Below, piece after piece: positions 1 to 64,000 of a stretch of DNA of 64,000 bases; positions within the stretch are counted from its first letter, which is position 1, and every line of letters begins with the position of its first letter. The position numbers and the translations under genes are program-made. This DNA comes from Sphingomonadales bacterium (GTDB taxonomy: Bacteria; Pseudomonadota; Alphaproteobacteria; Sphingomonadales; Sphingomonadaceae), in assembly GCA_018334165.1 (NCBI GenBank), contig JAGXTB010000072.1, positions 1 through 64,000 on the forward strand. The letters are read 5' to 3'. The notes under the pieces were generated by a model, which searched no databases, had not been told where the DNA came from, and saw only the letters and a list, made by a program, of their open reading frames with translations.

Positions 1-31
1 TCGGCCTCGTCGCCTAAAGATTCGTGGCAGC

Positions 32-61
32 GCGCGGCGGGGACACGCCTCCCCGCCGCGC
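32..61 (+). terminator. GC-rich perfect 11-bp hairpin between an upstream stop codon and the first complete gene
   Basis: GCGCGGCGGGG-acacgcct-CCCCGCCGCGC; follows TAA at 15-17; no T-tract, so terminator function is uncertain. Confidence 0.4.
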
Positions 62-75
62 TTGGGCCGGAGAAC

Positions 76-699
76 ATGTTCCACTATACCGACGCGCCTG
101 ACCTAAAACGGGACGACCAGCACAAGTACTCGCTCATCCCCTCGAACGAAAACCCACTCGGCGTCACGGAAGTCATGGTCGACGTGGGCCTCGAGTCCGA
201 CGACTATTTCACCGAAACGGACAGCAGCCGCGGCATCGCCATCCACGCCGAACTAGCCAACGCCGCCCGCGGCATCGCCCCATTCCCATTCCTAGACCCC
301 GACCTGTACGGCTGGCGTCAAAGCGGCCTCGACAAGCTCGCGGAACTCCTAGCCGACGGCGCCGTCATCCTCGGCGTCGAGGTCATGGCCTACCACCCGC
401 TCTACCGCTTCGCCGGCACCGTCGACCTCATCGTGCTTTGGCGCGGCTACGAATGGATACTGGACTGGAAGTCGGGCAAGGCGTCGAAGGTCACGCGCTT
501 TAAGCTCGCCGCCTACGACATGATCCTGGGCCCCGCGAAGAACGGCAAGCAACGCAAGCGGGCGGCAATTGAGGTGCAGGAGGACGGAAGTCGTGCGAAG
601 CTAATCGAGTACAACACGCCCGATCATTTCCACGACGGCAACCGCTTCCTGAGCTACCTCAATACGTCCCGCGACCGTAAGACTTACGGCGCAAAATAG
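76..699 (+). CDS. PD-(D/E)XK nuclease-like protein (RecB/Cas4-type)
   Basis: GTVDLIVLWRGYEWILDWKSGKA resembles the D...DxK motif of PD-(D/E)XK nucleases. Confidence 0.6.
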   Translation: MFHYTDAPDLKRDDQHKYSLIPSNENPLGVTEVMVDVGLESDDYFTETDSSRGIAIHAELANAARGIAPFPFLDPDLYGWRQSGLDKLAELLADGAVILGVEVMAYHPLYRFAGTVDLIVLWRGYEWILDWKSGKASKVTRFKLAAYDMILGPAKNGKQRKRAAIEVQEDGSRAKLIEYNTPDHFHDGNRFLSYLNTSRDRKTYGAK

Positions 700-701
700 A
701 T

Positions 702-730
702 TTGACAAACGCCATGGCATCTGATACGAT
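702..730 (+). promoter_or_regulatory. early-type promoter P1 with internal GCCATGGC operator
   Basis: TTGACA-N17(AACGCCATGGCATCTGA)-TACGAT, intergenic, upstream of the SD/ATG at 761. Confidence 0.75.
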
Positions 731-760
731 CTGGCAACATTGCTAAAACACGGAGAACAC

Positions 761-1999
761 ATGGAAAACACAGACGAACCGACCACCGCTCTAGAAAGAA
801 TCCCGGTCCCCGAAGTCGTCGACCTCGAAATCATCCGTTCCTCGATCGGCCCGTCTATCGACAAGGCCCTGCACCACGCCGCAAAGATTGCGGCCAGCAT
901 CACTGACGACGCCTCCCGCGAGATCGCCATAGATGCGGTCGAGAAGGTCAAAGACGACTGCCTCACCGTTTTAGAGAAGTGGCGCGAAGACTACTACGTC
1001 CCGAAGTACCGCGACGCCGAAGACGCCCGGTCCGTTTTCGACACGCGCATCAAGGAGGCCAAGGCTGTCGTCAAGACCATCATGAGCCACGTCTCCGACT
1101 ACAACGTGCGCAAGAAGCGCGAGGCCGACCTGGCACGGGAGCGCGCCGAAGCCGAGGCGCGGCGCCTGCGCGAGGAACTGGAGCGCAAGCAACGGGAACT
1201 CGAAGCCGCCGAGCGCCGCGCCAATGAGGCGGCGGAGGCGGAGAAGCGCCGCATCAAGGAGGCCGAGGAGGCCGAGGAGCGCCGGATCGTGGCCGAGGCC
1301 GAAGCACGCATCCGCGCCGAACGCGCCGCCCGCGAAGCGGCCGCCGCCGAGACAGCCCGTAAGCTCAAGGAGGAGGAGGATGCCCGCCTCAAGCAGGCCC
1401 AGCTGGCCAAGGACGTCGGAAACGGGGACGCCAAGGTCGATACCATCCTCGAGAGCGCCACGCCGATCAGCCCAGTCCTGGCCAAGCCCGAGCAGGCCAA
1501 GGACCTCGAGACGCTTCGCCTGGAGAACGAACAGGCCACGCGCGTCGCCGAGGAGAAGGTCCTGCGGGAGCAGGCCGCTGCGGCCGAGGCCGAGAATGTG
1601 CGCCTAGCGGCCGAGGCCGACGCCAAAGCCAAGCGCGAGGAGCTGGCCACGGCCACCGCCGCCGCGACCAGCGCGGCCGCCGCCGCAGCGGCGACATCGA
1701 TCGCCACAACGACCGACTCCCGTACCGTAAGCGTGACCAGATGGAAGGTCGACTTAGCCAGCGACGGGACGGTGGACGGAGACCGCGCCGCAGTCATGAC
1801 GCTACTCAAGGCGATCGTGGAAGGCCGTGCGCCCATCGAGGCCATGGGATTCGATGAGAACCACCCAGAGGATTTTAGGCCGTCTTGGGTCGTCAAGCAG
1901 GCAGCAGAAAAAAAGGATAGATTTTTTTGCCCTGGCTGGAAGGCTTATCCACAAGCTGATGAACAACTAAAACGTCGCACCGTAGGTGGGAGACGTTAG
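761..1999 (+). CDS. hypothetical protein with long Glu/Arg/Ala-rich coiled coil and globular C-terminus
   Basis: ORF with CGGAG SD before ATG 761; coiled-coil-type composition. Confidence 0.7.
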   Translation: MENTDEPTTALERIPVPEVVDLEIIRSSIGPSIDKALHHAAKIAASITDDASREIAIDAVEKVKDDCLTVLEKWREDYYVPKYRDAEDARSVFDTRIKEAKAVVKTIMSHVSDYNVRKKREADLARERAEAEARRLREELERKQRELEAAERRANEAAEAEKRRIKEAEEAEERRIVAEAEARIRAERAAREAAAAETARKLKEEEDARLKQAQLAKDVGNGDAKVDTILESATPISPVLAKPEQAKDLETLRLENEQATRVAEEKVLREQAAAAEAENVRLAAEADAKAKREELATATAAATSAAAAAAATSIATTTDSRTVSVTRWKVDLASDGTVDGDRAAVMTLLKAIVEGRAPIEAMGFDENHPEDFRPSWVVKQAAEKKDRFFCPGWKAYPQADEQLKRRTVGGRR

Positions 2000-2000
2000 A

Positions 2001-2477
2001 ATGCCACGAGGCGTCTACGCTCGCACCATAAAATCTCTCCCGGAAAGATTCTGGGCCATGGTTGATAAGAACGGTCCAGCGCCAAAGCACAACCAAAAGA
2101 TCGGAGCGTGCTGGTTGTGGACAGGATATCGTTCCACGAATGGATACGGCCAGATCAATCGCGGTGACCACCGCATCGATTATGCCCATCATGTCGCATT
2201 TGAGATTCAGAACGGGACGATCGACACCAATCTGGACGTAATGCATGAGTGCGACAATCGCCCCTGCGTACGCGGAACACACCTCGTGCAAGGGACGCGA
2301 AGCAAGAACATTGGTGATTGCGTCGTTCGCGGAAGACACTTCTCACCATATCGCCATAGGACACATTGCAAAAACGGGCATCTGTTCACTGAAGAAAAAC
2401 GCCCCGACGGTGAAGGAAGAATATGCCGAACATGCATTAATGATAGGGCAAGAAAATATCGTAAAGGGAGACGCTAA
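2001..2477 (+). CDS. HNH endonuclease (free-standing homing-type)
   Basis: CWLWTG...YGQI...HHVAFEI...VMHECDNRPCVRGTHLVQGTRSKNI; Cys pairs; lower-GC segment. Confidence 0.85.
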   Translation: MPRGVYARTIKSLPERFWAMVDKNGPAPKHNQKIGACWLWTGYRSTNGYGQINRGDHRIDYAHHVAFEIQNGTIDTNLDVMHECDNRPCVRGTHLVQGTRSKNIGDCVVRGRHFSPYRHRTHCKNGHLFTEEKRPDGEGRICRTCINDRARKYRKGRR

Positions 2478-2479
2478 CC

Positions 2480-2821
2480 ATGGCCGAAGGTGGAGCCGTT
2501 TATAAAGAAATCATCCTCAAGACGATCCGCGAGAAGGAATGGAAGGATGGGAAAGGCTTCGGCGTTTGGGTGGTGCAGACCGTCAAGGACGACAAGAGCT
2601 TTAAGATTCAGGTCCGCGCCGGCATGTACCGGCCGGACAAGGTGACTGGCGAGAAGGTCCTGCCCAAAGACGGCCTCGATGAAGGCGACTTCAAAACCGT
2701 CCACGCCGCCTGGAAGGAAGTCGAGCCGTTGCTTCAGATCCCGAAAGGAACCGCCGTCGACCCGCGCACGACCGACGACACGCCGGAACCGGAGGCCGAA
2801 CTGCCTCCGTGGATGAAGTAA
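2480..2821 (+). CDS. hypothetical protein
   Basis: ORF in operon-like context. Confidence 0.6.
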   Translation: MAEGGAVYKEIILKTIREKEWKDGKGFGVWVVQTVKDDKSFKIQVRAGMYRPDKVTGEKVLPKDGLDEGDFKTVHAAWKEVEPLLQIPKGTAVDPRTTDDTPEPEAELPPWMK

Positions 2822-2829
2822 GGAGAACC

Positions 2830-4329
2830 ATGAAATCACTGAGCAAGAGCCAGTACGTGCGCGGCAACCAATGCCTCAAGAGCCTGTGGTTGTATAGAAA
2901 CAGAAAAGATTTACAGGACCCCGTCGACCCGTTCCAGCAGTCGATCTTCCACTCCGGCACCGCCTTCGGCCTCCTGGCCATGAAACGGTTCGCCGGCGGC
3001 GTCCTCATCCATGCCGACCACGCGCATCCCGAGGACGCTCTGGCCCAAACGGCCGACGCCGTCGCCAGCGGCACCAAGATCATCTACGAGGCCGCGTTCT
3101 TGTTCGAGGACGTCCTGGTGCGCGCCGACGTCGTCACGAAGAACGACAACGGAACCTGGGACCTGACCGAGGTCAAGAGCGCCACGAAGATGAACGACGT
3201 CTACCTCCTCGACGTCGCCGTGCAGCGCCATGTTATGAGCGGCGCTGGCTTCCCGGTTGCGCACGCGCGCGTGGCGCACGCCAACCCCGGATACGTCCGC
3301 TACGGCGAGCTCGACCTCGACAAGCTGTTCGTGGTCGTAGACGTCACGGAGGCGTCCGAGCCGGCCCTGAGCGAGGTCCCCCAGCGCCTGGGGCGCATGA
3401 AGGTCTTCGCCGACGCGCCGGCCGCGCCCGAGATCGGCATCGGGAGCCATTGCGCCAACCCGTACCCCTGCGACTTCGAGGGGAACTGCTGGGCGCACGT
3501 TCCCGAGTACTCCGTCTTTAACCTGGCCTACGCGAAGATGGAAACGAAGCTGGACCTGTTCAACCGCGGCGTCCAGCTGGTCCATCAGGTCAACCCAGAC
3601 TTCGACAACCTTACCGACAAGCGCACGATCAAACAGGTCCAGATCGCGCGCCTGGGCAAGCCGTACGTGGACCTCGAGGCCATCGGCTCCTTCCTCAACG
3701 GCCTGCGCTACCCGATCGCGCACCTGGACTTCGAGACGGACAACCCGGTCATCCCACCGTACGACGGCCTCAAGCCCTACCAGCAGATGCCGTTCCAGGC
3801 TTCCGTGCGCGTCCAGCAGGAGCGCGGCGGGCCGCTCACCGAGTACGGCTACCTAGGCGACGGCTTGGAGGATCCGCGCCGCGACCTGATCGGCTTCCTC
3901 TCCGAACACGTTCCCGAGCAGGGCCACGTCCTGGCCTACTACAAGAGCTTCGAAGGCGGGCGCCTGAAGGAACTCGCGCAGGGCCCCGGCGTCGGCAACC
4001 GAGGGCCGCAGCTCCTCGACATGGCCGCGCGCCTCGTCGACCTGGCAGACCCGTTCAGCAAGAACTGGTACACGCATCCCGGCTTCAAGGGCAAGTGGTC
4101 GATCAAGAACGTCCTGCCTATCCTCGTCCCGACGATGACCTACGCCGGCCTCGTCATCCGCGACGGCACGGCTGCGATGGCCGCGTACGCCGAACTCCGC
4201 GACCCGAAGCTCGACCCGGCGCGCCGCGCCATGCTCACCGAGGCGCTCAAGGTCTACTGCGGCCAGGACACGATGGCCATGGTTAAAATCCTCGAACACC
4301 TATGGGCGCAGGTCGGCGTAGCGGCGTAA
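2830..4329 (+). CDS. DUF2779-family protein (putative nuclease)
   Basis: N-terminal MKSLSKSQYVRGNQCLKSLWLYRNR and IAHLDFETDNPVIPPYDGLKPYQQMPFQASVRV, typical of DUF2779. Confidence 0.8.
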   Translation: MKSLSKSQYVRGNQCLKSLWLYRNRKDLQDPVDPFQQSIFHSGTAFGLLAMKRFAGGVLIHADHAHPEDALAQTADAVASGTKIIYEAAFLFEDVLVRADVVTKNDNGTWDLTEVKSATKMNDVYLLDVAVQRHVMSGAGFPVAHARVAHANPGYVRYGELDLDKLFVVVDVTEASEPALSEVPQRLGRMKVFADAPAAPEIGIGSHCANPYPCDFEGNCWAHVPEYSVFNLAYAKMETKLDLFNRGVQLVHQVNPDFDNLTDKRTIKQVQIARLGKPYVDLEAIGSFLNGLRYPIAHLDFETDNPVIPPYDGLKPYQQMPFQASVRVQQERGGPLTEYGYLGDGLEDPRRDLIGFLSEHVPEQGHVLAYYKSFEGGRLKELAQGPGVGNRGPQLLDMAARLVDLADPFSKNWYTHPGFKGKWSIKNVLPILVPTMTYAGLVIRDGTAAMAAYAELRDPKLDPARRAMLTEALKVYCGQDTMAMVKILEHLWAQVGVAA

Positions 4330-4511
4330 TGACTTTGATGGGGCTGCCGGGAGACCCCGGACCGGAACGGACTTCGAAAGGCCGGTGCCTTCGGGCATGG
4401 CGGGCGCGAGGTTCGTTTCCTGCAAACTTGTGGTACCCAAGAAATGAAGGCGAGGTTAAACCTTGGCCGAAGCAGGCGCAAGACCTGCCCCCATTACCGA
4501 TTGGATTTTAG

Positions 4512-4540
4512 TTGACAAGTAACATGGCGTTTGCCATCAT
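4512..4540 (+). promoter_or_regulatory. early-type promoter P2 with ATGGC-N4-GCCAT dyad
   Basis: TTGACA-N17(AGTAACATGGCGTTTGC)-CATCAT. Confidence 0.65.
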
Positions 4541-4583
4541 ACGCAACGGATAAAATCCGGACGAATTGACGGACAGGAGAGCC

Positions 4584-4976
4584 ATGAGCGACACGACGGG
4601 AATGGTCCACGCCGATCCGCGCCGCGCCGAGGCCGAGGCACTGGCCAAGGTCGCGCCGCACCTCAAGCGCATCAAGACACGTATCATGGCCTGGGCGACG
4701 AACGCCGGGGAGAACGGATTGACCCCCGACGAGTTCGCGCGGGAAACCGGGGCGCTCATCAACACGGTGCGCCGGCGCTTCGTGGACCTTTGGAAGGCCG
4801 GCGAGCTCAAGCCCACCAAGATGACGCGCCCGAACGCGCGCGGCAACCCGGAGACGGTCTGGGTCCTGGGCCACGACGCGCTCGGTGCGGCGGTGCGCGA
4901 GACCAAGGACCAGAAGATCAAACGCCTCGAGGCGCGCGTCGCGGAGCTTGAGAGCACCCTGAGCCGAGCGATATGA
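4584..4976 (+). CDS. putative winged-helix/HTH protein with C-terminal coiled coil
   Basis: GLTPDEFARETGALINTVRRRFVDLWKAGELKPTKMTR resembles a winged helix; first gene after P2. Confidence 0.55.
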   Translation: MSDTTGMVHADPRRAEAEALAKVAPHLKRIKTRIMAWATNAGENGLTPDEFARETGALINTVRRRFVDLWKAGELKPTKMTRPNARGNPETVWVLGHDALGAAVRETKDQKIKRLEARVAELESTLSRAI

Positions 4977-5161
4977 CCAACGACCAGATCAAGGCGCACA
5001 CGATCGACTTCGCCATCAAAATGGCCAACGACGGTGCCGAGCCGGCCGACCAGCTGACGGCCGTCGCGTTGCTGATCCAGTGCAGCTTAAAGGCCGTAAC
5101 GCCTTTGCAACGGACGAAGATCGCCAGCATTTACTTCGACACGATCAGGGCAAACTTGTGA
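4973..5161 (+). CDS. small hypothetical protein
   Basis: ORF overlapping its neighbours by 4 nt. Confidence 0.55.
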   Translation: MTNDQIKAHTIDFAIKMANDGAEPADQLTAVALLIQCSLKAVTPLQRTKIASIYFDTIRANL

Positions 5162-5742
5162 AAGGTTTCACCCATGAAACACCACGCCAGGGCGCGACCA
5201 ACGTCTGGCTGACGCCGCACATCGGGAACGGAAGATTAAACCAAGAGCAGGCCATCGAACGTTTCCTGCCACGCTATAAACTGCTCGACGAATGGACTGG
5301 ATTCGATAAGCAACACCGCTTTTTAGACACAGCCACCGGAAGGGTCGTAACAAAAAGCGGATATTCGGCACGTTCCTCTAGGAAATGGAAAGGTCGATGG
5401 GCCATGATACGAGAGAAGATTTGGCATGGATGTTCAGATAAGCCTTGGTACAGATGCTGGGAAGGGATGATCTCTAGGACCACAGACGGAAAAAAGAGAT
5501 GTTACGATGGCATTGTCGTCTGCGTGGAATGGCGAGATCCGCGCGTCTTTGGAGAATGGGCAGAGCGCAACGGATTCGCGCCTGGATTGACCATCGAGCG
5601 AAAAAACCCGCGCTCTCATTACGCGCCAGAAAATTGCGAGTGGATCACTAAGCAAGAAAACAGCTCGCGAAGTCATATCACAAGCCCGCGTCACCATGAT
5701 AGTAAAGGCCGGTTTGCCCGCGGCGTTTGGAAGCCGGCGTGA
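5158..5742 (+). CDS. HNH/AP2-associated-type phage protein with Dam-methylase-like N-terminus
   Basis: YRCWEGMISRTTDGKKRCYDGIVVCVEWRD...FGEWAERNGFAPGLTIERKNPRSHYAPENCEWITKQEN; N-terminus VKGFTHETPRQGATNVWLTP. Confidence 0.65.
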   Translation: MKGFTHETPRQGATNVWLTPHIGNGRLNQEQAIERFLPRYKLLDEWTGFDKQHRFLDTATGRVVTKSGYSARSSRKWKGRWAMIREKIWHGCSDKPWYRCWEGMISRTTDGKKRCYDGIVVCVEWRDPRVFGEWAERNGFAPGLTIERKNPRSHYAPENCEWITKQENSSRSHITSPRHHDSKGRFARGVWKPA

Positions 5743-6848
5743 CGCCGGAACTCAACCGGATATACCTAGGCGACAACCTCGCCACCATGAAGACGTGGCC
5801 GGACGCCTTCGTCCACACCTGCGTCACCTCGCCGCCTTATTTCGCGCTCCGCGACTACGGCACGGCATCGTGGGAAGGCGGAGACGCCTCGTGCGCGCAC
5901 AGCGTCGGAGGACAGGTGCCGGACGGAAAGGCACCGGGCGCGATCTCTGCCGGCGTCCGCCCCGGGGTAGACGCCAGCAAGTGCCGCAAGTGCGGAGCGA
6001 AACGCATCGACCAACAGATCGGCCTCGAGGCCACGCCAGAGGCCTACGTCGCACGCCTCGTCGAATTGTTCCGCGAGGTCCGACGCGTTCTCCGCGATGA
6101 CGGTACGCTCTGGCTCAACCTCGGCGACTCATATAACGCCTACAACGGCAACCGGGGCACCGAGAGCGAGTACGCCGGCAAGCGCAACGCCATGGAGCCG
6201 GCGTTCCCGGCTGGCCATGGCCTCATGGCGAAAGGGCTCAAGCCCAAGGACCTCATCGGGATCCCGTGGATGGTCGCACTCGCTCTGCGCGCCGACGGCT
6301 GGTACCTGCGATGCGACATTATATGGGCCAAGAAGAACTGCATGCCGGAGAGCGTTACGGACCGGCCCACGAAGGCGCACGAGTATATTTTTCTGTTGTC
6401 GAAGTCGGAGAAATATTTTTACGACGCGGAGGCGATCAAGGAGGCGATCACAGAATCGTCCATCGCGCGCGTGGCGCAAAATGACGGACGGCCAGTGCTC
6501 AACACCGACCGCAAGCGCGATAGCACGCAGGCCGAACAGACGCTTGACATCGCGGCGATGGTGCCGGCGGACGGACGAAGGAACAAACGATCGGTGTGGA
6601 ACGTCGCGCTTAAACCTTTCAACGAAGCACACTTCGCAACTTTCCCTCCGGACCTGATCTCCCCGTGCGTATTGGCCGGCGCGCCACGTGGGGGGGTCGT
6701 ATTGGACCCATTCATGGGCGCGGGGACCACGGCCCTCGTCGCCGCCACACATGATCGCCAATATATCGGGTGCGAATTGAACCCGGAATATAAGTCCATA
6801 GCCGACGCGCGCGTGGCGAACGAATCCGCGCAAGAGAAAATGCTATGA
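5727..6848 (+). CDS. site-specific DNA methyltransferase (N4-cytosine/N6-adenine)
   Basis: TSPPYFALRDYG catalytic motif and DPFMGAGTTALVA SAM motif; start codon (TTG 5727 or GTG 5739) uncertain. Confidence 0.9.
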   Translation: MEAGVTPELNRIYLGDNLATMKTWPDAFVHTCVTSPPYFALRDYGTASWEGGDASCAHSVGGQVPDGKAPGAISAGVRPGVDASKCRKCGAKRIDQQIGLEATPEAYVARLVELFREVRRVLRDDGTLWLNLGDSYNAYNGNRGTESEYAGKRNAMEPAFPAGHGLMAKGLKPKDLIGIPWMVALALRADGWYLRCDIIWAKKNCMPESVTDRPTKAHEYIFLLSKSEKYFYDAEAIKEAITESSIARVAQNDGRPVLNTDRKRDSTQAEQTLDIAAMVPADGRRNKRSVWNVALKPFNEAHFATFPPDLISPCVLAGAPRGGVVLDPFMGAGTTALVAATHDRQYIGCELNPEYKSIADARVANESAQEKML

Positions 6849-8299
6849 GTAAGCGGAGGCCCCCGATGACGTTCGGTAGCGTCTGCTCGGGCATCGAGGC
6901 CGCCAGCGTCGCCTGGCATCCGCTCGGCTGGCGTGCGGCGTGGTTGGCCGAGATCGATAAATTCCCCGCCGCCGTCCTGAAGCACCGCTACCCCGACGTG
7001 CCGAACCTCGGGGACATGACCAAGATCCACGAGTCGGAGGTTTTCAATGGAGCAGATATCGATGTTCTCGTCGGAGGAACCCCCTGCCAATCCTTCAGCG
7101 TCGCAGGACTTAGAGCGGGACTGGCGGACCCGCGCGGCAACTTGGCACTCGTCTTTCTTAGGCTTCTTGACCATAAACGCCCCCGCTGGGTGGTCTGGGA
7201 GAACGTCCCCGGCGTCCTATCCTCCTGGTCGGATGCGGCGGAGCGTCCTGCGACCGCCGGGGACTACGACGCCGCCGGACAACCCGACCCCGGAGACGGA
7301 CGACGAGGAAGCGTCGTCGAGCAGTCCAGTGATTTTGACACCTTCACCTGCGGCCTTCGGGAACTCGGGTATGGTCTCGCCTGGCGAGTGCTTGACGCTC
7401 AGTATTTCGGAGTTCCCCAGCGCCGGCGTCGCGTCTTCGTTATCGGCTATCTTGGAGACTGGCGACCTGCCGCGGCGGTTCTTTTTGAGCGCCACAGCTT
7501 GTATGGGAATCCTCCGCCGAGCCGCAACAAGGGGGAAAACGTTGCCGGCCCGCTTGGAGCTTGCTCTGAAACAGGCGGCCGGAGGACAACAGATTTAGAT
7601 GGACACAGGGCTCATGTCGTATATGAAAACCATGGCCAGGACTCGCGCGTTAAGGAGTGCGACGTCAGCCCGCAGATCAATGCCAAGGCCGGCACTGGCG
7701 GCGGGAACCTGCCGCTGACGATCACGCCTGCGCCAGTAATGTTTAAACCGTCGCACTACACGCGCGGTAAGGACGGCGCGCCGAGCGAGGTTTCGCCGCC
7801 GCTGTCCGCCGACGCCGACAAAGGCGACCAGGATCCTCTCGTGTTTGAAACACGCTTTGCGCGCAACGGGAGAGGAGCTCCGGACACCGTATGTCCCCCG
7901 CTCAAAGCGCAGAGCGGCGAGACGGGCAAGGGCGACGCCGCGCCCGTCGTGGCTTTCACACAGAACAGCCGATCAGAGGTCCGTGAGATAGGAGGCGACG
8001 GCCAGATCGTCGGCGCTCTGGCGGCGGAGCCGGGTGCCCAACAACAGAACTACATAGCCGCAGGGGGGGGGATACCTGCGCCGGGACAGGCGACGGCTCG
8101 AACCGCCGTGCGTCGTCTCACGCCGCGCGAATGCGAACGCCTTCAGGGTTTCCCAGACGACTACACGAACATCGCGCGCAACGGGAAAGACACGACCGAC
8201 GGTCCGCGATACAAGGCACTCGGCAATTCCATGGCGGTCCCGGTCATGCGGTGGATCGGGGAACGGATACAGATGGTGGAAGATTTAAATAAAAAATAA
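6845..8299 (+). CDS. DNA (cytosine-5-)methyltransferase
   Basis: GSVCSGIEAASVAW, GGTPCQSFSVAG, ENVPGVLSS, RRLTPRECERLQGFPDDYT, ALGNSMAVPVMRWIGE. Confidence 0.95.
   Translation: MSKRRPPMTFGSVCSGIEAASVAWHPLGWRAAWLAEIDKFPAAVLKHRYPDVPNLGDMTKIHESEVFNGADIDVLVGGTPCQSFSVAGLRAGLADPRGNLALVFLRLLDHKRPRWVVWENVPGVLSSWSDAAERPATAGDYDAAGQPDPGDGRRGSVVEQSSDFDTFTCGLRELGYGLAWRVLDAQYFGVPQRRRRVFVIGYLGDWRPAAAVLFERHSLYGNPPPSRNKGENVAGPLGACSETGGRRTTDLDGHRAHVVYENHGQDSRVKECDVSPQINAKAGTGGGNLPLTITPAPVMFKPSHYTRGKDGAPSEVSPPLSADADKGDQDPLVFETRFARNGRGAPDTVCPPLKAQSGETGKGDAAPVVAFTQNSRSEVREIGGDGQIVGALAAEPGAQQQNYIAAGGGIPAPGQATARTAVRRLTPRECERLQGFPDDYTNIARNGKDTTDGPRYKALGNSMAVPVMRWIGERIQMVEDLNKK
7047..7598 (+). CDS. overlapping alternate-frame gene inside the cytosine methyltransferase gene
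   Basis: ATG preceded by GGAGG SD (7036-7040, 6-nt spacing); 183-codon ORF; MEQISMFSSEEPPANPS...ECLTLSISEFPSAG...SLSAILETGDLPRRFFLSATACMGILRRAATRGKTLPARLELAL resembles ORFs often seen at phage dcm-type loci. Confidence 0.65.
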   Translation: MEQISMFSSEEPPANPSASQDLERDWRTRAATWHSSFLGFLTINAPAGWSGRTSPASYPPGRMRRSVLRPPGTTTPPDNPTPETDDEEASSSSPVILTPSPAAFGNSGMVSPGECLTLSISEFPSAGVASSLSAILETGDLPRRFFLSATACMGILRRAATRGKTLPARLELALKQAAGGQQI

Positions 8300-8303
8300 T
8301 TGC

Positions 8304-8332
8304 TTGACATATGCCATGGCGCGTAGTAGTAT
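8304..8332 (+). promoter_or_regulatory. early-type promoter P3 with internal GCCATGGC operator
   Basis: TTGACA-N17(TATGCCATGGCGCGTAG)-TAGTAT. Confidence 0.75.
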
Positions 8333-8361
8333 ACGCGCGGAGCCGTAAAAGGAGCAGCCCG

Positions 8362-8502
8362 ATGCGCAAGATCGTGATCGAAGCAGAGATTTTTTTCGAC
8401 AAAGACGGCGCCACCCGAATGCGGTTGATGACCGGATTCGGCGACCCCAACCTGGTGGTCGCAACCGACAAATTCCAATACCTCGACGCGGAGAAACCAT
8501 GA
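8362..8502 (+). CDS. small hypothetical protein
   Basis: ATG with SD (aaGGAGcag) downstream of P3. Confidence 0.6.
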   Translation: MRKIVIEAEIFFDKDGATRMRLMTGFGDPNLVVATDKFQYLDAEKP

Positions 8503-8566
8503 ACGACGTCGAGCTTTTTTTTCGGCCTTCGATGTTGCGTAATTATGTCCTAGGATTGAACGTCCG

Positions 8567-8743
8567 ATGACTATTAATCCAGAGCAGATTCAAGTCGTCG
8601 CCAACCTGCTCCATCAGGCTCGCTTCCCGCGCTACAAATACGGAACAGTGAAGTGCGCCGGCCCCAAGATTTGTTGTGGCCAGGACCACGAGATGGCCCG
8701 CGCGCTCCTGCGCCGATACCGCCTCGTCAAGAGGGCCCGATGA
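8567..8743 (+). CDS. small hypothetical protein (58 aa)
   Basis: MTINPEQIQVVANLLHQARFPRYKYGTVKCAGPKICCGQDHEMARALLRRYRLVKRAR; ATGA coupling to the next gene. Confidence 0.55.
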   Translation: MTINPEQIQVVANLLHQARFPRYKYGTVKCAGPKICCGQDHEMARALLRRYRLVKRAR

Positions 8744-9477
8744 ACGACGCAATCCCCGTGTTGGACAAAGGCTTCGTTCGCCTTGAGAAGCACAGCGGCG
8801 AGGACCCAAGCGTTGTCCGTGCGGCACGCGTCAGCTACGGATCGAAGTCCAAGACGGCGGAGGCCGATCGCAAGCTCATCCGCTACATGCTCGAGCACGA
8901 GCACGGGACGCCGTTCGAGCACAACCTGTTCACCTTCCACGTCAAGGCCCCGATCTTCGTTTTCCGCCAATGGCACCGGACCCGGATCGGCATCAGCTAC
9001 AACGAACTGTCGGCGCGCTATGCCGAGATGAAGGACGAGTTCTACTTTCCAAAGAAATGGCGCAAGCAGGACGTAAAGGATAAGCAGAACAGCATCGCCG
9101 GCGACCTGCCGCACGCCGCCCTGACGCGAGACATGCGCGCCGGGTGCAAGGAGCAGATGGCGCGTTACCGCCGCGCGCTGAAGGCCGGCGCCGCCCGCGA
9201 GATGGCCCGCTTCCACCTGCCCGTCAACCTCTACAGCGAGATGTATTTCACCTGCAACGCGCGCTCGCTCATGGCATTTATAAAGCTCCGCTCCGAACAC
9301 CACGCCCAATGGGAGACGCGCCAGTACAGCAACGCGCTCTGGACATTGTTCGCCAAGACGATGCCATGGACGGCCGAGGCATTCCTCGGCACGCTCCCGC
9401 TGGCACGCTACCAGTCCATGGACGGCCTCGCCGGCCCCAACCTCGACTCGATCCCCAAGGCCTCCCGTGCCGCATAA
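8740..9477 (+). CDS. thyX: flavin-dependent thymidylate synthase ThyX
   Basis: HEHGTPFEHNLFTFHVKAPIFVFRQWHRTRIGISYNELSARY. Confidence 0.9.
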   Translation: MNDAIPVLDKGFVRLEKHSGEDPSVVRAARVSYGSKSKTAEADRKLIRYMLEHEHGTPFEHNLFTFHVKAPIFVFRQWHRTRIGISYNELSARYAEMKDEFYFPKKWRKQDVKDKQNSIAGDLPHAALTRDMRAGCKEQMARYRRALKAGAAREMARFHLPVNLYSEMYFTCNARSLMAFIKLRSEHHAQWETRQYSNALWTLFAKTMPWTAEAFLGTLPLARYQSMDGLAGPNLDSIPKASRAA

Positions 9478-10066
9478 GAAGTTACCCACCGCACCCGACG
9501 GCGGAGGCCTGCGCTTCAACACAGGTAAGCTCCGCGTGGACTTGGTCCCATCTGACGTGATCGAAGCTCTGGCGGGCGTCCTGGGCCACGCCTGCACCGA
9601 GCGCGTCCCGCCATACCCGCCCCGCAACTGGGAGCGCGGCATGAAGTGGAGCGACGTCGTGGCGTCACTCGAGCGCCACCTGCTCGACGTTAAGCTCGGG
9701 CGGATGATCGACCCGTCGGGCACGAAACAGCGGTCGACCGCCCTGTTGCTTTGCAACGCCGTGTTCTTGTGCGCCTACGACATCCGCGGCATGCACCACC
9801 TAGACGATTTGGAGCCGTACGCACGATCCGCGCGTAACAAAAAAGGAGACCCCCATGAAACGCCTCGTCCTCGTCGCCGTCGTCGCCTCCGTCGCCGCTT
9901 GCTCCAGCGCGCCCGTAAAGGCCCCGCTGGCCGTCGGCTGCGGCCCGACCCAGTACACGCGTCAGATAAACGCCGCCTCGTCGGCGGTCATCAACATGTG
10001 CTTCCTCGCGGACGGCAGCGTCAAGTGGACCGACGGCGAGGCCGTCCCCGTCGCCCCGCAGATTAA
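9467..10066 (+). CDS. DUF5664-type dATP/dGTP diphosphohydrolase N-terminal domain protein
   Basis: GLRFNTGKLRVDLVPSDVIEALAGVLGHACTERVPPYPPRNWERGMKWSDVVASLERHLLDVKLG; Arg/Pro-rich tail overlaps the next gene in another frame. Confidence 0.65.
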   Translation: MPHKKLPTAPDGGGLRFNTGKLRVDLVPSDVIEALAGVLGHACTERVPPYPPRNWERGMKWSDVVASLERHLLDVKLGRMIDPSGTKQRSTALLLCNAVFLCAYDIRGMHHLDDLEPYARSARNKKGDPHETPRPRRRRRLRRRLLQRARKGPAGRRLRPDPVHASDKRRLVGGHQHVLPRGRQRQVDRRRGRPRRPAD

Positions 10067-10103
10067 ACCGAAGAAGACCGCCACTGCTACGAACAAGAAA
10101 TAG
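9855..10103 (+). CDS. small putative lipoprotein
   Basis: MKRLVLVAVVASVAACSS signal peptide with lipobox; SD AAAGGAG. Confidence 0.7.
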   Translation: MKRLVLVAVVASVAACSSAPVKAPLAVGCGPTQYTRQINAASSAVINMCFLADGSVKWTDGEAVPVAPQIKPKKTATATNKK

Positions 10104-10112
10104 CCTGCGGCA

Positions 10113-10934
10113 ATGGCCTCTCCGCAAACCGAAAACGGCTACTTCAAAGTCGCCAACGAACTAGCCGACGCGATATTCCTTTTCCCATTCAGCGGCCCGC
10201 AGTTGCGGCTCGTGATTTGGGTAATGCGATACTCCTACGGCTGGCGGCGTAAGGAAACGCAGTCCATCACTCTCGACGGATTGACGTCGATCACCACCAT
10301 CCCGCGTTCCACCCTCAGTTGGACGATTCAGCAACTGGTGGGCAGCGGCGTACTGGTGCGGAGCAAGGACTTGACCTACCGCCTCAACAAGAACTACGAG
10401 GAGTGGATCGTGACCGGATCCGACATGCTACCGCTTAGGTCCAACCCATTGGATATCCAACCCATTGGAATAGATTCCAACCCATTGGACCTACAGCGTC
10501 CCCCTATAAGGAACTTAAAGACAATTAGTAAAGACAAAGGTGGACACGAACGCCCAACGGCTATTTTCAGCCCCCCCTCTCTTTCAGCGGTCAAAGCTTA
10601 CTGCACGGAACGGAAAAGCGTGGTGGACCCCGACAAGTTCTTCCACCACTTCGAGGCGAACGGCTGGTACATGGGCCGCACGAAGATGACCAACTGGAAG
10701 TCCGCCGTCTGCTACTGGGAGCGCACGCAGTACCCCGGCAACGGCCGCACCGCAGTCCTCGATGGAAAGGTCTGTCCGATCTGCGACAAGAACCAGATGG
10801 AGAAGGGCGCGACCGTCTGCGTATCCTGCGCCCGATGCAAGAAGTGCGGCGAGAGTACCCCCAACTTAAAGATCGGCAAGCGGCCGGACGGGACCAAGAC
10901 GGCTTGGTGCCTCCGCTGCGTTAAAAACAAATGA
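10113..10934 (+). CDS. phage replication protein O-like initiator with C-terminal zinc ribbon
   Basis: ENGYFKVANELADAIFLFPFSGPQLRLVIWVMRYSYGWRRKETQSITLDGLTSITTIPRSTLSWTIQQLVGSGVLV matches lambda-O N-terminal pattern; iterons inside the gene; C-terminal Cys clusters. Confidence 0.85.
   Translation: MASPQTENGYFKVANELADAIFLFPFSGPQLRLVIWVMRYSYGWRRKETQSITLDGLTSITTIPRSTLSWTIQQLVGSGVLVRSKDLTYRLNKNYEEWIVTGSDMLPLRSNPLDIQPIGIDSNPLDLQRPPIRNLKTISKDKGGHERPTAIFSPPSLSAVKAYCTERKSVVDPDKFFHHFEANGWYMGRTKMTNWKSAVCYWERTQYPGNGRTAVLDGKVCPICDKNQMEKGATVCVSCARCKKCGESTPNLKIGKRPDGTKTAWCLRCVKNK
10440..10536 (+). repeat. putative replication origin oriA: three TCCAACCCATTGGA iterons plus 37-bp AT-rich element
   Basis: Iterons 10440-10453, 10456-10469, 10476-10489; CCCCCTATAAGGAACTTAAAGACAATTAGTAAAGACA at 10500-10536. 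Confidence 0.75.
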
Positions 10935-11248
10935 CGGACAGGAGACGACACGCCATGACCCACCGACAAGAAGTACTCAAGGACGTCCTGCCGCCGCTCA
11001 CGCCCCTGCAGGAAGCCGCTCGGATCTACCTCGAAGCGGAGCAGGAGGCCGCGAACCTGAAGACGCGCGCCGGCAAGCGCAAGGAGGAGATGATCACGAT
11101 GGCGAACAGGATCGGCGAGGACTTCGTCAAGGTCCGCGACGAGGACGGATTCATGCACACGTTCGCCTTCGAGAGCAAAGCGGCCGTCCGCCACAGCAAA
11201 CTGCTCGACGTGAAGGTCGTCAAGCACGACAGCGCCGCCGACGCCTAA
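10931..11248 (+). CDS. hypothetical protein
   Basis: ORF in operon context. Confidence 0.6.
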   Translation: MTDRRRHAMTHRQEVLKDVLPPLTPLQEAARIYLEAEQEAANLKTRAGKRKEEMITMANRIGEDFVKVRDEDGFMHTFAFESKAAVRHSKLLDVKVVKHDSAADA

Positions 11249-11254
11249 AGCGAC

Positions 11255-11611
11255 ATGAAGTTGACCATCCACGTGAAGCCGCTGTCGATCAACGACGCGT
11301 ACCGCGGCGCCCACTACCCGACGAAGGAAAAGACGCAGTACGAGACGGCCCTGCGCTACGCGCTTCCGAACGTGCGCGTGGCGCCGGGCCCGTACTACCG
11401 GATCGCCTTCGACTTCCACCTGGTCAACTTCGCGCTCACGGACTACGACAATCTCATCAAGATCACGCAGGACTGCCTCGTCAAGCGCGGCATTATGACC
11501 GACGACCGCCTGATAGTCGACGCACGTATCCGTAAGTTTAAAGCCGACAAGGACCGCATCGAGATCGACCTGCAGCCCGCCGCCGACGCTTTGGAGCCAA
11601 ACCTAATATGA
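11255..11611 (+). CDS. rusA: RusA-family Holliday junction resolvase
   Basis: LTDYDNLIKITQDCLVKRGIMTDDRLI. Confidence 0.85.
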   Translation: MKLTIHVKPLSINDAYRGAHYPTKEKTQYETALRYALPNVRVAPGPYYRIAFDFHLVNFALTDYDNLIKITQDCLVKRGIMTDDRLIVDARIRKFKADKDRIEIDLQPAADALEPNLI

Positions 11612-13050
11612 AAAATGAAGCCCCCGAAACCGTCCAGGCCATACGCGCCAAAGCGGCACCGTACAACCCACGCACGATCACGCCGGCGCAGGAAAAGATG
11701 TTGGCCGCAGCCATGACCGAGTTCGGCGATCTTGGCGGTCTGGTGGTCAACGTCAAGACCGGCCGCGTTGTTGGCGGCCACCAGCGGCTGAAGCAGCTCG
11801 ATCCGTCCTGGCCTGTCGTTAAAAAATCCTACACGGACAAGACCGGAACCGTCGCGCTAGGCTACGTCGAAACGCCCCGAGGCCGGTGGGCATACCGCGA
11901 GGTCGACTGGCCCGAGGCCAAGGAAAAGGCGGCGAACATCGCGGCGAACAAGCACGGCGGCGCGTTCGACATTCCGAAGCTCAAGGACATCCTTGTTGAA
12001 ATTCAGGCCGCCGAGATACCGCTCGAGCTCACCGGATTCGACGCCGACGACCTGGCCGAGATGCTCGCCGAGGAAGGCGCGGCGATTCCGGAGAACGTGG
12101 ACGACTTACCCCCCCCCATGGCGCAATCTAAGACCAAGCGCGGCGACGTCTGGATATGCGGCGACCACCGGGTCATGTGCGGCGACAGCACGAGCGCCGC
12201 CGACATCTCACGCCTGATGGGAGACGACCGGGCCGCGCTATACTTCTCCGACCCGCCATACGGCGTGTCCTACGAGGGCGGAGGCTTCGACGTGATCAAG
12301 GGCGACCACAAGCGCGACGACGACCTCTACAACCTGGTCACCGGCGCGCTGAAGCAGGCCGTCGCCCACACGACGCCCGGCGCCGCCTTCTACATCTGGC
12401 ACGCCAGCAGCACGCGCCGCGAGTTCGAGGACGCCATGCGCGACGCCGGCCTAATCGAGAAGCAGTACCTGATCTGGGTTAAGAACTCGATCGTCCTCGG
12501 CCACGCCGACTACCACTGGACCCACGAGCCGTGCTTCTACGCCGGCAAGGAAGGCCAGAAGGTCGCCTTTCACGGCGACCGCACCCAGTCGACCGTCTGG
12601 CGCGCCACGCTCAAGAAGCGGGACGGCCTGGCGACCACCCTCGGCCAAGCCCTCCTGCTGACCGACGGCAAGGGCGGGCAGATCGCTTTGACCCCGCGCA
12701 TGCCCAAGGGCAAGAAAACACGCACGGCGAGGCTCGTAGAGGGCCAGACGATGCGGATCGAGATACCCAGCAACAGTGTGGACGTTCTCGAGGTCGGCCG
12801 CGACCTGGACGGCTACAAGCATCCGACCCAGAAGCCGGTAGCCCTGTCGATGGTGGCGATCGCCAACAGCACGAAGCCGGGCGAGATCGTCCTCGACACG
12901 TTCAGCGGAAGCGGATCCACCCTGCTCGGGTGCGAGGCGACCGGCCGGCGCGGCCGGGTGATGGACCTCGACCCCACGTACGCCTGGGTTGCGGTGGAGC
13001 GGTGGCAGGACCTGACGGGCCGCAAAGCGTTTGTCGAAAAAGGAGCTTAA
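11608..13050 (+). CDS. ParB-like nuclease domain fused to N4/N6 DNA methyltransferase
   Basis: N-terminal VVNVKTGRVVGGHQRLKQL; FSDPPYGVSYEG; VLDTFSGSGSTLLGCEATGRRGRVMDLDP. Confidence 0.9.
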   Translation: MKNEAPETVQAIRAKAAPYNPRTITPAQEKMLAAAMTEFGDLGGLVVNVKTGRVVGGHQRLKQLDPSWPVVKKSYTDKTGTVALGYVETPRGRWAYREVDWPEAKEKAANIAANKHGGAFDIPKLKDILVEIQAAEIPLELTGFDADDLAEMLAEEGAAIPENVDDLPPPMAQSKTKRGDVWICGDHRVMCGDSTSAADISRLMGDDRAALYFSDPPYGVSYEGGGFDVIKGDHKRDDDLYNLVTGALKQAVAHTTPGAAFYIWHASSTRREFEDAMRDAGLIEKQYLIWVKNSIVLGHADYHWTHEPCFYAGKEGQKVAFHGDRTQSTVWRATLKKRDGLATTLGQALLLTDGKGGQIALTPRMPKGKKTRTARLVEGQTMRIEIPSNSVDVLEVGRDLDGYKHPTQKPVALSMVAIANSTKPGEIVLDTFSGSGSTLLGCEATGRRGRVMDLDPTYAWVAVERWQDLTGRKAFVEKGA

Positions 13051-13572
13051 ATGCGATACGCCGCCGAAACCAGCGTCAGCAGCGAGAAGTCCAAAGGCGA
13101 GATCGAGGCCACGCTTCGACGCTACGGCGCCGACCAGTTTGGATCGATGTGGGAGGACGGCCGCGCGGCTATTCAATTTAGAATAAAGAGCAAGATGGTC
13201 CGATTCAACCTCCCGTTGCCCGACCAGCGCGACGACGAGTTCGCCAAGGGCGGGTGCATCCGGGCCGGGTGGCACGACGAGGACCCGACGCACCTGTCCC
13301 ACTCGCGCGGGTGCTTCGCGCCGCGGCCGCCGGAAGTTTCCGCGCGACTCTGGGAGCAGGCCTGCCGACAACGGTGGCGCGCGCTGGCGCTGGCGATCAA
13401 AGCCAAGCTCGAGGCCGTCGAGTGCGGCATCACGACGTTCGAGGAGGAGTTTCTTAGCCACCTCGTGGTACCAGGCCAGAAGGGAAAGACCGTAGGCCAG
13501 ATGATTATAAGCCAAATCGAAAGCGCCTACGTAACCGGGAAGACACCGTCGCTGGGCTGGGAGGAGAAGTAG
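13051..13572 (+). CDS. conserved phage hypothetical protein
   Basis: MRYAAETSVSSEKSKGEIEATLRRYGADQFGSMWEDGRAAIQFRIKSKMVRFNLPLP. Confidence 0.7.
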   Translation: MRYAAETSVSSEKSKGEIEATLRRYGADQFGSMWEDGRAAIQFRIKSKMVRFNLPLPDQRDDEFAKGGCIRAGWHDEDPTHLSHSRGCFAPRPPEVSARLWEQACRQRWRALALAIKAKLEAVECGITTFEEEFLSHLVVPGQKGKTVGQMIISQIESAYVTGKTPSLGWEEK

Positions 13573-14553
13573 ATGGACCGCACGAAAATCGAATGGACAG
13601 ATGCGACGTGGAACCCGCTCCGTGGTTGCTCGCGCGTGAGCGAGGGGTGCCGCAACTGCTACGCCGAGCGCGTGGCCGCGCGATTCATCGGCAAAGGACA
13701 GGCATACGAAGGCTTGGCCTATCGCCACTACGAGAACGACACCGTGGCCAACACGATCGACTATGAACCGCGTTGGACCGGTGAGGTTCGACTTATTCGA
13801 GAAGCGATGGATCAGCCGCTAAAATGGAAACGTCCTAGAAAAATCTTCGTGAACAGCATGAGCGATCTGTTCCATGAGAAGGTAAGCGACGGCGTGATCT
13901 GGCAAATATTCAACGTGATGCGCCGCGCGCATTGGCACACGTTTCAGGTGCTCACAAAAAGACCTGAGAGAATGCTGAGATGGTTCCAAGAGATTGATCG
14001 TGGGACACTACGAGACCGAGACTTCCAGTGGCCGCTTCCAAACGTCTGGCTCGGCGTCAGCGTCGAGACGCAGGGAAATGCCGACAAGAGGATCCCGCTC
14101 CTGCTACGAACGCCGGCCGCCGTACGTTGGATCAGCGCCGAGCCGCTGCTTGGGCCTTTAGACATCTCGCAGTTTACGCCCGGCGGATGGGGTTGCTCCG
14201 GATGCGGATACCGAGAGAGAGGGAGCGTCGGTCGATGTTACGGCTACTGCCAGGACCCGAGCGGCAGGTCCTGCGATGCGGTGCCGTGTCCGCGGTGCGG
14301 CAAGCGCCACTACTGGACCGGCAGCGTGGCGTCAATCAAATGGGTTGTGGCCGGCGGCGAGAGTGGGCCAGGAGCTAGGCCGATGGACGTAGCGTGGGCC
14401 TGGGAGCTCAAGGACCAGTGCAATAAAACCAACGTGCCGTTTCTGTTCAAGCAGTGGGGGGAATACGGCGAGAACGGAAGGAAGGTAGGTAAAAAAGTTG
14501 CTGGCCGTCTTCTGCTTGGAAAAACCTACGACGAATACCCGGTGCCAGCGTGA
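13573..14553 (+). CDS. phage Gp37/Gp68 family (DUF5131) protein with Cys-rich insertion
   Basis: MDRTKIEWTDATWNPLRGCSRVSEGCRNCYAERVAARF...KIFVNSMSDLFH...VLTKRPERM. Confidence 0.9.
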   Translation: MDRTKIEWTDATWNPLRGCSRVSEGCRNCYAERVAARFIGKGQAYEGLAYRHYENDTVANTIDYEPRWTGEVRLIREAMDQPLKWKRPRKIFVNSMSDLFHEKVSDGVIWQIFNVMRRAHWHTFQVLTKRPERMLRWFQEIDRGTLRDRDFQWPLPNVWLGVSVETQGNADKRIPLLLRTPAAVRWISAEPLLGPLDISQFTPGGWGCSGCGYRERGSVGRCYGYCQDPSGRSCDAVPCPRCGKRHYWTGSVASIKWVVAGGESGPGARPMDVAWAWELKDQCNKTNVPFLFKQWGEYGENGRKVGKKVAGRLLLGKTYDEYPVPA

Positions 14554-14720
14554 TGAGCCTGCTCGCCTACATAGCTATTTTATTTTGGTTCCTTAGCGCC
14601 ACATCTGCGCCCGGAAATCAAGGCAAGGCGGAAATAAAAACGTCTGGACACACGGTCATGGCCATCTGGGATTTCTTGATAGTCCTGGCGCTATGCGGGC
14701 GAGTGTTAGGGTGGTGGTGA
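14553..14720 (+). CDS. small membrane protein (55 aa)
   Basis: MSLLAYIAILFWFLSATSAP...VMAIWDFLIVLALCGRVLGWW; ATGA overlap with the upstream stop. Confidence 0.5.
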   Translation: MSLLAYIAILFWFLSATSAPGNQGKAEIKTSGHTVMAIWDFLIVLALCGRVLGWW

Positions 14721-14726
14721 CGCATC

Positions 14727-15536
14727 ATGCAGCAGGACATGAAGCAACGCGCCGAGAATGGCCTGCGCGACTACCTGATCTATCTGCGCGACAAGGGCGA
14801 TGCCTCAGAATCGTATGCGGTCAAGCGAACATTCATGGAGCGATCGTCAGCCCGTGGCAACTGCGGCCCGCACAAGGCTCGAGGCGACTTCGGTACCATG
14901 GATGGAATTGGAGCCGATACAGCGCGTTCTCGTCGATCAGTGGACCTCTGGGAGAAGCGCAAGCTGAACTCGTGGCGTGCCGGGGGTCGCTTGACGGCAA
15001 GCGGCCTGCTGAGAGTGTCCACGCGTCTGGCAAAGCCGTGGACGTTGGAGCAGGTGGCGAAGGCGGCGCCCGAGGCGAACTTCTGGGACCACCTGGCCGC
15101 GCTCATAATTTTAGACGGAGTCGTGAGGAGGAGATTCATGGACTCGCTTAAAAACATTCGAGAGGTCGTCGAGGGAATAGCGGACGAACGCCTTCAGCGG
15201 TCGCTGCTTGATCCAAACAACTCTGGCCCGATTCGGTCCCTGATCCGCGAAGAAATCGGCCACATGTTTGGAGAGTTGCTCGGCGTGATTCAACGCAAGG
15301 TTCCGCAGCAGGAGCCATCCGTCATGAGTCGCGGCCAACGCAAGTGCTCGCGTTGCGGCGTCCTGGGCCACACCGCCAAGACGTGTCAGGCCAGAGGTCC
15401 CGTGGCACCCGACAAGTGGGCTTGCATGAAATGCTCGGACAAGGAGGGGCGCACCCTGGACAACCCTGTTACCCATGAGGTCCGATCGGAAGAGTTCCAC
15501 GATAAAGACGACGAGACGCAAATTCAAGGAGAGTAG
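14727..15536 (+). CDS. zinc-knuckle (CCHC) containing hypothetical protein
   Basis: KCSRCGVLGHTAKTCQARG is CX2CX4HX4C. Confidence 0.55.
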   Translation: MQQDMKQRAENGLRDYLIYLRDKGDASESYAVKRTFMERSSARGNCGPHKARGDFGTMDGIGADTARSRRSVDLWEKRKLNSWRAGGRLTASGLLRVSTRLAKPWTLEQVAKAAPEANFWDHLAALIILDGVVRRRFMDSLKNIREVVEGIADERLQRSLLDPNNSGPIRSLIREEIGHMFGELLGVIQRKVPQQEPSVMSRGQRKCSRCGVLGHTAKTCQARGPVAPDKWACMKCSDKEGRTLDNPVTHEVRSEEFHDKDDETQIQGE

Positions 15537-15537
15537 A

Positions 15538-15879
15538 ATGAACTACCGAGAAGAAGTCTTACGAAACTGTCCCAACTTCAGCACCGACACGTTGATGCAG
15601 AAGTTGAGCCTGAGCGGACTCGGCGTCGCAGGCGAGGCCGGTGAAGTTGCCGACATCATAAAGAAGGTCCTGCACCACGAAGTGCCGATCATGTCGGTGC
15701 GAGAAAAGCTGATCAAAGAGATGGGCGACGTCCACTGGTACCTCGAATATCTCGCAGCGACGCTCGGAACGACGACCGAAGAAGTGCAACGTCTGAACGT
15801 GGAGAAGCTCCGCGCCCGACATCCGAACGGATGGACGCCTGCTTCGCAACAGGCGAAGGCCGACGAGGCTCTGCGCTAG
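15538..15879 (+). CDS. MazG-like nucleotide pyrophosphohydrolase
   Basis: LSGLGVAGEAGEVADIIKKVLHH...KLIKEMGDVHWYLEYLAATLG. Confidence 0.85.
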   Translation: MNYREEVLRNCPNFSTDTLMQKLSLSGLGVAGEAGEVADIIKKVLHHEVPIMSVREKLIKEMGDVHWYLEYLAATLGTTTEEVQRLNVEKLRARHPNGWTPASQQAKADEALR

Positions 15880-16006
15880 TGAAAAGCTCTAACCGGCGGC
15901 CGGTCGCGCAAGCGCCGGCGGTGGAACGCTCCGGGGTCCGCTCCTGCTTCGACAGGATCGGCTCGCCTCGACAAGGACTCCACGCCGCGATCCAGTTGGG
16001 CGTAGC

Positions 16007-16027
16007 GTCCGCGCTGATACCGCGGAC
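16007..16027 (+). terminator. hairpin upstream of P4
   Basis: GTCCGCG-ctgatac-CGCGGAC; a T-run occurs downstream near 16047-16055. Confidence 0.4.
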
Positions 16028-16067
16028 CTGGATTGTCGCCGGGTATTATTTTTGTTGAAAATATATG

Positions 16068-16096
16068 TTGACAAACGCAACGGCACATGCCAAAAT
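16068..16096 (+). promoter_or_regulatory. early-type promoter P4 with CGGC-N4-GCC dyad
   Basis: TTGACA-N17(AACGCAACGGCACATGC)-CAAAAT. Confidence 0.6.
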
Positions 16097-16163
16097 CAAA
16101 ACGCACCTGGACCGAGGCCAGAAACGGTCGGACCTAAGACGCAGAACGCAAAGGAGCCGAACA

Positions 16164-16418
16164 ATGTCCGACGTCGAATCCGCACCGAAGATGTGCCTAA
16201 GATGCGCCCGTCGCGCGTTGGCTAAACTTCCCGCCAAGCCCTGCGGCGCCTGCCCGTTGCTCAACGTAGATCGCCTGGCCCAGGTTCGCGCCAACGCCGC
16301 GCGCCCGTCGCCCCTGCAACGGTTCACATTCGCCTCGGCCGAAGCCAACGCGGCTCAGGTGGAGCCTCTGGCGTATGGCGAGCAACACCGCCTGACGTCG
16401 TGGGAGCGCGGCGAGTGA
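16164..16418 (+). CDS. small Cys-containing hypothetical protein
   Basis: MSDVESAPKMCLRCARRALAKLPAKPCGACPLLN; SD AAGGAG. Confidence 0.6.
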   Translation: MSDVESAPKMCLRCARRALAKLPAKPCGACPLLNVDRLAQVRANAARPSPLQRFTFASAEANAAQVEPLAYGEQHRLTSWERGE

Positions 16419-16609
16419 AGTGCATGACCTACGTAGAAAAGCGCATGTACGGCCGCCCCGGCCCCTGCGAGTACCCGCGCGGCGTCAAGGTCGTCCGTTG
16501 GGCCCCGACGCCGATGACCACGAAGGTCATCAAAGGCCTCTGCGCCGCGCACAAGAAGGTCCTCGACGCAGGTCGGCGCATAAAGCTGGTCGACGGCACG
16601 ATCCTATGA
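16415..16609 (+). CDS. small hypothetical protein
   Basis: GTG start coupled to the upstream stop. Confidence 0.5.
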   Translation: MKCMTYVEKRMYGRPGPCEYPRGVKVVRWAPTPMTTKVIKGLCAAHKKVLDAGRRIKLVDGTIL

Positions 16610-16815
16610 GCGACACGCGCGAAGACTTAGCGATTAACAAAATCGCCGAGCAGGCGCGCCTGCACCGCGACCCGTTCCCGTGCGACTCCTTTCGCGCGAT
16701 GTCGGAGAGCATCCCGCTCTGCGACCGATGCGGTTGGGACGTCGGGCCGCACCTCGACCAGATACACGACGAAGCGCTCGAGATGGACGCCGAGCGCCGC
16801 GAGGACCCATCATGA
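16606..16815 (+). CDS. small hypothetical protein
   Basis: MSDTREDLAINKIAEQARLHRDPFPCDSFRAMSESIPLCDRCGWDVGPHLDQIHDEALEMDAERREDPS; 4-nt overlap. Confidence 0.6.
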   Translation: MSDTREDLAINKIAEQARLHRDPFPCDSFRAMSESIPLCDRCGWDVGPHLDQIHDEALEMDAERREDPS

Positions 16816-17066
16816 TCCAAGAGCAAGACGACGACGTCATCCAGATCGGCAAGTTGCGCCGTCCCGGTCGTCCGGCCGCGTCCGTGACCTACGACCCCGG
16901 CTACGGCATGCGCGTCGACGGTGAAGGCGCTCCGCCCGACGCCGAGCAGGCCGCGCGGTGGGTCAAGGCTTCCGGCGGCTGGTTGCGCCTGCGCGGCGAC
17001 GTACGACGGCTGGCCAAGGCTCATCCCGAGGTTGCCTACTTCCTAAAGGCGGTGCGCCGGCGATGA
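16812..17066 (+). CDS. small hypothetical protein
   Basis: ATG 16812, overlaps neighbours. Confidence 0.55.
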   Translation: MIQEQDDDVIQIGKLRRPGRPAASVTYDPGYGMRVDGEGAPPDAEQAARWVKASGGWLRLRGDVRRLAKAHPEVAYFLKAVRRR

Positions 17067-17683
17067 AAAAAGACACGATCGTGATCGACCTCGACGGCAC
17101 CCTGGCCGACGTGAAGCACCGCCGGCACTTGGTCGCCGGAAAGAAGCGCAACTACGAGGCCTTCCATGCCTTGCTCAAGCAGGATCCTGTCAACACGCCC
17201 GTCGCTATGCTGATGAGCGGGATGGCGTTCTACGGACGAAGCCAATACACCGATAGCATCTATAAAGTCGTCATCGTCAGCGCACGGCCAGAATCAGTCG
17301 TAGAAGAAACTCGCGTCTGGCTGATGTTGAACGAGATCCAGTACGACGAACTCCACCTGTTGCGCCCCACCGACGACAGCACCCCCGACCAGGAACTCAA
17401 GCGCGCCTGGCTGAACAAGTACGGCAAGGAGCGCATCCTGTTCGTCGTCGACGACCGAGCCAAGGTTGTAAAGATGTGGAGGGAGGAGGGCATCACCTGT
17501 CTGCAGTGCGACGATTGGGAGGAGAAGGATGCCCTGGAAAAGAAAGATCAGGTCCTGCGCGATCTCGCCAATCTTCTCGGGGGGCCGACGATGAGCTACT
17601 CGCCTGATTACGAGAGCAAAGAACGCGCCGCTAGAATAAAAAAAGCAGTTGAGATGATCGCCAAGGAGTTAAAATCAAAATGA
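17063..17683 (+). CDS. HAD-superfamily phosphatase (polynucleotide kinase 3'-phosphatase-like)
   Basis: TIVIDLDGTLADVKHR; KVVIVSARPESVVEETRVWL; RILFVVDDRAKVVKMWREEGI. Confidence 0.8.
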   Translation: MKKDTIVIDLDGTLADVKHRRHLVAGKKRNYEAFHALLKQDPVNTPVAMLMSGMAFYGRSQYTDSIYKVVIVSARPESVVEETRVWLMLNEIQYDELHLLRPTDDSTPDQELKRAWLNKYGKERILFVVDDRAKVVKMWREEGITCLQCDDWEEKDALEKKDQVLRDLANLLGGPTMSYSPDYESKERAARIKKAVEMIAKELKSK

Positions 17684-18030
17684 AAATATGGATACTCGTC
17701 GCGCTCATGGCTGTGTGCGCGTCGGAGGTGGCCACGCCGGAAGCCCCTGCGGATGCCCCAGCGGCGCCGTCGGCCGACAAGCCGAAGGAAGACGAGAAGG
17801 AAACGCCGGAGGAGCTCAAGAAGCGCGCCCGCAAGCCGCCGGCCGAAGGCCCGTGCAAGATGTGCGAGCAGATGCGGCAACTAAATCGCCTGCTCCTCTG
17901 CTATCCCTGCTGGCTCAAGGACAAGCTCCACAAGGACAGCGGCGGCACGTGGCTCCCCGGCGACCCGCACCCCGCCTCGTGCGGTTGCGACGGCCCCGGC
18001 GGGTGCTCGACCAAGCGGAGAGGCAATTGA
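17680..18030 (+). CDS. putative exported/Cys-rich small protein
   Basis: MKIWILVALMAVCASEVA; CKMCEQM...LLCYPCW. Confidence 0.5.
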   Translation: MKIWILVALMAVCASEVATPEAPADAPAAPSADKPKEDEKETPEELKKRARKPPAEGPCKMCEQMRQLNRLLLCYPCWLKDKLHKDSGGTWLPGDPHPASCGCDGPGGCSTKRRGN

Positions 18031-18293
18031 GCGAGCCATCCCCTTACCGCGAGCTCGGAGTGCAGGCCGACGTGCGCTCCTTCGCCGCACGGGGCCTGCG
18101 TAAGCCCAATAAGAACCGCGAGCGCGACCTCTACTCAGGCGCGCCGGCGGCGGCCCGCGGCAACCACTACTGGGAGAACGTCTACAGCCGCGCCGACGTC
18201 GTCAGCAACACGCAACGATGTCGGAAGTGCGGGCGCCCCAAGTTCGCCGTAGACGGCCTGCGATGCGCCGGCCGCAAAGGAGTCCGACGATGA
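18027..18293 (+). CDS. small hypothetical protein (zinc-ribbon-like end)
   Basis: TTGA-coupled start; RCRKCGRPKFAVDGLRC. Confidence 0.5.
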   Translation: MSEPSPYRELGVQADVRSFAARGLRKPNKNRERDLYSGAPAAARGNHYWENVYSRADVVSNTQRCRKCGRPKFAVDGLRCAGRKGVRR

Positions 18294-18613
18294 TGAGCGA
18301 GGATTTATTGATTTGGGCCGAACAGCTGTCTCCGATCACAAAGCGCCAACCGACAGACTTCGATCGCGTGAAGGCAATAGTTGCCTACGCACGAACACTC
18401 GAACGAATGCTCGAGGAAAAAAGCGGAGGTGGGCAATGGGACCCAGGCGCGCGGCCACTGCCAAACCCAACAACCGACAATGAGACGTTAGAGGGTCGGC
18501 TACGCGAAGACGATAGTCCGGTCATCCGGGCCTATTCGTGGAGCAAGGTCGACACGTTCTTATTTCTCGGCATTGCCGCCTTCTGCTTCCTGGCCTGGCT
18601 CAAAACGAGGTAG
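18290..18613 (+). CDS. small hypothetical protein with C-terminal TM segment
   Basis: VDTFLFLGIAAFCFLAWLKTR. Confidence 0.5.
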   Translation: MMSEDLLIWAEQLSPITKRQPTDFDRVKAIVAYARTLERMLEEKSGGGQWDPGARPLPNPTTDNETLEGRLREDDSPVIRAYSWSKVDTFLFLGIAAFCFLAWLKTR

Positions 18614-18648
18614 GCCTAAAGACCCATACAAAAATAGGCCCTATGCCA

Positions 18649-18677
18649 TTGACATACCGCATGGCATATGCCATACT
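18649..18677 (+). promoter_or_regulatory. early-type promoter P5 with ATGGCATATGCCAT dyad
   Basis: TTGACA-N17(TACCGCATGGCATATGC)-CATACT; perfect 14-bp palindrome ATGGCATATGCCAT. Confidence 0.75.
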
Positions 18678-18719
18678 AAAGCAAGAAGCAAGGACGAACC
18701 AAAGAGAGGTAGCAAAAAA

Positions 18720-19052
18720 ATGAAAAGCGAGATTACGAAGGTGACCTGCGAAGAAGCCGAAGACCAGATCGAACAAATCTCCGCCCTGCTCGGCGTGAAC
18801 GGCCACGACGAACTCGGCGGCGGCCTCGTCGGGTTCGTGTTCGCGCACCCGACCAAACAAGACGTCACGCTCACGTTCGGCTACGCCCAGGGCCCGCTCG
18901 GCCATAGCGAGTTTGACGACGCGACCGGGCAACCGGGCGACTGCGGCGACATGCCCGAGGACGGACCGCACGACGCCGCCGCCCAGGCGGACTACATCAA
19001 GAGCGTCTGCGCGCGCCTCGGCTACGTCATCCCGACGACGGATGGCCGCTGA
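18720..19052 (+). CDS. hypothetical protein
   Basis: First gene after P5; SD-like AGAGAGG. Confidence 0.6.
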   Translation: MKSEITKVTCEEAEDQIEQISALLGVNGHDELGGGLVGFVFAHPTKQDVTLTFGYAQGPLGHSEFDDATGQPGDCGDMPEDGPHDAAAQADYIKSVCARLGYVIPTTDGR

Positions 19053-19302
19053 CATGACCAGGCACCAAGCCAAACATAAGCAAACGTTCGCGCAACGCGT
19101 CGCTGACCCGGACAAGGCCACGCTCGACGGTTCATTCGTAGAGAGCATCGTTATGACCGCCGCCAACAACGAACGCACGGCGGACGACATCTGGGCCATG
19201 TGGATCGAGTACGTCCGCACATGCGAGGGCTACGACCAAAGCCCCGTCTTCCGAGAATTTTGCAACTGGAACAAGCTCGCCGGCGCGGGGCCGCTCTCAT
19301 GA
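19042..19302 (+). CDS. hypothetical protein
   Basis: ORF. Confidence 0.5.
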   Translation: MAADMTRHQAKHKQTFAQRVADPDKATLDGSFVESIVMTAANNERTADDIWAMWIEYVRTCEGYDQSPVFREFCNWNKLAGAGPLS

Positions 19303-19493
19303 TCGCCGCCGACTACATGCTTCGTCGCCGCCTATTGCTCAAGGACATCAAGCATCTCCGCGACCAGATAGTAGTTATCACGACACGCGTGGCGCAGATG
19401 CAGGCGTCCGCTGATCGATTAAACCAACAGGCCGACCGATTATGCCGAGAGTTGGCATCCCTTGACAGAAAAAAATCGCAGGAGGGACAGTGA
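19299..19493 (+). CDS. small coiled-coil protein
   Basis: ORF with overlapping start. Confidence 0.5.
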   Translation: MIAADYMLRRRLLLKDIKHLRDQIVVITTRVAQMQASADRLNQQADRLCRELASLDRKKSQEGQ

Positions 19494-19807
19494 GACATAT
19501 CAGCCAAAGCCTGGCCTGCCTGTTGGTTGCCGCCGCCGCCGCAACCTTGAGCGGGTGCGTCGCCACCCGTGACGACCTCCGCCGCGCCGACGAGGCCTTC
19601 CTGCGCGCCGGGCTGACCGTCGCTCAGGCGGAGGCGCAGCTCGGGACATCCACGGGCCCCGTCACCGTCCTGGCGACCGCGCGCCGCAGTTGCACCACCG
19701 CGCGCTACACCCGAATCTACGGCCTGGCCGGCATGGCCCCCGTCAACGACTACTACCTGACCTACTGCGGCGGCCGGCTCGTCACCTGGGTGATCGAACG
19801 ACGATGA
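19490..19807 (+). CDS. small putative lipoprotein
   Basis: MRHISQSLACLLVAAAAATLSGC lipobox. Confidence 0.65.
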   Translation: MRHISQSLACLLVAAAAATLSGCVATRDDLRRADEAFLRAGLTVAQAEAQLGTSTGPVTVLATARRSCTTARYTRIYGLAGMAPVNDYYLTYCGGRLVTWVIERR

Positions 19808-20046
19808 AGACGCGCTTCCCCGAGATCGGCATGACCGTCCGCAAGCACTACAAGTGCGCCTGCGGCCGTTGGGTCACGCGCTCGAAACGCTTCTACCAGA
19901 CGATAAACCCATACAACGTCACGGCCAGCGGCTTCATGAAGGACCAGTACCAGATCCTCGCGGAGTGCCGCCAGGAAGCCGCCGCCTGGACGCGCAAAAA
20001 GGATCCATGCACCCACAGCGCCCACGCCGTCAAGGAGATCAGATGA
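19804..20046 (+). CDS. small hypothetical protein
   Basis: Translationally coupled ORF. Confidence 0.5.
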   Translation: MKTRFPEIGMTVRKHYKCACGRWVTRSKRFYQTINPYNVTASGFMKDQYQILAECRQEAAAWTRKKDPCTHSAHAVKEIR

Positions 20047-20261
20047 ACCGCGCCACGCTCGAGGAAGCCGAGGTCAAGTGCCGCCGCATCGGCACGCTCA
20101 TCGGCAAGGACATGCCCGCCGGCTGGGGCTTCACCCTCATCCTGACCAGCTTCGGCGACAACGGCTACAGCACCTACCTCAGCAACTGCCAGCGGCCCGA
20201 CATGATCAAGGCCCTGCGCGAGATGGCCGACAAGCTCGAGAGCGGCGCACCGCAGCGATGA
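20043..20261 (+). CDS. small hypothetical protein
   Basis: MNRATLEEAEVKCRRIGTLIGKDMPAGWGFTLILTSFGDNGYSTYLSNCQRPDMIKALREMADKLESG. Confidence 0.65.
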   Translation: MNRATLEEAEVKCRRIGTLIGKDMPAGWGFTLILTSFGDNGYSTYLSNCQRPDMIKALREMADKLESGAPQR

Positions 20262-20488
20262 GCGAAAACTTGGATCCGTTCTGCCCGCATTGCAAACAGG
20301 CGATTGTCCCGCGTTATATTCGGATTCACCATATCCCGATGTGTGCCGATCTCGCCGCCGCAAGGGCCGCGCTGATGAAGATCGACGACCGCGTGAACAA
20401 TGAAGGCGATGACTCTCAGGCTTGTGTCAGCGATATTGGACACATTGCCCGCGCGGTCCTCGCCAAGCACACCGGGGGCAAGCCATGA
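20258..20488 (+). CDS. small Cys/His hypothetical protein
   Basis: FCPHCKQAIVPRYIRIHHIPMC. Confidence 0.5.
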   Translation: MSENLDPFCPHCKQAIVPRYIRIHHIPMCADLAAARAALMKIDDRVNNEGDDSQACVSDIGHIARAVLAKHTGGKP

Positions 20489-20637
20489 GCCAAGATAAAG
20501 TTCATAAATGCCGTGGAGACTACCGCACGGTTTGCGGGAAGAAATGCGGGAGAGTGTGGTGCCGAGGCCGCAATGGCAGAATTAAAGTAACCTGCCTGCG
20601 CTGTCGCCGCGTCTCCCCCAAGGGCGCGGGCAACTGA
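20485..20637 (+). CDS. small Cys-rich protein
   Basis: CRGDYRTVCGKKCGRVWCRGRNGRIKVTCLRCRRV. Confidence 0.45.
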   Translation: MSQDKVHKCRGDYRTVCGKKCGRVWCRGRNGRIKVTCLRCRRVSPKGAGN

Positions 20638-20781
20638 CGCGCGACACAGATCGATGGGTGGCCGCGCTGAACAAGCTCGCCCGAGATATGGACGAGAATG
20701 CCGAGGCGATGCACGAAAGCGCCTGGAAAGAACAACTGGCCCCAGAGCGCGAGGCCTACACGAATCTGGCGAAACGCGGCC

Positions 20782-20895
20782 CTACTGCGCGCAGGTGTTC
20801 GGCCAGACGCAAGGCTTAAACTGAGCGGCCGCCGGCGCGGGCCGGAGCGCGGCCCAGGCGAGCAGGAGCAACACGACGATCGCGGTGTTTTTCAT
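20782..20895 (-). CDS. putative secreted micropeptide on the opposite strand (37 aa)
   Basis: MKNTAIVVLLLLAWAALRPAPAAAQFKPCVWPNTCAQ: Lys, hydrophobic core and AxA site; 32 of 36 codons after ATG have G/C at position 3; no clear SD. Confidence 0.5.
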   Translation of the reverse strand: MKNTAIVVLLLLAWAALRPAPAAAQFKPCVWPNTCAQ

Positions 20896-20994
20896 GCGCT
20901 CATCTTAGCGTAGCCCCCCGGCCGCGGTCCTTGACCGGAGTCAACTCCTCCCACTATTTGCGTCAGGCGTATAAGCCCTGTTACCATATGACGC

Positions 20995-21645
20995 ATGCCG
21001 AGGAAGAAATCGGGCGAGGGAATCCAACAATACGAGGCCTTCGAGACCTGGTTCTGGATGCACCCGCGCTCGTTCGATAAGTTGGCGGAAGGCTTGAAAG
21101 TCACCTCCTCGATCGTGCGCGTCTGGCACGCAAAATATCGGTGGGAGGAACGCGCCGAGGAACGCGAGAAAAAGATCAAGACAGACCTCGCCAACAAGAA
21201 CGACGCCGAGGCGGTCAAGCAGCGCTCCAACATCATCAACGTGATGCAGGCCACCATGGCGCGCTACGCCGCCCGCCTGCTCAAAGACCCTGCGGTGCGC
21301 GACCAGCACGGCGTCACGCAGTACGAGCCGACTGCGGCCGACGCGGTCCGCGCCGCCCAGTTGCAGATCGTATTGGGAGGCGGGGCCACGAGCCGCACCG
21401 ACATCACGATGGGCTCAGGCTTCACCGACGCCCTGCTCGCCATGGTGGGTGCCACCCTGCGCCGCGAGCTTCCGACCTGTTGCCCGAACTGCCGCGCCGA
21501 CCTGGGCGGCCTGCCGGGGCGCATCAGCATGAAGCTCATCGAAGCCGCCTCCGGCCTGGCGGCCGACGCCGCCGCCGCCGTTCCGGTGCCGTTAGCGGGC
21601 TCCGTGGGCCGCGCCGAGAACCCCGACGAAGCGGGGCCGGAGTGA
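20995..21645 (+). CDS. putative terminase small subunit
   Basis: N-terminal HTH-like KLAEGLKVTSSIVRVWHAKYRWEERAEEREKKI; two genes upstream of TerL. Confidence 0.6.
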   Translation: MPRKKSGEGIQQYEAFETWFWMHPRSFDKLAEGLKVTSSIVRVWHAKYRWEERAEEREKKIKTDLANKNDAEAVKQRSNIINVMQATMARYAARLLKDPAVRDQHGVTQYEPTAADAVRAAQLQIVLGGGATSRTDITMGSGFTDALLAMVGATLRRELPTCCPNCRADLGGLPGRISMKLIEAASGLAADAAAAVPVPLAGSVGRAENPDEAGPE

Positions 21646-21845
21646 ACTCCCTGCGCGACCCGAAGGCGCTCGCCGGCAACGACCAGGACGGAACGATCTG
21701 GTGCGGCCTCTGCGCCTGGACGAGCAAGGCGCGCACGGTGGAGCTCGTAGAACACCGCGTCCAACAGCACCTGGCCGCAGCGCACGGCCGGCGCGCGTTG
21801 TCGCGGTTCGACCACGACCTGCAGAAAAAGGTGATGCTCCCGTGA
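21642..21845 (+). CDS. small hypothetical protein
   Basis: GTG start coupled to the upstream stop; IWCGLCAWTS...HRVQQHLAAAH finger-like. Confidence 0.5.
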   Translation: MNSLRDPKALAGNDQDGTIWCGLCAWTSKARTVELVEHRVQQHLAAAHGRRALSRFDHDLQKKVMLP

Positions 21846-23404
21846 TCCTGCAAAGCGCCGCGCCCGCCTTCGACCAAGCCGCCATCGCCCGCCTCCCGTT
21901 TGCCGCCCTGGTCGCCAGCAGCATGCGCACCCTGGCGCGCGGCATCGACTCCGAGCACGTGCGCCTGCGCGACTTCTTCCGGCCCGCCTGGGGCATCGTC
22001 AACCCCGGCGTGCAGTACGTCCCGAACTGGCACAACGACCTGATCGCCGAGCATCTCGAGGCCGTCCACCTGGGCCAGATCAAGCTCCTCGACATCGAGA
22101 TGCCCCCCCGCATGGGCAAGAGCTTCCACGTCTCGGTCGCCTTCCCGGCCTGGGAGTGGACCGAGGACGCCGGCGAGCGCTTCCTGTTCTCGTCGTACAA
22201 CCAGAAGCTCTGCAACCGCCACAGCCTCGACCGCCGCGCCGTGATCTCGAGCGCGTGGTACCAGAAGAAGTGGGGCGAGTTCGTCACCCTAGCCCCCGAC
22301 CAGAACCTCAAAACGGAGTTTCAAAACACCGCGCGCGGGCACATGATCACGGCCCCGTTCGGCTCGAGCGGCACGGGGTCCGGCGGCCGGCGCCTGGTCA
22401 TCGACGACCCGCTCAACCCGAAGCAGGCGAGCTCGAAGGTGCAGCGCGAGGCCGCCCACGACTACTACCGCGGCACCCTCTCCACCCGCCTCGACGACGA
22501 GCACCACAGCGCGATCATCATGGTCGCCCAGCGCACCGACGTCGACGACCTGCAGGGCAAGTTCGTCAACGAGAAGGACGGCTGGACGGTCCTGAAGATC
22601 CCGATCCAGGCCAAGAGCCGCACGGTGTACATCTTCCCGATTTCCAAGACGGAGAAGGTCTACGAGGCCGGCGAACTGCTCTGCCCGGCCCGCAAGTCGC
22701 AGAAGGGCGTCGACGCCCTGCGCAAGGCACTCAGCAACCGCGCGGCCGCGCAGCTGGACCAGGAACCGGAAGCGGCGAGCGGAAACCTGTTCCCGCGCAA
22801 CAGCTGGAAGAAGATGACGGAGATGCCCACGCCGCTATTCATCCTTAACGCCTGGGACACCGCCGTCAAGGAGCGCGAGGAAAACGACCCGAGCGCCGGC
22901 CTTTGCATCGTCCTCCACGAGGGTGGCTTCCATTTCTGCAAAGGCGTCACGCACGGGCATATGCGCTTCTCGGAATTGAAACTCGCCGTGCGCGAGAGGT
23001 TTGACCTCGACCGCCCCGACGCCGTCTTCATCGAGGACAAGTCCAGCGGCCAGCAACTGATCCAGGAGTTCCAAGACGACCGCCAGGTGAACATGCCGCT
23101 CGTCGTGTTCAACCCCGACGACGAGGGGCCCGAGGCCGAGGCTTGGAAAGCCTGGTTCAAGATGGACAAGTACGCGCGCGCCCAACTCGTTCAACCCTTG
23201 TGGGCCGCTGGCCGAGTGTCCTATGATCCGAACATGGAAGGCGCCGCCGACATGATCGCCGAGTTTGCGTCTTTTCCCAAAGGCCTTAAGGACCGCGTCG
23301 ACGCCGGCGTCCACGGCGTGCGCTACTTGTCCCGCCTCAACCTGAACGCCCCGCCGACCGAGGAGGTCGAGCAGGCCGACGGCGACATCACCGACGGACT
23401 CTAG
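21842..23404 (+). CDS. terL: terminase large subunit
   Basis: LLDIEMPPRMGKSFHVSVAFPAWEW; AVFIEDKSSGQQLIQEFQDD nuclease region. Confidence 0.9.
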   Translation: MILQSAAPAFDQAAIARLPFAALVASSMRTLARGIDSEHVRLRDFFRPAWGIVNPGVQYVPNWHNDLIAEHLEAVHLGQIKLLDIEMPPRMGKSFHVSVAFPAWEWTEDAGERFLFSSYNQKLCNRHSLDRRAVISSAWYQKKWGEFVTLAPDQNLKTEFQNTARGHMITAPFGSSGTGSGGRRLVIDDPLNPKQASSKVQREAAHDYYRGTLSTRLDDEHHSAIIMVAQRTDVDDLQGKFVNEKDGWTVLKIPIQAKSRTVYIFPISKTEKVYEAGELLCPARKSQKGVDALRKALSNRAAAQLDQEPEAASGNLFPRNSWKKMTEMPTPLFILNAWDTAVKEREENDPSAGLCIVLHEGGFHFCKGVTHGHMRFSELKLAVRERFDLDRPDAVFIEDKSSGQQLIQEFQDDRQVNMPLVVFNPDDEGPEAEAWKAWFKMDKYARAQLVQPLWAAGRVSYDPNMEGAADMIAEFASFPKGLKDRVDAGVHGVRYLSRLNLNAPPTEEVEQADGDITDGL

Positions 23405-23419
23405 CGAGGAGAACCGATT

Positions 23420-25138
23420 ATGCCCCCTAAGAAAACGACGTCCGCTGCTCCGAAGCCTGACGACAACGCGCCAGTTCTCGAGGAGTACGGTTCGGTGCTC
23501 AACAGCATCCGCGACGAGCTCGCTGCACAGCCGTGGGCCGTGGCGACGTCGAACAGCGATGAGTTCGAGGAAGGCGCGCCGCGCAGGACGCTCGTCGAGA
23601 CCATCCCCGGCGGCGGCGTGAAGGTGACGGAGGGCGGACAAACGAAGATCATCAAGGCCGGGAAGAAGCTGACGGAGGCTGAGGCCGGTGACACCTTCAA
23701 CCGCACGCTCTACAGCGAGGGAGGCTTGTCCGAAGGATACCTGACCAACGAAGCGCGCGTCGTCGCCATGCGCCAGTCGCTGATCATGTACCGCGACGAC
23801 CCCATGTATCGCGCCATCATTGACGGCTTCACATATTTCGTCATCGGCAAGGGCCTGAAGTTTAAGGCGCGCGACGAGAACCCGGCGGTGCAGGAACACC
23901 TCGACGCCTTCTGGAAGGAGTCTAAGATGGACGGCCGCGACGCCGACATCGTCCGCCGCTTCTTCAAGTACGGCGAGGTCCTCATCCGCTACTTCAAGAC
24001 CGGTGCCGGCGGCGGCCTGGCCAAGACGCCGCGCGTGCGCCTCGTTCCGTTCTGGCGCATCGACACCATGAGCGTCGACGCCGTGGATCCAGAGACGCTC
24101 AAAGGATTTAAGCTGAACAACTACAACGTCGAAGGCTTCAGCAGCGGTCCCGCCGAGGAGCTGGCCGCCGACGACGTACAATATCTTGTACATTCCGAGA
24201 ACAGCGGCGGCCGCGGCGAGCCGCCGTTTCTCGTCGCCATGCGAGCCTGCAAGTGGTACGCCGACTTCATCCTCAACCGCGTCACCCTCAACCGCTACCG
24301 TACCGCCTTCGTGCTGTTCAAAAAGATCACGGCTGCAGGGCCGAGTCGCGTGAGCACGGTGGACAACGCGGCGAGCAACGCGACGGCAACCGGCAAGAAC
24401 GGCCAGCCGCAGAAGCGCCTGCCGAAGCCGGGCACGGTGGTCGTCCATAACAGCGGCATCGAGTACGAGTGGAAGTCCCCGCAAACCGGCGCGATCGACG
24501 GCCAGGCCGACGGCAAGATGATCAAATCATACATCGCCGCCGGCGCGATGGTCCCCGAGTTCCTGCTCGGCGACGCCTCCCAGGCCAACCAGGACAACAG
24601 CCTCGTCGCCGACAACCCGTTCGTGCGCAAGGTCGAGTTTTATCAGGACTACTTCGAGGACGTCTTCGGCGAGATGTTCAAGCGCGTCATCGAGCAGGGC
24701 ATCGCCACCGGCAAGATCCCGAAGACAAGCACCGAGACCGTGCTCACTGAGGCCGGGGCCATGAGACGCACGACCGCGCGCGCGTTGCGCAAGATCGGAT
24801 TCGCCGAGGCGGCCGCCGCGATTGAGAAGCCCGGCAAGACCACAAAGGCTGTGCCTACCAGCACGGCTGTCGACATTGACTGGCCGACCCTCATCCAGAA
24901 GGACGCGCTCAAGGAAGCGCAGACGCTGGCGATCGACGCCAGCCTGGGCCTCGTGTCTGTCGAGACGATGCGCGGCAAGCGCGGCTACGACGACGAGGTC
25001 GAGGAGAAACGCCTCGAGCGCGACCGCGAACAGGGCCAGGACGCCATGGCCGCGGCTCGGGACGAGGAGATCGACGCCGAGGACGGCGACGAGCAGAACC
25101 CGCCCGCGAAAACCAAAAAAGACAAGGGAGCCGAATAA
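23420..25138 (+). CDS. portal protein
   Basis: Position after TerL; DDPMYRAIIDGFTYFVIGKGLKF; RFFKYGEVLIRYFK; EFLLGDASQANQDNSLVADNPFVRKVEFYQDYFEDVFGEMFKRVIEQ. Confidence 0.85.
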   Translation: MPPKKTTSAAPKPDDNAPVLEEYGSVLNSIRDELAAQPWAVATSNSDEFEEGAPRRTLVETIPGGGVKVTEGGQTKIIKAGKKLTEAEAGDTFNRTLYSEGGLSEGYLTNEARVVAMRQSLIMYRDDPMYRAIIDGFTYFVIGKGLKFKARDENPAVQEHLDAFWKESKMDGRDADIVRRFFKYGEVLIRYFKTGAGGGLAKTPRVRLVPFWRIDTMSVDAVDPETLKGFKLNNYNVEGFSSGPAEELAADDVQYLVHSENSGGRGEPPFLVAMRACKWYADFILNRVTLNRYRTAFVLFKKITAAGPSRVSTVDNAASNATATGKNGQPQKRLPKPGTVVVHNSGIEYEWKSPQTGAIDGQADGKMIKSYIAAGAMVPEFLLGDASQANQDNSLVADNPFVRKVEFYQDYFEDVFGEMFKRVIEQGIATGKIPKTSTETVLTEAGAMRRTTARALRKIGFAEAAAAIEKPGKTTKAVPTSTAVDIDWPTLIQKDALKEAQTLAIDASLGLVSVETMRGKRGYDDEVEEKRLERDREQGQDAMAAARDEEIDAEDGDEQNPPAKTKKDKGAE

Positions 25139-25139
25139 C

Positions 25140-25433
25140 ATGAAGACCATCGACATCGAAGAAGCCGAGAAGAACAAGATCGGGGCCGCGGACCTTCGCG
25201 CCCTTTGCACCGAAGCCTACGTCGACCTGTCTGTAGGCACCGACGACGACCTGCGCAAGCTACGCGACATGATGATAAAGAAGCACGGCAAGGTGCTCAA
25301 GGGCTTCTCCGACCTCGGCGACCAACGCTACTCCTCGCCCGAGGGCAACGAGTACATGCGCGACATGAACTACTACAACGAGCTCATCCGACGGATCGAG
25401 AACGAAATGTCGTACCGGATGATCACGCTCTAA
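25140..25433 (+). CDS. hypothetical protein
   Basis: ORF. Confidence 0.6.
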   Translation: MKTIDIEEAEKNKIGAADLRALCTEAYVDLSVGTDDDLRKLRDMMIKKHGKVLKGFSDLGDQRYSSPEGNEYMRDMNYYNELIRRIENEMSYRMITL

Positions 25434-25439
25434 ACCGCC

Positions 25440-25649
25440 ATGGCCTCGCAGATGCCGCAGGAAAAGATCACGCTCCACTTGGACCTGTTGTGCCCAGTGT
25501 GCCGTGAGAACTTGGCCGGGCCAACGACGCAGGGCGTGGCCAAGCTCGGCCTAAACTTTCAAGAGATATTCCTGCAGCTGCCTCTGATCAAGAGCCGAGC
25601 CTGGGGCGGCTTCATGGTCAAGCACGTCCATCGGTGTCACCTGAACTGA
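25440..25649 (+). CDS. small hypothetical protein
   Basis: ORF. Confidence 0.5.
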   Translation: MASQMPQEKITLHLDLLCPVCRENLAGPTTQGVAKLGLNFQEIFLQLPLIKSRAWGGFMVKHVHRCHLN

Positions 25650-25652
25650 AAC

Positions 25653-25877
25653 ATGATGACTCGCGAGAACGTCCTGCGCAAGATCGCGTCTCTGAACAAG
25701 CTGGCCGCGGCCGGATCCGGCGCGACGCATGCCGAGCGCGACACCGCTCGAGCGATGGCCTCCAAGCTTGAGCGAATCTATCCACCTGAAAAAACAGGAG
25801 ATGGAGTCCAATGGTCGTATCAAAATGGAGCCGCTGAAATACGATTTACCTGGTCAACAGACACGACGACCTATTAA
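25653..25877 (+). CDS. small hypothetical protein (DUF2786-like start)
   Basis: VLRKIASLNKLAAAGSGATHAERDTARAMASKLE. Confidence 0.5.
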   Translation: MMTRENVLRKIASLNKLAAAGSGATHAERDTARAMASKLERIYPPEKTGDGVQWSYQNGAAEIRFTWSTDTTTY

Positions 25878-25891
25878 ACTGGGAGGACTGC

Positions 25892-26392
25892 ATGCCGAAC
25901 GATAAAGCGCCGGACTACACGACGAAGACCACGCGGCCGTGGGGCCACTTCCGACTGCTCGACCAAGGCCCCGGCTTCATCGTCAAAGCCATGCTGGTCA
26001 AAGGCGAGCAGCGCCTGAGTCTGCAACGGCACACGCATCGCGAGGAGCGCTGGACCGTTGCCATGGGGAACGCGGTCGCCACTGTTTCAGGGGTGAAACA
26101 CGCGCTCGCTGCCGGAGACTCGGTTGTGATCCCGCGTGGTGCCGCGCACCGCCTGGCCAACCCCGCCAAAGAGCCGCTCATGGTTGTCGAGGTCTGGCTC
26201 GGCAACGACCTGCGCGAGGACGACATCGAGCGCCTCGAGGACGACTACGGACGCGTCGAGTTCGCCAAAGGTGGCGTGATCAGTGGCCCCCCCAAAGACA
26301 TCAAGATCGGCAACGGCGAGAAGGAGCACGTTGTCCCGCTCAAGGAGACGAAGCACATCGAAAAGCACCCTGGCGGAAGGAACTGGGAATGA
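25892..26392 (+). CDS. mannose-6-phosphate isomerase type II (ManC C-terminal) cupin with TMP-like tail
   Basis: TTRPWGHFRLLDQGPGFIVKAMLVKGEQRLSLQRHTHREERWTVAMGNAVATVSG...GDSVVIPRGAAHRLAN; C-terminus FAKGGVISGPPKDIKIGNGEKEHVVPLK. Confidence 0.85.
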   Translation: MPNDKAPDYTTKTTRPWGHFRLLDQGPGFIVKAMLVKGEQRLSLQRHTHREERWTVAMGNAVATVSGVKHALAAGDSVVIPRGAAHRLANPAKEPLMVVEVWLGNDLREDDIERLEDDYGRVEFAKGGVISGPPKDIKIGNGEKEHVVPLKETKHIEKHPGGRNWE

Positions 26393-26619
26393 ATCCCCCA
26401 GAGGATAGTCGCTTCCAGTACGCGCACGGCCTGGTCTGGGACCGCGAGACCGAGCAGGGCGTGCCGCGCGCCAAGAACAACCCGCCGTCCTGCGACCGCG
26501 TCGCGGCGCTTTCGTGCTGGACGCCGAAGCCAAGGGTGATGCACGTCTACCGCCTACCAAACGGCCAGCACGTCTGGCAATGGGAGCCGCAGCCTCCCGG
26601 CGGTCAATATGCCCGCTGA
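26389..26619 (+). CDS. small hypothetical protein
   Basis: ORF. Confidence 0.45.
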   Translation: MNPPEDSRFQYAHGLVWDRETEQGVPRAKNNPPSCDRVAALSCWTPKPRVMHVYRLPNGQHVWQWEPQPPGGQYAR

Positions 26620-27772
26620 TCTGCCAGACGACGCGATAAGAATCCGCAACCTCTACCCGGTCATGAAGTGCGACCGCTCGGTGTGGAAGCGGATCATTGC
26701 TCTCTGTCGGAAAGGCGACGAAGCCAGCGTGTCCGCGGCCGAGGACCTGGCCAAAGCTTGCACCTCGAGGACTACGCGAACGCGCGCGCTACACATCGGC
26801 GCTCTCCGCAAGCGCGTTATGCGCCGTGCCTTCCTAGTCCAGCAGAAGCGCGATGAGCATGTCACGGCGGACGCGCTGCGCACGCTGGCCGACCGCGCGG
26901 ACACGATCTTAAACCGATACGGGAAAACCGGCGCCATTCCTTCGAACCGATATCCGTCGATCGTAAGAGACCTATCCGATCGGAACAAAGAGGCCTACGC
27001 GACCATTGCTCAGGGCTTCCAGGCCGCTCTCCGGGCCGCCGTCAAAGTGGGCCTCTCCCACTCCATGCAGAACGCGGAGGCCGTTGTAGCCCACGCCAGA
27101 GGCAAAACCACTGAGCAGGAATGGGCTGACCTGGAGCTTGTGTACCGATCCGGCTGCTACGTCTACGTTCCGCTTGACGAGGCCGACCCTCTGAACCAGC
27201 AACTGACCTACGCGCCGAGCAGCAACGTTTTCAAAAAGCTGTTCAAAGGCGCGCTCAAGGACACGATGACGGCAGGGCTGTTCGGCAAGAGCAAGCGCGT
27301 TTCGAGCAGGGTCTGGGACCTGCGCGGCCAGAACATGGCGCAGATGAAGCGACTCGTGTCCGGCGGCATCGCCCGCGGCGAAGACCCGGCCACGATCAGC
27401 CGCGCCATTCGGGGCCTACTCGTCCAACCGAAGACCCTGCGCGGCGCGGCGCGCGCTGATGCGACGCCAGGCGCTGGTTCATACAGGTCAGCCTACGCCA
27501 ACGCCATGCGCCTCACGCGCACCGAGACCAACCGCGCCTACATCCTATCCGACACGATCTTCGCCGACAAGAAGGGCTGGAATCTGATCTGGCAGGTCAG
27601 CGCCGGCCAGCGCGAGGAGGACGAGTGCGACGACTTGGGTGGCAAGGAGATGACCCCGGAGGAGTTCGCTGACAATTATCCGCAACATCCGCAGTGCTTG
27701 TGCTATTCAATTCTCGCGCCGAAAACGGAGTTCGATAGCCCGCTTTCGGACACGCCGGCGGACCCCGAATGA
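26609..27772 (+). CDS. SPP1 gp7/Mu F-type head morphogenesis (minor capsid) protein
   Basis: YANAMRLTRTETNRAYILSDTIFADKKGWNLIWQVSAGQREEDECDDLGGKEMTPEEFADNYPQHPQCLCYSIL. Confidence 0.85.
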   Translation: MPADLPDDAIRIRNLYPVMKCDRSVWKRIIALCRKGDEASVSAAEDLAKACTSRTTRTRALHIGALRKRVMRRAFLVQQKRDEHVTADALRTLADRADTILNRYGKTGAIPSNRYPSIVRDLSDRNKEAYATIAQGFQAALRAAVKVGLSHSMQNAEAVVAHARGKTTEQEWADLELVYRSGCYVYVPLDEADPLNQQLTYAPSSNVFKKLFKGALKDTMTAGLFGKSKRVSSRVWDLRGQNMAQMKRLVSGGIARGEDPATISRAIRGLLVQPKTLRGAARADATPGAGSYRSAYANAMRLTRTETNRAYILSDTIFADKKGWNLIWQVSAGQREEDECDDLGGKEMTPEEFADNYPQHPQCLCYSILAPKTEFDSPLSDTPADPE

Positions 27773-27960
27773 TGCGTCAAAAAGCAGTCAGGTCTAATGG
27801 ATTGGAAGTCGCATATACGCGAGTTCCAATGGGTTGGATATCCAATGGGTTGGACAAACAGTCCAATGGGTTGGATATTTCGCCGCCCCCTATAAGGTAC
27901 TTAAAGACAATTTGTAAAGACATGGTAGACAACCGCCCCCGCTTTTTAGAAAAAAGATGA
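27769..27960 (+). CDS. short ORF spanning the second origin-like element
   Basis: SNGLD...PPPIRYLKTICKDMVDNRP resembles the iteron-encoded SNPLD...PPIRNLKTISKDK segment of the O-like protein; may be non-coding. Confidence 0.3.
   Translation: MMRQKAVRSNGLEVAYTRVPMGWISNGLDKQSNGLDISPPPIRYLKTICKDMVDNRPRFLEKR
27793..27922 (+). repeat. second origin-like element oriB: three inverted iterons, one degenerate copy, 37-bp AT-rich element
   Basis: TCCAATGGGTTGGA at 27825-27838, 27841-27854, 27862-27875; degenerate TCTAATGGATTGGA 27793-27806; CCCCCTATAAGGTACTTAAAGACAATTTGTAAAGACA at 27886-27922. Confidence 0.75.
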
Positions 27961-28124
27961 ACAACAGCATATGCCAAGTCAGCGGTAAGATCATGCACGC
28001 GACCGCAGCGGCTGCGCACCGCCATATTCCGCGGAGAGGCGGCAAGCGAGAACGCGGCACGGCCTACCGTTGCGGCTACTGCCACCACTGGCATACGACC
28101 TCGAGCATGACATCTCGATCATGA
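27957..28124 (+). CDS. small Cys/His protein (55 aa)
   Basis: MNNSICQVSGKIMHATAAAAHRHIPRRGGKRERGTAYRCGYCHHWHTTSSMTSRS. Confidence 0.45.
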   Translation: MNNSICQVSGKIMHATAAAAHRHIPRRGGKRERGTAYRCGYCHHWHTTSSMTSRS

Positions 28125-28125
28125 C

Positions 28126-28329
28126 ATGACCGGCTACGAGCGCGACCCGTTGGTCAAGTGCGCACGTCAGCGACCAGTGTGCGGCCACACTCGCCGCGAG
28201 CACGGCAATGGGAAATGCTTCGGCGTGACCTTCGCTGTTGGCGTGGCCGGCGACTGCCACTGCAAGGGGATGATGGAGCCGCCGGACCCAGCGCGATTTG
28301 CACGCGAAGGCGAGAGAGTTGACGAGTGA
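28126..28329 (+). CDS. small hypothetical protein
   Basis: ORF. Confidence 0.45.
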   Translation: MTGYERDPLVKCARQRPVCGHTRREHGNGKCFGVTFAVGVAGDCHCKGMMEPPDPARFAREGERVDE

Positions 28330-28402
28330 TGACAAAAATATATTTGCGTTGCGAACTGCCCGCATGGTATAAACTTCCCAACATGATCTACAAAGCCAGC
28401 TG

Positions 28403-29398
28403 ATGCGTGCGCTGATCACCGGAGCAAACGGATTCGTTGGTTCCCACCTCATTGAGCATCTGATTTCAATCGGCGCTGAAGTCCACGGCACGATCAGATC
28501 ATTCCGCAGTGACCTCTCCAACCTGGCGCACATCGATCCCGTCACGTATACGATTCATTTTTGTGACATCACCGACGAAGTGGCGATCACTGATCTCGTC
28601 GCGCGATTGATGCCCACGCACATCTTTCACCTGGCCGCGCACTCCTACGTGCCGACGTCTTGGGACGCGCCGCACGCAACGATCGACGCGAACATCAAAG
28701 GGACGCTAAATCTTCTTGAGGCGGTGCGCCGCAGCGCACCTGGGGCGCGAGTCCAGGTGGCCGGGTCCAGCGAGGAGTATGGCCGCGTCGAAGCGCACGA
28801 AGTACCCATCGCGGAATCGCAGCCGCTGCGCCCGCTCTCGCCTTACGGCGTGTCGAAGGTCGGGGCTGAGATGTTCGCGCTGCAATACGCCGCCAGCTAC
28901 AATTTACATGTGATCGTCACACGGTCGTTTAACCACACCGGCCCGCGCCGCGGGAAGGTCTTCGCCGAAAGCGACTGGGCGAGGCAGGTCGCGCTCATCG
29001 AGGCAGGCTTGCAAGAGCCTGCCATTATGCACGGAAATCTTGACGCGATCCGCGACTACACCGACGTCCGCGACATTGTGCGCGGCTACGTCATGGCGAT
29101 CGACAACGGACAGACCGGTGAGGTCTACAATCTCTGCTCAGGATCCGATGCGTCCCCGACCATGCGCCAAGTTCTCGACAACCTCTGCGCGCTCGCGCAC
29201 GTCAATGTGACGAAGGTGCAGGACCCGAAGCGCATGCGTCCGTCGGACGTTGCGCGTTTGGTCGGCAACGGGATGAAAGCCCGTCTTGCTTTTGGATGGG
29301 AGCCGAGCATTCCGCTTGCGCGAACTTTGGCCGACCTGCTACAGTATTGGCGATCGACACTGCACGCCACAGGGTCGAAGATTCCGGAGCCTGCTTAG
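28403..29398 (+). CDS. NAD-dependent nucleotide-sugar epimerase/dehydratase (GDP-mannose 4,6-dehydratase-like)
   Basis: MRALITGANGFVGSHL; SSEEYGR; SPYGVSKVGAEM; TRSFNHTGPRR; DYTDVRDIVRGYV. Confidence 0.9.
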   Translation: MRALITGANGFVGSHLIEHLISIGAEVHGTIRSFRSDLSNLAHIDPVTYTIHFCDITDEVAITDLVARLMPTHIFHLAAHSYVPTSWDAPHATIDANIKGTLNLLEAVRRSAPGARVQVAGSSEEYGRVEAHEVPIAESQPLRPLSPYGVSKVGAEMFALQYAASYNLHVIVTRSFNHTGPRRGKVFAESDWARQVALIEAGLQEPAIMHGNLDAIRDYTDVRDIVRGYVMAIDNGQTGEVYNLCSGSDASPTMRQVLDNLCALAHVNVTKVQDPKRMRPSDVARLVGNGMKARLAFGWEPSIPLARTLADLLQYWRSTLHATGSKIPEPA

Positions 29399-29405
29399 GA
29401 GCCCT

Positions 29406-30650
29406 GTGGCCAAACCTTTAGTCAAGACGTCGAAGAACAAGCTCGCCGACCAAGGCGTCTTCACGCTTTTCTTTGGCCTCAGCGAAGCGAAGACCGACGA
29501 CTCCGCCGGCGACGACGGCAAGCCGAAGCACGAGATCGTGTTGACCGCTCTGCAGGAAGGGCGAGGAAACGAGCGCGACCGCCGCTACTACACGCGCGAA
29601 GCGGTCGTCGGCGCGGAAGGCGTCTTCAAGGCGCGCCGTAAACTTTTCGTCAACCACCTCGAGGAGGGCAAGCCGTCGTCCTCCGAGGACCTGCGCAACT
29701 GGTGTGCCACGCTCAAAGAGACCTGGATCGAAAACCTCCCGAGCGGGAAGGTCGCGCGCAAGGTGCGCCTTAAGATTCATGAGGAGTGGCTGTGGACGCG
29801 CTGCCTTGAGGCCCCCGAGGAAATCGCGCTGTCCATCGAAGGCAGCGGCGCCGGCAAAGAGGCCGTTGTTGAAGGCGAGACCTACATGGTCATCGAGAAG
29901 ATTTGGTCGCTGAACGCCACGAAGTTCGTGACTTATCCCGGCAACGCAAAGATGGGGGCCGACCTCGTCGAAAGCGCCACCGAGGAATCTCCGGAGGAAA
30001 CACCCATGGACCTGAAAGCTTTGACCGAAGCGCTCCTGAAGGAGCACCGCCCGGACCTCGTCGCCGCGATTGTCGCGAGCGTTGAGGCGTCGTACAAGGC
30101 CAAGCTGATCGAGGCCGAGGCCAAGGCGACGAAGATCGCCGAAGCTGCACCGACCCCCGCCACCTTCGCGGCCGCCGTTGCCGCCGAGGTCAAGGGCGTG
30201 AAAGATTCCTTCAACGCCTCTCTCGACGAGATGCGCAAGAAGCTCGACGAGTCCGACCGCAAGCTCGACGCCGCCGAGGTCAAGACCCGCCTGGCCGAGA
30301 AGAAAGCCCTCATCGAGGCAAAGCTCAAGGAGTCCAAGCTGGCCCCCGAGGCGAAGACCGAGCGCTTCCTGGCTCGCTGCTACGCCGTCGCAGAGCGCAA
30401 AGAAGGCGACAAGGTCATCACCGTCGCCGAGCAGGTGGACGCCGAGATAGCCGAGCAGCTCAAGCTCACCACGTCCGAGTTCGGCGCGGTGCGCACCAGC
30501 GTCTCTGGCGAGACCAAGATCGCCGAGTCTGAAGTACTGACGGTTGAGGAGGAGCAAATCCTTTTCAACAACCGGGTGCTCGGACACGTTCTCACGCTCG
30601 AGCAGTTCCGCGAGCAGAAGAAGAAGGACGCCGCCGCAAAGACCGCGTAA
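29406..30650 (+). CDS. putative capsid maturation protease fused to scaffold-like C-terminus
   Basis: Position upstream of capsid genes; RGNERDRRYYTREAV...KLFVNHLE, then a charged coiled-coil C-terminus. Confidence 0.6.
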   Translation: MAKPLVKTSKNKLADQGVFTLFFGLSEAKTDDSAGDDGKPKHEIVLTALQEGRGNERDRRYYTREAVVGAEGVFKARRKLFVNHLEEGKPSSSEDLRNWCATLKETWIENLPSGKVARKVRLKIHEEWLWTRCLEAPEEIALSIEGSGAGKEAVVEGETYMVIEKIWSLNATKFVTYPGNAKMGADLVESATEESPEETPMDLKALTEALLKEHRPDLVAAIVASVEASYKAKLIEAEAKATKIAEAAPTPATFAAAVAAEVKGVKDSFNASLDEMRKKLDESDRKLDAAEVKTRLAEKKALIEAKLKESKLAPEAKTERFLARCYAVAERKEGDKVITVAEQVDAEIAEQLKLTTSEFGAVRTSVSGETKIAESEVLTVEEEQILFNNRVLGHVLTLEQFREQKKKDAAAKTA

Positions 30651-30727
30651 AGATCAATCCGCAGCTGCAAGGCGTCCCCCCCGAGTCACGCCGCCGGGGA
30701 CATCTGAAGTACGGAGGAATCTGATTT

Positions 30728-31675
30728 ATGGCCCAGAAGAAAGAGAACCGCGCCTGCTCGGCGGACAGCATCCAACTCATCCCCAAGGCGTCGACCGACA
30801 TCTCGTCGGGCGACGTCGTGGTCATGGCTCGCAAGAACGACCCGATCAGCCTCTCGGCTCTCGGGCCGGCCGGGCGCGTCAGCCCGATCGCCGCGGCCCG
30901 CCAGGGCCAGTGGTGCGTCGGCGTGGCCGATAACGTCTTCACCTCGGCCGTGGTCGGCGCGACGGACTACGCCACCCCGGACGCGGACAACAAGATCAAC
31001 GTCCTGCGCGAGGGGCAGTTCTACCTAGCCCTCTCCACTGCGGCTGGCAAGGCCGGCGACGCGGTCGTCTACGCGTCCGGCGCGTCCGGCGCGCAGCTGT
31101 TCGCGATCGACAACATGCGCCAGGGCTATGCGGTGGCGCGCGTGGTCAGCGACTTCTCGGGCGCCTCGTCCGGCGACCTGCAGCTGTGCGAGTTGATCCT
31201 CAAGCCCACCGGCGGGCCTGACGTCGCGCACTGGCTCGAGAACCGAGTGGTCAACGGCTGCGAGGTCTTGCTGCACGCCGCGCCCGGATCGCAGGTTAAG
31301 GTCGGCCACAACACCGGCACGGTCGTCCATAAGAACCTCGTGCTGATCCAGAACGCCATCAAGTCGATCGCCCAGGACGTGACGCTCGCGTTCGGCGGCG
31401 TCGGCTCTGCAGCGGCGTCCACCATCCGGTTCAAGTGGGTCGTGGCGCGCTCCGGATCATTCGCCATCCGCTCCGGATCCGGAAGCAAAGCCGCGTTGGC
31501 CTCCTACACGGTGGCCGGCGTGACGGCGGGCCTGCTCGCGCCTGTCACGATGACTGCCGGGGAGATTCCGATCGCCCTGCTGATCCAGTTCAGCGCGGCA
31601 ACCCAGTCGGCGGCGCGCATCAAGAACATCCGCGGCCTCGGCGTCGTGCCCCGCGTCGGTTCTTGGGGCATCTAA
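30728..31675 (+). CDS. putative capsid decoration/head protein
   Basis: Ala/Gly/Val-rich beta-type N-terminus GDAVVYASGASGAQLFAIDNMRQGYAVARVVSDFSGASSGDLQLCELIL; between protease and capsid. Confidence 0.5.
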   Translation: MAQKKENRACSADSIQLIPKASTDISSGDVVVMARKNDPISLSALGPAGRVSPIAAARQGQWCVGVADNVFTSAVVGATDYATPDADNKINVLREGQFYLALSTAAGKAGDAVVYASGASGAQLFAIDNMRQGYAVARVVSDFSGASSGDLQLCELILKPTGGPDVAHWLENRVVNGCEVLLHAAPGSQVKVGHNTGTVVHKNLVLIQNAIKSIAQDVTLAFGGVGSAAASTIRFKWVVARSGSFAIRSGSGSKAALASYTVAGVTAGLLAPVTMTAGEIPIALLIQFSAATQSAARIKNIRGLGVVPRVGSWGI

Positions 31676-31688
31676 GCATTACCCGTAA

Positions 31689-31720
31689 CTGGGGGCGGCG
31701 GGTTATCCTGCCGCCCCCAG
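31689..31720 (+). terminator. 14-bp stem, TTAT-loop hairpin after the decoration-like gene
   Basis: CTGGGGGCGGCGGG-TTAT-CCTGCCGCCCCCAG (one G-T pair); no long U-tract. Confidence 0.6.
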
Positions 31721-31759
31721 GTCTTCGTATCGACGATGCGACGAAAAGGAAAAACGGAA

Positions 31760-32746
31760 ATGTCTGATCTCTCCGAGAAGGCGAAGCAGGTGTCCTCGTT
31801 CATGGACTCGTGCGCCAACGAAAAGACGATCGAGGCGCGCGCCGATTCTTGGCTCGCCAACGTGACGGCCAATCGGCCTCACTTCCTCACCCCCAACCCG
31901 CCCCTGCTCGGCCTGACCGCCTTCGTGGTCGCGGCCGGCCCCTCTCTCCGCAAGAACGTCAAGGCGCTCAAGACCATCGGCCGCATGGGCGTCATCGTAT
32001 GCGTGGACGCCGCCTACCGATATCTGGTTGAGCAGGGCGTCACGCCCGACTACTGCGCCACGATTGACGCCGACACGCGCATGGTAACGATGATTGAAGG
32101 AGTGGATACGTCCAAGACTACTCTTGTCGCGCAAGCCTCCGCGAGCCCGGCCCTCATCAACGCGTGGCGCGGCCCGAAGTATTTCCTGCGCGCCACCGGC
32201 GGCTCTAGGGAGCTCGACGACAAGCTGCACGCGGCGCACCGAATCGTCAAGGCAAAGCGCGCCATGCTCCCCGGCGAGGAGATCGACCCTGTCGCAGACG
32301 TCGAGGTGGTGTTTGCCGGCCTCAACGACGCGCTCGCCTGCGGCGGCAACGTGACGTCCTACGCGCATGTCTTCGCCCTCTCGCTGCTCCGGGCCACGAA
32401 GGTAGTCTTCGTCGGCGCCGACTACGCGTGGCTCGACGACAACGACTTCTACGCCGGCGGCGCCCACCAGAAGCTAGCCGCAGAGCGCATGTCCGGCGAA
32501 CAGATTCTCTCCCACAGCGGCCTCGGCGGCGCAGAGAACGCGACGAACTTCACTCTCTTTCACCTGAAGTCGTGGCACGAGGAGATCGCCTCCGCGCACC
32601 CCGGCCACTGCGTCAACGCGACCGAGGGCGGGATCTTGGGCGTCGGCAAGAAAGGCAACACCCTCGTTGGCTGGGAACACTTGTCTCTGGCGGACGCGGT
32701 CGCGAAGTATGCGCCCACCTGCGCGCGGGAAGCTGTCACGGCATGA
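31760..32746 (+). CDS. DUF115/MptE-like, Maf-type putative glycosyltransferase (copy 1)
   Basis: LTAFVVAAGPSLRKNVKALK...VIVCVDAAYRYLVEQGVTPDYCATIDAD; KVVFVGADYAWLDDNDFYAGG. Confidence 0.8.
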   Translation: MSDLSEKAKQVSSFMDSCANEKTIEARADSWLANVTANRPHFLTPNPPLLGLTAFVVAAGPSLRKNVKALKTIGRMGVIVCVDAAYRYLVEQGVTPDYCATIDADTRMVTMIEGVDTSKTTLVAQASASPALINAWRGPKYFLRATGGSRELDDKLHAAHRIVKAKRAMLPGEEIDPVADVEVVFAGLNDALACGGNVTSYAHVFALSLLRATKVVFVGADYAWLDDNDFYAGGAHQKLAAERMSGEQILSHSGLGGAENATNFTLFHLKSWHEEIASAHPGHCVNATEGGILGVGKKGNTLVGWEHLSLADAVAKYAPTCAREAVTA

Positions 32747-33594
32747 GCCCCATGATCGCCCCTGACGTAAAAGAGGTCCTGGCCAATCGTGGCCACGCAT
32801 CTGCTGCGGCCCACAAGGACCGCTGGTCGCGTCACGCCGCGGCGAACAAGGGCCGAATTGTCTTCCAGGTGTCGCGCCTCTGGTGCGACGTCAACCCGAA
32901 GACCGGCGTGCTGATCGCCGCCGGCCCGAGCCTCAAGGACAGCCTCGCGGAGCTCAAGGCGATCGATAGGAACACGCACGAGATCGTGTGCGTCGACATG
33001 GCGCTCAAGTTCCTCCTCGACAACGGCTTGGTGCCCGACTACGTGATCTGCGCCGACGCCTCCGAGGAGATCGCGCGGACGCTGGTCGCGGCGCCTCCCG
33101 AGGTCGCGCTCTTGCTGAACGTCGTGGTCCACCCTGACACCGCGAAGGACTGGGTCGGCGACATCTTCTGGTTCTGCATGATGTCGAACTACCGCGACAA
33201 GGAAGCCAACGACTGGATGCAACACGACCACGCGAAGAAATCCGGAGTCTCCTCGTTTCTTGTCCCCGGCGGCAACGTCTCCAGCCTCGGCGTCAGCTTC
33301 CTCGGCTCCGTCCGGGCCGTTGCGAAGATACTGCTCTACGGACACGATTTTTGTTGGACCGACGACGCCGAGTTCTACGCGGGCGGCGTCCAGAAGGACC
33401 TGGCGGATATTCGCATCAAGACCGAAGCCGACGCAGGCACGGTCATGACTGTGCCCGACAGCCGCGGTAAGCCGGTGAAGACGACGGGGAGCCTATTGGC
33501 GTTCGCGTCCTGGTACTCCGACATCGCCCGCACCATGCCCGGTCTGCTCGAGTCTCGCACGCCGACGACAATATTATCCCTCGGAGGAAACTGA
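32743..33594 (+). CDS. DUF115/MptE-like, Maf-type putative glycosyltransferase (copy 2)
   Basis: GVLIAAGPSLKDSLAELK...EIVCVDMALKFLLDNGLVPDYVICADAS; ILLYGHDFCWTDDAEFYAGG. Confidence 0.8.
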   Translation: MSPMIAPDVKEVLANRGHASAAAHKDRWSRHAAANKGRIVFQVSRLWCDVNPKTGVLIAAGPSLKDSLAELKAIDRNTHEIVCVDMALKFLLDNGLVPDYVICADASEEIARTLVAAPPEVALLLNVVVHPDTAKDWVGDIFWFCMMSNYRDKEANDWMQHDHAKKSGVSSFLVPGGNVSSLGVSFLGSVRAVAKILLYGHDFCWTDDAEFYAGGVQKDLADIRIKTEADAGTVMTVPDSRGKPVKTTGSLLAFASWYSDIARTMPGLLESRTPTTILSLGGN

Positions 33595-33595
33595 T

Positions 33596-34606
33596 ATGAC
33601 GATTCAAGAGATGGAAGCCGTAATCAAGAACGGCGACGGCAAGGCCCTCCGCGAGGCCATGACCCGCTCCGACTTCGCTGCCTTCATGGCCAAAGGGCTC
33701 AAGGGCACGATCATCGACGCGTACTCCCGCGCGCAGGCGCAGACGAACTTCGAGCAGCTCACCGTCGACGAGACGAGCGAGTCCAACGAGGAGACCTACC
33801 CGACGATGGGCGCGACCGAGCTGCCCCGCAAGGTGCTCGAGGGCGAGAAGTTCAAGACCCTGAACCCCGGCTCGCCGGACACCGTCAAGGTCACGAACTT
33901 CAAGTACGGCGGCATCATCGAGCTGACCAGCGAGGCCTCCGAAGACGACCAGACCCCCGGCAAGACCCTGTCCAAGCAGGCCGCGGCGCTCGGCTCCGGC
34001 CACGCCCGCTACAAGGACAAGGCCTTCTTCTCCATCCTGACGGACAATCCCCCGATCTACGACGGCGGGGACCTGTTCGCGCTCGACCACCCCGGCTACA
34101 CTGGCGGCGCGGCGCGCGGCAGCAACGACAACATCTACACCGCCGTGACGCTCTCGGCTAACGCCCTGGCGACGGTGCTCGGCAAGATCGCGATCTGGGA
34201 AGGCGCCGATGCCGACCAGGACCTCGACATCATGGTCGACGCGCTCGTCGTGCCCGTCACGCTGCAGCCGGTCGCCTTCGGCTTGACGCGCGCGGACCTG
34301 CTGCCCGTCGGCTACGCTGCCGGCGCGCTCGGGCCGGCGACGAACAACGGCCTCATGCCCAACGCCTTGGGCCTCAAGAAGATCGGCGTCATCGCCAGCC
34401 ACCGCCTGGACCGCGCGTCCTTGACGGACTGGTACGTGAAGACGAACTTCCCCGGCCTGATGCACCAGAAGCGCAAGGGTCTCGAGATCATGCAGGAAGG
34501 CCTCGGCACCGGGATGCACTTCGAGAACGGGATGCACCGCACCCGCACCGAGGAACGCTTCGGCGCCAAGATTGTGAACTGGCGCGGCTTCGTCCTCGTC
34601 AGCTAA
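33596..34606 (+). CDS. major capsid protein (Mu gpT-type)
   Basis: Position; NFEQLTVDETSESNEETYPTMGATELPRK...GDLFALDHPGY; C-terminal RTRTEERFGAKIVNWRGFVLVS. Confidence 0.8.
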   Translation: MTIQEMEAVIKNGDGKALREAMTRSDFAAFMAKGLKGTIIDAYSRAQAQTNFEQLTVDETSESNEETYPTMGATELPRKVLEGEKFKTLNPGSPDTVKVTNFKYGGIIELTSEASEDDQTPGKTLSKQAAALGSGHARYKDKAFFSILTDNPPIYDGGDLFALDHPGYTGGAARGSNDNIYTAVTLSANALATVLGKIAIWEGADADQDLDIMVDALVVPVTLQPVAFGLTRADLLPVGYAAGALGPATNNGLMPNALGLKKIGVIASHRLDRASLTDWYVKTNFPGLMHQKRKGLEIMQEGLGTGMHFENGMHRTRTEERFGAKIVNWRGFVLVS

Positions 34607-34617
34607 ACGATCATAAG

Positions 34618-34652
34618 CCGCCGACTCGCGTGACTCTTGCGCGAGTCGGTGG
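34618..34652 (+). terminator. 13-bp stem hairpin after the major capsid gene
   Basis: CCGCCGACTCGCG-tgactcttg-CGCGAGTCGGTGG (one G-T pair). Confidence 0.6.
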
Positions 34653-34710
34653 CGATGTCGTATAAAAGTCGCTCGTTCGCAACATCTCAAAAACAAGGAG
34701 CAACACGCCA

Positions 34711-35175
34711 ATGCCTCCCAGAACCGCTGCCGTCATCAAGGTCGTCGAAGTCAAGGACATCATCGTCGGCGACAAGCTGCTCGCCGACCTCGTCGGCTAC
34801 AAGGGCAACGTCCTCATCCATCGCGGCGTGACGATCTCCGCTCGCGAGGTGACGTGGCTGAAGAAGAAGCTCGCCGAGAACGCTCCCGTCCGCCCGAGCA
34901 TCAAGTACCGAACCAACGTCAAAGCCATCGGCGACATCCGCACGAAGGCCGGCGTGCTCCTCGTGGCCCGCGGAACCGTGGTTGAGGAGGCTGTGTTGGC
35001 TCCCCTGCTGAAGGAAGGATTCGCGGTCGTCGACCTCATGGAGTCCGGCTCGAAGATGTTCCACAAGTCGCAGCCGTGGACCGAGAAGTCGAACGTCTCG
35101 GAGTTCAACCCCGCCGTCCAGGTTGAGCGCATCGAGCTCGTCAACGACGACGCGAAGACCCCCGTCAAAGCGTAG
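34711..35175 (+). CDS. structural-cluster protein with two HD-GYP-N-terminal-like modules
   Basis: VVEVKDIIVGDKLLADLVGYKGNVLIHRGVTISAREVTWLKKKLAE and GDIRTKAGVLLVARGTVVEEAVLAPLLKEG. Confidence 0.5.
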   Translation: MPPRTAAVIKVVEVKDIIVGDKLLADLVGYKGNVLIHRGVTISAREVTWLKKKLAENAPVRPSIKYRTNVKAIGDIRTKAGVLLVARGTVVEEAVLAPLLKEGFAVVDLMESGSKMFHKSQPWTEKSNVSEFNPAVQVERIELVNDDAKTPVKA

Positions 35176-35178
35176 GGC

Positions 35179-35580
35179 ATGCGCGCGACGCGCTACATCG
35201 GCATCGCCCGGAAGGTTCACGTTAAGGACCTGCAGCCCGGCATGGCGCTCATCGACCCCATCGTGGGTTTGCGAGGCAAGGTCCTTGTCTGCGCCGGCGA
35301 GGTCCTATCCGTGAAGCACGTCGCCCAGCTTAAGAAGGTCATCGAGCGGCCCGGCGTCGGTTGCCTGCTGAACTACACCAGAGAGGTGTGGGCGCAGGCG
35401 ACCGACGCGTCCGGCGACGAGAAGCCGGCCTGCGAGACCAATCCTTACGAGGCTTTCAGCGTGCAGCGCGTGTGGAAGAAGGGCATGAGCGCGGCCGGCC
35501 CGCAGGCGGCGGCACAACCCTCGAGCGCGCGGAAGGTTTACCGTATGGTGGACGGCCAGATGACGGAGGTCGACGCGTGA
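35179..35580 (+). CDS. paralogue of the preceding gene
   Basis: RKVHVKDLQPGMALIDPIVGLRGKVLVCAGEVLSVKHVAQLKKVIERPG. Confidence 0.5.
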   Translation: MRATRYIGIARKVHVKDLQPGMALIDPIVGLRGKVLVCAGEVLSVKHVAQLKKVIERPGVGCLLNYTREVWAQATDASGDEKPACETNPYEAFSVQRVWKKGMSAAGPQAAAQPSSARKVYRMVDGQMTEVDA

Positions 35581-35939
35581 AGACGCCCAAGGTGAATGGA
35601 TTCCGACCGTCGTATATGCGTCGCGCCCTGCAGGACTACTCCACGGCCAGCCAGGAGGCCGAGCGCGTCACCGCAGCGAAGGCCTTCGTGGAGATGTGGA
35701 TCGCGGACGCGGTCGCCGGCGACGCCGCCCTGGGCCGCACCGGCGCCTGCTTTGTCGTCTCCCCGCAGGAGGCCGTGGACCAGGCCACGCGCAAAGCCCT
35801 GCTGGTCCGCGGCATCGTCTGCTACGCCGGCAGCGGCAACTACTTCCAAGCGGATCTGACCGGTGACACGCCGCGCGTGATCCAGCGCCGGCCGCTGGCC
35901 CAGCGCTTCGTCCAACTCGCCCCAGGAGGCAACGCCTAA
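35577..35939 (+). CDS. hypothetical protein
   Basis: GTG start coupled to the upstream stop. Confidence 0.55.
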   Translation: MKTPKVNGFRPSYMRRALQDYSTASQEAERVTAAKAFVEMWIADAVAGDAALGRTGACFVVSPQEAVDQATRKALLVRGIVCYAGSGNYFQADLTGDTPRVIQRRPLAQRFVQLAPGGNA

Positions 35940-35940
35940 A

Positions 35941-36696
35941 ATGCGCTATTTCGTCATCCCAGCACGCGCCGGCAGCAAAGCAATCCTCGACAAGAACCTG
36001 GTCGACCTAGGTGGCCATCCTCTCGTCGCCTGGACGATCCACGCCGCCAAGGAAGCTGCCAAGTCCTACGACGGCGCGCGCGTCTACGTCACGTCCGAGG
36101 ACCGCAAGATTCTCGACGTGGCCGAGTCCTACGGCGCGGTCCCGCACCTGCGCCCGCCCCACCTCGCCGACGACCAGGCGTCCATGGTTGGCGTCCTCCG
36201 CGACTTCTTCCGGATGCACGAAGACGCCCACGAGGTCGTCCTGCTCTACCCCACCTGCCCGTTCCGAATGGCCTCAACGATCAAGAACGCGATCGCGGCC
36301 TTCGAGTCCGGCCCGCTGCACGCCGAGCACGAAAGCCTGATGAGCGTGACCGCCTTCAACGGCCGGCCCTACGGCGGGGTCATGATCGTCAACGGAAAGC
36401 TCGAGTACGCGGAGTCGGCCGAGGCGTTCTACCGCAAGCAGGACACCCCAAAGCTCTACCACGCCAACGGGGCCATTTTCATCCTGCGCCGCGGCGTATT
36501 GGACAAGCTGAACACCCAGCTGTTCTGCAAGGAGACAGTGCCTTACGAGATATACGGCATTGAACCGCTGGACATCGACACCCCCTTCGACCTCGAAGTG
36601 GCCCGCGCTTGGGTCGCCTCTGGCCGCGCCAAGCTGGCCTTAAAGGACACCTTCACCGTGGCTGAAGGCATTGAAACGATGGGGCACGCTCCTTGA
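35941..36696 (+). CDS. acylneuraminate/nonulosonate cytidylyltransferase (NeuA/PseF/LegF-like)
   Basis: MRYFVIPARAGSKAILDKNLVDLGGHPLVAWTI; YVTSEDRKILDVAESYGA; LLYPTCPFR; YEIYGIEPLDIDTPFDLEVA. Confidence 0.85.
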   Translation: MRYFVIPARAGSKAILDKNLVDLGGHPLVAWTIHAAKEAAKSYDGARVYVTSEDRKILDVAESYGAVPHLRPPHLADDQASMVGVLRDFFRMHEDAHEVVLLYPTCPFRMASTIKNAIAAFESGPLHAEHESLMSVTAFNGRPYGGVMIVNGKLEYAESAEAFYRKQDTPKLYHANGAIFILRRGVLDKLNTQLFCKETVPYEIYGIEPLDIDTPFDLEVARAWVASGRAKLALKDTFTVAEGIETMGHAP

Positions 36697-38333
36697 CCAA
36701 TACAGGCCAACTTAATCACTTACCTCAAGTCGTTAAGTCGGCCATCAGTTCGAGCCTGCGCGGCCTCAGAGCGATGATTATAAACATGCCCCTGCGCGAG
36801 GACGCCCCTCCCAACTGCGCCCCGCTGGGGCCAGCCCTGCTCGCCGCACGACTCCTGCAGCACGAGGCCGACTGCTCCATTGTGGACCTCAACGCATACC
36901 GGGTAGGACCTTTTCAGCGACACTTGACAGGCGGCGAAGCCATGGGGCTGATCGTCCGGACGGCCCACAAGCACGGCTCGCCGCACCTGATCGGTATGGG
37001 CGGCATGGTCACGACGCTACGCTGGCAGCGCATGCTGGCGAAGGAACTGCGCCGGATATTTCCCGACGCCATGCTCGTCAGCGGCGCCGGCCTGGCGACC
37101 GAGTTCCGCGCCGGATTGTTCAACTGGATCCCTGAACTGGATGCCATTGTTCATAGCGAAGCAGACGACGTCATCCTGCAGGTAGGTCAAGATGCGCTTC
37201 TATCCCACAAGATCGGGCGAGGCTTGCTGAATCTGCTCGAGCCAAAAGTGTACGCAGGCGACCGCCCTGCCGACCTCGACGCGCTCCCGCTCCCGGCCTG
37301 GGACCTGCTCGCCGCCGACGTCGACGGCTTCCCGGTCCTCGAGACGTACATCAAGAACCAAATCTGGGGCCTCGAGGCGAACAACTCGAGCGCCACGCCG
37401 TTCAAGATGACGCGATCGCTCAACACCGTTTCTTCGCGCGGGTGCCCGTACGCCTGCAAGTTCTGCTTCCGCGGCGCGCAGGGGGAGCGTGAGTACGGCG
37501 TACGTACAGCCGCGAGCCTGACCCATGAGGCGATGTACCTGCACGAGCGCTACGGCATCGACTTCCTCGGCGTCTTGGACGACAACTGCTTGGTCCAAGC
37601 CAAGCGCCTCGAGGACATGGTGCCGACCCTCGGCCGCTTCTGCCGCGACAGCGGCATGCGCTGGGGCACGCACGGACGCCTGGATGAAGCCGCGGACCTG
37701 CGACCGAACGGCTCCGGCGGCTTCGTGCGAGCCGCGCGCCGGCGCACTCAGGCCCTCGCGGAGAGCGGGTGCGTCTACGTTGGATTCGGCGCTGAGAGCG
37801 CCAGCCCTGCGGTCCTCCTTGCCATGGGCAAGGGAGGCTTCATGCTGGCCAACGGGACCGAAAACGTCGGCGGCTACGACCTGCCCAAGACCATGCTCGA
37901 GGGCTACCGCAACACCGTTGAGGCCGGCCTGCACGGCAACTGCACCTGGATCATGGGCTACCCCGGCGAGGGCCTGCGCGAACTGCAGCACAGCGTCGCC
38001 TTCATCGCCTGGCAGAAGACGCTCCTGAACAACCCGGCCGCCGTCAACAGCCGCATGTTCACCGCGACCGCCTACCCCGGCACGGAGATGTTCAAGAACC
38101 AGAAGGTGCAGGCGCGCCTCGCGCGCGGCTTCGGCCTGTCCTTCGACGCCGCCGGCGAGCCGATCTGCGACAACGCCCTCCTCGCCTACTGCCTTGAGCT
38201 CGACGACGCCACAAAGGTCCTCAAGGACAAGAACGGCGACGACGTCTACTACGGTGACATGACCATGGCGCAGTTCGAGAAGTGCCGCAACCTGGTAGAC
38301 GCCGGCAAGACCGAGGAGATCCTGTCCCTATGA
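36693..38333 (+). CDS. B12-binding radical SAM protein
   Basis: SSRGCPYACKFCFRG (CX3CX2C); N-terminal B12-binding-like APLGPALLAARLLQHEADCSIVDLNAY; HSEADDVI. Confidence 0.9.
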   Translation: MTNTGQLNHLPQVVKSAISSSLRGLRAMIINMPLREDAPPNCAPLGPALLAARLLQHEADCSIVDLNAYRVGPFQRHLTGGEAMGLIVRTAHKHGSPHLIGMGGMVTTLRWQRMLAKELRRIFPDAMLVSGAGLATEFRAGLFNWIPELDAIVHSEADDVILQVGQDALLSHKIGRGLLNLLEPKVYAGDRPADLDALPLPAWDLLAADVDGFPVLETYIKNQIWGLEANNSSATPFKMTRSLNTVSSRGCPYACKFCFRGAQGEREYGVRTAASLTHEAMYLHERYGIDFLGVLDDNCLVQAKRLEDMVPTLGRFCRDSGMRWGTHGRLDEAADLRPNGSGGFVRAARRRTQALAESGCVYVGFGAESASPAVLLAMGKGGFMLANGTENVGGYDLPKTMLEGYRNTVEAGLHGNCTWIMGYPGEGLRELQHSVAFIAWQKTLLNNPAAVNSRMFTATAYPGTEMFKNQKVQARLARGFGLSFDAAGEPICDNALLAYCLELDDATKVLKDKNGDDVYYGDMTMAQFEKCRNLVDAGKTEEILSL

Positions 38334-38704
38334 GCAAACGCATCTCTGGCGTCATATTCGACGAGGCCAACGTGGGGTGCCGCGTCCATCGATCATATGC
38401 CGATACCTCCGGAACCGGTTTGCAGTTGTTGCAGGCCGGTGTGCCCGGCAAGTGCATCCGCATCCTGGCCGGCCTGCTGATGTCGTCGGGGGAGTGCGCG
38501 GTCTATTTTGCGTCAGGTGCTCAGGGATCAAAGAAAAGCGGCACATACCCGCTGATCGTCAACCAGGGCTTCAACCTCAACAAGGACGACGACGGCCACT
38601 TTCAAACCAACAAGGGCGAGGGCCTCTACATCAACCACGGCTCGTCGACAACGCTCGGCGTTACGTTTCGATTCATACTGACTGAAGTTGAGGACCCCAT
38701 ATGA
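38330..38704 (+). CDS. hypothetical, probably structural protein
   Basis: ORF in structural cluster. Confidence 0.5.
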   Translation: MSKRISGVIFDEANVGCRVHRSYADTSGTGLQLLQAGVPGKCIRILAGLLMSSGECAVYFASGAQGSKKSGTYPLIVNQGFNLNKDDDGHFQTNKGEGLYINHGSSTTLGVTFRFILTEVEDPI

Positions 38705-38952
38705 TCAAGAAAATAGTCGGACGACTGCTCGGAACGGACCGGCCGTCGCCGAACTACTACCACGAGTGCATGGTCCAGTCGGGCGCCGATAAGTTCGGAC
38801 GCTTTCCCTGGACCGTCCGCGTGTACGGACGCGTCGGCTCCGGGCCTGTTGAAGTTTTGGAAGGGTTCGAGGTATCGCACGAGAAGGCCAAGAAGGTGGC
38901 CTACGCAGCAGCCGTTAAGGTCGTGAAGGCCAAGGAGGCCGCATGGCGATAG
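38701..38952 (+). CDS. small hypothetical protein
   Basis: ORF. Confidence 0.5.
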   Translation: MIKKIVGRLLGTDRPSPNYYHECMVQSGADKFGRFPWTVRVYGRVGSGPVEVLEGFEVSHEKAKKVAYAAAVKVVKAKEAAWR

Positions 38953-39344
38953 GATACGCGACGACGCTGCGCAACGCACGGCTCGACCAGATCAAGACGG
39001 CGATCGACGCAGGGGCCGGGGCTGGCCTACTGCGCTTCTATGACGGGTCTCGACCGGCCACCGGCGGCGCCGCCACTACGCTGCTCGCCGAACTGACCAT
39101 GTCGGATCCGTCCGCTGGCGCGGCCTCTGGCGGTGTTCTAACTCTCAGCGCCATCACGGCAGACTCGAGCGCGAACGCGACCGGCACTGCGACGTGGGCG
39201 CGCATCGTAGACTCGACCGGGGCCTTCGTCCTCGACTGCTCCGTCGGCACGTCTGGCGCGGACATCAACCTTAACAGCGTGGCCATTCAGGTCGGCGCGC
39301 AGGTTAGCATCACGAGTGCTACGATCACTGAGGGGAATCCATAA
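38943..39344 (+). CDS. putative phage structural protein
   Basis: AIDAGAGAGLLRFYDGSRPATGGAATTLLAELTMSDPSAG pattern seen in phage structural proteins. Confidence 0.6.
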   Translation: MAIGYATTLRNARLDQIKTAIDAGAGAGLLRFYDGSRPATGGAATTLLAELTMSDPSAGAASGGVLTLSAITADSSANATGTATWARIVDSTGAFVLDCSVGTSGADINLNSVAIQVGAQVSITSATITEGNP

Positions 39345-40025
39345 ATGGCTGCTCCTATCGACGCAATAATCACACTGCCGGATGATTCTGGCAACACCGG
39401 AAAGAAAGTCAGAACGCAGACCGAGGTCGTCGGAGCCAACACTGTTCATACGCATTACTTCGTGATGCAGAGGGCGAAGAAGGTCATCACGACATATCGA
39501 CTCGCGCTCGTCCAGGCGACCGTTCTTGCGTCTGCGCAGAACGGAACGACGGCCGGAATGCTGTTCGGTCACATGGGCTCTGCTGTCAGCGGCAAGGCGA
39601 TGAGGATTCGAAGGATCGGCGTGTCCTCTCAGCACTCAACTGCTCTTGCCACGCCGACGGCACCGCGCCTCCTCATCCGACGATTCACATCATCCGGGGC
39701 GCTCAACACGTCGTTGATTTCCCCAAACACAAACGACTCAACGCAGACTGCTCCCGCTGCGCTGTTCTCGTTGGTGAACACTGGATGCACCGTAGTTCAT
39801 GTCGGAATAGGCTTTGCCCATGCAGCTCTCGCTGGTGCTATAACCGCCGTTGGTGCCTACGAGCCGTGCGATAAGGACATGATTGACCCAGCGGCAGAAG
39901 AAGACGCGTGGCCAGTATTCCGTCCTGGCGAGGGCTTCGTGATATACCAGGACGTAGCCGGGACTACCTCGGACACGCGCAAGTTCAATATCGAGATCAG
40001 TTGTGATGAGATCGACATCGCCTGA
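39345..40025 (+). CDS. putative phage structural protein
   Basis: MAAPIDAIITLPDDSGNTGKKVRTQTEVVGANTVHTHYFV. Confidence 0.55.
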   Translation: MAAPIDAIITLPDDSGNTGKKVRTQTEVVGANTVHTHYFVMQRAKKVITTYRLALVQATVLASAQNGTTAGMLFGHMGSAVSGKAMRIRRIGVSSQHSTALATPTAPRLLIRRFTSSGALNTSLISPNTNDSTQTAPAALFSLVNTGCTVVHVGIGFAHAALAGAITAVGAYEPCDKDMIDPAAEEDAWPVFRPGEGFVIYQDVAGTTSDTRKFNIEISCDEIDIA

Positions 40026-40028
40026 TGA

Positions 40029-40958
40029 ATGGCCTGGGAACTAAACGACGTCGCGCCGGTATCGATTGGGCAAGAGTTCTCAGCCCCTGCATCGCCGTGG
40101 ACGGAGCAGGGGTGGTTCCTCGGCTACTCCATGCCAACCGGAGGAGCCCCGCCAATTACCGGCACGTTGGCGGTGTCTCTGGCAGCCGACACGTCATCGG
40201 CGTCTGGCAAGGAAATATTTACCGGATCAGCGGCACCGACATTATCCCCAGACGTCATGGCCGGAGTCGGGAAAGAGGTCTTCTCTGGGAGCGCTTCGGC
40301 TACTTCAGCCGGCGACTCCTCGGCAGTGGTCGGCAAGTTGAATTTCACAGGCACGTCCGCGCAGACGGAAACAGCGGATGCAATGGCTGCTACCGGGACC
40401 GCTGGCTCGAGCTTCGACGGAACATTAGAGGTTACGAACGACGACGACGCACAAGCAGCGTCCGGGTTGCTGCTGTTCTCAGGGACCGCGTCGACGTCGT
40501 CTGCGAACGACGCGATGGCCGCCGCAGGAGTGATGAGCTTCTCCGGTTCTTCCGGTCCCACCTTGGGCGCGGACGTGTTGGAGGCGACAGCTCAACTAAA
40601 CTTTGCTGGGGCGGAATCGCCGGCGACAGCATCAGACATCTCGTCGGCCTCTGGCCTCTTGACGTTCTCAGGATCGGCGGCGGTCGCATGCGCTGGGGAC
40701 GCGCTGACGGCTTCGGGCTTGCAAAGATTTATCGGTGCATTCTCGACAACGAACGAGCCAGACGTTCTGTCGCTGTCCGCGGAGCTTGGGTTCCGAGGTC
40801 CGATGTCCGTGACGCTTTTGTCAGACACGCCGACGGCTGCAGGAAAGGAAGACTTCGTCGGCGTGATGTCCACGACGATGCAGAACGACAGCGGCTACAA
40901 GCAAGGCATGGTGATCCGCTACAACACCATCATGAACCCGGTGTCGCCTTCAGACTGA
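40029..40958 (+). CDS. tandem-repeat protein (about twelve 21-aa repeats), putative fibre/decoration
   Basis: Units such as SGTASTSSANDAMAAAGVMSF with Gly2 and Asp11 conserved in every unit and Phe closing each full unit. Confidence 0.75.
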   Translation: MAWELNDVAPVSIGQEFSAPASPWTEQGWFLGYSMPTGGAPPITGTLAVSLAADTSSASGKEIFTGSAAPTLSPDVMAGVGKEVFSGSASATSAGDSSAVVGKLNFTGTSAQTETADAMAATGTAGSSFDGTLEVTNDDDAQAASGLLLFSGTASTSSANDAMAAAGVMSFSGSSGPTLGADVLEATAQLNFAGAESPATASDISSASGLLTFSGSAAVACAGDALTASGLQRFIGAFSTTNEPDVLSLSAELGFRGPMSVTLLSDTPTAAGKEDFVGVMSTTMQNDSGYKQGMVIRYNTIMNPVSPSD

Positions 40959-40959
40959 T

Positions 40960-41181
40960 ATGAGAAAAAAGAGATTGACCTTCGAGCAGAAACGGGCGTT
41001 GTCGATTCAGCGTCAGGCGCGCATCGGCATCACCATCCTGGCGGTGTTGGTGGTCACGTTTATTTACACCGTTCTGTTCAGCGTGCCGCGAGAACAAGAA
41101 CCAATGCTATTATTTCCGCCAGGCACGAAAGTGAATCTTGGATTTGGAAAATATCAAACAGGAGGTCATGCTCGCCCATGA
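40960..41181 (+). CDS. small membrane protein
   Basis: IGITILAVLVVTFIYTVLFSV TM segment. Confidence 0.5.
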   Translation: MRKKRLTFEQKRALSIQRQARIGITILAVLVVTFIYTVLFSVPREQEPMLLFPPGTKVNLGFGKYQTGGHARP

Positions 41182-41861
41182 CTACAAAGAAGAAGTCGTC
41201 AAAGTCTGTCACCGCAACGCTCGAGCAGCCGAAGGCCGGCGTGCTGGCCAAAGAGCACGAGGAGCGAATCGACATCGAGCGCACCGACATTTATCCCGAG
41301 GATATGATCAAGCGCCACCGCGAGCGCTACTGCTGGTCAATCTCAGAAATCTCCAAGCGCTTCTGCCGCGCTGGACGCGTACTCGACGCAGCTTGTGGGA
41401 CAGGGTACGGATCAAGCCTGCTCCTCGGCATCTCGAACAAAGTCGTTGGACTTGACGGCGACCACGGAGCTCTTGACCACGCGCGCAAGCGCTTCGGCGG
41501 ATCGCTCCTGTCCTTCCGTTGGTCAGACCTGAACCATACTATCGCTGGTAACACCGAGGAGTTCGACGCGGCCGTGACCATCGAAACGATCGAGCACTTG
41601 CCCGAGGAAGGCGCTCAGTTCTTCCTCTCTGAGCTTCACCGAGTCATCGCCAAGAACGGCCTGCTCCTTATCTCCACGCCAGAATTTAACGCCGAGCGCG
41701 GCCTGACGTCCACGTTTCACCTGAAAGAGTACACGCCGAATGAGATGATCGCGCTCGTCACGGCGGCCGGATTTGTTGACGTGGTGCTCTCCGATGCAAC
41801 GAACATCTGGGTGAAAGACTTGCCCGGCTTCATCTTCCTCAGCGCACGGAAGCCAGGATGA
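41178..41861 (+). CDS. class I SAM-dependent methyltransferase
   Basis: GRVLDAACGTGYGSSLL; VTIETIEHLPEEGAQFFLSELHRVIAKNGLLLISTP. Confidence 0.9.
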   Translation: MTTKKKSSKSVTATLEQPKAGVLAKEHEERIDIERTDIYPEDMIKRHRERYCWSISEISKRFCRAGRVLDAACGTGYGSSLLLGISNKVVGLDGDHGALDHARKRFGGSLLSFRWSDLNHTIAGNTEEFDAAVTIETIEHLPEEGAQFFLSELHRVIAKNGLLLISTPEFNAERGLTSTFHLKEYTPNEMIALVTAAGFVDVVLSDATNIWVKDLPGFIFLSARKPG

Positions 41862-43003
41862 GCCGCATTCCACAAGCGGCGCCGGCCGCCATCGAGATAT
41901 TTGGCAAGAAGGTCGGCAACGAAGCTGTAACCTTTGCGCAGGCTTCGAACGCTGGCGCGCACCCGTGCCTGATCGTGGCCGAGTGCGGCATCAACCACGG
42001 CGGGGACACGGCCCGCGCCATGGACATGGTCCGCGCCGCGGCCGACGCCGGCGTGGACGTTGTGAAATTCCAGCGGCGCGACCTACAGGCGACCTACACG
42101 CCCGAGGCGTTCGCCGACCCCAACCGCGCGGCGCACGGCCTGGCCCACTACCTGCCCGTGCTGAAGCAGACGCAGTTGCCGGACAAGGACTATCCCAGGC
42201 TGAAGGCGCTGGCCGAGGCCTTGGGCCTGGGCTTCTTGGTCACTCCGTTCGACGAGCCGTCCGTCGACTTCCTCGAGGCGCTCTGCGTCGATGCCTACAA
42301 GGTGGCGTCGTGCGACTTCAACAACCCGTTCCTGCACGCGAAGATCGCGGCGACCGGAAAGCCGGTGATCGTGTCGACAGGCATGCAACACGAGATCGCG
42401 CTGTTCGAAGTGATCCCGACGCTGAAGGAGATGTTCCCCGGCCGGCTCGCGCTTATGCACACGGTGTCGAGCTACCCAACGGCCTTCCGCGACTGCCAGC
42501 TGCACAGCATCCTGCGCATGAAGATCAACCACGGCGTCCCCGTCGGCTGGTCCGGCCACGAGCGCGGTGTCGCCGTCAGCACCTCGGCGGCTGCGCTGGG
42601 CGCAGACATCATCGAGCGCCACTTCACGCTCGACCGGACCCTGCCCGGCCCCGACCAAGCGGCCTCGCTCGAGCCGGACGGCCTCAAGAAGCTCGTGGAG
42701 CGGATCCGCGCGACCGAGGACGCCTACGGGGACCCGTACTCCACGAAGGTGCCGACGCGCGGCGAGGCGCAGACGCAGGAGATCCTCGGCAAGAGCCTCT
42801 GCGCGCGGCGCGACATCAAGGCCGGTGAGCCCGTCACCATGGACATGCTCGAGGCGAGGTCCCCCGGCCGCGGCCTGTCGCCGTTCCTCGCCACCTACCT
42901 CGTCCGAACGCACGCAGTTATGGCGCGCGACGTCGCGGCCGGTGTACACTTAAGCGCGCAGGACATCGACAAGAAGGTGACGGTGGGGGCCGGCCCATGC
43001 TGA
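41858..43003 (+). CDS. N-acetylneuraminate/pseudaminate/legionaminate synthase (NeuB-like) with SAF domain
   Basis: IVAECGINHGGDTARAMDMVRAAADAGVDVVKFQ; FLVTPFDEPSVDFLEAL; KVASCDFNN; VGWSGHERGVAVSTSAAALGADIIERHFTLDRTLPGPDQAASLEP; SLCARRDIKAGEPVT. Confidence 0.95.
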   Translation: MSRIPQAAPAAIEIFGKKVGNEAVTFAQASNAGAHPCLIVAECGINHGGDTARAMDMVRAAADAGVDVVKFQRRDLQATYTPEAFADPNRAAHGLAHYLPVLKQTQLPDKDYPRLKALAEALGLGFLVTPFDEPSVDFLEALCVDAYKVASCDFNNPFLHAKIAATGKPVIVSTGMQHEIALFEVIPTLKEMFPGRLALMHTVSSYPTAFRDCQLHSILRMKINHGVPVGWSGHERGVAVSTSAAALGADIIERHFTLDRTLPGPDQAASLEPDGLKKLVERIRATEDAYGDPYSTKVPTRGEAQTQEILGKSLCARRDIKAGEPVTMDMLEARSPGRGLSPFLATYLVRTHAVMARDVAAGVHLSAQDIDKKVTVGAGPC

Positions 43004-43091
43004 CCGACCAAAACAATTTGTCCCGTTCCTCCGGACTGTGGGGGCGTGCCCACGGCGAGGAGGGGCGGGGCATTCGTTTTATGGTGACGCG

Positions 43092-43913
43092 ATGCTGAAC
43101 GTTCGCGGCATTAAGGCGCGCCCGCGTGACCTGCACGAGATGATGGCGCACAAGCCGTCGCTCGTCGAGATGCACTGCTCCGTAGACGACCTGCTCTGGA
43201 CGCCGCCGAGCACCTACGACGCGCCGCTCGCCGTCCACCTGCCTGAGTACGACAAAGGCGACCTGGTTGACGCAGCAAGCCTCAACGAAACCAAGCGACG
43301 CGCGGCGGAAGACCTCTACTGCATGGCTGTCCGCAAAGCCGTCCAGTGGGCTCCGCATTTCGCGAATTGCAAACCGAAAATTGTCTTCCACCCTGGCGGC
43401 ATGGACGTCGACGTGTTCACGCAGTCGCAGATAGACGACGCTCGCTCTCAGCTTGGCAGGACGATCGAGTCCATGGTCGCGGCTGCCGGCAACGAGGCCG
43501 ACATCCTCATCGAGAACGTGCCTCGCCACTGCTGGTTCTTTGGCGGTGACTGGATCGCCAACCTCGGCGTGGACGTAAAACAGATGGCCGAGATTTGCAC
43601 CACTCACAAGATCGGCATGACCCTCGACCTCTGCCACCTCTACCTCGCGTCGCAGGCGATGAAGTTCGACGTCTCCGAAGCTGTTTCACTGGTGAAAGAA
43701 CACGTTCGTCACATACACTATTCAGGAGCGAAGGGCATGGACGGTGAGGGCCTGGCGATCGACGACCCGGCCAACACCTTCGACCTTGGCTCTGAGCTCC
43801 AACGGCTGCGAGACATCGACGCCGTGGCGGTGCCAGAGATATGGTTCGGGCACGAGAACGGCGGTGCCGGCTTCGTGAAGGCGTGGGCGTCGGCGGAACA
43901 GGCACTCGGATAA
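43092..43913 (+). CDS. TIM-barrel sugar phosphate isomerase/epimerase-like protein
   Basis: IVFHPGGMDV; DILIENVPRHCWFFGG; GMTLDLCHLYLAS; VRHIHYSGAKGMDGEG. Confidence 0.75.
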   Translation: MLNVRGIKARPRDLHEMMAHKPSLVEMHCSVDDLLWTPPSTYDAPLAVHLPEYDKGDLVDAASLNETKRRAAEDLYCMAVRKAVQWAPHFANCKPKIVFHPGGMDVDVFTQSQIDDARSQLGRTIESMVAAAGNEADILIENVPRHCWFFGGDWIANLGVDVKQMAEICTTHKIGMTLDLCHLYLASQAMKFDVSEAVSLVKEHVRHIHYSGAKGMDGEGLAIDDPANTFDLGSELQRLRDIDAVAVPEIWFGHENGGAGFVKAWASAEQALG

Positions 43914-43917
43914 AACT

Positions 43918-44205
43918 ATGGCAGAGCTAACCCAGACGGAGCTCGAAGACAAGATCAGCGCGATCGACACCGCGATCGCTGCCGGCGTCACTGCACTGTC
44001 CAGCGCCACGGAGTCGGCGGCTTGGGTCGACTACACGATGGGCGACAAGTCCGTCAGTGCGTCACAGAAGCTGGCGCAACTCCAAGAACTCCGCAAGATG
44101 TACCAGGGCATGCTCGACGTCTACCCGAAGGAGATCACGCGCAACGCGAGCTATGACGTGGACCGCGACGGCACGGACAACTCGGACCTCGAGGGCGATC
44201 AGTGA
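43918..44205 (+). CDS. gpW-like head-tail joining protein
   Basis: Small helical protein, ...ATESAAWVDYTMGDKSVSASQKLAQLQELRKMYQGML; position. Confidence 0.55.
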   Translation: MAELTQTELEDKISAIDTAIAAGVTALSSATESAAWVDYTMGDKSVSASQKLAQLQELRKMYQGMLDVYPKEITRNASYDVDRDGTDNSDLEGDQ

Positions 44206-44564
44206 GCGTCGCCCAGGACACGGTCTCCATCCTCGCCGTCTGGGGCCAGACCGTGACCATCATGCGCAAGACGCCGACTTTTTCCGATAGTGGCGCGCCG
44301 ACTCCTGTCTGGGCATCCGTTGGGACGGCCACAGCCGACATCCAGCCGATCGACGGAAGCGAGAAGCGGATCGAACTCGGCGAGCGCGTGCTGACCACGC
44401 ACGAAATCTATTTCCCCAACGGGACCGACATCCGCGGAGGCGACCGCGTGCAGCCTGCTGGCTGGGCCGCCGGCGACGACGAGTACGAGGTCCGCGCGCT
44501 CATCGCTGAGACACCGAGCCACGTCCGCGTCAACGCGACGCTCGTCCGGGGGCACGGTGGCTGA
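44202..44564 (+). CDS. head-tail adaptor/head closure-like protein
   Basis: Position; VTIMRKTPTFSDSGAPTPVWASVGTATADIQPIDG. Confidence 0.6.
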   Translation: MSVAQDTVSILAVWGQTVTIMRKTPTFSDSGAPTPVWASVGTATADIQPIDGSEKRIELGERVLTTHEIYFPNGTDIRGGDRVQPAGWAAGDDEYEVRALIAETPSHVRVNATLVRGHGG

Positions 44565-45051
44565 CGGGTTCCAGATTTCTGTGACAGCGAAGAACCTCAA
44601 GTTCGACAAGTATGCCTTGTCTGCCGAGGACTTAATTATTGACGCGATCGACGTGACCATCGGCGAGGTCCAGGCCCACATCCGCGACGGCCACCCTAAG
44701 GTGAACAAGCTGACCTTAAAACGAACGCGCGGCGATCGCGACTCGCTCGACACCTACCGCGTGCGCACCGGCGGCGAGGTCGGCGAGTTCCGCGGAATGA
44801 TGCGCTGGCTCACACATACCGGAGTGTCGCGCAATTCGGTCTTCCTGGTGCAGGCCAAAGTCTCAGGCACCGGCTTCACGCGGAGCATCTCCGGCAAGGT
44901 CTACAGCGCGCAGAAGCACATGAATGATTTGGAGTTCGGCACGGCCGGCCGGCGCGCCTTCCCAGCCTTCCGGCCAGCTCTGATCGCCAAGGGACCGCGA
45001 GGGCAGTACCTAGTCCGCGAAGCACTCCTACGGGCGGCGGCGCGCTTGTGA
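44557..45051 (+). CDS. HK97 gp10-type neck/tail component
   Basis: Position and size; KHMNDLEFGTAGRRAFPAFRPAL. Confidence 0.6.
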   Translation: MADGFQISVTAKNLKFDKYALSAEDLIIDAIDVTIGEVQAHIRDGHPKVNKLTLKRTRGDRDSLDTYRVRTGGEVGEFRGMMRWLTHTGVSRNSVFLVQAKVSGTGFTRSISGKVYSAQKHMNDLEFGTAGRRAFPAFRPALIAKGPRGQYLVREALLRAAARL

Positions 45052-45512
45052 AGGTCCTTAAGGAGATGGTCCATAAGGCCATGCGTGACGACGCGACCTT
45101 GCGCACGCTTCTGGCCCACGCGGCCACGCCATACGGCGTCTACGAGGGCCACTTCCCAACCACGCCTGACTTCAGCGCGGCGGCCGGCGCGGCCCGTTCC
45201 TACGTCACCTGGATGTTCATCGGGGGCGGCGGCGACGGATCGACCAACGGGCCTGAGATGCGCCTTGGAGAAAAGGTTTTCACCGTGACCGCGTGGAGCG
45301 CCAACCCAGACACCGTCGAGTCAGCGCACAAGCGGATCCGGCGCCTACTCACCGACCTCTACGGCTGCACGCTCCCGACGACCGACGCAAACGTGACCGG
45401 CCTCAAGCCTGAGCCAGGCGGCTACGGCCCGGACCTGTTCGACGACGAGGCCAAGGCGTACTTCCGATCAGAGACCTACCGCGTCTGGTACCGCGAGGAC
45501 GTCACCTCATGA
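45048..45512 (+). CDS. DUF3168-type tail completion protein
   Basis: VYEGHFPTTPDFSAAAGAARSYVTWMFI...GEKVFTVTAWS. Confidence 0.55.
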   Translation: MKVLKEMVHKAMRDDATLRTLLAHAATPYGVYEGHFPTTPDFSAAAGAARSYVTWMFIGGGGDGSTNGPEMRLGEKVFTVTAWSANPDTVESAHKRIRRLLTDLYGCTLPTTDANVTGLKPEPGGYGPDLFDDEAKAYFRSETYRVWYREDVTS

Positions 45513-46537
45513 GCGAAGTGGCCGCAGAAGTCAACAAGGACGAGGAGATCGAGCGCGGCCTCGAGCGCATGCACGCCATGGGCGTCGAGGTAAAGACGCT
45601 CAAGCACCCGCTCATCGTCGACCGCAACTGGGAGGCCGAACAGGAGATGCAGGGATGGGTCGGCCCCTACATGCGCAACATCGCCTGGCACTACCACGAC
45701 ATCCTGGCCGCCGGCCACATCGGCCCCCTGCTCAACAGGCTCGGCGGCCGCCCCGTTGCCGTGGTCGGCGCTGGCGCGAGCCTGGACAAGAACGTGGACA
45801 GCTTGCGAGACTTCCCAGGCATCATCATCGCGTGCGACCGAGCGGCGAAGGCGCTCACGGCGCGGGACATTTGTCCGGACATTGTGGTCGCCGTGGACCC
45901 GCGGCCATACCACATCGCTAAGATGCTGGACTACCCGCAGAGTAAGGGCCAGACGCTCGTCGCGTCCGTCTGCTTGCACCCAGACGTGGTCCAAGCCTGG
46001 CGCGGCCGCGTGCGCTACATGAGCCATGAGAACCCAGGCACGCAGTTCTTCGACCACGGCCTGCCGCATCTGTTCCCCGGCATGCCAGCGCTCTACTGCC
46101 TAGGAAACGTCGGGAACATGGCCGTGCAGCTTGCGGCGGAGATGGGGGCCGGAAAGATCGTCCTAGTCGGTCAGGACTACGGCTACACCGACGGCAAGAT
46201 GAGCGCCGACGACTGGGTCTACCAGCATCAATCGATGTTCTTGGAAAGCGGCTGGCGGCGCGAAGTGCCCGACCACGCCTACAACCTCGAGCGGCGCACA
46301 GGCAAGGTGATGACGAAAGGCATCGACGGTGAGGTGCAGACCTACGCACCGTTCCTCGGCTATCGTGATTCTCTTTATAACATCGTGAAACTTTGGAATC
46401 TCGACGTGGTCAACGCGACGGAGGGCGGCATCCTAGTCGACCTTCCGCAGATGGCCCTGTCAAAAGTCGTAACAAGCCTGTTACAATTTAACGCCGGGGA
46501 GGCACGCACCCTCCTTAGTCAGGCGCTCGGGGGATAA
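45509..46537 (+). CDS. DUF115/MptE-like, Maf-type putative glycosyltransferase (copy 3)
   Basis: VAVVGAGASLDKNVDSLRDF...CDRAAKALTARDICPDIVVAVDP; KIVLVGQDYGYTDGKMSAD. Confidence 0.8.
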   Translation: MSEVAAEVNKDEEIERGLERMHAMGVEVKTLKHPLIVDRNWEAEQEMQGWVGPYMRNIAWHYHDILAAGHIGPLLNRLGGRPVAVVGAGASLDKNVDSLRDFPGIIIACDRAAKALTARDICPDIVVAVDPRPYHIAKMLDYPQSKGQTLVASVCLHPDVVQAWRGRVRYMSHENPGTQFFDHGLPHLFPGMPALYCLGNVGNMAVQLAAEMGAGKIVLVGQDYGYTDGKMSADDWVYQHQSMFLESGWRREVPDHAYNLERRTGKVMTKGIDGEVQTYAPFLGYRDSLYNIVKLWNLDVVNATEGGILVDLPQMALSKVVTSLLQFNAGEARTLLSQALGG

Positions 46538-46538
46538 T

Positions 46539-47294
46539 ATGGTTGAAACCAATAATCTGTTGCTCGGCCTCGGCAAGCTTTACCTCAAGCGCGAGGGCGA
46601 CACCGACGGCAAGTACCGCATGGTCGGCGCGCTGAAGGACAAGGTAGAGTTCACCTACAAGCAGGAGATCGTCAAGCAGAAGGTGGGCGAGCTCATGGGC
46701 GCGCCGCGCGCTGACCGTATCAATGAGGAGGCCATGCTTAAGGCCCAGATATGCGACTTCAAGATCGAGCAGCTCATTCCGTTGCTCGGCCTGACCGTCT
46801 CGACGACCGCCCTCACGGTGACGAACTCCATCCGCCGCGTCGAGGAGCATATCACAGGCATCTCCACGACCGACACGCAGACGCTGTCGCAGACCGCCAA
46901 GTCGAAGACCTCAGTTCATATCACGAGCCTAGACCGCGCCACGGACTACGTGCAGGGCACCGACTTCACCATGCCCACCGCCCGCGGGATCAAGCCGGTG
47001 ACGTCCGCGTTCCGCAACCTCACCGTCCTTGCGCACTACACGTCGCGCCGCACCACGAAGCGCGTGCGCATCGGCGACCACAAGACACTGCCCGTGATGA
47101 GCCTGATGTTCACCCACAAGATGAAGAACGGCAAGATGATCAGCCTGATCATTCCGCGCTGCCACATCGAGGGAGACATCACAATCCCGTGGGGCGAGAA
47201 GGAGTACACCGCATACGACATCTCGTTCTCGGCGCTTGCTGACACCACGCAGCCCGAGGGTCGGCGCCTGTTCCACATCGTGAAGGAGTCGTAA
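46539..47294 (+). CDS. major tail tube protein
   Basis: Position before tail chaperones; MVETNNLLLGLGKLYLKREGDTDGKYRMVGALKDKVEFTYKQEI. Confidence 0.7.
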   Translation: MVETNNLLLGLGKLYLKREGDTDGKYRMVGALKDKVEFTYKQEIVKQKVGELMGAPRADRINEEAMLKAQICDFKIEQLIPLLGLTVSTTALTVTNSIRRVEEHITGISTTDTQTLSQTAKSKTSVHITSLDRATDYVQGTDFTMPTARGIKPVTSAFRNLTVLAHYTSRRTTKRVRIGDHKTLPVMSLMFTHKMKNGKMISLIIPRCHIEGDITIPWGEKEYTAYDISFSALADTTQPEGRRLFHIVKES

Positions 47295-47319
47295 TCCAAA
47301 CCGTAGGAGGCCATTCGTA

Positions 47320-47766
47320 ATGACGAGCACGCCAGACGAAGACGTTCTTATCCCTGTGCCGGTCGTATTTCGGCTCGGGGCGCACGAGATCCGCGTCACG
47401 CCGCTGCCGGTGCGGCGCGTCAAGGAACTGATCCGCGCTGTCGAAGGACACAAGGACCTGCTGGAGAAGCTGCCGCAAGTGTTGCAGATCGGCGTCGAGA
47501 CGTTCCTCGACAAAGAAATCTACAAACGTCTCAACGCGCTCGTGCGCTTGGTCGTCTCGCCGGCGTCCGCGCACGAGTTTATGACGGACGAGTGGTGCGA
47601 GGAAAACATGACGCACGCGCACTACCGGGCTATCTTCATGACGGTGCTGAAGCAGAACGAGTTGCACGGCGTTTTTCTAAAGGCGAAGGCCTTTCTGGGG
47701 GCGAACATGGACGGAGCCCTTCGCCAGGCGCTGACGAAGGTAAACCCGGACGCACCGTTGAACTGA
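47320..47766 (+). CDS. tail assembly chaperone, upstream frame (G-like)
   Basis: Between tail tube and tape measure; FRLGAHEIRVTPLPVRRVKELIRAVEGHKDLLEKLPQVL. Confidence 0.7.
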   Translation: MTSTPDEDVLIPVPVVFRLGAHEIRVTPLPVRRVKELIRAVEGHKDLLEKLPQVLQIGVETFLDKEIYKRLNALVRLVVSPASAHEFMTDEWCEENMTHAHYRAIFMTVLKQNELHGVFLKAKAFLGANMDGALRQALTKVNPDAPLN

Positions 47767-48032
47767 CGGAGATCCTGCATCTGTTGATGTCGTCGTACGG
47801 CTGGACGCTGGACCAGGCGCTGGACCTGACGTATCCGCAGATCAAGGCGCTCTATCGGACCTTGATGAAGTGGCCGACGGCGAATATGTTTGTAGCCATG
47901 ATGTCGCAGCACCTGAACGAAGGCAAGGACGAAACCGGGAAGCTCGAAAGCATGAAATCCGGGTCTGTCTCCGTGGTCGACGGAGCAGATTTTTTTAGCA
48001 AGCTCGGCATCAAACCTGAACCGGAGGGCTAG
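47757..48032 (+). CDS. tail assembly chaperone, downstream frame (T-like), probably expressed by frameshift or coupled restart
   Basis: ELTEILHLLMSSYGWTLDQALDLTYPQIKALYRTLMKWP in the -1 frame; open without ATG upstream back to about 47592. Confidence 0.65.
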   Translation, partial: VELTEILHLLMSSYGWTLDQALDLTYPQIKALYRTLMKWPTANMFVAMMSQHLNEGKDETGKLESMKSGSVSVVDGADFFSKLGIKPEPEG

Positions 48033-49732
48033 TGGCGACGAACGCGGGCATCCTTGAAGTCGTCATCACGGCTACCACCTCCGGCCTCACGGCCGGCATA
48101 GCCAATGCCCGCGACGCCATCAACAAGGCTGGCCCCGACTTCAAGCGGTACGGGGCCTTACTGTTCGGCTCCGTGGTCGTCGGCCTGACCGCCAGCGTCC
48201 ACGCCTTCGGGGAAGCCGAGAAGAACGCAACACTCCTAAGCCAAGCGCTCGCAAACCAAGGCATCCACTCGCGCGAGGCGCTCGAGGAACTGCTGAAGCT
48301 CTCGACCGAGCTGCAACACCTCAGTGGAATCTCCGACGATGCCATCCAAAATGCTGAAAAAATAATCGTCACGTTCGGCGCGACCGGCAAAGAGCTTGAG
48401 CGCATGACGCGCGCTGCTGTTGACGCTGCGGCACAAGGGAAGGACCTTGAAGGCGCGGCCGAAGCGCTCGGCAAAGCCTACCTCGGCGAGACCGGCCGAC
48501 TCAAACAGTACGGGATCACGATCGACGAAGCGGTCCCCAAGGCGTTGCGCTTCGCAGAGGCCCTACGTCAGTGGGAGAAGTTATACGGCGGGTCTGCGGC
48601 TGCCAAAGGAAAAACATTCTTCGGGATGATCGGAATCGCCAAGGAAGATATTGAAGATTTCGGCGAGGAAATCGGTCGCAACCTTGTGCCGACCGTCAAG
48701 CGGTTTGTCCAGTTCATGATCGACAACCGCGACGTGCTCATGAAAGCATCAGCAGACATTGGTCGCGGCATCCTGAAATGGGCAGACGATTTTGCGACTG
48801 TCTTCACGTACTTCAAGACGAAATATGCCCAGTTAAAAGCGTTCATGGCAAGCAGCCCGAATCTATTCTTCGGGAAGACGACGCCAGAGCAAAAGAAATT
48901 ATGGGATGACTTTTCTGATCCTGGCAACTCACCCACACACGTCGATACGAAGCCTGCAACGCTTGTGCCTGCTGGTATGTCTGCTGGCGCCAAGGACGAC
49001 GACAAAAAAGGTAAAGGGAGCCCCAGCGAATTTAGCGAGCTGTGGAAGCAGGCGTACAGCGAAATCTTTGCTGACGGCAAGATTGTATTCGACGGCATCA
49101 AGGACCTCATCAGCGGCACGATCGGCGTCCTCTCGCAGACCTTCCAGCAGGTGTTCATCAACCTGGCCGAGGGCGGCAAGAACTTCACGCAGATCATGTC
49201 CAACCTTGGCACGAGCTTCCGCAACCTCATGTTCAAGGTGATCGCCGACATCCTGGCCAAACAGATCACCGCGATCCTGATGAGCGTCACGGCGGAGCGC
49301 GCGGCCGCGCTGGCCAAGGTCGCCTTCCATAAGGCCGTCGCGTTCGCCGGCGCACTGGCCGCGCACGCGCCCATCCCTTTCGTCGGCGTCGCGCTGGGCT
49401 TGGCGGCTGCGGCCGCGATCGCGGCCTACCTGGCCGGGGCCATCCAATTCGCCGAAGGCGGCATCGTCAACGGGCCGACGTTGGGCCTGGTAGGCGAGGC
49501 CGGCCCGGAGGCCATCATCCCCCTCAAGAAGGGCAAGGAGATGGGCATCTTTGGCGGCGGGGGCGGCGGCGGGACCACCGAGGTCCACCTGCACTTCGAC
49601 GGCGCCGCGCTCGTGGACGGCGACGAGACGAAGTGGGACAACATCGCTCGCCGCCACATCATCCCGGCCCTGGCCGCTTACCAGGACAAGACCCGTGCCA
49701 ACGACTTCCGGCGCTGGCCGACGAGGGGCTGA
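48032..49732 (+). CDS. tail tape measure protein
   Basis: Long helical protein; C-terminal FAEGGIVNGPTLGLVGEAGPEAIIPLKKG motif. Confidence 0.9.
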   Translation: MATNAGILEVVITATTSGLTAGIANARDAINKAGPDFKRYGALLFGSVVVGLTASVHAFGEAEKNATLLSQALANQGIHSREALEELLKLSTELQHLSGISDDAIQNAEKIIVTFGATGKELERMTRAAVDAAAQGKDLEGAAEALGKAYLGETGRLKQYGITIDEAVPKALRFAEALRQWEKLYGGSAAAKGKTFFGMIGIAKEDIEDFGEEIGRNLVPTVKRFVQFMIDNRDVLMKASADIGRGILKWADDFATVFTYFKTKYAQLKAFMASSPNLFFGKTTPEQKKLWDDFSDPGNSPTHVDTKPATLVPAGMSAGAKDDDKKGKGSPSEFSELWKQAYSEIFADGKIVFDGIKDLISGTIGVLSQTFQQVFINLAEGGKNFTQIMSNLGTSFRNLMFKVIADILAKQITAILMSVTAERAAALAKVAFHKAVAFAGALAAHAPIPFVGVALGLAAAAAIAAYLAGAIQFAEGGIVNGPTLGLVGEAGPEAIIPLKKGKEMGIFGGGGGGGTTEVHLHFDGAALVDGDETKWDNIARRHIIPALAAYQDKTRANDFRRWPTRG

Positions 49733-50916
49733 TGGCGAACCAAGTCCTGACCACCAGCCTCACCCCGAGCCTCGACTGGGCCGACGTCTCTGGCGCGCTC
49801 GAGTACTGGGTGCAGGTCGCTACGGACCCGCGCTTCCGAACGATCACGCAGCAGAAGACCGGCCTGGCGACGAGCACCCACACCATCGCCTCCTCGCTGA
49901 CCGACGCCAAGAAGTACTACTGGCGCTTCCGGACGCGCACCACGGCGGCCTACACGACCGACCAGGCGCAGACCACACAAGGCGCTGTCGGAGTCGCCCT
50001 GCGTGACGCGGCGGCGCGGACCGGCCTGGCCCAGTCCTTTAAGCCAACATACTCCCTGCCGATCGCGCGCATCGCGCTCAGTCTAAAGAAGACCCTCGCG
50101 CCGACCGGGAACATCTGGGTGGAGATATGGACCGACTCGCCCGGCGCGCCCAGCGCCCAGCTGCTGGCCGATAGCGCCGTCGTGAACATCGCCACACTCA
50201 CGACCAGCTTCGCCTCCTACAACTTCGACTTCACCTTCCCCATCCCGGTCGTCGCCGGCACGACCTACTACGTTGTCCTGCAAGCAGACAACGCCATCGA
50301 CGCCGCGAACTACGCCACTTGGGAGACATCAGGCTCCAACAACTACAGCCGCGGCGGGCCGTTCCAACACGACGGCTCCGTGGCCTGGACGGCGCCCAAC
50401 ACGTTCGACCACGTCTTCAATACGCAGTACCAGGGTGGCTGGGGGACTTGGTCGCCGACGTGGTCCTTCTGGGTGGACTCGACCGCTGAGGCCGCGTTCA
50501 CGCCTAGCGTGTCGAACGCCGTCGGCCGCTACAGCTACATCGACCCCGACGAAACCACAGACACCTATACCTTTGCCTGCAACCCGAAGACCAAGGCCGA
50601 CCCCGTGCAAATGCAGAAGGCGTTCGAGCGCAACCTGTCCGGCGACCTGCTCTCCGAGTTCATCGCCACGCGCGCGCTGATCAAGCTGGACTTCAACGAA
50701 ACGTACATAGCCCTCGAGCAGAAGACGGAGATCGAACGCTTTGCGAACAAGCGCAAGGACGTCTACCTCGTGGTCCTGAGCTACAACCGCCAGGACGTCG
50801 TCGAGAACATCTACAAGGTGGCATTCACGAAGGGGCCGACGTTCGAGCCGCTGGCACACGGCCGCGAGGACTTGTTCGTCGGCGACGTGGAGCACGAGGA
50901 GTCGGCAAACACATGA
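49732..50916 (+). CDS. tail protein with Fn3-like N-terminus
   Basis: PSLDWADVSGALEYWVQVATDPRFRTITQQ...YYWRFRTRTTAAYTT. Confidence 0.65.
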   Translation: MANQVLTTSLTPSLDWADVSGALEYWVQVATDPRFRTITQQKTGLATSTHTIASSLTDAKKYYWRFRTRTTAAYTTDQAQTTQGAVGVALRDAAARTGLAQSFKPTYSLPIARIALSLKKTLAPTGNIWVEIWTDSPGAPSAQLLADSAVVNIATLTTSFASYNFDFTFPIPVVAGTTYYVVLQADNAIDAANYATWETSGSNNYSRGGPFQHDGSVAWTAPNTFDHVFNTQYQGGWGTWSPTWSFWVDSTAEAAFTPSVSNAVGRYSYIDPDETTDTYTFACNPKTKADPVQMQKAFERNLSGDLLSEFIATRALIKLDFNETYIALEQKTEIERFANKRKDVYLVVLSYNRQDVVENIYKVAFTKGPTFEPLAHGREDLFVGDVEHEESANT

Positions 50917-50926
50917 GGATTTCTAT

Positions 50927-51259
50927 ATGCCCGAAATAGGAAGCGGGGGCGGCAGCGGGTACCCGGCCGCCATCGACTCAGACGCGACGCTCGAAACGAA
51001 CGCCGACTACGCGCGCATCCAGGTCCCCAACGACTTGGCCGCGTGCATTGTCGCGATCGAGACGGAGCTCGGTATCGCGCCGTCCGGGGGATATGCTACG
51101 GTCGTTGCCCGATTGGACACTTTAAGCAATACGTCCGGCGGCGTGCCGAGAGGCGCGAACTCAGCTCGTCCAGCTGCCAGCGCCGGCACGTTTTATCTGA
51201 GCACCGATCTCGGAATCTTCGAATACAGTGACGGCACGAACTGGTTCCCGATCCTATAA
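50927..51259 (+). CDS. tail-fibre-associated small protein
   Basis: LAACIVAIETELGIAPSGGYATVVARLDTL; ARPAASAGTFYLSTDLGIFEYSDGTNWFPI. Confidence 0.6.
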   Translation: MPEIGSGGGSGYPAAIDSDATLETNADYARIQVPNDLAACIVAIETELGIAPSGGYATVVARLDTLSNTSGGVPRGANSARPAASAGTFYLSTDLGIFEYSDGTNWFPIL

Positions 51260-51263
51260 AAAT

Positions 51264-53909
51264 ATGAAAAAACTTCGACACCTCCTGACGGCAATCGGAC
51301 TCCTCGCCTGCGTGGCGGCGCCTTCCGCCGCCGTCACGCTCACCACGACCGGCTACTACAGCCTGCAATACGACACGGTCAAAGGCACGTCTACGATCCA
51401 GATCGCCGGAGAGATAAAGGTCGCCCAGAGTTCGATGACGCTGTCCACGGCTAAGGTGATCATCAACGGCACGACCGGCTTCATCACGCTGGCCGGCGCG
51501 CTGACGCTGTCCGGCGCGTCGGCCAACGCAGTATTTCCGGCCTCTACAACCGTCTCCGGCGTGTTTGGACGGAGCGCATCTTTTATCACCATCGATCAGA
51601 CCGGAGCCGCCGGATACATCACCTCGGTGTCCTCCGTAAACGCTGCTTCGTTCTGGGGCGACGGCTCTCATTTGACCGGAATAGGCGTTGGCGGCGATGG
51701 TGCTGTTCAGTTCGTAAAGAGCGGCAGTCTATTCGGACGCACCGACAAAATCTATTTCAATGAGCTCACTGGCACGCTCGCGCTCGGAACCGGCGTCTCG
51801 ACGACCAGGGGACTAAAGATATCTTCAACTGTCATAGCCGAGATCGATGTTTGCTCTGTCACCGGAACACCGACCTGCGGTGGCATTTTTACCGCCTCCT
51901 CAGGTGCCAATCCGTACACCACAATTACTGCTGATGGTGCGCTGCGCTTTAACTCCGCCGGGTCCAATCGCGGTGGCTTCTCGACTGGTGGGGCGCTCTA
52001 CATCGGCACCGATCCAGTGGCCGCCGGCGGAACTGCTGGAGACCTCTATTTGTCTGGCAACGTCACGTCCGACCTTGCGGTAATCGCTCTGAACTTCACG
52101 CAGAACGGAGCTGCTGGGAGATATTCCGGAGCCTCGTCTGTCACAGCCTCCGGCTTCTTTGGGGACGGATCACAACTGAAAGGCATCCCATCCACGTCAT
52201 CGATCAGCGGGGTCTACCTGCCCCTGGCTGGCGGCTACATGTCCGGCCAGCTGACCAACACGTCGAGCATAACAGCGACCGTGCGGATGCTTTCGCCGCT
52301 CTACACACCTCTGGTCGGCAACGGCAACAGCATCGCCATCACCGCCAACAACGGGGCCGCCGCGCCTGCTGGTTCAATCACGCTTACCGGCGGCACCGGC
52401 TCATCTTCCGGCGGAGCAGGCGGCAACATCGTCATCAATGGCGGCGGGTCAAATGCCAATGACGCGGACGGCGGGGACATCACGATTACAGGCGGTGGTG
52501 CCGACAACGCGTCCACGCCTGGCGGTGGAGACGTGACGATTACTGCCGGAAGCGGCAACAACGGGGACGGCGGCGTCTTGACCCTGGCCGGAGGAACTGG
52601 CGCTGGGGCCAACGCCGGATACATCGCCTTCTTGTCCAGCGGCATCGAGCGCGGGCGCCTGTCGCAGACTGGGAACCTGACGTTTTATAGCTCAGTCACC
52701 GCGTCGGCTTTCTACGGAAACGGGGCTGGCTTGGTCGGAGTGACTGGGACAGAGGCCAACACCTACACCTCCTCCAAGACGTTCACCAGCACCGTGCAAA
52801 CCGCCGCGCTGTACTCCACGTCTTCATCCTTTCGCAATTCAATCAGCACCCAGGCGCAGTTCTACGGCATGGCCGTCGGTGTCCCGAGCGATTTAAACGG
52901 GTCAATCGGTCTTGGAAATGCCGCCGTTGCGCGAGGCATTCTTCAATACCAGGGGAACACCAATGGGTTCTTCTATCTCGATAACACCTACAACAACGAC
53001 AACGCCGACTTTGTATTTAGATCAAAAACCTCCGTTTTGGCGCAGGAGAATTTCCGGATTCGCGGGAATGGACATGCCGGGTTTGGCGTAGCGGCTCCTG
53101 CGTCTTCTTGGGGGGCGTCGAAGACGGTTGAAATTTCAACCGGGAACAATGGCCCGAGCCTGTCTCTGACAAATACAGGAGGCACAGCTTCTAGATGGGA
53201 GCTTATCGCGAAGGGCGGGTCGTCTGGCGAAGTTGCGCTCGCCGAAAGCGGCACTACTCTGTGGATTCTGGATAAGACCACGGGCCGGATGACGCTCGGG
53301 TCAACGGCTGGAACTGGGGTTGGTGGTCTTATCGCCGGGTCGGCTATTATCGATGCCGGGTCGGGAGTCTCCACGGTAACGGTCGGCAACGCCTCCAACG
53401 GCTCCGGCTCTGTAATGATCTATGCCAACAGCGGCGTCACCAACGGGATAACTATTGGACCATCAGTCGATTTAGGGGCACGGATCAGGTACAACTCGAA
53501 TGGGAATCTGGACATCAGCCCGCGCGAAGGCTTCCATATCAATTTTAGAGGCGGCGGCCAGGTCTATTCATCCTCTGGGACCTGGACACCGGCATGGACC
53601 GGGTTCAGTGCCGACCCCACTGGAACCACCGCCGTCTTGCAGATCGGGAAGATGGTGAAGGCCGAAATTGAACTTTCGGGGCATGGAACAAGCAACGCCA
53701 CCACACTCACCGTCACACTCCCCGTCGCGGCAAAGCGGGCCACAAGCTATCCGATGCAAGTCGTAGACAATGGCACCAACGTCATTGGTGTTTGCGACAC
53801 AGCTGCCGCGTCTAACATTCTTACTTGCTACGCATCTTCGGCCTACGCCAGTTTCACCGGATCAGGGCTTAAGAGCGTGCGGATAAATATCTCGTACATC
53901 GCCAACTAA
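51264..53909 (+). CDS. tail fibre/adhesin-like protein with N-terminal signal-peptide-like sequence
   Basis: MKKLRHLLTAIGLLACVAAPSAAV; repeated F(W/F/Y)GDGSxLxGI motifs; Gly-rich beta repeats. Confidence 0.7.
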   Translation: MKKLRHLLTAIGLLACVAAPSAAVTLTTTGYYSLQYDTVKGTSTIQIAGEIKVAQSSMTLSTAKVIINGTTGFITLAGALTLSGASANAVFPASTTVSGVFGRSASFITIDQTGAAGYITSVSSVNAASFWGDGSHLTGIGVGGDGAVQFVKSGSLFGRTDKIYFNELTGTLALGTGVSTTRGLKISSTVIAEIDVCSVTGTPTCGGIFTASSGANPYTTITADGALRFNSAGSNRGGFSTGGALYIGTDPVAAGGTAGDLYLSGNVTSDLAVIALNFTQNGAAGRYSGASSVTASGFFGDGSQLKGIPSTSSISGVYLPLAGGYMSGQLTNTSSITATVRMLSPLYTPLVGNGNSIAITANNGAAAPAGSITLTGGTGSSSGGAGGNIVINGGGSNANDADGGDITITGGGADNASTPGGGDVTITAGSGNNGDGGVLTLAGGTGAGANAGYIAFLSSGIERGRLSQTGNLTFYSSVTASAFYGNGAGLVGVTGTEANTYTSSKTFTSTVQTAALYSTSSSFRNSISTQAQFYGMAVGVPSDLNGSIGLGNAAVARGILQYQGNTNGFFYLDNTYNNDNADFVFRSKTSVLAQENFRIRGNGHAGFGVAAPASSWGASKTVEISTGNNGPSLSLTNTGGTASRWELIAKGGSSGEVALAESGTTLWILDKTTGRMTLGSTAGTGVGGLIAGSAIIDAGSGVSTVTVGNASNGSGSVMIYANSGVTNGITIGPSVDLGARIRYNSNGNLDISPREGFHINFRGGGQVYSSSGTWTPAWTGFSADPTGTTAVLQIGKMVKAEIELSGHGTSNATTLTVTLPVAAKRATSYPMQVVDNGTNVIGVCDTAAASNILTCYASSAYASFTGSGLKSVRINISYIAN

Positions 53910-53966
53910 AATGACCGCCCCCCTCCACCTGCTCTACCCCCGGCTGGTTAAGCTGGCGGAGCGCGC

Positions 53967-55154
53967 GTGAGCTTCCTATCCCGTCTCAAGTCGACGCTTC
54001 TGTCTGCCGTGGATCTGGTCAACGGCAAGCGTCCGGCCTTCGCGCGCCCGCCGTCCTTTGACGAAGCGTGGAGCATCCACGACGGCACGACCCGCCTCGA
54101 GGCCATCCGCGCGTCTGCTGAGATGGAGATTTCTGCCTTCGTCCGATCTGGCGACTTTGTGGCGCAGAAGCCCAACGACCTCGGCGACGCCTGCATCTGG
54201 CAAGGCGTCTACACCGCGATGTGCGTACACCGCTGGCGCGTGACCAAGAGCGATGTCTTGCGCATCGAGATGGTCTGGGCCGCGCAAGCGCTGGCAAAAT
54301 ATATCCGATCGGGGATACTCCACCGCGGAGCCATGCCAACGTCGCTCCAAGGTGTTTTGTTTCACAAAGACGCGACAAAAATCTACCTGGACGACCCGGA
54401 CGGGTATACTTACCGCGACGACGCGTCCCTCGACTCGCTCCTGGGCTTCTGCTTCGGCGCGGCCACGGTCCTGCGGTACGGAGACGCCGAGACGTGGAGC
54501 CTGCTCCGGCCGGCGGTGGTCGCGCTCGCAAAGCGCTTCGAGGACGACGGCTTCCGCCTGGTCAAGCGCGACGGCACGCCGACGCAGTACGGCGACTGCC
54601 GCCCTGGCCTCATCCAAGCCCCCGTGCGCGTCTTGGCGGCTGCCCTGCCGTCCCTGCTGGCCGGCGGTGAGGCCTGGCGCAAGATCGCCAAGTCGCACGC
54701 GCCAGAGTTCCGCACGCCCGACACGCAGATCCCCGGAAAGATGTCCTGGGTGAACGCCCACTTGGCCATGCTGGCTTCGCTGGCGTACGCCACGGCGACG
54801 CACACCGGCGACCCCGGCCGTAAGGAAGCGGAGGACGGCCTACGATCGCTTCTGACGAAGTACGCGCCCACCGGAAACGCCTTCTTGATCAACGCGTGCG
54901 GCGCGGCCGGCCTCGCGGTCCGCGCCGAGGACCAGCGCGTTGCCGCGCAGGTGCTGTCCGAGTTCCCCGTTGGCGGCAAGCCCATGACGCCCATCGCGCC
55001 GAAGAACGTCTACCCCACGCCGGCGCACCTGCGCCCGCGCTTCGACGTGTTCTGGCAGCGCGACCCATATGAACAGGGCAGCGGCGAGGAGATGAGCGTC
55101 GCCATAAGCCGCATAGATTTCTTGCTGGCCTACTACATGGGAGCGGGGGCTTGA
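53967..55154 (+). CDS. hypothetical protein, possible alpha/alpha-toroid fold
   Basis: Helical, aromatic-rich; tail gene context; fold is a guess. Confidence 0.4.
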   Translation: MSFLSRLKSTLLSAVDLVNGKRPAFARPPSFDEAWSIHDGTTRLEAIRASAEMEISAFVRSGDFVAQKPNDLGDACIWQGVYTAMCVHRWRVTKSDVLRIEMVWAAQALAKYIRSGILHRGAMPTSLQGVLFHKDATKIYLDDPDGYTYRDDASLDSLLGFCFGAATVLRYGDAETWSLLRPAVVALAKRFEDDGFRLVKRDGTPTQYGDCRPGLIQAPVRVLAAALPSLLAGGEAWRKIAKSHAPEFRTPDTQIPGKMSWVNAHLAMLASLAYATATHTGDPGRKEAEDGLRSLLTKYAPTGNAFLINACGAAGLAVRAEDQRVAAQVLSEFPVGGKPMTPIAPKNVYPTPAHLRPRFDVFWQRDPYEQGSGEEMSVAISRIDFLLAYYMGAGA

Positions 55155-55155
55155 T

Positions 55156-55578
55156 ATGAATATCACTGCCGACGGCGTCGCCGCAGTTTGTGCCGTGATT
55201 GTGGTCGTGGGAGGCGCGATCGGCGCCTACCTCGCCGTCGTCGACCGCCGCCAGGCTGCGGAGATCAAGGACCTCAAGGACGCGGCCAAGGAGGCCAAAG
55301 ACGAGATGACGCGCCGCATCGACGGCTTCCACTCGTCCGTCAACTCCCAGATGCGCGACGCCGAGAACCTGCGCCGTGACCTCGAACGGCGCCTGGGCGA
55401 GGTACAGCGCGAGCATATCACGCGCACCGATCAAGCCGAGTTTCGCGCGGAGATGCTGTCGACCGTGGACAAGGTCGGCGATCGTATCGGCCACTCCATC
55501 GACAAGCTGAGTTCCGAGATCCGAGAGGACATGAAGGCGATCTCCAAGCGCGTCTCTGACGTCGAGGCCAGAAGCTAA
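55156..55578 (+). CDS. membrane-anchored coiled-coil protein
   Basis: N-terminal TM AAVCAVIVVVGGAIGAYLAVV, then a charged coiled coil. Confidence 0.55.
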   Translation: MNITADGVAAVCAVIVVVGGAIGAYLAVVDRRQAAEIKDLKDAAKEAKDEMTRRIDGFHSSVNSQMRDAENLRRDLERRLGEVQREHITRTDQAEFRAEMLSTVDKVGDRIGHSIDKLSSEIREDMKAISKRVSDVEARS

Positions 55579-55579
55579 A

Positions 55580-57364
55580 ATGCCGACGCCACAGAAGTGG
55601 GGAACGTCGCGTTGGGGAACATTCCTATGGGGCGGCAGCAACAGCGCCGCGCTCACAGAACTCCTCGACCGCAAGGACGGCCTACACGTCCATCGCCGCA
55701 TCATCTGGGAGCTGGACGCTGCCGACCAGAACATCACTCCGTATTTCCTGAGCGCGTCGTCCGTCTACCAGGAGAAGGAGCGCTCGCCCGACCGCGTGGC
55801 CGCCGGCGACGCCACGCTTACGTTCAGTAACTACAACGACGCCTTCACCGAGACGGACTCTTCGAGCTTCCTCTACAACGTCAACTACCATAACCGAAAC
55901 GTGACGATCGAGGTTGGCTTGGAGCTCGACGACGGCACCATCGAGTACGTCAAGGTCGCGACGATGAAGGTCCGATCAATAACCCTTTCTTCGGACAAGT
56001 CGCGCGTGACGATCCGCATCTACGACCTCATACGCCGCTTGCTGACCGAGACGATCAACCGGAAGCCCGAGGCCGCAGTCGCCGTCGCCGGCGGCTCCAA
56101 CGTCGGCAACGGCACCTGCTCTGACGTGGACGTGAAGCCATTCGTAAACGTCTCGCAGACGTGGGCCGTAACCTGCACCCTCGGCGGCGGCACCGGCGTC
56201 GCTACCTTCAGCGTCGTCGGATCGGTCTCCGGCAACATCGGCACGCTGACCGACGGCACCGAGTTCTCGAACGCCACGACCGGCGGCATCAAGCTCTCCA
56301 TCCGCGGCGGCACGATCAACTGGGTCATCGGCGACGTCTTCACCTTCTCGACGTTCAAGATGATGGAGTACAACGTCGTCAACCCCGTCAAGATACTATG
56401 GTCGCTGCTGACCGGGGTCAACTGGGACACCGGCCTCAACGAGGACTGGAAGGCGCGCACGCCGCAACTGGACGGCACGCTTAACAGCGCGAACGTCGAC
56501 CTCAACTACGGCGGCTTTGCCTCGGCCGTCGATAACGCCACCTTCGACATCAAGGGCTTTGTCCCGTGGGACTACGACCTCGTGAAGGTCATCGAGGAAA
56601 TCATGATGCACTTCCTCGGCTCGATCAACGTCGACTCGAACGGCCGCCTCTACGTGAAGATATGGCGGCCGGAGCTTGGCCTGGTCCGAACCTTCGCCGA
56701 CACGAAGAAGAACCGATCCATGAGCCTGACGCGCGACACCCAGGACATGATCAACTGGGTCAACGTCAAGTACCGGAAAGCCGACTCGTGGCCGTGGAGC
56801 AACGAGCGCGAGGAGGACACGCTGGACGGAGTGTACGTCGCCAAGAACCAGGACTCCTACGACGACTTCGGCCAGTGGTTCACGCTCAACCTAGAGACGC
56901 GCTGGTACAACGCCGCTGCCGACCAGGCGAGCTTCCCGGCCACGCGCCTCGTCGACAAGTACGCGATCCCGCCGCGCCGTTTCACCTTCAAGACCGGCCT
57001 GGACGGTCTCGAGACACAGATCGGCGACGTCATCGGCGTCACGGACGAGAAGCTCGGCTATACGGATTATCAGGTAGAGGTCATGCGCAAGGACGGCGAC
57101 TACGCCGCGCGACCCGCCGCCATCGTCTTCGAGGCCGAGGACACCGGCACCGCCGGCGTCAAGTGGGTCTTCCTCGGCTCGACCGACGACGAAGGCGACG
57201 ACGCCAGCCCGCAGGCCACGAGCTTCCTGACCGCGACGGACGCCGACAAACAATTTTGTTACTTGAGTCAGACCGGGGGCAGCGGCTCTACCGGCCCCGA
57301 CTACTATTTGTTCAGCCTGCTCGCGTGCCTATTGTGCCACGCGCGGGACTTGGTTACACTTTAG
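55580..57364 (+). CDS. tail/baseplate hub-like protein
   Basis: ITLSSDKSRVTIRIYDLIRRLLTETI...DYDLVKVIEEIMMHFLGSINVDSNGRLYVKIWRP...QIGDVIGVTDEKLGYTDYQVEVM. Confidence 0.6.
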   Translation: MPTPQKWGTSRWGTFLWGGSNSAALTELLDRKDGLHVHRRIIWELDAADQNITPYFLSASSVYQEKERSPDRVAAGDATLTFSNYNDAFTETDSSSFLYNVNYHNRNVTIEVGLELDDGTIEYVKVATMKVRSITLSSDKSRVTIRIYDLIRRLLTETINRKPEAAVAVAGGSNVGNGTCSDVDVKPFVNVSQTWAVTCTLGGGTGVATFSVVGSVSGNIGTLTDGTEFSNATTGGIKLSIRGGTINWVIGDVFTFSTFKMMEYNVVNPVKILWSLLTGVNWDTGLNEDWKARTPQLDGTLNSANVDLNYGGFASAVDNATFDIKGFVPWDYDLVKVIEEIMMHFLGSINVDSNGRLYVKIWRPELGLVRTFADTKKNRSMSLTRDTQDMINWVNVKYRKADSWPWSNEREEDTLDGVYVAKNQDSYDDFGQWFTLNLETRWYNAAADQASFPATRLVDKYAIPPRRFTFKTGLDGLETQIGDVIGVTDEKLGYTDYQVEVMRKDGDYAARPAAIVFEAEDTGTAGVKWVFLGSTDDEGDDASPQATSFLTATDADKQFCYLSQTGGSGSTGPDYYLFSLLACLLCHARDLVTL

Positions 57365-57366
57365 CC

Positions 57367-57717
57367 ATGGAACCGCAACCTCCCGCCGCCGCGTGCCGCC
57401 CCGCGAAGACGAAGGCCGAGACCGCGATCACGATCACGCTCGAGACGAACACCTGCTACCGCGAGAGCAAGTTTCCTGCTGGCCACCCCGCGCGTGAGTG
57501 TCACGTTGGCCTGGCCGCGCTCGACCCGCTCATCTGCTCGCACTGCACGTGGTACGGCGCCGTCGCCAAGAAGCAGATGGCCAAGTTGACCGGCGAGCAC
57601 CGCGTCGCGCTCGTCACGTTCCTCAAGCGACTGCAGCAGGACGGCGTGCCAGGCGTCGACGCGCACGAGCCGCAGCCCACGGGCTGGCTGGCGCGTCTGC
57701 GGAGGATACTCCAATAG
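57367..57717 (+). CDS. hypothetical protein
   Basis: ORF with ATG 57367. Confidence 0.5.
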   Translation: MEPQPPAAACRPAKTKAETAITITLETNTCYRESKFPAGHPARECHVGLAALDPLICSHCTWYGAVAKKQMAKLTGEHRVALVTFLKRLQQDGVPGVDAHEPQPTGWLARLRRILQ

Positions 57718-58406
57718 CATACACCGACCTTAGCAGCACGTTCGTCTACCGGCTCTTGCTGACGCATCAGCTCATGGACCAGCTCGCCGAGAACGACAAG
57801 GTCTTCAACAACTTGCTCACGGCGGCCGCGGACATGCCGAACTTCCTGCAGTTCGACAACACGTTCGGCGTCAAAGGCGAGATCGCCGCCGGCTCGACGT
57901 ACAAGAAGCTGATCTTGCTCGACGCGAGCAACGTCGTCCAACTCGGCGAGAGCGGGACCGAGGTGCGCGTGCCGGCAGACCCCTCGAACGCGCTCGGGGT
58001 CGCCACCAAGCAGTACGTCGACGGAGTCCAAATGTTTCAGTCCCAAGCGATCGTGACGGTGAACAGCGGCCTAACCGGGTCCTTCGCCACCATCCTAAGT
58101 TTGTCCGCAACGACGCGCGGCGTCGTACACGCCATCTGGATCGACACCGCCGGCGGCAGCAGCACCTGCCGGATCAAGGTTACTGTCGACGGCACGCTGA
58201 TCATCGACGACACGTCAGGCGCGCTAACGAATAACCGCTTCTACGCTATGCGCGCCAACGGTAATATAGAAACAACCGCCAGCACCGACGCCGGCGATGC
58301 CGGCCACCCGCTCGAGATACGCTTCACATCCACGCTGCTGATCGAGGCGACGTCCGGCGACGGAAACAGCCGGGCCATCAGTGTGCGCTACTCGAAGATA
58401 CCCTAA
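57714..58406 (+). CDS. putative tail/fibre protein
   Basis: VPADPSNALGVATKQYVDG fibre-type motif; start codon uncertain. Confidence 0.6.
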   Translation: MAYTDLSSTFVYRLLLTHQLMDQLAENDKVFNNLLTAAADMPNFLQFDNTFGVKGEIAAGSTYKKLILLDASNVVQLGESGTEVRVPADPSNALGVATKQYVDGVQMFQSQAIVTVNSGLTGSFATILSLSATTRGVVHAIWIDTAGGSSTCRIKVTVDGTLIIDDTSGALTNNRFYAMRANGNIETTASTDAGDAGHPLEIRFTSTLLIEATSGDGNSRAISVRYSKIP

Positions 58407-58678
58407 TGAAATTTATCCAACTGATGACCTGCAAGATAGGCGACAAGTCTGTGACCTACACCGGTCGCCAGCCGTTCCGTATCGACAACGACGCTGCGTT
58501 CGAAGCCGCCCTGCTGGCCATCGGCGTCTTCGAGCGTCTCGAAGACGGGACCATGCGCTACTCCGGCGGCGTCACCGTGCCTCTCAAGGACGGCGGCGAA
58601 GCGAAGGTGGACGTCGACGGCAATATCCAGCACGGAAAAGCTGACCTGTTGGCGTACGACAAGGGCTCATTCATTTGA
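58406..58678 (+). CDS. small hypothetical protein
   Basis: ORF. Confidence 0.5.
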   Translation: MKFIQLMTCKIGDKSVTYTGRQPFRIDNDAAFEAALLAIGVFERLEDGTMRYSGGVTVPLKDGGEAKVDVDGNIQHGKADLLAYDKGSFI

Positions 58679-59346
58679 TGGCCATGTTCAACTGGCTGGC
58701 TGCGTGGCTCGGCAGCACGCGCGACAGCCGCCTTGCCGCCCTCAACCCTCCTGTCGCTCCGGATAGTCATAAAAACGTACACACTTTTATGACACCAGAG
58801 GCATACGTCATCATCAATCCTAAGCCGCCGGTCACGTCGCGCTTTGAGCAGAGCCCCGACTTCCGTAGCAACGGCGACGTCGCGCGCAAGATCGACCTCA
58901 TGGTCCTGCACTGCACCGAGGGCTCGTTCCTGAGCGCGGTCGCCTGGCTCACGGCCAAGGACGACACGCTCGTCTCCGCCCACTACACGGTCAGCAAGGC
59001 CGGCCACGTTGTGCAGACGGTCGGGATCAACGACGTCGCCTACCACGCCGGCGGGACGAAGGAGAAGCCGTCGTCCTGGCGTGGCCGCGGCAACATCAAC
59101 GGTCGGTCCATCGGGGTCGAGATCGAGAACAAGAACGACGGCCTCGACCCCTACACCCCCATGCAGCTGTCCGTCTGCCTCTGGCTGGCCCTGCGCACCT
59201 GCCGCCAGAACAACATGACCGCCGAGCAGGTGGTCGGCCACGAGGACGTGGACCCAGGCCGGAAGACGGACCCGCGCAACTTCCCATGGCCACTCTTTAG
59301 GACGTCGCTGGCTGTACACCTGAGCCGCCCCGGAGGAATCGCATGA
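58678..59346 (+). CDS. N-acetylmuramoyl-L-alanine amidase (endolysin)
   Basis: IDLMVLHCTEGSFLSA...VSAHYTVSKAGHVVQTVGINDVAYHAGG...SIGVEIENKND...GHEDVDPGRKTDP. Confidence 0.9.
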   Translation: MAMFNWLAAWLGSTRDSRLAALNPPVAPDSHKNVHTFMTPEAYVIINPKPPVTSRFEQSPDFRSNGDVARKIDLMVLHCTEGSFLSAVAWLTAKDDTLVSAHYTVSKAGHVVQTVGINDVAYHAGGTKEKPSSWRGRGNINGRSIGVEIENKNDGLDPYTPMQLSVCLWLALRTCRQNNMTAEQVVGHEDVDPGRKTDPRNFPWPLFRTSLAVHLSRPGGIA

Positions 59347-59858
59347 CCCGACTCACCCGCGCCCTGATGCTGATGCTCGCCGTCGCCCTGCCCGCCGCCG
59401 CGAACCCGTACCTGCGCCCGATCGACCTGTCCCGCCCGCACTTCATCGCCGGCGGCTACTTGGACGTCGAGGAAGTCGGCTCGAGCGAGGGCGGCACCGC
59501 CGTCGCGCTCCTGACCCACTCCACCGAGGACGGCTGCGGCCTGCCGTCCATCGTCTGCACGGACTGGACGCCGCTCGCCGTGGGCGGCCTGTTCAACGGC
59601 GGCAGCATAAAGGTGGCCGTCGGGCCGGTCTTCAACGTCGCCCCGATCGCCAAGAGCCTCCTGCTCAAAGGCCTACAGGCCGTCACGGCCGAGGGCTCCT
59701 TCGGGAACCTCAAGCAGAGCCTTGGGTCCGTGGCGCTCAGTGGGAACGACGTCACGGTGTCCATGGGGCCGGCGTGGGTCTTGGCGCCGCAGGACAACTT
59801 CAAAGGATACTTCCGCGTCTTCGTGGGTGGTGAGCTCCGGTTCGGCGCAAAGCAGTAA
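59343..59858 (+). CDS. putative exported protein in lysis region
   Basis: Signal peptide MTRLTRALMLMLAVALPAAA. Confidence 0.6.
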   Translation: MTRLTRALMLMLAVALPAAANPYLRPIDLSRPHFIAGGYLDVEEVGSSEGGTAVALLTHSTEDGCGLPSIVCTDWTPLAVGGLFNGGSIKVAVGPVFNVAPIAKSLLLKGLQAVTAEGSFGNLKQSLGSVALSGNDVTVSMGPAWVLAPQDNFKGYFRVFVGGELRFGAKQ

Positions 59859-59890
59859 AAATTGTAAAAATTCGTAAAGGAGCATCTGCC

Positions 59891-60439
59891 ATGAACCGAC
59901 TGCTCAAAGCCCTCGCCTGGCTCGGCCTACGCGCCCCGGCCGCGCTCGCCTTCCTGCTCCTTCCCATCATCCTGCACGCTGCCGATGGCACCACCGGCCT
60001 GTTGGACGTCGCCAAGGCCAACGTAGCTGCCGTTGGCATGGGCCTTGGTGGAACCGTACTATTCGGAATTTCCTTCATGTTGGCCGGCCGCTTCGTCCCC
60101 GGCATCGTGGTCGGCAAGCTGCGCAAGGTCTTCGAGGAGGCCAAGGCGTCGCCCTGGTGGCGCGAGAAGCCGCACCGCGCAAAGTTCCTCCACGCCGCTG
60201 TCGTCTTCCTTGAGGCCGAGGTGCCGGACGCCGGCGAGGGCCAGGAGGTCTACGACGCCTTCGGGGCCTGGGCCAACGCGCACGCGCGGGTCGGCGGCAT
60301 GCCTCTCGGCAGCGCCGCGCAGTGGGCCGCGCTCGCGCGCAAGGGCGGGGACGCCATCGACCTACAACTGAACGCTGAAATAGTGGAAATAGCCGCGATC
60401 GTGCCGCAAACGCAGTCCGACGTGCCGCCTGCCGCTTAA
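59891..60439 (+). CDS. membrane protein, holin candidate
   Basis: Two hydrophobic segments; adjacent to amidase; SD AAAGGAG. Confidence 0.45.
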   Translation: MNRLLKALAWLGLRAPAALAFLLLPIILHAADGTTGLLDVAKANVAAVGMGLGGTVLFGISFMLAGRFVPGIVVGKLRKVFEEAKASPWWREKPHRAKFLHAAVVFLEAEVPDAGEGQEVYDAFGAWANAHARVGGMPLGSAAQWAALARKGGDAIDLQLNAEIVEIAAIVPQTQSDVPPAA

Positions 60440-60466
60440 CGCGCGCAAAGAAAGGAGGCCACCTTT

Positions 60467-61387
60467 ATGGCGGACATCGGACGATCCATCGTGACCATAC
60501 CCGGTCCCGGTCGCGTCACCCTGCACGCGCTGGCTGACTTGCAGTACGGCTCCAAGTCTTCCGACGAGACGCTGATGCGGCGCAAGCTCAAGGACATCGT
60601 CGACGATCCCACCGGCGGCATGTCCGTCGTCCTTGGCGACCTGACCGACGACGACCGGCCGACCACCCGGATCATGCGCAAAGCCGCCTTTGCCGGCCGG
60701 CCTGAAGTCCTCGACGCCGACGCCCGCGATAAGAAGTTCTTCGTCGACGACAAGGTGATCCCAATGCTCCTGCCGCTGGCGTCCACGAAGCACGGCATCA
60801 TCGGCGTCCTGGCCGGCCACCATTGGAGCTACGTCCGCGTCGAGGATGAGAAGGGCGTCAAGTACGTCAACTCAGCGCGCTACATCTGCGACGAGCTCGG
60901 GCGGATGACCAAGCGAAAAGTCCCCTACCTCGGGATCATGTCCGCGTGGATTCAGCTGGTGATCGAGATGAAAAGCAATCACCAGAGCGTCCTGCAGATG
61001 ATCCATATCCAGCACGGCGTCGGCGGCGGCCAGACGCTGGCCTCGGCGCTCAACAAGCTCGAGACGACCGCCCGCTGGGCCGAGGCTGACCTGCTGATCC
61101 GCGCGCACGACTGCAAGCTGGTCGCCGGCAAGATCGTCCGCCTTGGACCCCGGATGCAACGCAGCGGCATGACGCGTTCGCTGAAGTCCTCTACCATCGG
61201 CTTGCTCAACATCGGCTCGATGACGCGCGGCTACGTCATCGGCGAGGAGGAGCCAGACTACGTCGAGATGGAGATGATGCGGCCCACCTCGATGGGCTGG
61301 GGCAAGGCCCACTTCAATATCCGGAAGTCATCCCGTGTTGAGGATCCGAATCAAAACTTCCGCGCTGACCTAACCTGCGAGATATGA
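60467..61387 (+). CDS. calcineurin-like metallophosphoesterase
   Basis: ALADLQYGS, VLGDLTDDD, GVLAGHHW, IHIQHGVGGG, LLIRAHDC. Confidence 0.75.
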   Translation: MADIGRSIVTIPGPGRVTLHALADLQYGSKSSDETLMRRKLKDIVDDPTGGMSVVLGDLTDDDRPTTRIMRKAAFAGRPEVLDADARDKKFFVDDKVIPMLLPLASTKHGIIGVLAGHHWSYVRVEDEKGVKYVNSARYICDELGRMTKRKVPYLGIMSAWIQLVIEMKSNHQSVLQMIHIQHGVGGGQTLASALNKLETTARWAEADLLIRAHDCKLVAGKIVRLGPRMQRSGMTRSLKSSTIGLLNIGSMTRGYVIGEEEPDYVEMEMMRPTSMGWGKAHFNIRKSSRVEDPNQNFRADLTCEI

Positions 61388-61614
61388 AGAAACGACCCAG
61401 CCCCCTGCGCCCCTTCGACTTGACGCGCTACGTCGGCAGCGAGGAGCGCGGCATCCCGGCCCGCTACACGCCCGCCCAGCTGATCGTCCTAAGCGCTGGC
61501 GCCGTCGGCCTCCTGGCCGCGTTGGCCCAGCCCACCGAACCCGCCGCCCGCGCGGCGGCGCACCTGGCCAGCAAGCACAACCGCCGTCGATTTCAACCTC
61601 GCTTGAATAAATAA
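61384..61614 (+). CDS. small hypothetical protein
   Basis: ORF. Confidence 0.45.
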   Translation: MKKRPSPLRPFDLTRYVGSEERGIPARYTPAQLIVLSAGAVGLLAALAQPTEPAARAAAHLASKHNRRRFQPRLNK

Positions 61615-61654
61615 CCCGCGCCACGCGCGACTTCCCAGACGAAGAAAATAGCAC

Positions 61655-61683
61655 TTGACAAGTGCCATGGCATCCTTTATACT
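61655..61683 (+). promoter_or_regulatory. early-type promoter P6 with internal GCCATGGC operator
   Basis: TTGACA-N17(AGTGCCATGGCATCCTT)-TATACT. Confidence 0.85.
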
Positions 61684-61725
61684 TTGTTCAGAAGGATCAA
61701 GACGCACCTGAGAGGTCACAAAAAA

Positions 61726-61968
61726 ATGAAGAACGAGATCAACCAGCACCTCGCCGCCTACCGAGCCAACGACCACCTGAAGTCCACCTGCGAAGCCGTC
61801 TGTCGCAAGCCCTGCGACCAGGCCGTGAAGCAGGGCCCGAACGGCCGGTGGTTCATAACCGCCGGACACGCCGGCTTCAACAGCCACGCGAACAACCGGA
61901 GCGGCTACAAGACGTGCGGCACCGCCGAACGCATCACCCACCAATACGCGGCCAAGGCGGGCCGCTAA
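61726..61968 (+). CDS. small hypothetical protein
   Basis: First gene after P6. Confidence 0.6.
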   Translation: MKNEINQHLAAYRANDHLKSTCEAVCRKPCDQAVKQGPNGRWFITAGHAGFNSHANNRSGYKTCGTAERITHQYAAKAGR

Positions 61969-61969
61969 C

Positions 61970-62182
61970 ATGGCCCAAGTCTACATCGTAAAAAACGATT
62001 GCCTCCCGCCGACCACGTGGGGCATCTACCGCGTCGGAACCGGCCCCGGACGAGGCGAGGCCTTGGGCTTCACCATGGTCGCAGAGGCCCGACGATGGGC
62101 CAAGGTCCATGGCCACGAAGTCGTCACGCTCACCATGAAGACGGAAGCCAAAAAGACCAGAACATCAAGGAGCCAAAAATGA
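61970..62182 (+). CDS. small hypothetical protein
   Basis: ORF. Confidence 0.5.
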   Translation: MAQVYIVKNDCLPPTTWGIYRVGTGPGRGEALGFTMVAEARRWAKVHGHEVVTLTMKTEAKKTRTSRSQK

Positions 62183-62454
62183 CCAACCCCGCCGTCGCCC
62201 CAGAAGAACTGACCGTCGAGAGCCAGGCCATGAAGAACCTCCGCGCCGCCCACGCCAGCTTCCATAGCGCTCGCCTCGGTGTGTTGCGCATGCACGACAA
62301 GCTCGAAAGCGTAACAGGCGTCGAGCGCGACAGCATCCTCGCCGCATTGAGCATCCTGCAGGAAGTAGACGGCCAGATCGCCATGGAATACGGCCGCCTT
62401 GCCTTCCTGCGCGACATGCCGAGCGTTCCGATAAGCCCGGAGGGCGCGCAATGA
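62179..62454 (+). CDS. small hypothetical protein
   Basis: ORF, overlapping start. Confidence 0.55.
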   Translation: MTNPAVAPEELTVESQAMKNLRAAHASFHSARLGVLRMHDKLESVTGVERDSILAALSILQEVDGQIAMEYGRLAFLRDMPSVPISPEGAQ

Positions 62455-62678
62455 AAACGAGCTGCGGCCCCAAGTTCGGTCGTGGCCCCGCTCCGCTCGT
62501 GCGGCCGCGCAAGCACAAGGCCCACCATCGGATCGGCACCGCCGCGCGGCTGGCTTGGTATATCACTTGGCTCGTCGTCGTTGTCACGCGCCCGCTCGCT
62601 GGCGCGGCCATATTCGCGCTCGTACTCCTGCTCAACTTGGAACGCAAGCGTAACGGCTTCTACGTGGAACGGCTATGA
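62451..62678 (+). CDS. small membrane protein
   Basis: LAWYITWLVVVVTRPLAGAAIFALVLLLNL. Confidence 0.5.
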   Translation: MKTSCGPKFGRGPAPLVRPRKHKAHHRIGTAARLAWYITWLVVVVTRPLAGAAIFALVLLLNLERKRNGFYVERL

Positions 62679-62830
62679 TCATGCGCTTCATCTGTTGGCT
62701 GACGGGTCGGCATTTCGTCTTTCGGACGACCGACATCGTGATGACGCCAAAGCTCTCTTGGCGCACGCGCCTCCGGTGCCGGTGCGGCCTCGTCGACTAC
62801 TACCGCGACGGACTCGTGGAGCATCCGTGA
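62675..62830 (+). CDS. small hypothetical protein (51 aa)
   Basis: MIMRFICWLTGRHFVFRTTDIVMTPKLSWRTRLRCRCGLVDYYRDGLVEHP. Confidence 0.45.
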   Translation: MIMRFICWLTGRHFVFRTTDIVMTPKLSWRTRLRCRCGLVDYYRDGLVEHP

Positions 62831-63999
62831 GCGGGACGACGCTCGACCTGTCCGCCGACCAGAAGCGCGCCCACGACACCGTTGTCGATTGGCTTCGAAG
62901 CCGGAGCGGCAAGCTGATGACGTTGGGCGGCTACGCTGGCACGGGCAAAAGCACGACCCTCGGCGCAATCGCGCGGACGCTCAAGAAGCGCGACGAGCAT
63001 CTGGCGATCGCTTTCGCCTGCTTCACGGGCAAGGCGGCGCACGGACTGCGCCTCAAGCTCGAGGCAGCTCGCGTCTTGGACGAAGACGGCGGCGACTACT
63101 GCGGCACCCTCCACGGCCTCCTGTATGAAGCCGTACGCCTCCCGAGCGGCGGAGTGCGTTGGCGGCGGCGCCCGCGCAGCGAGATGGCCTACGGCCTGTT
63201 CGTCCTCGACGAAGCCAGCATGGTCGACGAGCCGTTGCTCAAGGACCTATCTTCATATGGCATCCCGATCCTGGCCGTTGGCGACCACGGCCAGCTGCCG
63301 CCGATTAACGGCGCGCTCAACCTCATGAAGAACCCCGACCTGCGCCTCGAGAAGATCCACCGCCAAGCGGAGGACAGCCCGATCATCCGCCTGTCGATGA
63401 TGGCCCGCCTCGACGGCAAGATTCCGGTCGGCGCGTACGGCCCCGGCGTATACAAAACGACCGACGCCAGCATCCTCGACCGCCTGCGCGACCCAAAGGC
63501 CGGCGTGGTCCTGTGCGCCACCAACCGCACCCGCGGACGCATCAACCGCCTCCTGCGCAAGCGGTGCGGCCACCTCGAGGCGGAACCGCAGGTGGGCGAG
63601 CCGATCATCGCGCTCAAGAACGACCGCGACGCCGGGACCTATAACGGAATGGTGGGCATCCTGGCTTCTTGGAAGAAGGCGGAGCGCGCGACGCACGCCG
63701 AGGCGATTATAAACTTCCCCGACGCCGGCGTGACTTGGGCCGGCGACGCGTTGCGGGCGCAGTTCGGCGCAGGCAAGACATTGCAGGCGACCGAGGACAT
63801 GCCGTGGCAGGAACTCGGCGGCTTGTTCGACTGGGCCTATGGGATCACGACGCACAAGGCGCAAGGCGCTGAATTTGAAAACGTCGTCGTGATCGAGGAA
63901 ACCGACCATATGAAAACCGACGAAGAAAAGCGCCGCTGGCTGTACACCGCCGTCACCCGCGCCAAGCAGAAGCTCGTCATTATCGGAGCGCCATGTTGA
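62827..63999 (+). CDS. RecD/Dda-like SF1 DNA helicase
   Basis: LGGYAGTGKSTTLGAI (Walker A); LFVLDEASMVD (Walker B); GDHGQLPPI; GITTHKAQGAEFENVVVI; YTAVTRAKQKLVII. Confidence 0.9.
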   Translation: MSGTTLDLSADQKRAHDTVVDWLRSRSGKLMTLGGYAGTGKSTTLGAIARTLKKRDEHLAIAFACFTGKAAHGLRLKLEAARVLDEDGGDYCGTLHGLLYEAVRLPSGGVRWRRRPRSEMAYGLFVLDEASMVDEPLLKDLSSYGIPILAVGDHGQLPPINGALNLMKNPDLRLEKIHRQAEDSPIIRLSMMARLDGKIPVGAYGPGVYKTTDASILDRLRDPKAGVVLCATNRTRGRINRLLRKRCGHLEAEPQVGEPIIALKNDRDAGTYNGMVGILASWKKAERATHAEAIINFPDAGVTWAGDALRAQFGAGKTLQATEDMPWQELGGLFDWAYGITTHKAQGAEFENVVVIEETDHMKTDEEKRRWLYTAVTRAKQKLVIIGAPC

Positions 64000-64000
64000 C

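Follow-up and report, generated by a model that had tools for sequence, protein, structure and literature searches.

The phage genome examined here carries, besides an origin of replication inside its O-type initiator gene (oriA), a second origin-like element (oriB) located 17.4 kb away in the head gene cluster. We put the probability at about 0.6 that oriB is a second, selectively maintained origin element that would be bound by the O protein and would act as a late origin and/or replication fork barrier similar to oriR of phage SPP1. The window (the whole stretch of DNA that was analysed) represents 64 kb of a 65,649-bp contig, the ends of which overlap exactly over 58 bp, indicating that the phage genome (~65.6 kb) is circular and complete. 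The genome has a GC content of 62%, and all of the scanned genes have the same orientation. The same virus is represented in IMG/VR by a contig of 65,646 bp, which was identical over the compared stretches; the oriB/oriA pair is known from this one virus. The order of the elements is the O gene with oriA, a RusA-like resolvase, TerS, TerL, portal, a MuF-like minor head protein, oriB, moron-like genes and the major head protein (Table 1). Searches with tblastn matched the minor head protein to MuF-like proteins of other phages and the major head protein to Roseobacter phage head proteins.

Table 1. Positions in the window of the two origin elements and of the genes that define their context
Feature	Position	Strand	Basis or remark
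O-type replication initiator gene (273 aa), contains oriA	10113..10934	+	Phage_rep_O N-terminal domain PF04492, E=2.4e-15, residues 5-98
oriA iteron array, 3 x TCCAACCCATTGGA on + (10440, 10456, 10476)	10440..10489	-	Site search
oriA AT block CCCCCTATAAGGAACTTAAAGACAATTAGTAAAGACA, putative unwinding element	10500..10536	+	Alignment with oriB; helix instability
RusA-like Holliday-junction resolvase	11255..11611	+	phrog_140, E=2e-10; two genes downstream of O
TerS	20995-21645
TerL	21701-23404
Portal	23420-25138
MuF-like minor head protein	26609..27772	+	phrog_1657, E=4e-17; phrog_115, E=9e-14; directly upstream of oriB
63-aa ORF spanning oriB	27769..27960	+	ATGA overlap with both neighbouring ORFs
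Degenerate fourth oriB iteron TCTAATGGATTGGA	27793..27806	+	2/14 mismatches; 32 bp (2x16) before first exact site
oriB iteron array, 3 exact TCCAATGGGTTGGA (27825-27838, 27841-27854, 27862-27875)	27825..27875	+
oriB AT block, 35/37 identical to oriA	27886..27922	+	10 bp after last iteron, as in oriA
Major head protein	33596..34606	+	phrog_371 / phrog_133; ends moron interval behind oriB

The oriA array lies entirely within the O gene, which also matched the O-like replication initiation proteins of the phrog collection. The presence of a PF04492 initiator, of tandem inverted-repeat iterons inside the O gene and of an adjacent AT-rich region identified oriA, as judged from its sequence, as an origin of the lambda (O-dependent) type. 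In lambda, the iterons are imperfect inverted repeats in the middle of O and are followed by an AT-rich tract (PMC7466680), and this arrangement was shared by the present phage, as was an O-family N-terminal domain. The lambda iterons are 19 bp long, whereas those detected here are 14 bp long and have the form TCCAA-N4-TTGGA. Further differences are the full second copy of the origin elsewhere in this genome and the P-type loader, none having been recognised among the scanned genes. A sequence search of the PDB with the O protein gave no match. Two DNA methyltransferase genes (6845-8299 and 11608-13050, the second with a ParB-like N-terminal part) were observed, accompanied by a ThyX gene and a dATP/dGTP diphosphohydrolase gene; a possible role of this set is DNA modification or control of the nucleotide pool.

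The sequence-only reading had described three exact iterons in oriB, a degenerate fourth site, a 10-bp gap, a 37-bp block identical to oriA at 35 positions and a 16-bp spacing of the first two iterons in both arrays, and every one of these features was recovered. A search for the 14-mer with ≤2 mismatches detected 7 matches against 0.24 expected, and 0 of 100 shuffled sequences reached 7. The complete genome circle contained exactly six perfect copies of TCCAA-N4-TTGGA, and each of the two elements accounted for three of them. The next best match to the block anywhere in the window was 20-21/37. No DnaA boxes were detected near oriB. A near-palindrome with other half-sites (TCGCATATACGCGA, 27809-27822) was observed between the degenerate iteron of oriB and its first exact one, precisely in phase with the 16-bp spacing.

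A distinct difference was detected between the parts of the two elements that are kept and those that are not. The half-sites were identical at 30/30 positions and the AT block at 35/37 (together 65/67), whereas the site centres were identical at 0/12 positions, the 10-bp gap at 3/10 (its length being kept), the upstream 40 bp at 7/40 and the downstream 30 bp at 7/30 in ungapped comparison. Comparison of half-sites plus block with centres, gap and flanks (65/67 versus 17/92) gave a Fisher p value of ~8e-26, which is descriptive as the elements were delimited after inspection. The spacing of the third iteron was unequal, at 20 bp in one array and 21 bp in the other. Both differences within the block would alter the linker peptide of the O protein (N to Y and S to C), pointing to a constraint on the DNA. 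Nearest-neighbour energies placed the least stable 100-bp segment of the genome at 27891-27990, in oriB, and the second at 10434-10533, in oriA; part of this signal reflects shared sequence, and the stretch after the oriB block is unshared. Overall, the retention of motifs between scrambled spacers, together with the low helix stability, argued for selection on a DNA function, and a role of oriB at the DNA level is well supported by this contrast between motifs and spacers. The sequence-only reading was thus partly supported: the head cluster does contain another origin-like element, well supported as one selected for a DNA function. Given the same layout in SPP1, a second origin or a switch to late replication is the most plausible identity of this element, with O binding, firing and the switch itself being inferred.

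An alternative is that oriB is a functionless fragment of the O gene, brought by mosaic recombination into the interval that separates packaging from capsid genes, a place prone to the insertion of morons, and kept open as a small ORF. The peptide of the 63-aa ORF (SNGLDISPPPIRYLKTICKD) does resemble the O linker (SNPLDLQRPPIRNLKTISKD), and weak similarity between oriA and oriB continues for ~30 bp beyond the block, with indels. A decaying fragment, however, would not be expected to preserve the half-sites, the block and the length of the gap amid sequence that has otherwise diverged, nor to have three sites that exactly match the iterons of the resident O gene, and we regard a relic as unlikely.

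The orientation of the iterons had been taken as evidence against a simple recent duplication. The 32-bp unit formed by the first two sites and their TA spacer was indeed an exact reverse complement between oriA and oriB, with the AT block in the same orientation in both; the minus strand of oriB reads SNPLDIQPIG, as does the O protein. The iteron is a 5+4+5 palindrome with an asymmetric centre, so that orientation is carried only by the 4-bp centre (CCCA versus TGGG), and the weight of this argument is lower than was proposed since the centres alone are flipped. The flip would be compatible with a symmetric dimer on the iterons, to which the distance of a site from the block would matter but not its polarity.

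The 63-codon ORF, for which no family match was found, shares one ATGA with the MuF stop codon and another with the small ORF that follows; junctions of this type are common in this genome. These overlaps indicated that the array is probably read through in a late operon, and this bears on a transcriptional explanation of oriB, in which a winged-helix O protein would serve as repressor or activator at an operator or promoter of the late moron genes. Such a role would be in keeping with the operator-like palindromic sites, with a TATAAGG in the AT block and with the morons downstream. A promoter scan, however, gave 1 weak match against 0.7 expected, no terminator was detected and the ATGA overlaps of the flanking ORFs suggest read-through of one operon, making this explanation highly improbable.

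The ORF that follows oriB (55 aa, 27957-28124) contains a CxxC...HxxH-like pattern (YRCGYCHHWH) and is possibly a zinc ribbon, with no match to a Pfam family. The interval between the MuF and major head genes (28403-33594) contains a GDP-mannose dehydratase/epimerase-like (nucleotide-sugar epimerase) gene as well as one that is MptE-like (PF01973). Beyond it, at 36693-38333, there is a Radical SAM gene; together these may constitute a sugar-related moron island in the capsid cluster.

Relatives were sought in several collections. Searches of viral contigs with O, MuF and TerL, of genome contigs and 399 genomes of the same phylum with O, of 401 genomes of the same order with MuF and of phages with the DNA of the head region detected only the same virus or distant homologs, and exact block patterns matched in this virus only. 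A loose search of viral contigs for paired palindromes yielded 20 stretches, 18 of them outside this virus, and only one of the contigs, L166, also encoded an O homolog. This protein has 35% amino acid identity with, and is independent of, the O protein of the window. The L166 gene has four copies of TCCAACCCATTGGA in the corresponding region, with TATAAGG and TTAAAG behind them, indicating that iterons and block together form the O-type origin. The distance between TATAAGG and TTAAAG is 2 bases in L166 versus 3 here, placing TATAAGG in another codon phase, which hints at a constraint on DNA rather than on peptide. No second array was present on the L166 contig, the sequence of which stops shortly behind a portal gene belonging to a different class. 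The contig IMGVR_UViG_3300009296_000166 had the same iteron in an O gene but terminase and portal genes of other families (phrog_9 and phrog_12), indicating that phages with unlike head modules exchange the O/ori module. A relative with both the O module and the head module of this phage was absent from the collections searched.

Self-comparison of 14 additional phages that have initiators of the O or DnaD type, of which CBP1, YPHTV-1, SDFMU_Pfc and Jimmer1 were covered for part of their genomes, detected a second copy in one, Porphyromonas phage005b. With one second copy in the whole set, and that one with foreign iterons, possession of two O origins is not typical of phages with this family of initiators. 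The phage005b element (PP754928, L131:30309-30440) consists of four 11-bp CTGACAAACGA repeats followed by 50 bp with 90% identity to its own replication gene. It resembles oriB in being an origin fragment of a replication gene placed between MuF minor capsid and major capsid genes; this is the best support for oriB being a relic, since such fragments do land in that interval. Its iterons, in contrast, do not match the ones in its own replication gene and are similar to iterons in DnaD genes of Listeria phages, suggesting that the fragment may be a relic or an imported origin. The element sits in an island with integrase and antirepressor genes and is possibly the imported origin of a phage satellite.

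The closest parallel to the arrangement of oriA and oriB was found in the Bacillus phage SPP1. In that phage, gene 38 with oriL is located at 35,580-36,350 and gene 1 at 43,884; portal gene 6 is followed by MuF gene 7, which ends at 4730, by gene 8, which starts at 5067, and then by scaffold gene 11 and capsid gene 13, and oriR is in a segment with genes 8-10, ~13 kb from oriL (PMC6316719). These coordinates suggest that oriR is in or beside the gap behind gene 7, which is the position of oriB, and the MuF-like protein of the present phage is the counterpart of SPP1 gp7. Both phages have two distant arrays of direct repeats with an AT-rich unwinding element (PMC6316719, PMC3485210), one in the initiator gene and the other behind a MuF-like gene and ahead of morons and capsid, and they share the gene order initiator with origin, TerS, TerL, portal, MuF, second origin, morons and capsid. 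The two arrays detected here have the same iterons and are placed in the initiator gene and between the minor head and capsid genes, 17.4 kb apart as against ~13 kb in SPP1. The initiator is the origin-binding protein gp38 in SPP1 and a PF04492 O protein here; oriB is embedded in a small ORF and not in a gap between genes, and the present genome has 65.6 kb and 62% GC. Geobacillus phage GBK2 has an O-type gene in the corresponding place (PF04492; 27% identity over 100 aa with the O protein of the present phage), and gp38 is absent from the published list of GBK2-SPP1 homologs.

In a model of SPP1 replication, binding of gp38 to oriR is believed to arrest the fork coming from oriL and to trigger concatemer synthesis (PMC3485210). 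By analogy, O dimers would bind the TCCAA-N4-TTGGA iterons of oriA and start early theta replication, and would also bind oriB behind the MuF gene. Late in infection, either oriB would itself serve as a second origin of replication, or tightly bound O would block at this site the fork started at oriA; a blocked fork could lead to breakage and recombination and thus convert theta replication to the concatemeric replication used for packaging. Binding, melting, firing or blocking, and their timing at oriB are our inference, and sequence does not distinguish firing from blocking. A recombination function such as the RusA-like resolvase would be required for a theta-to-sigma switch, and the recombination genes of this genome comprise the resolvase, an exonuclease and a helicase.

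An extra array need not be an origin, as ectopic copies of ori-lambda in trans arrest lambda replication (PMC4488673). That observation and the identical iterons of oriA and oriB would also suit a copy-control or decoy array, which never fires and instead titrates O or handcuffs with oriA, stopping theta initiation as genomes accumulate. A decoy needs iterons only, yet oriB retains 35/37 positions of the AT block, the 10-bp gap and a strong helix instability; furthermore, its number of sites equals that of oriA, so that free O would at most be halved. We consider a pure decoy improbable, less likely even than a relic, and favour a late origin and/or fork barrier.

How circular phage DNA is switched to the production of concatemers is an open question. 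Searches of the open-access literature did not turn up any phage for which a second O-type array has been described, and SPP1 was the only case found of a two-origin barrier layout. A lambda-O-type phage with the same layout makes the SPP1 model testable in a second system. Tentatively, a late origin or fork barrier behind MuF could be a recurrent position in unrelated phages. It would then have originated on two or more occasions, once with SPP1 gp38 and once with a lambda-O-type protein as initiator, the reason being that concatemer synthesis is started by blocking the fork immediately beyond the packaging genes; were this doubtful proposal true, the SPP1 switch would change from a single case to a general strategy. 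The layout of oriA and oriB is a reason to inspect the sequence behind MuF genes of phages in general for second arrays, and it suggests that a second origin used for a late-replication switch may be more widespread than has been thought.
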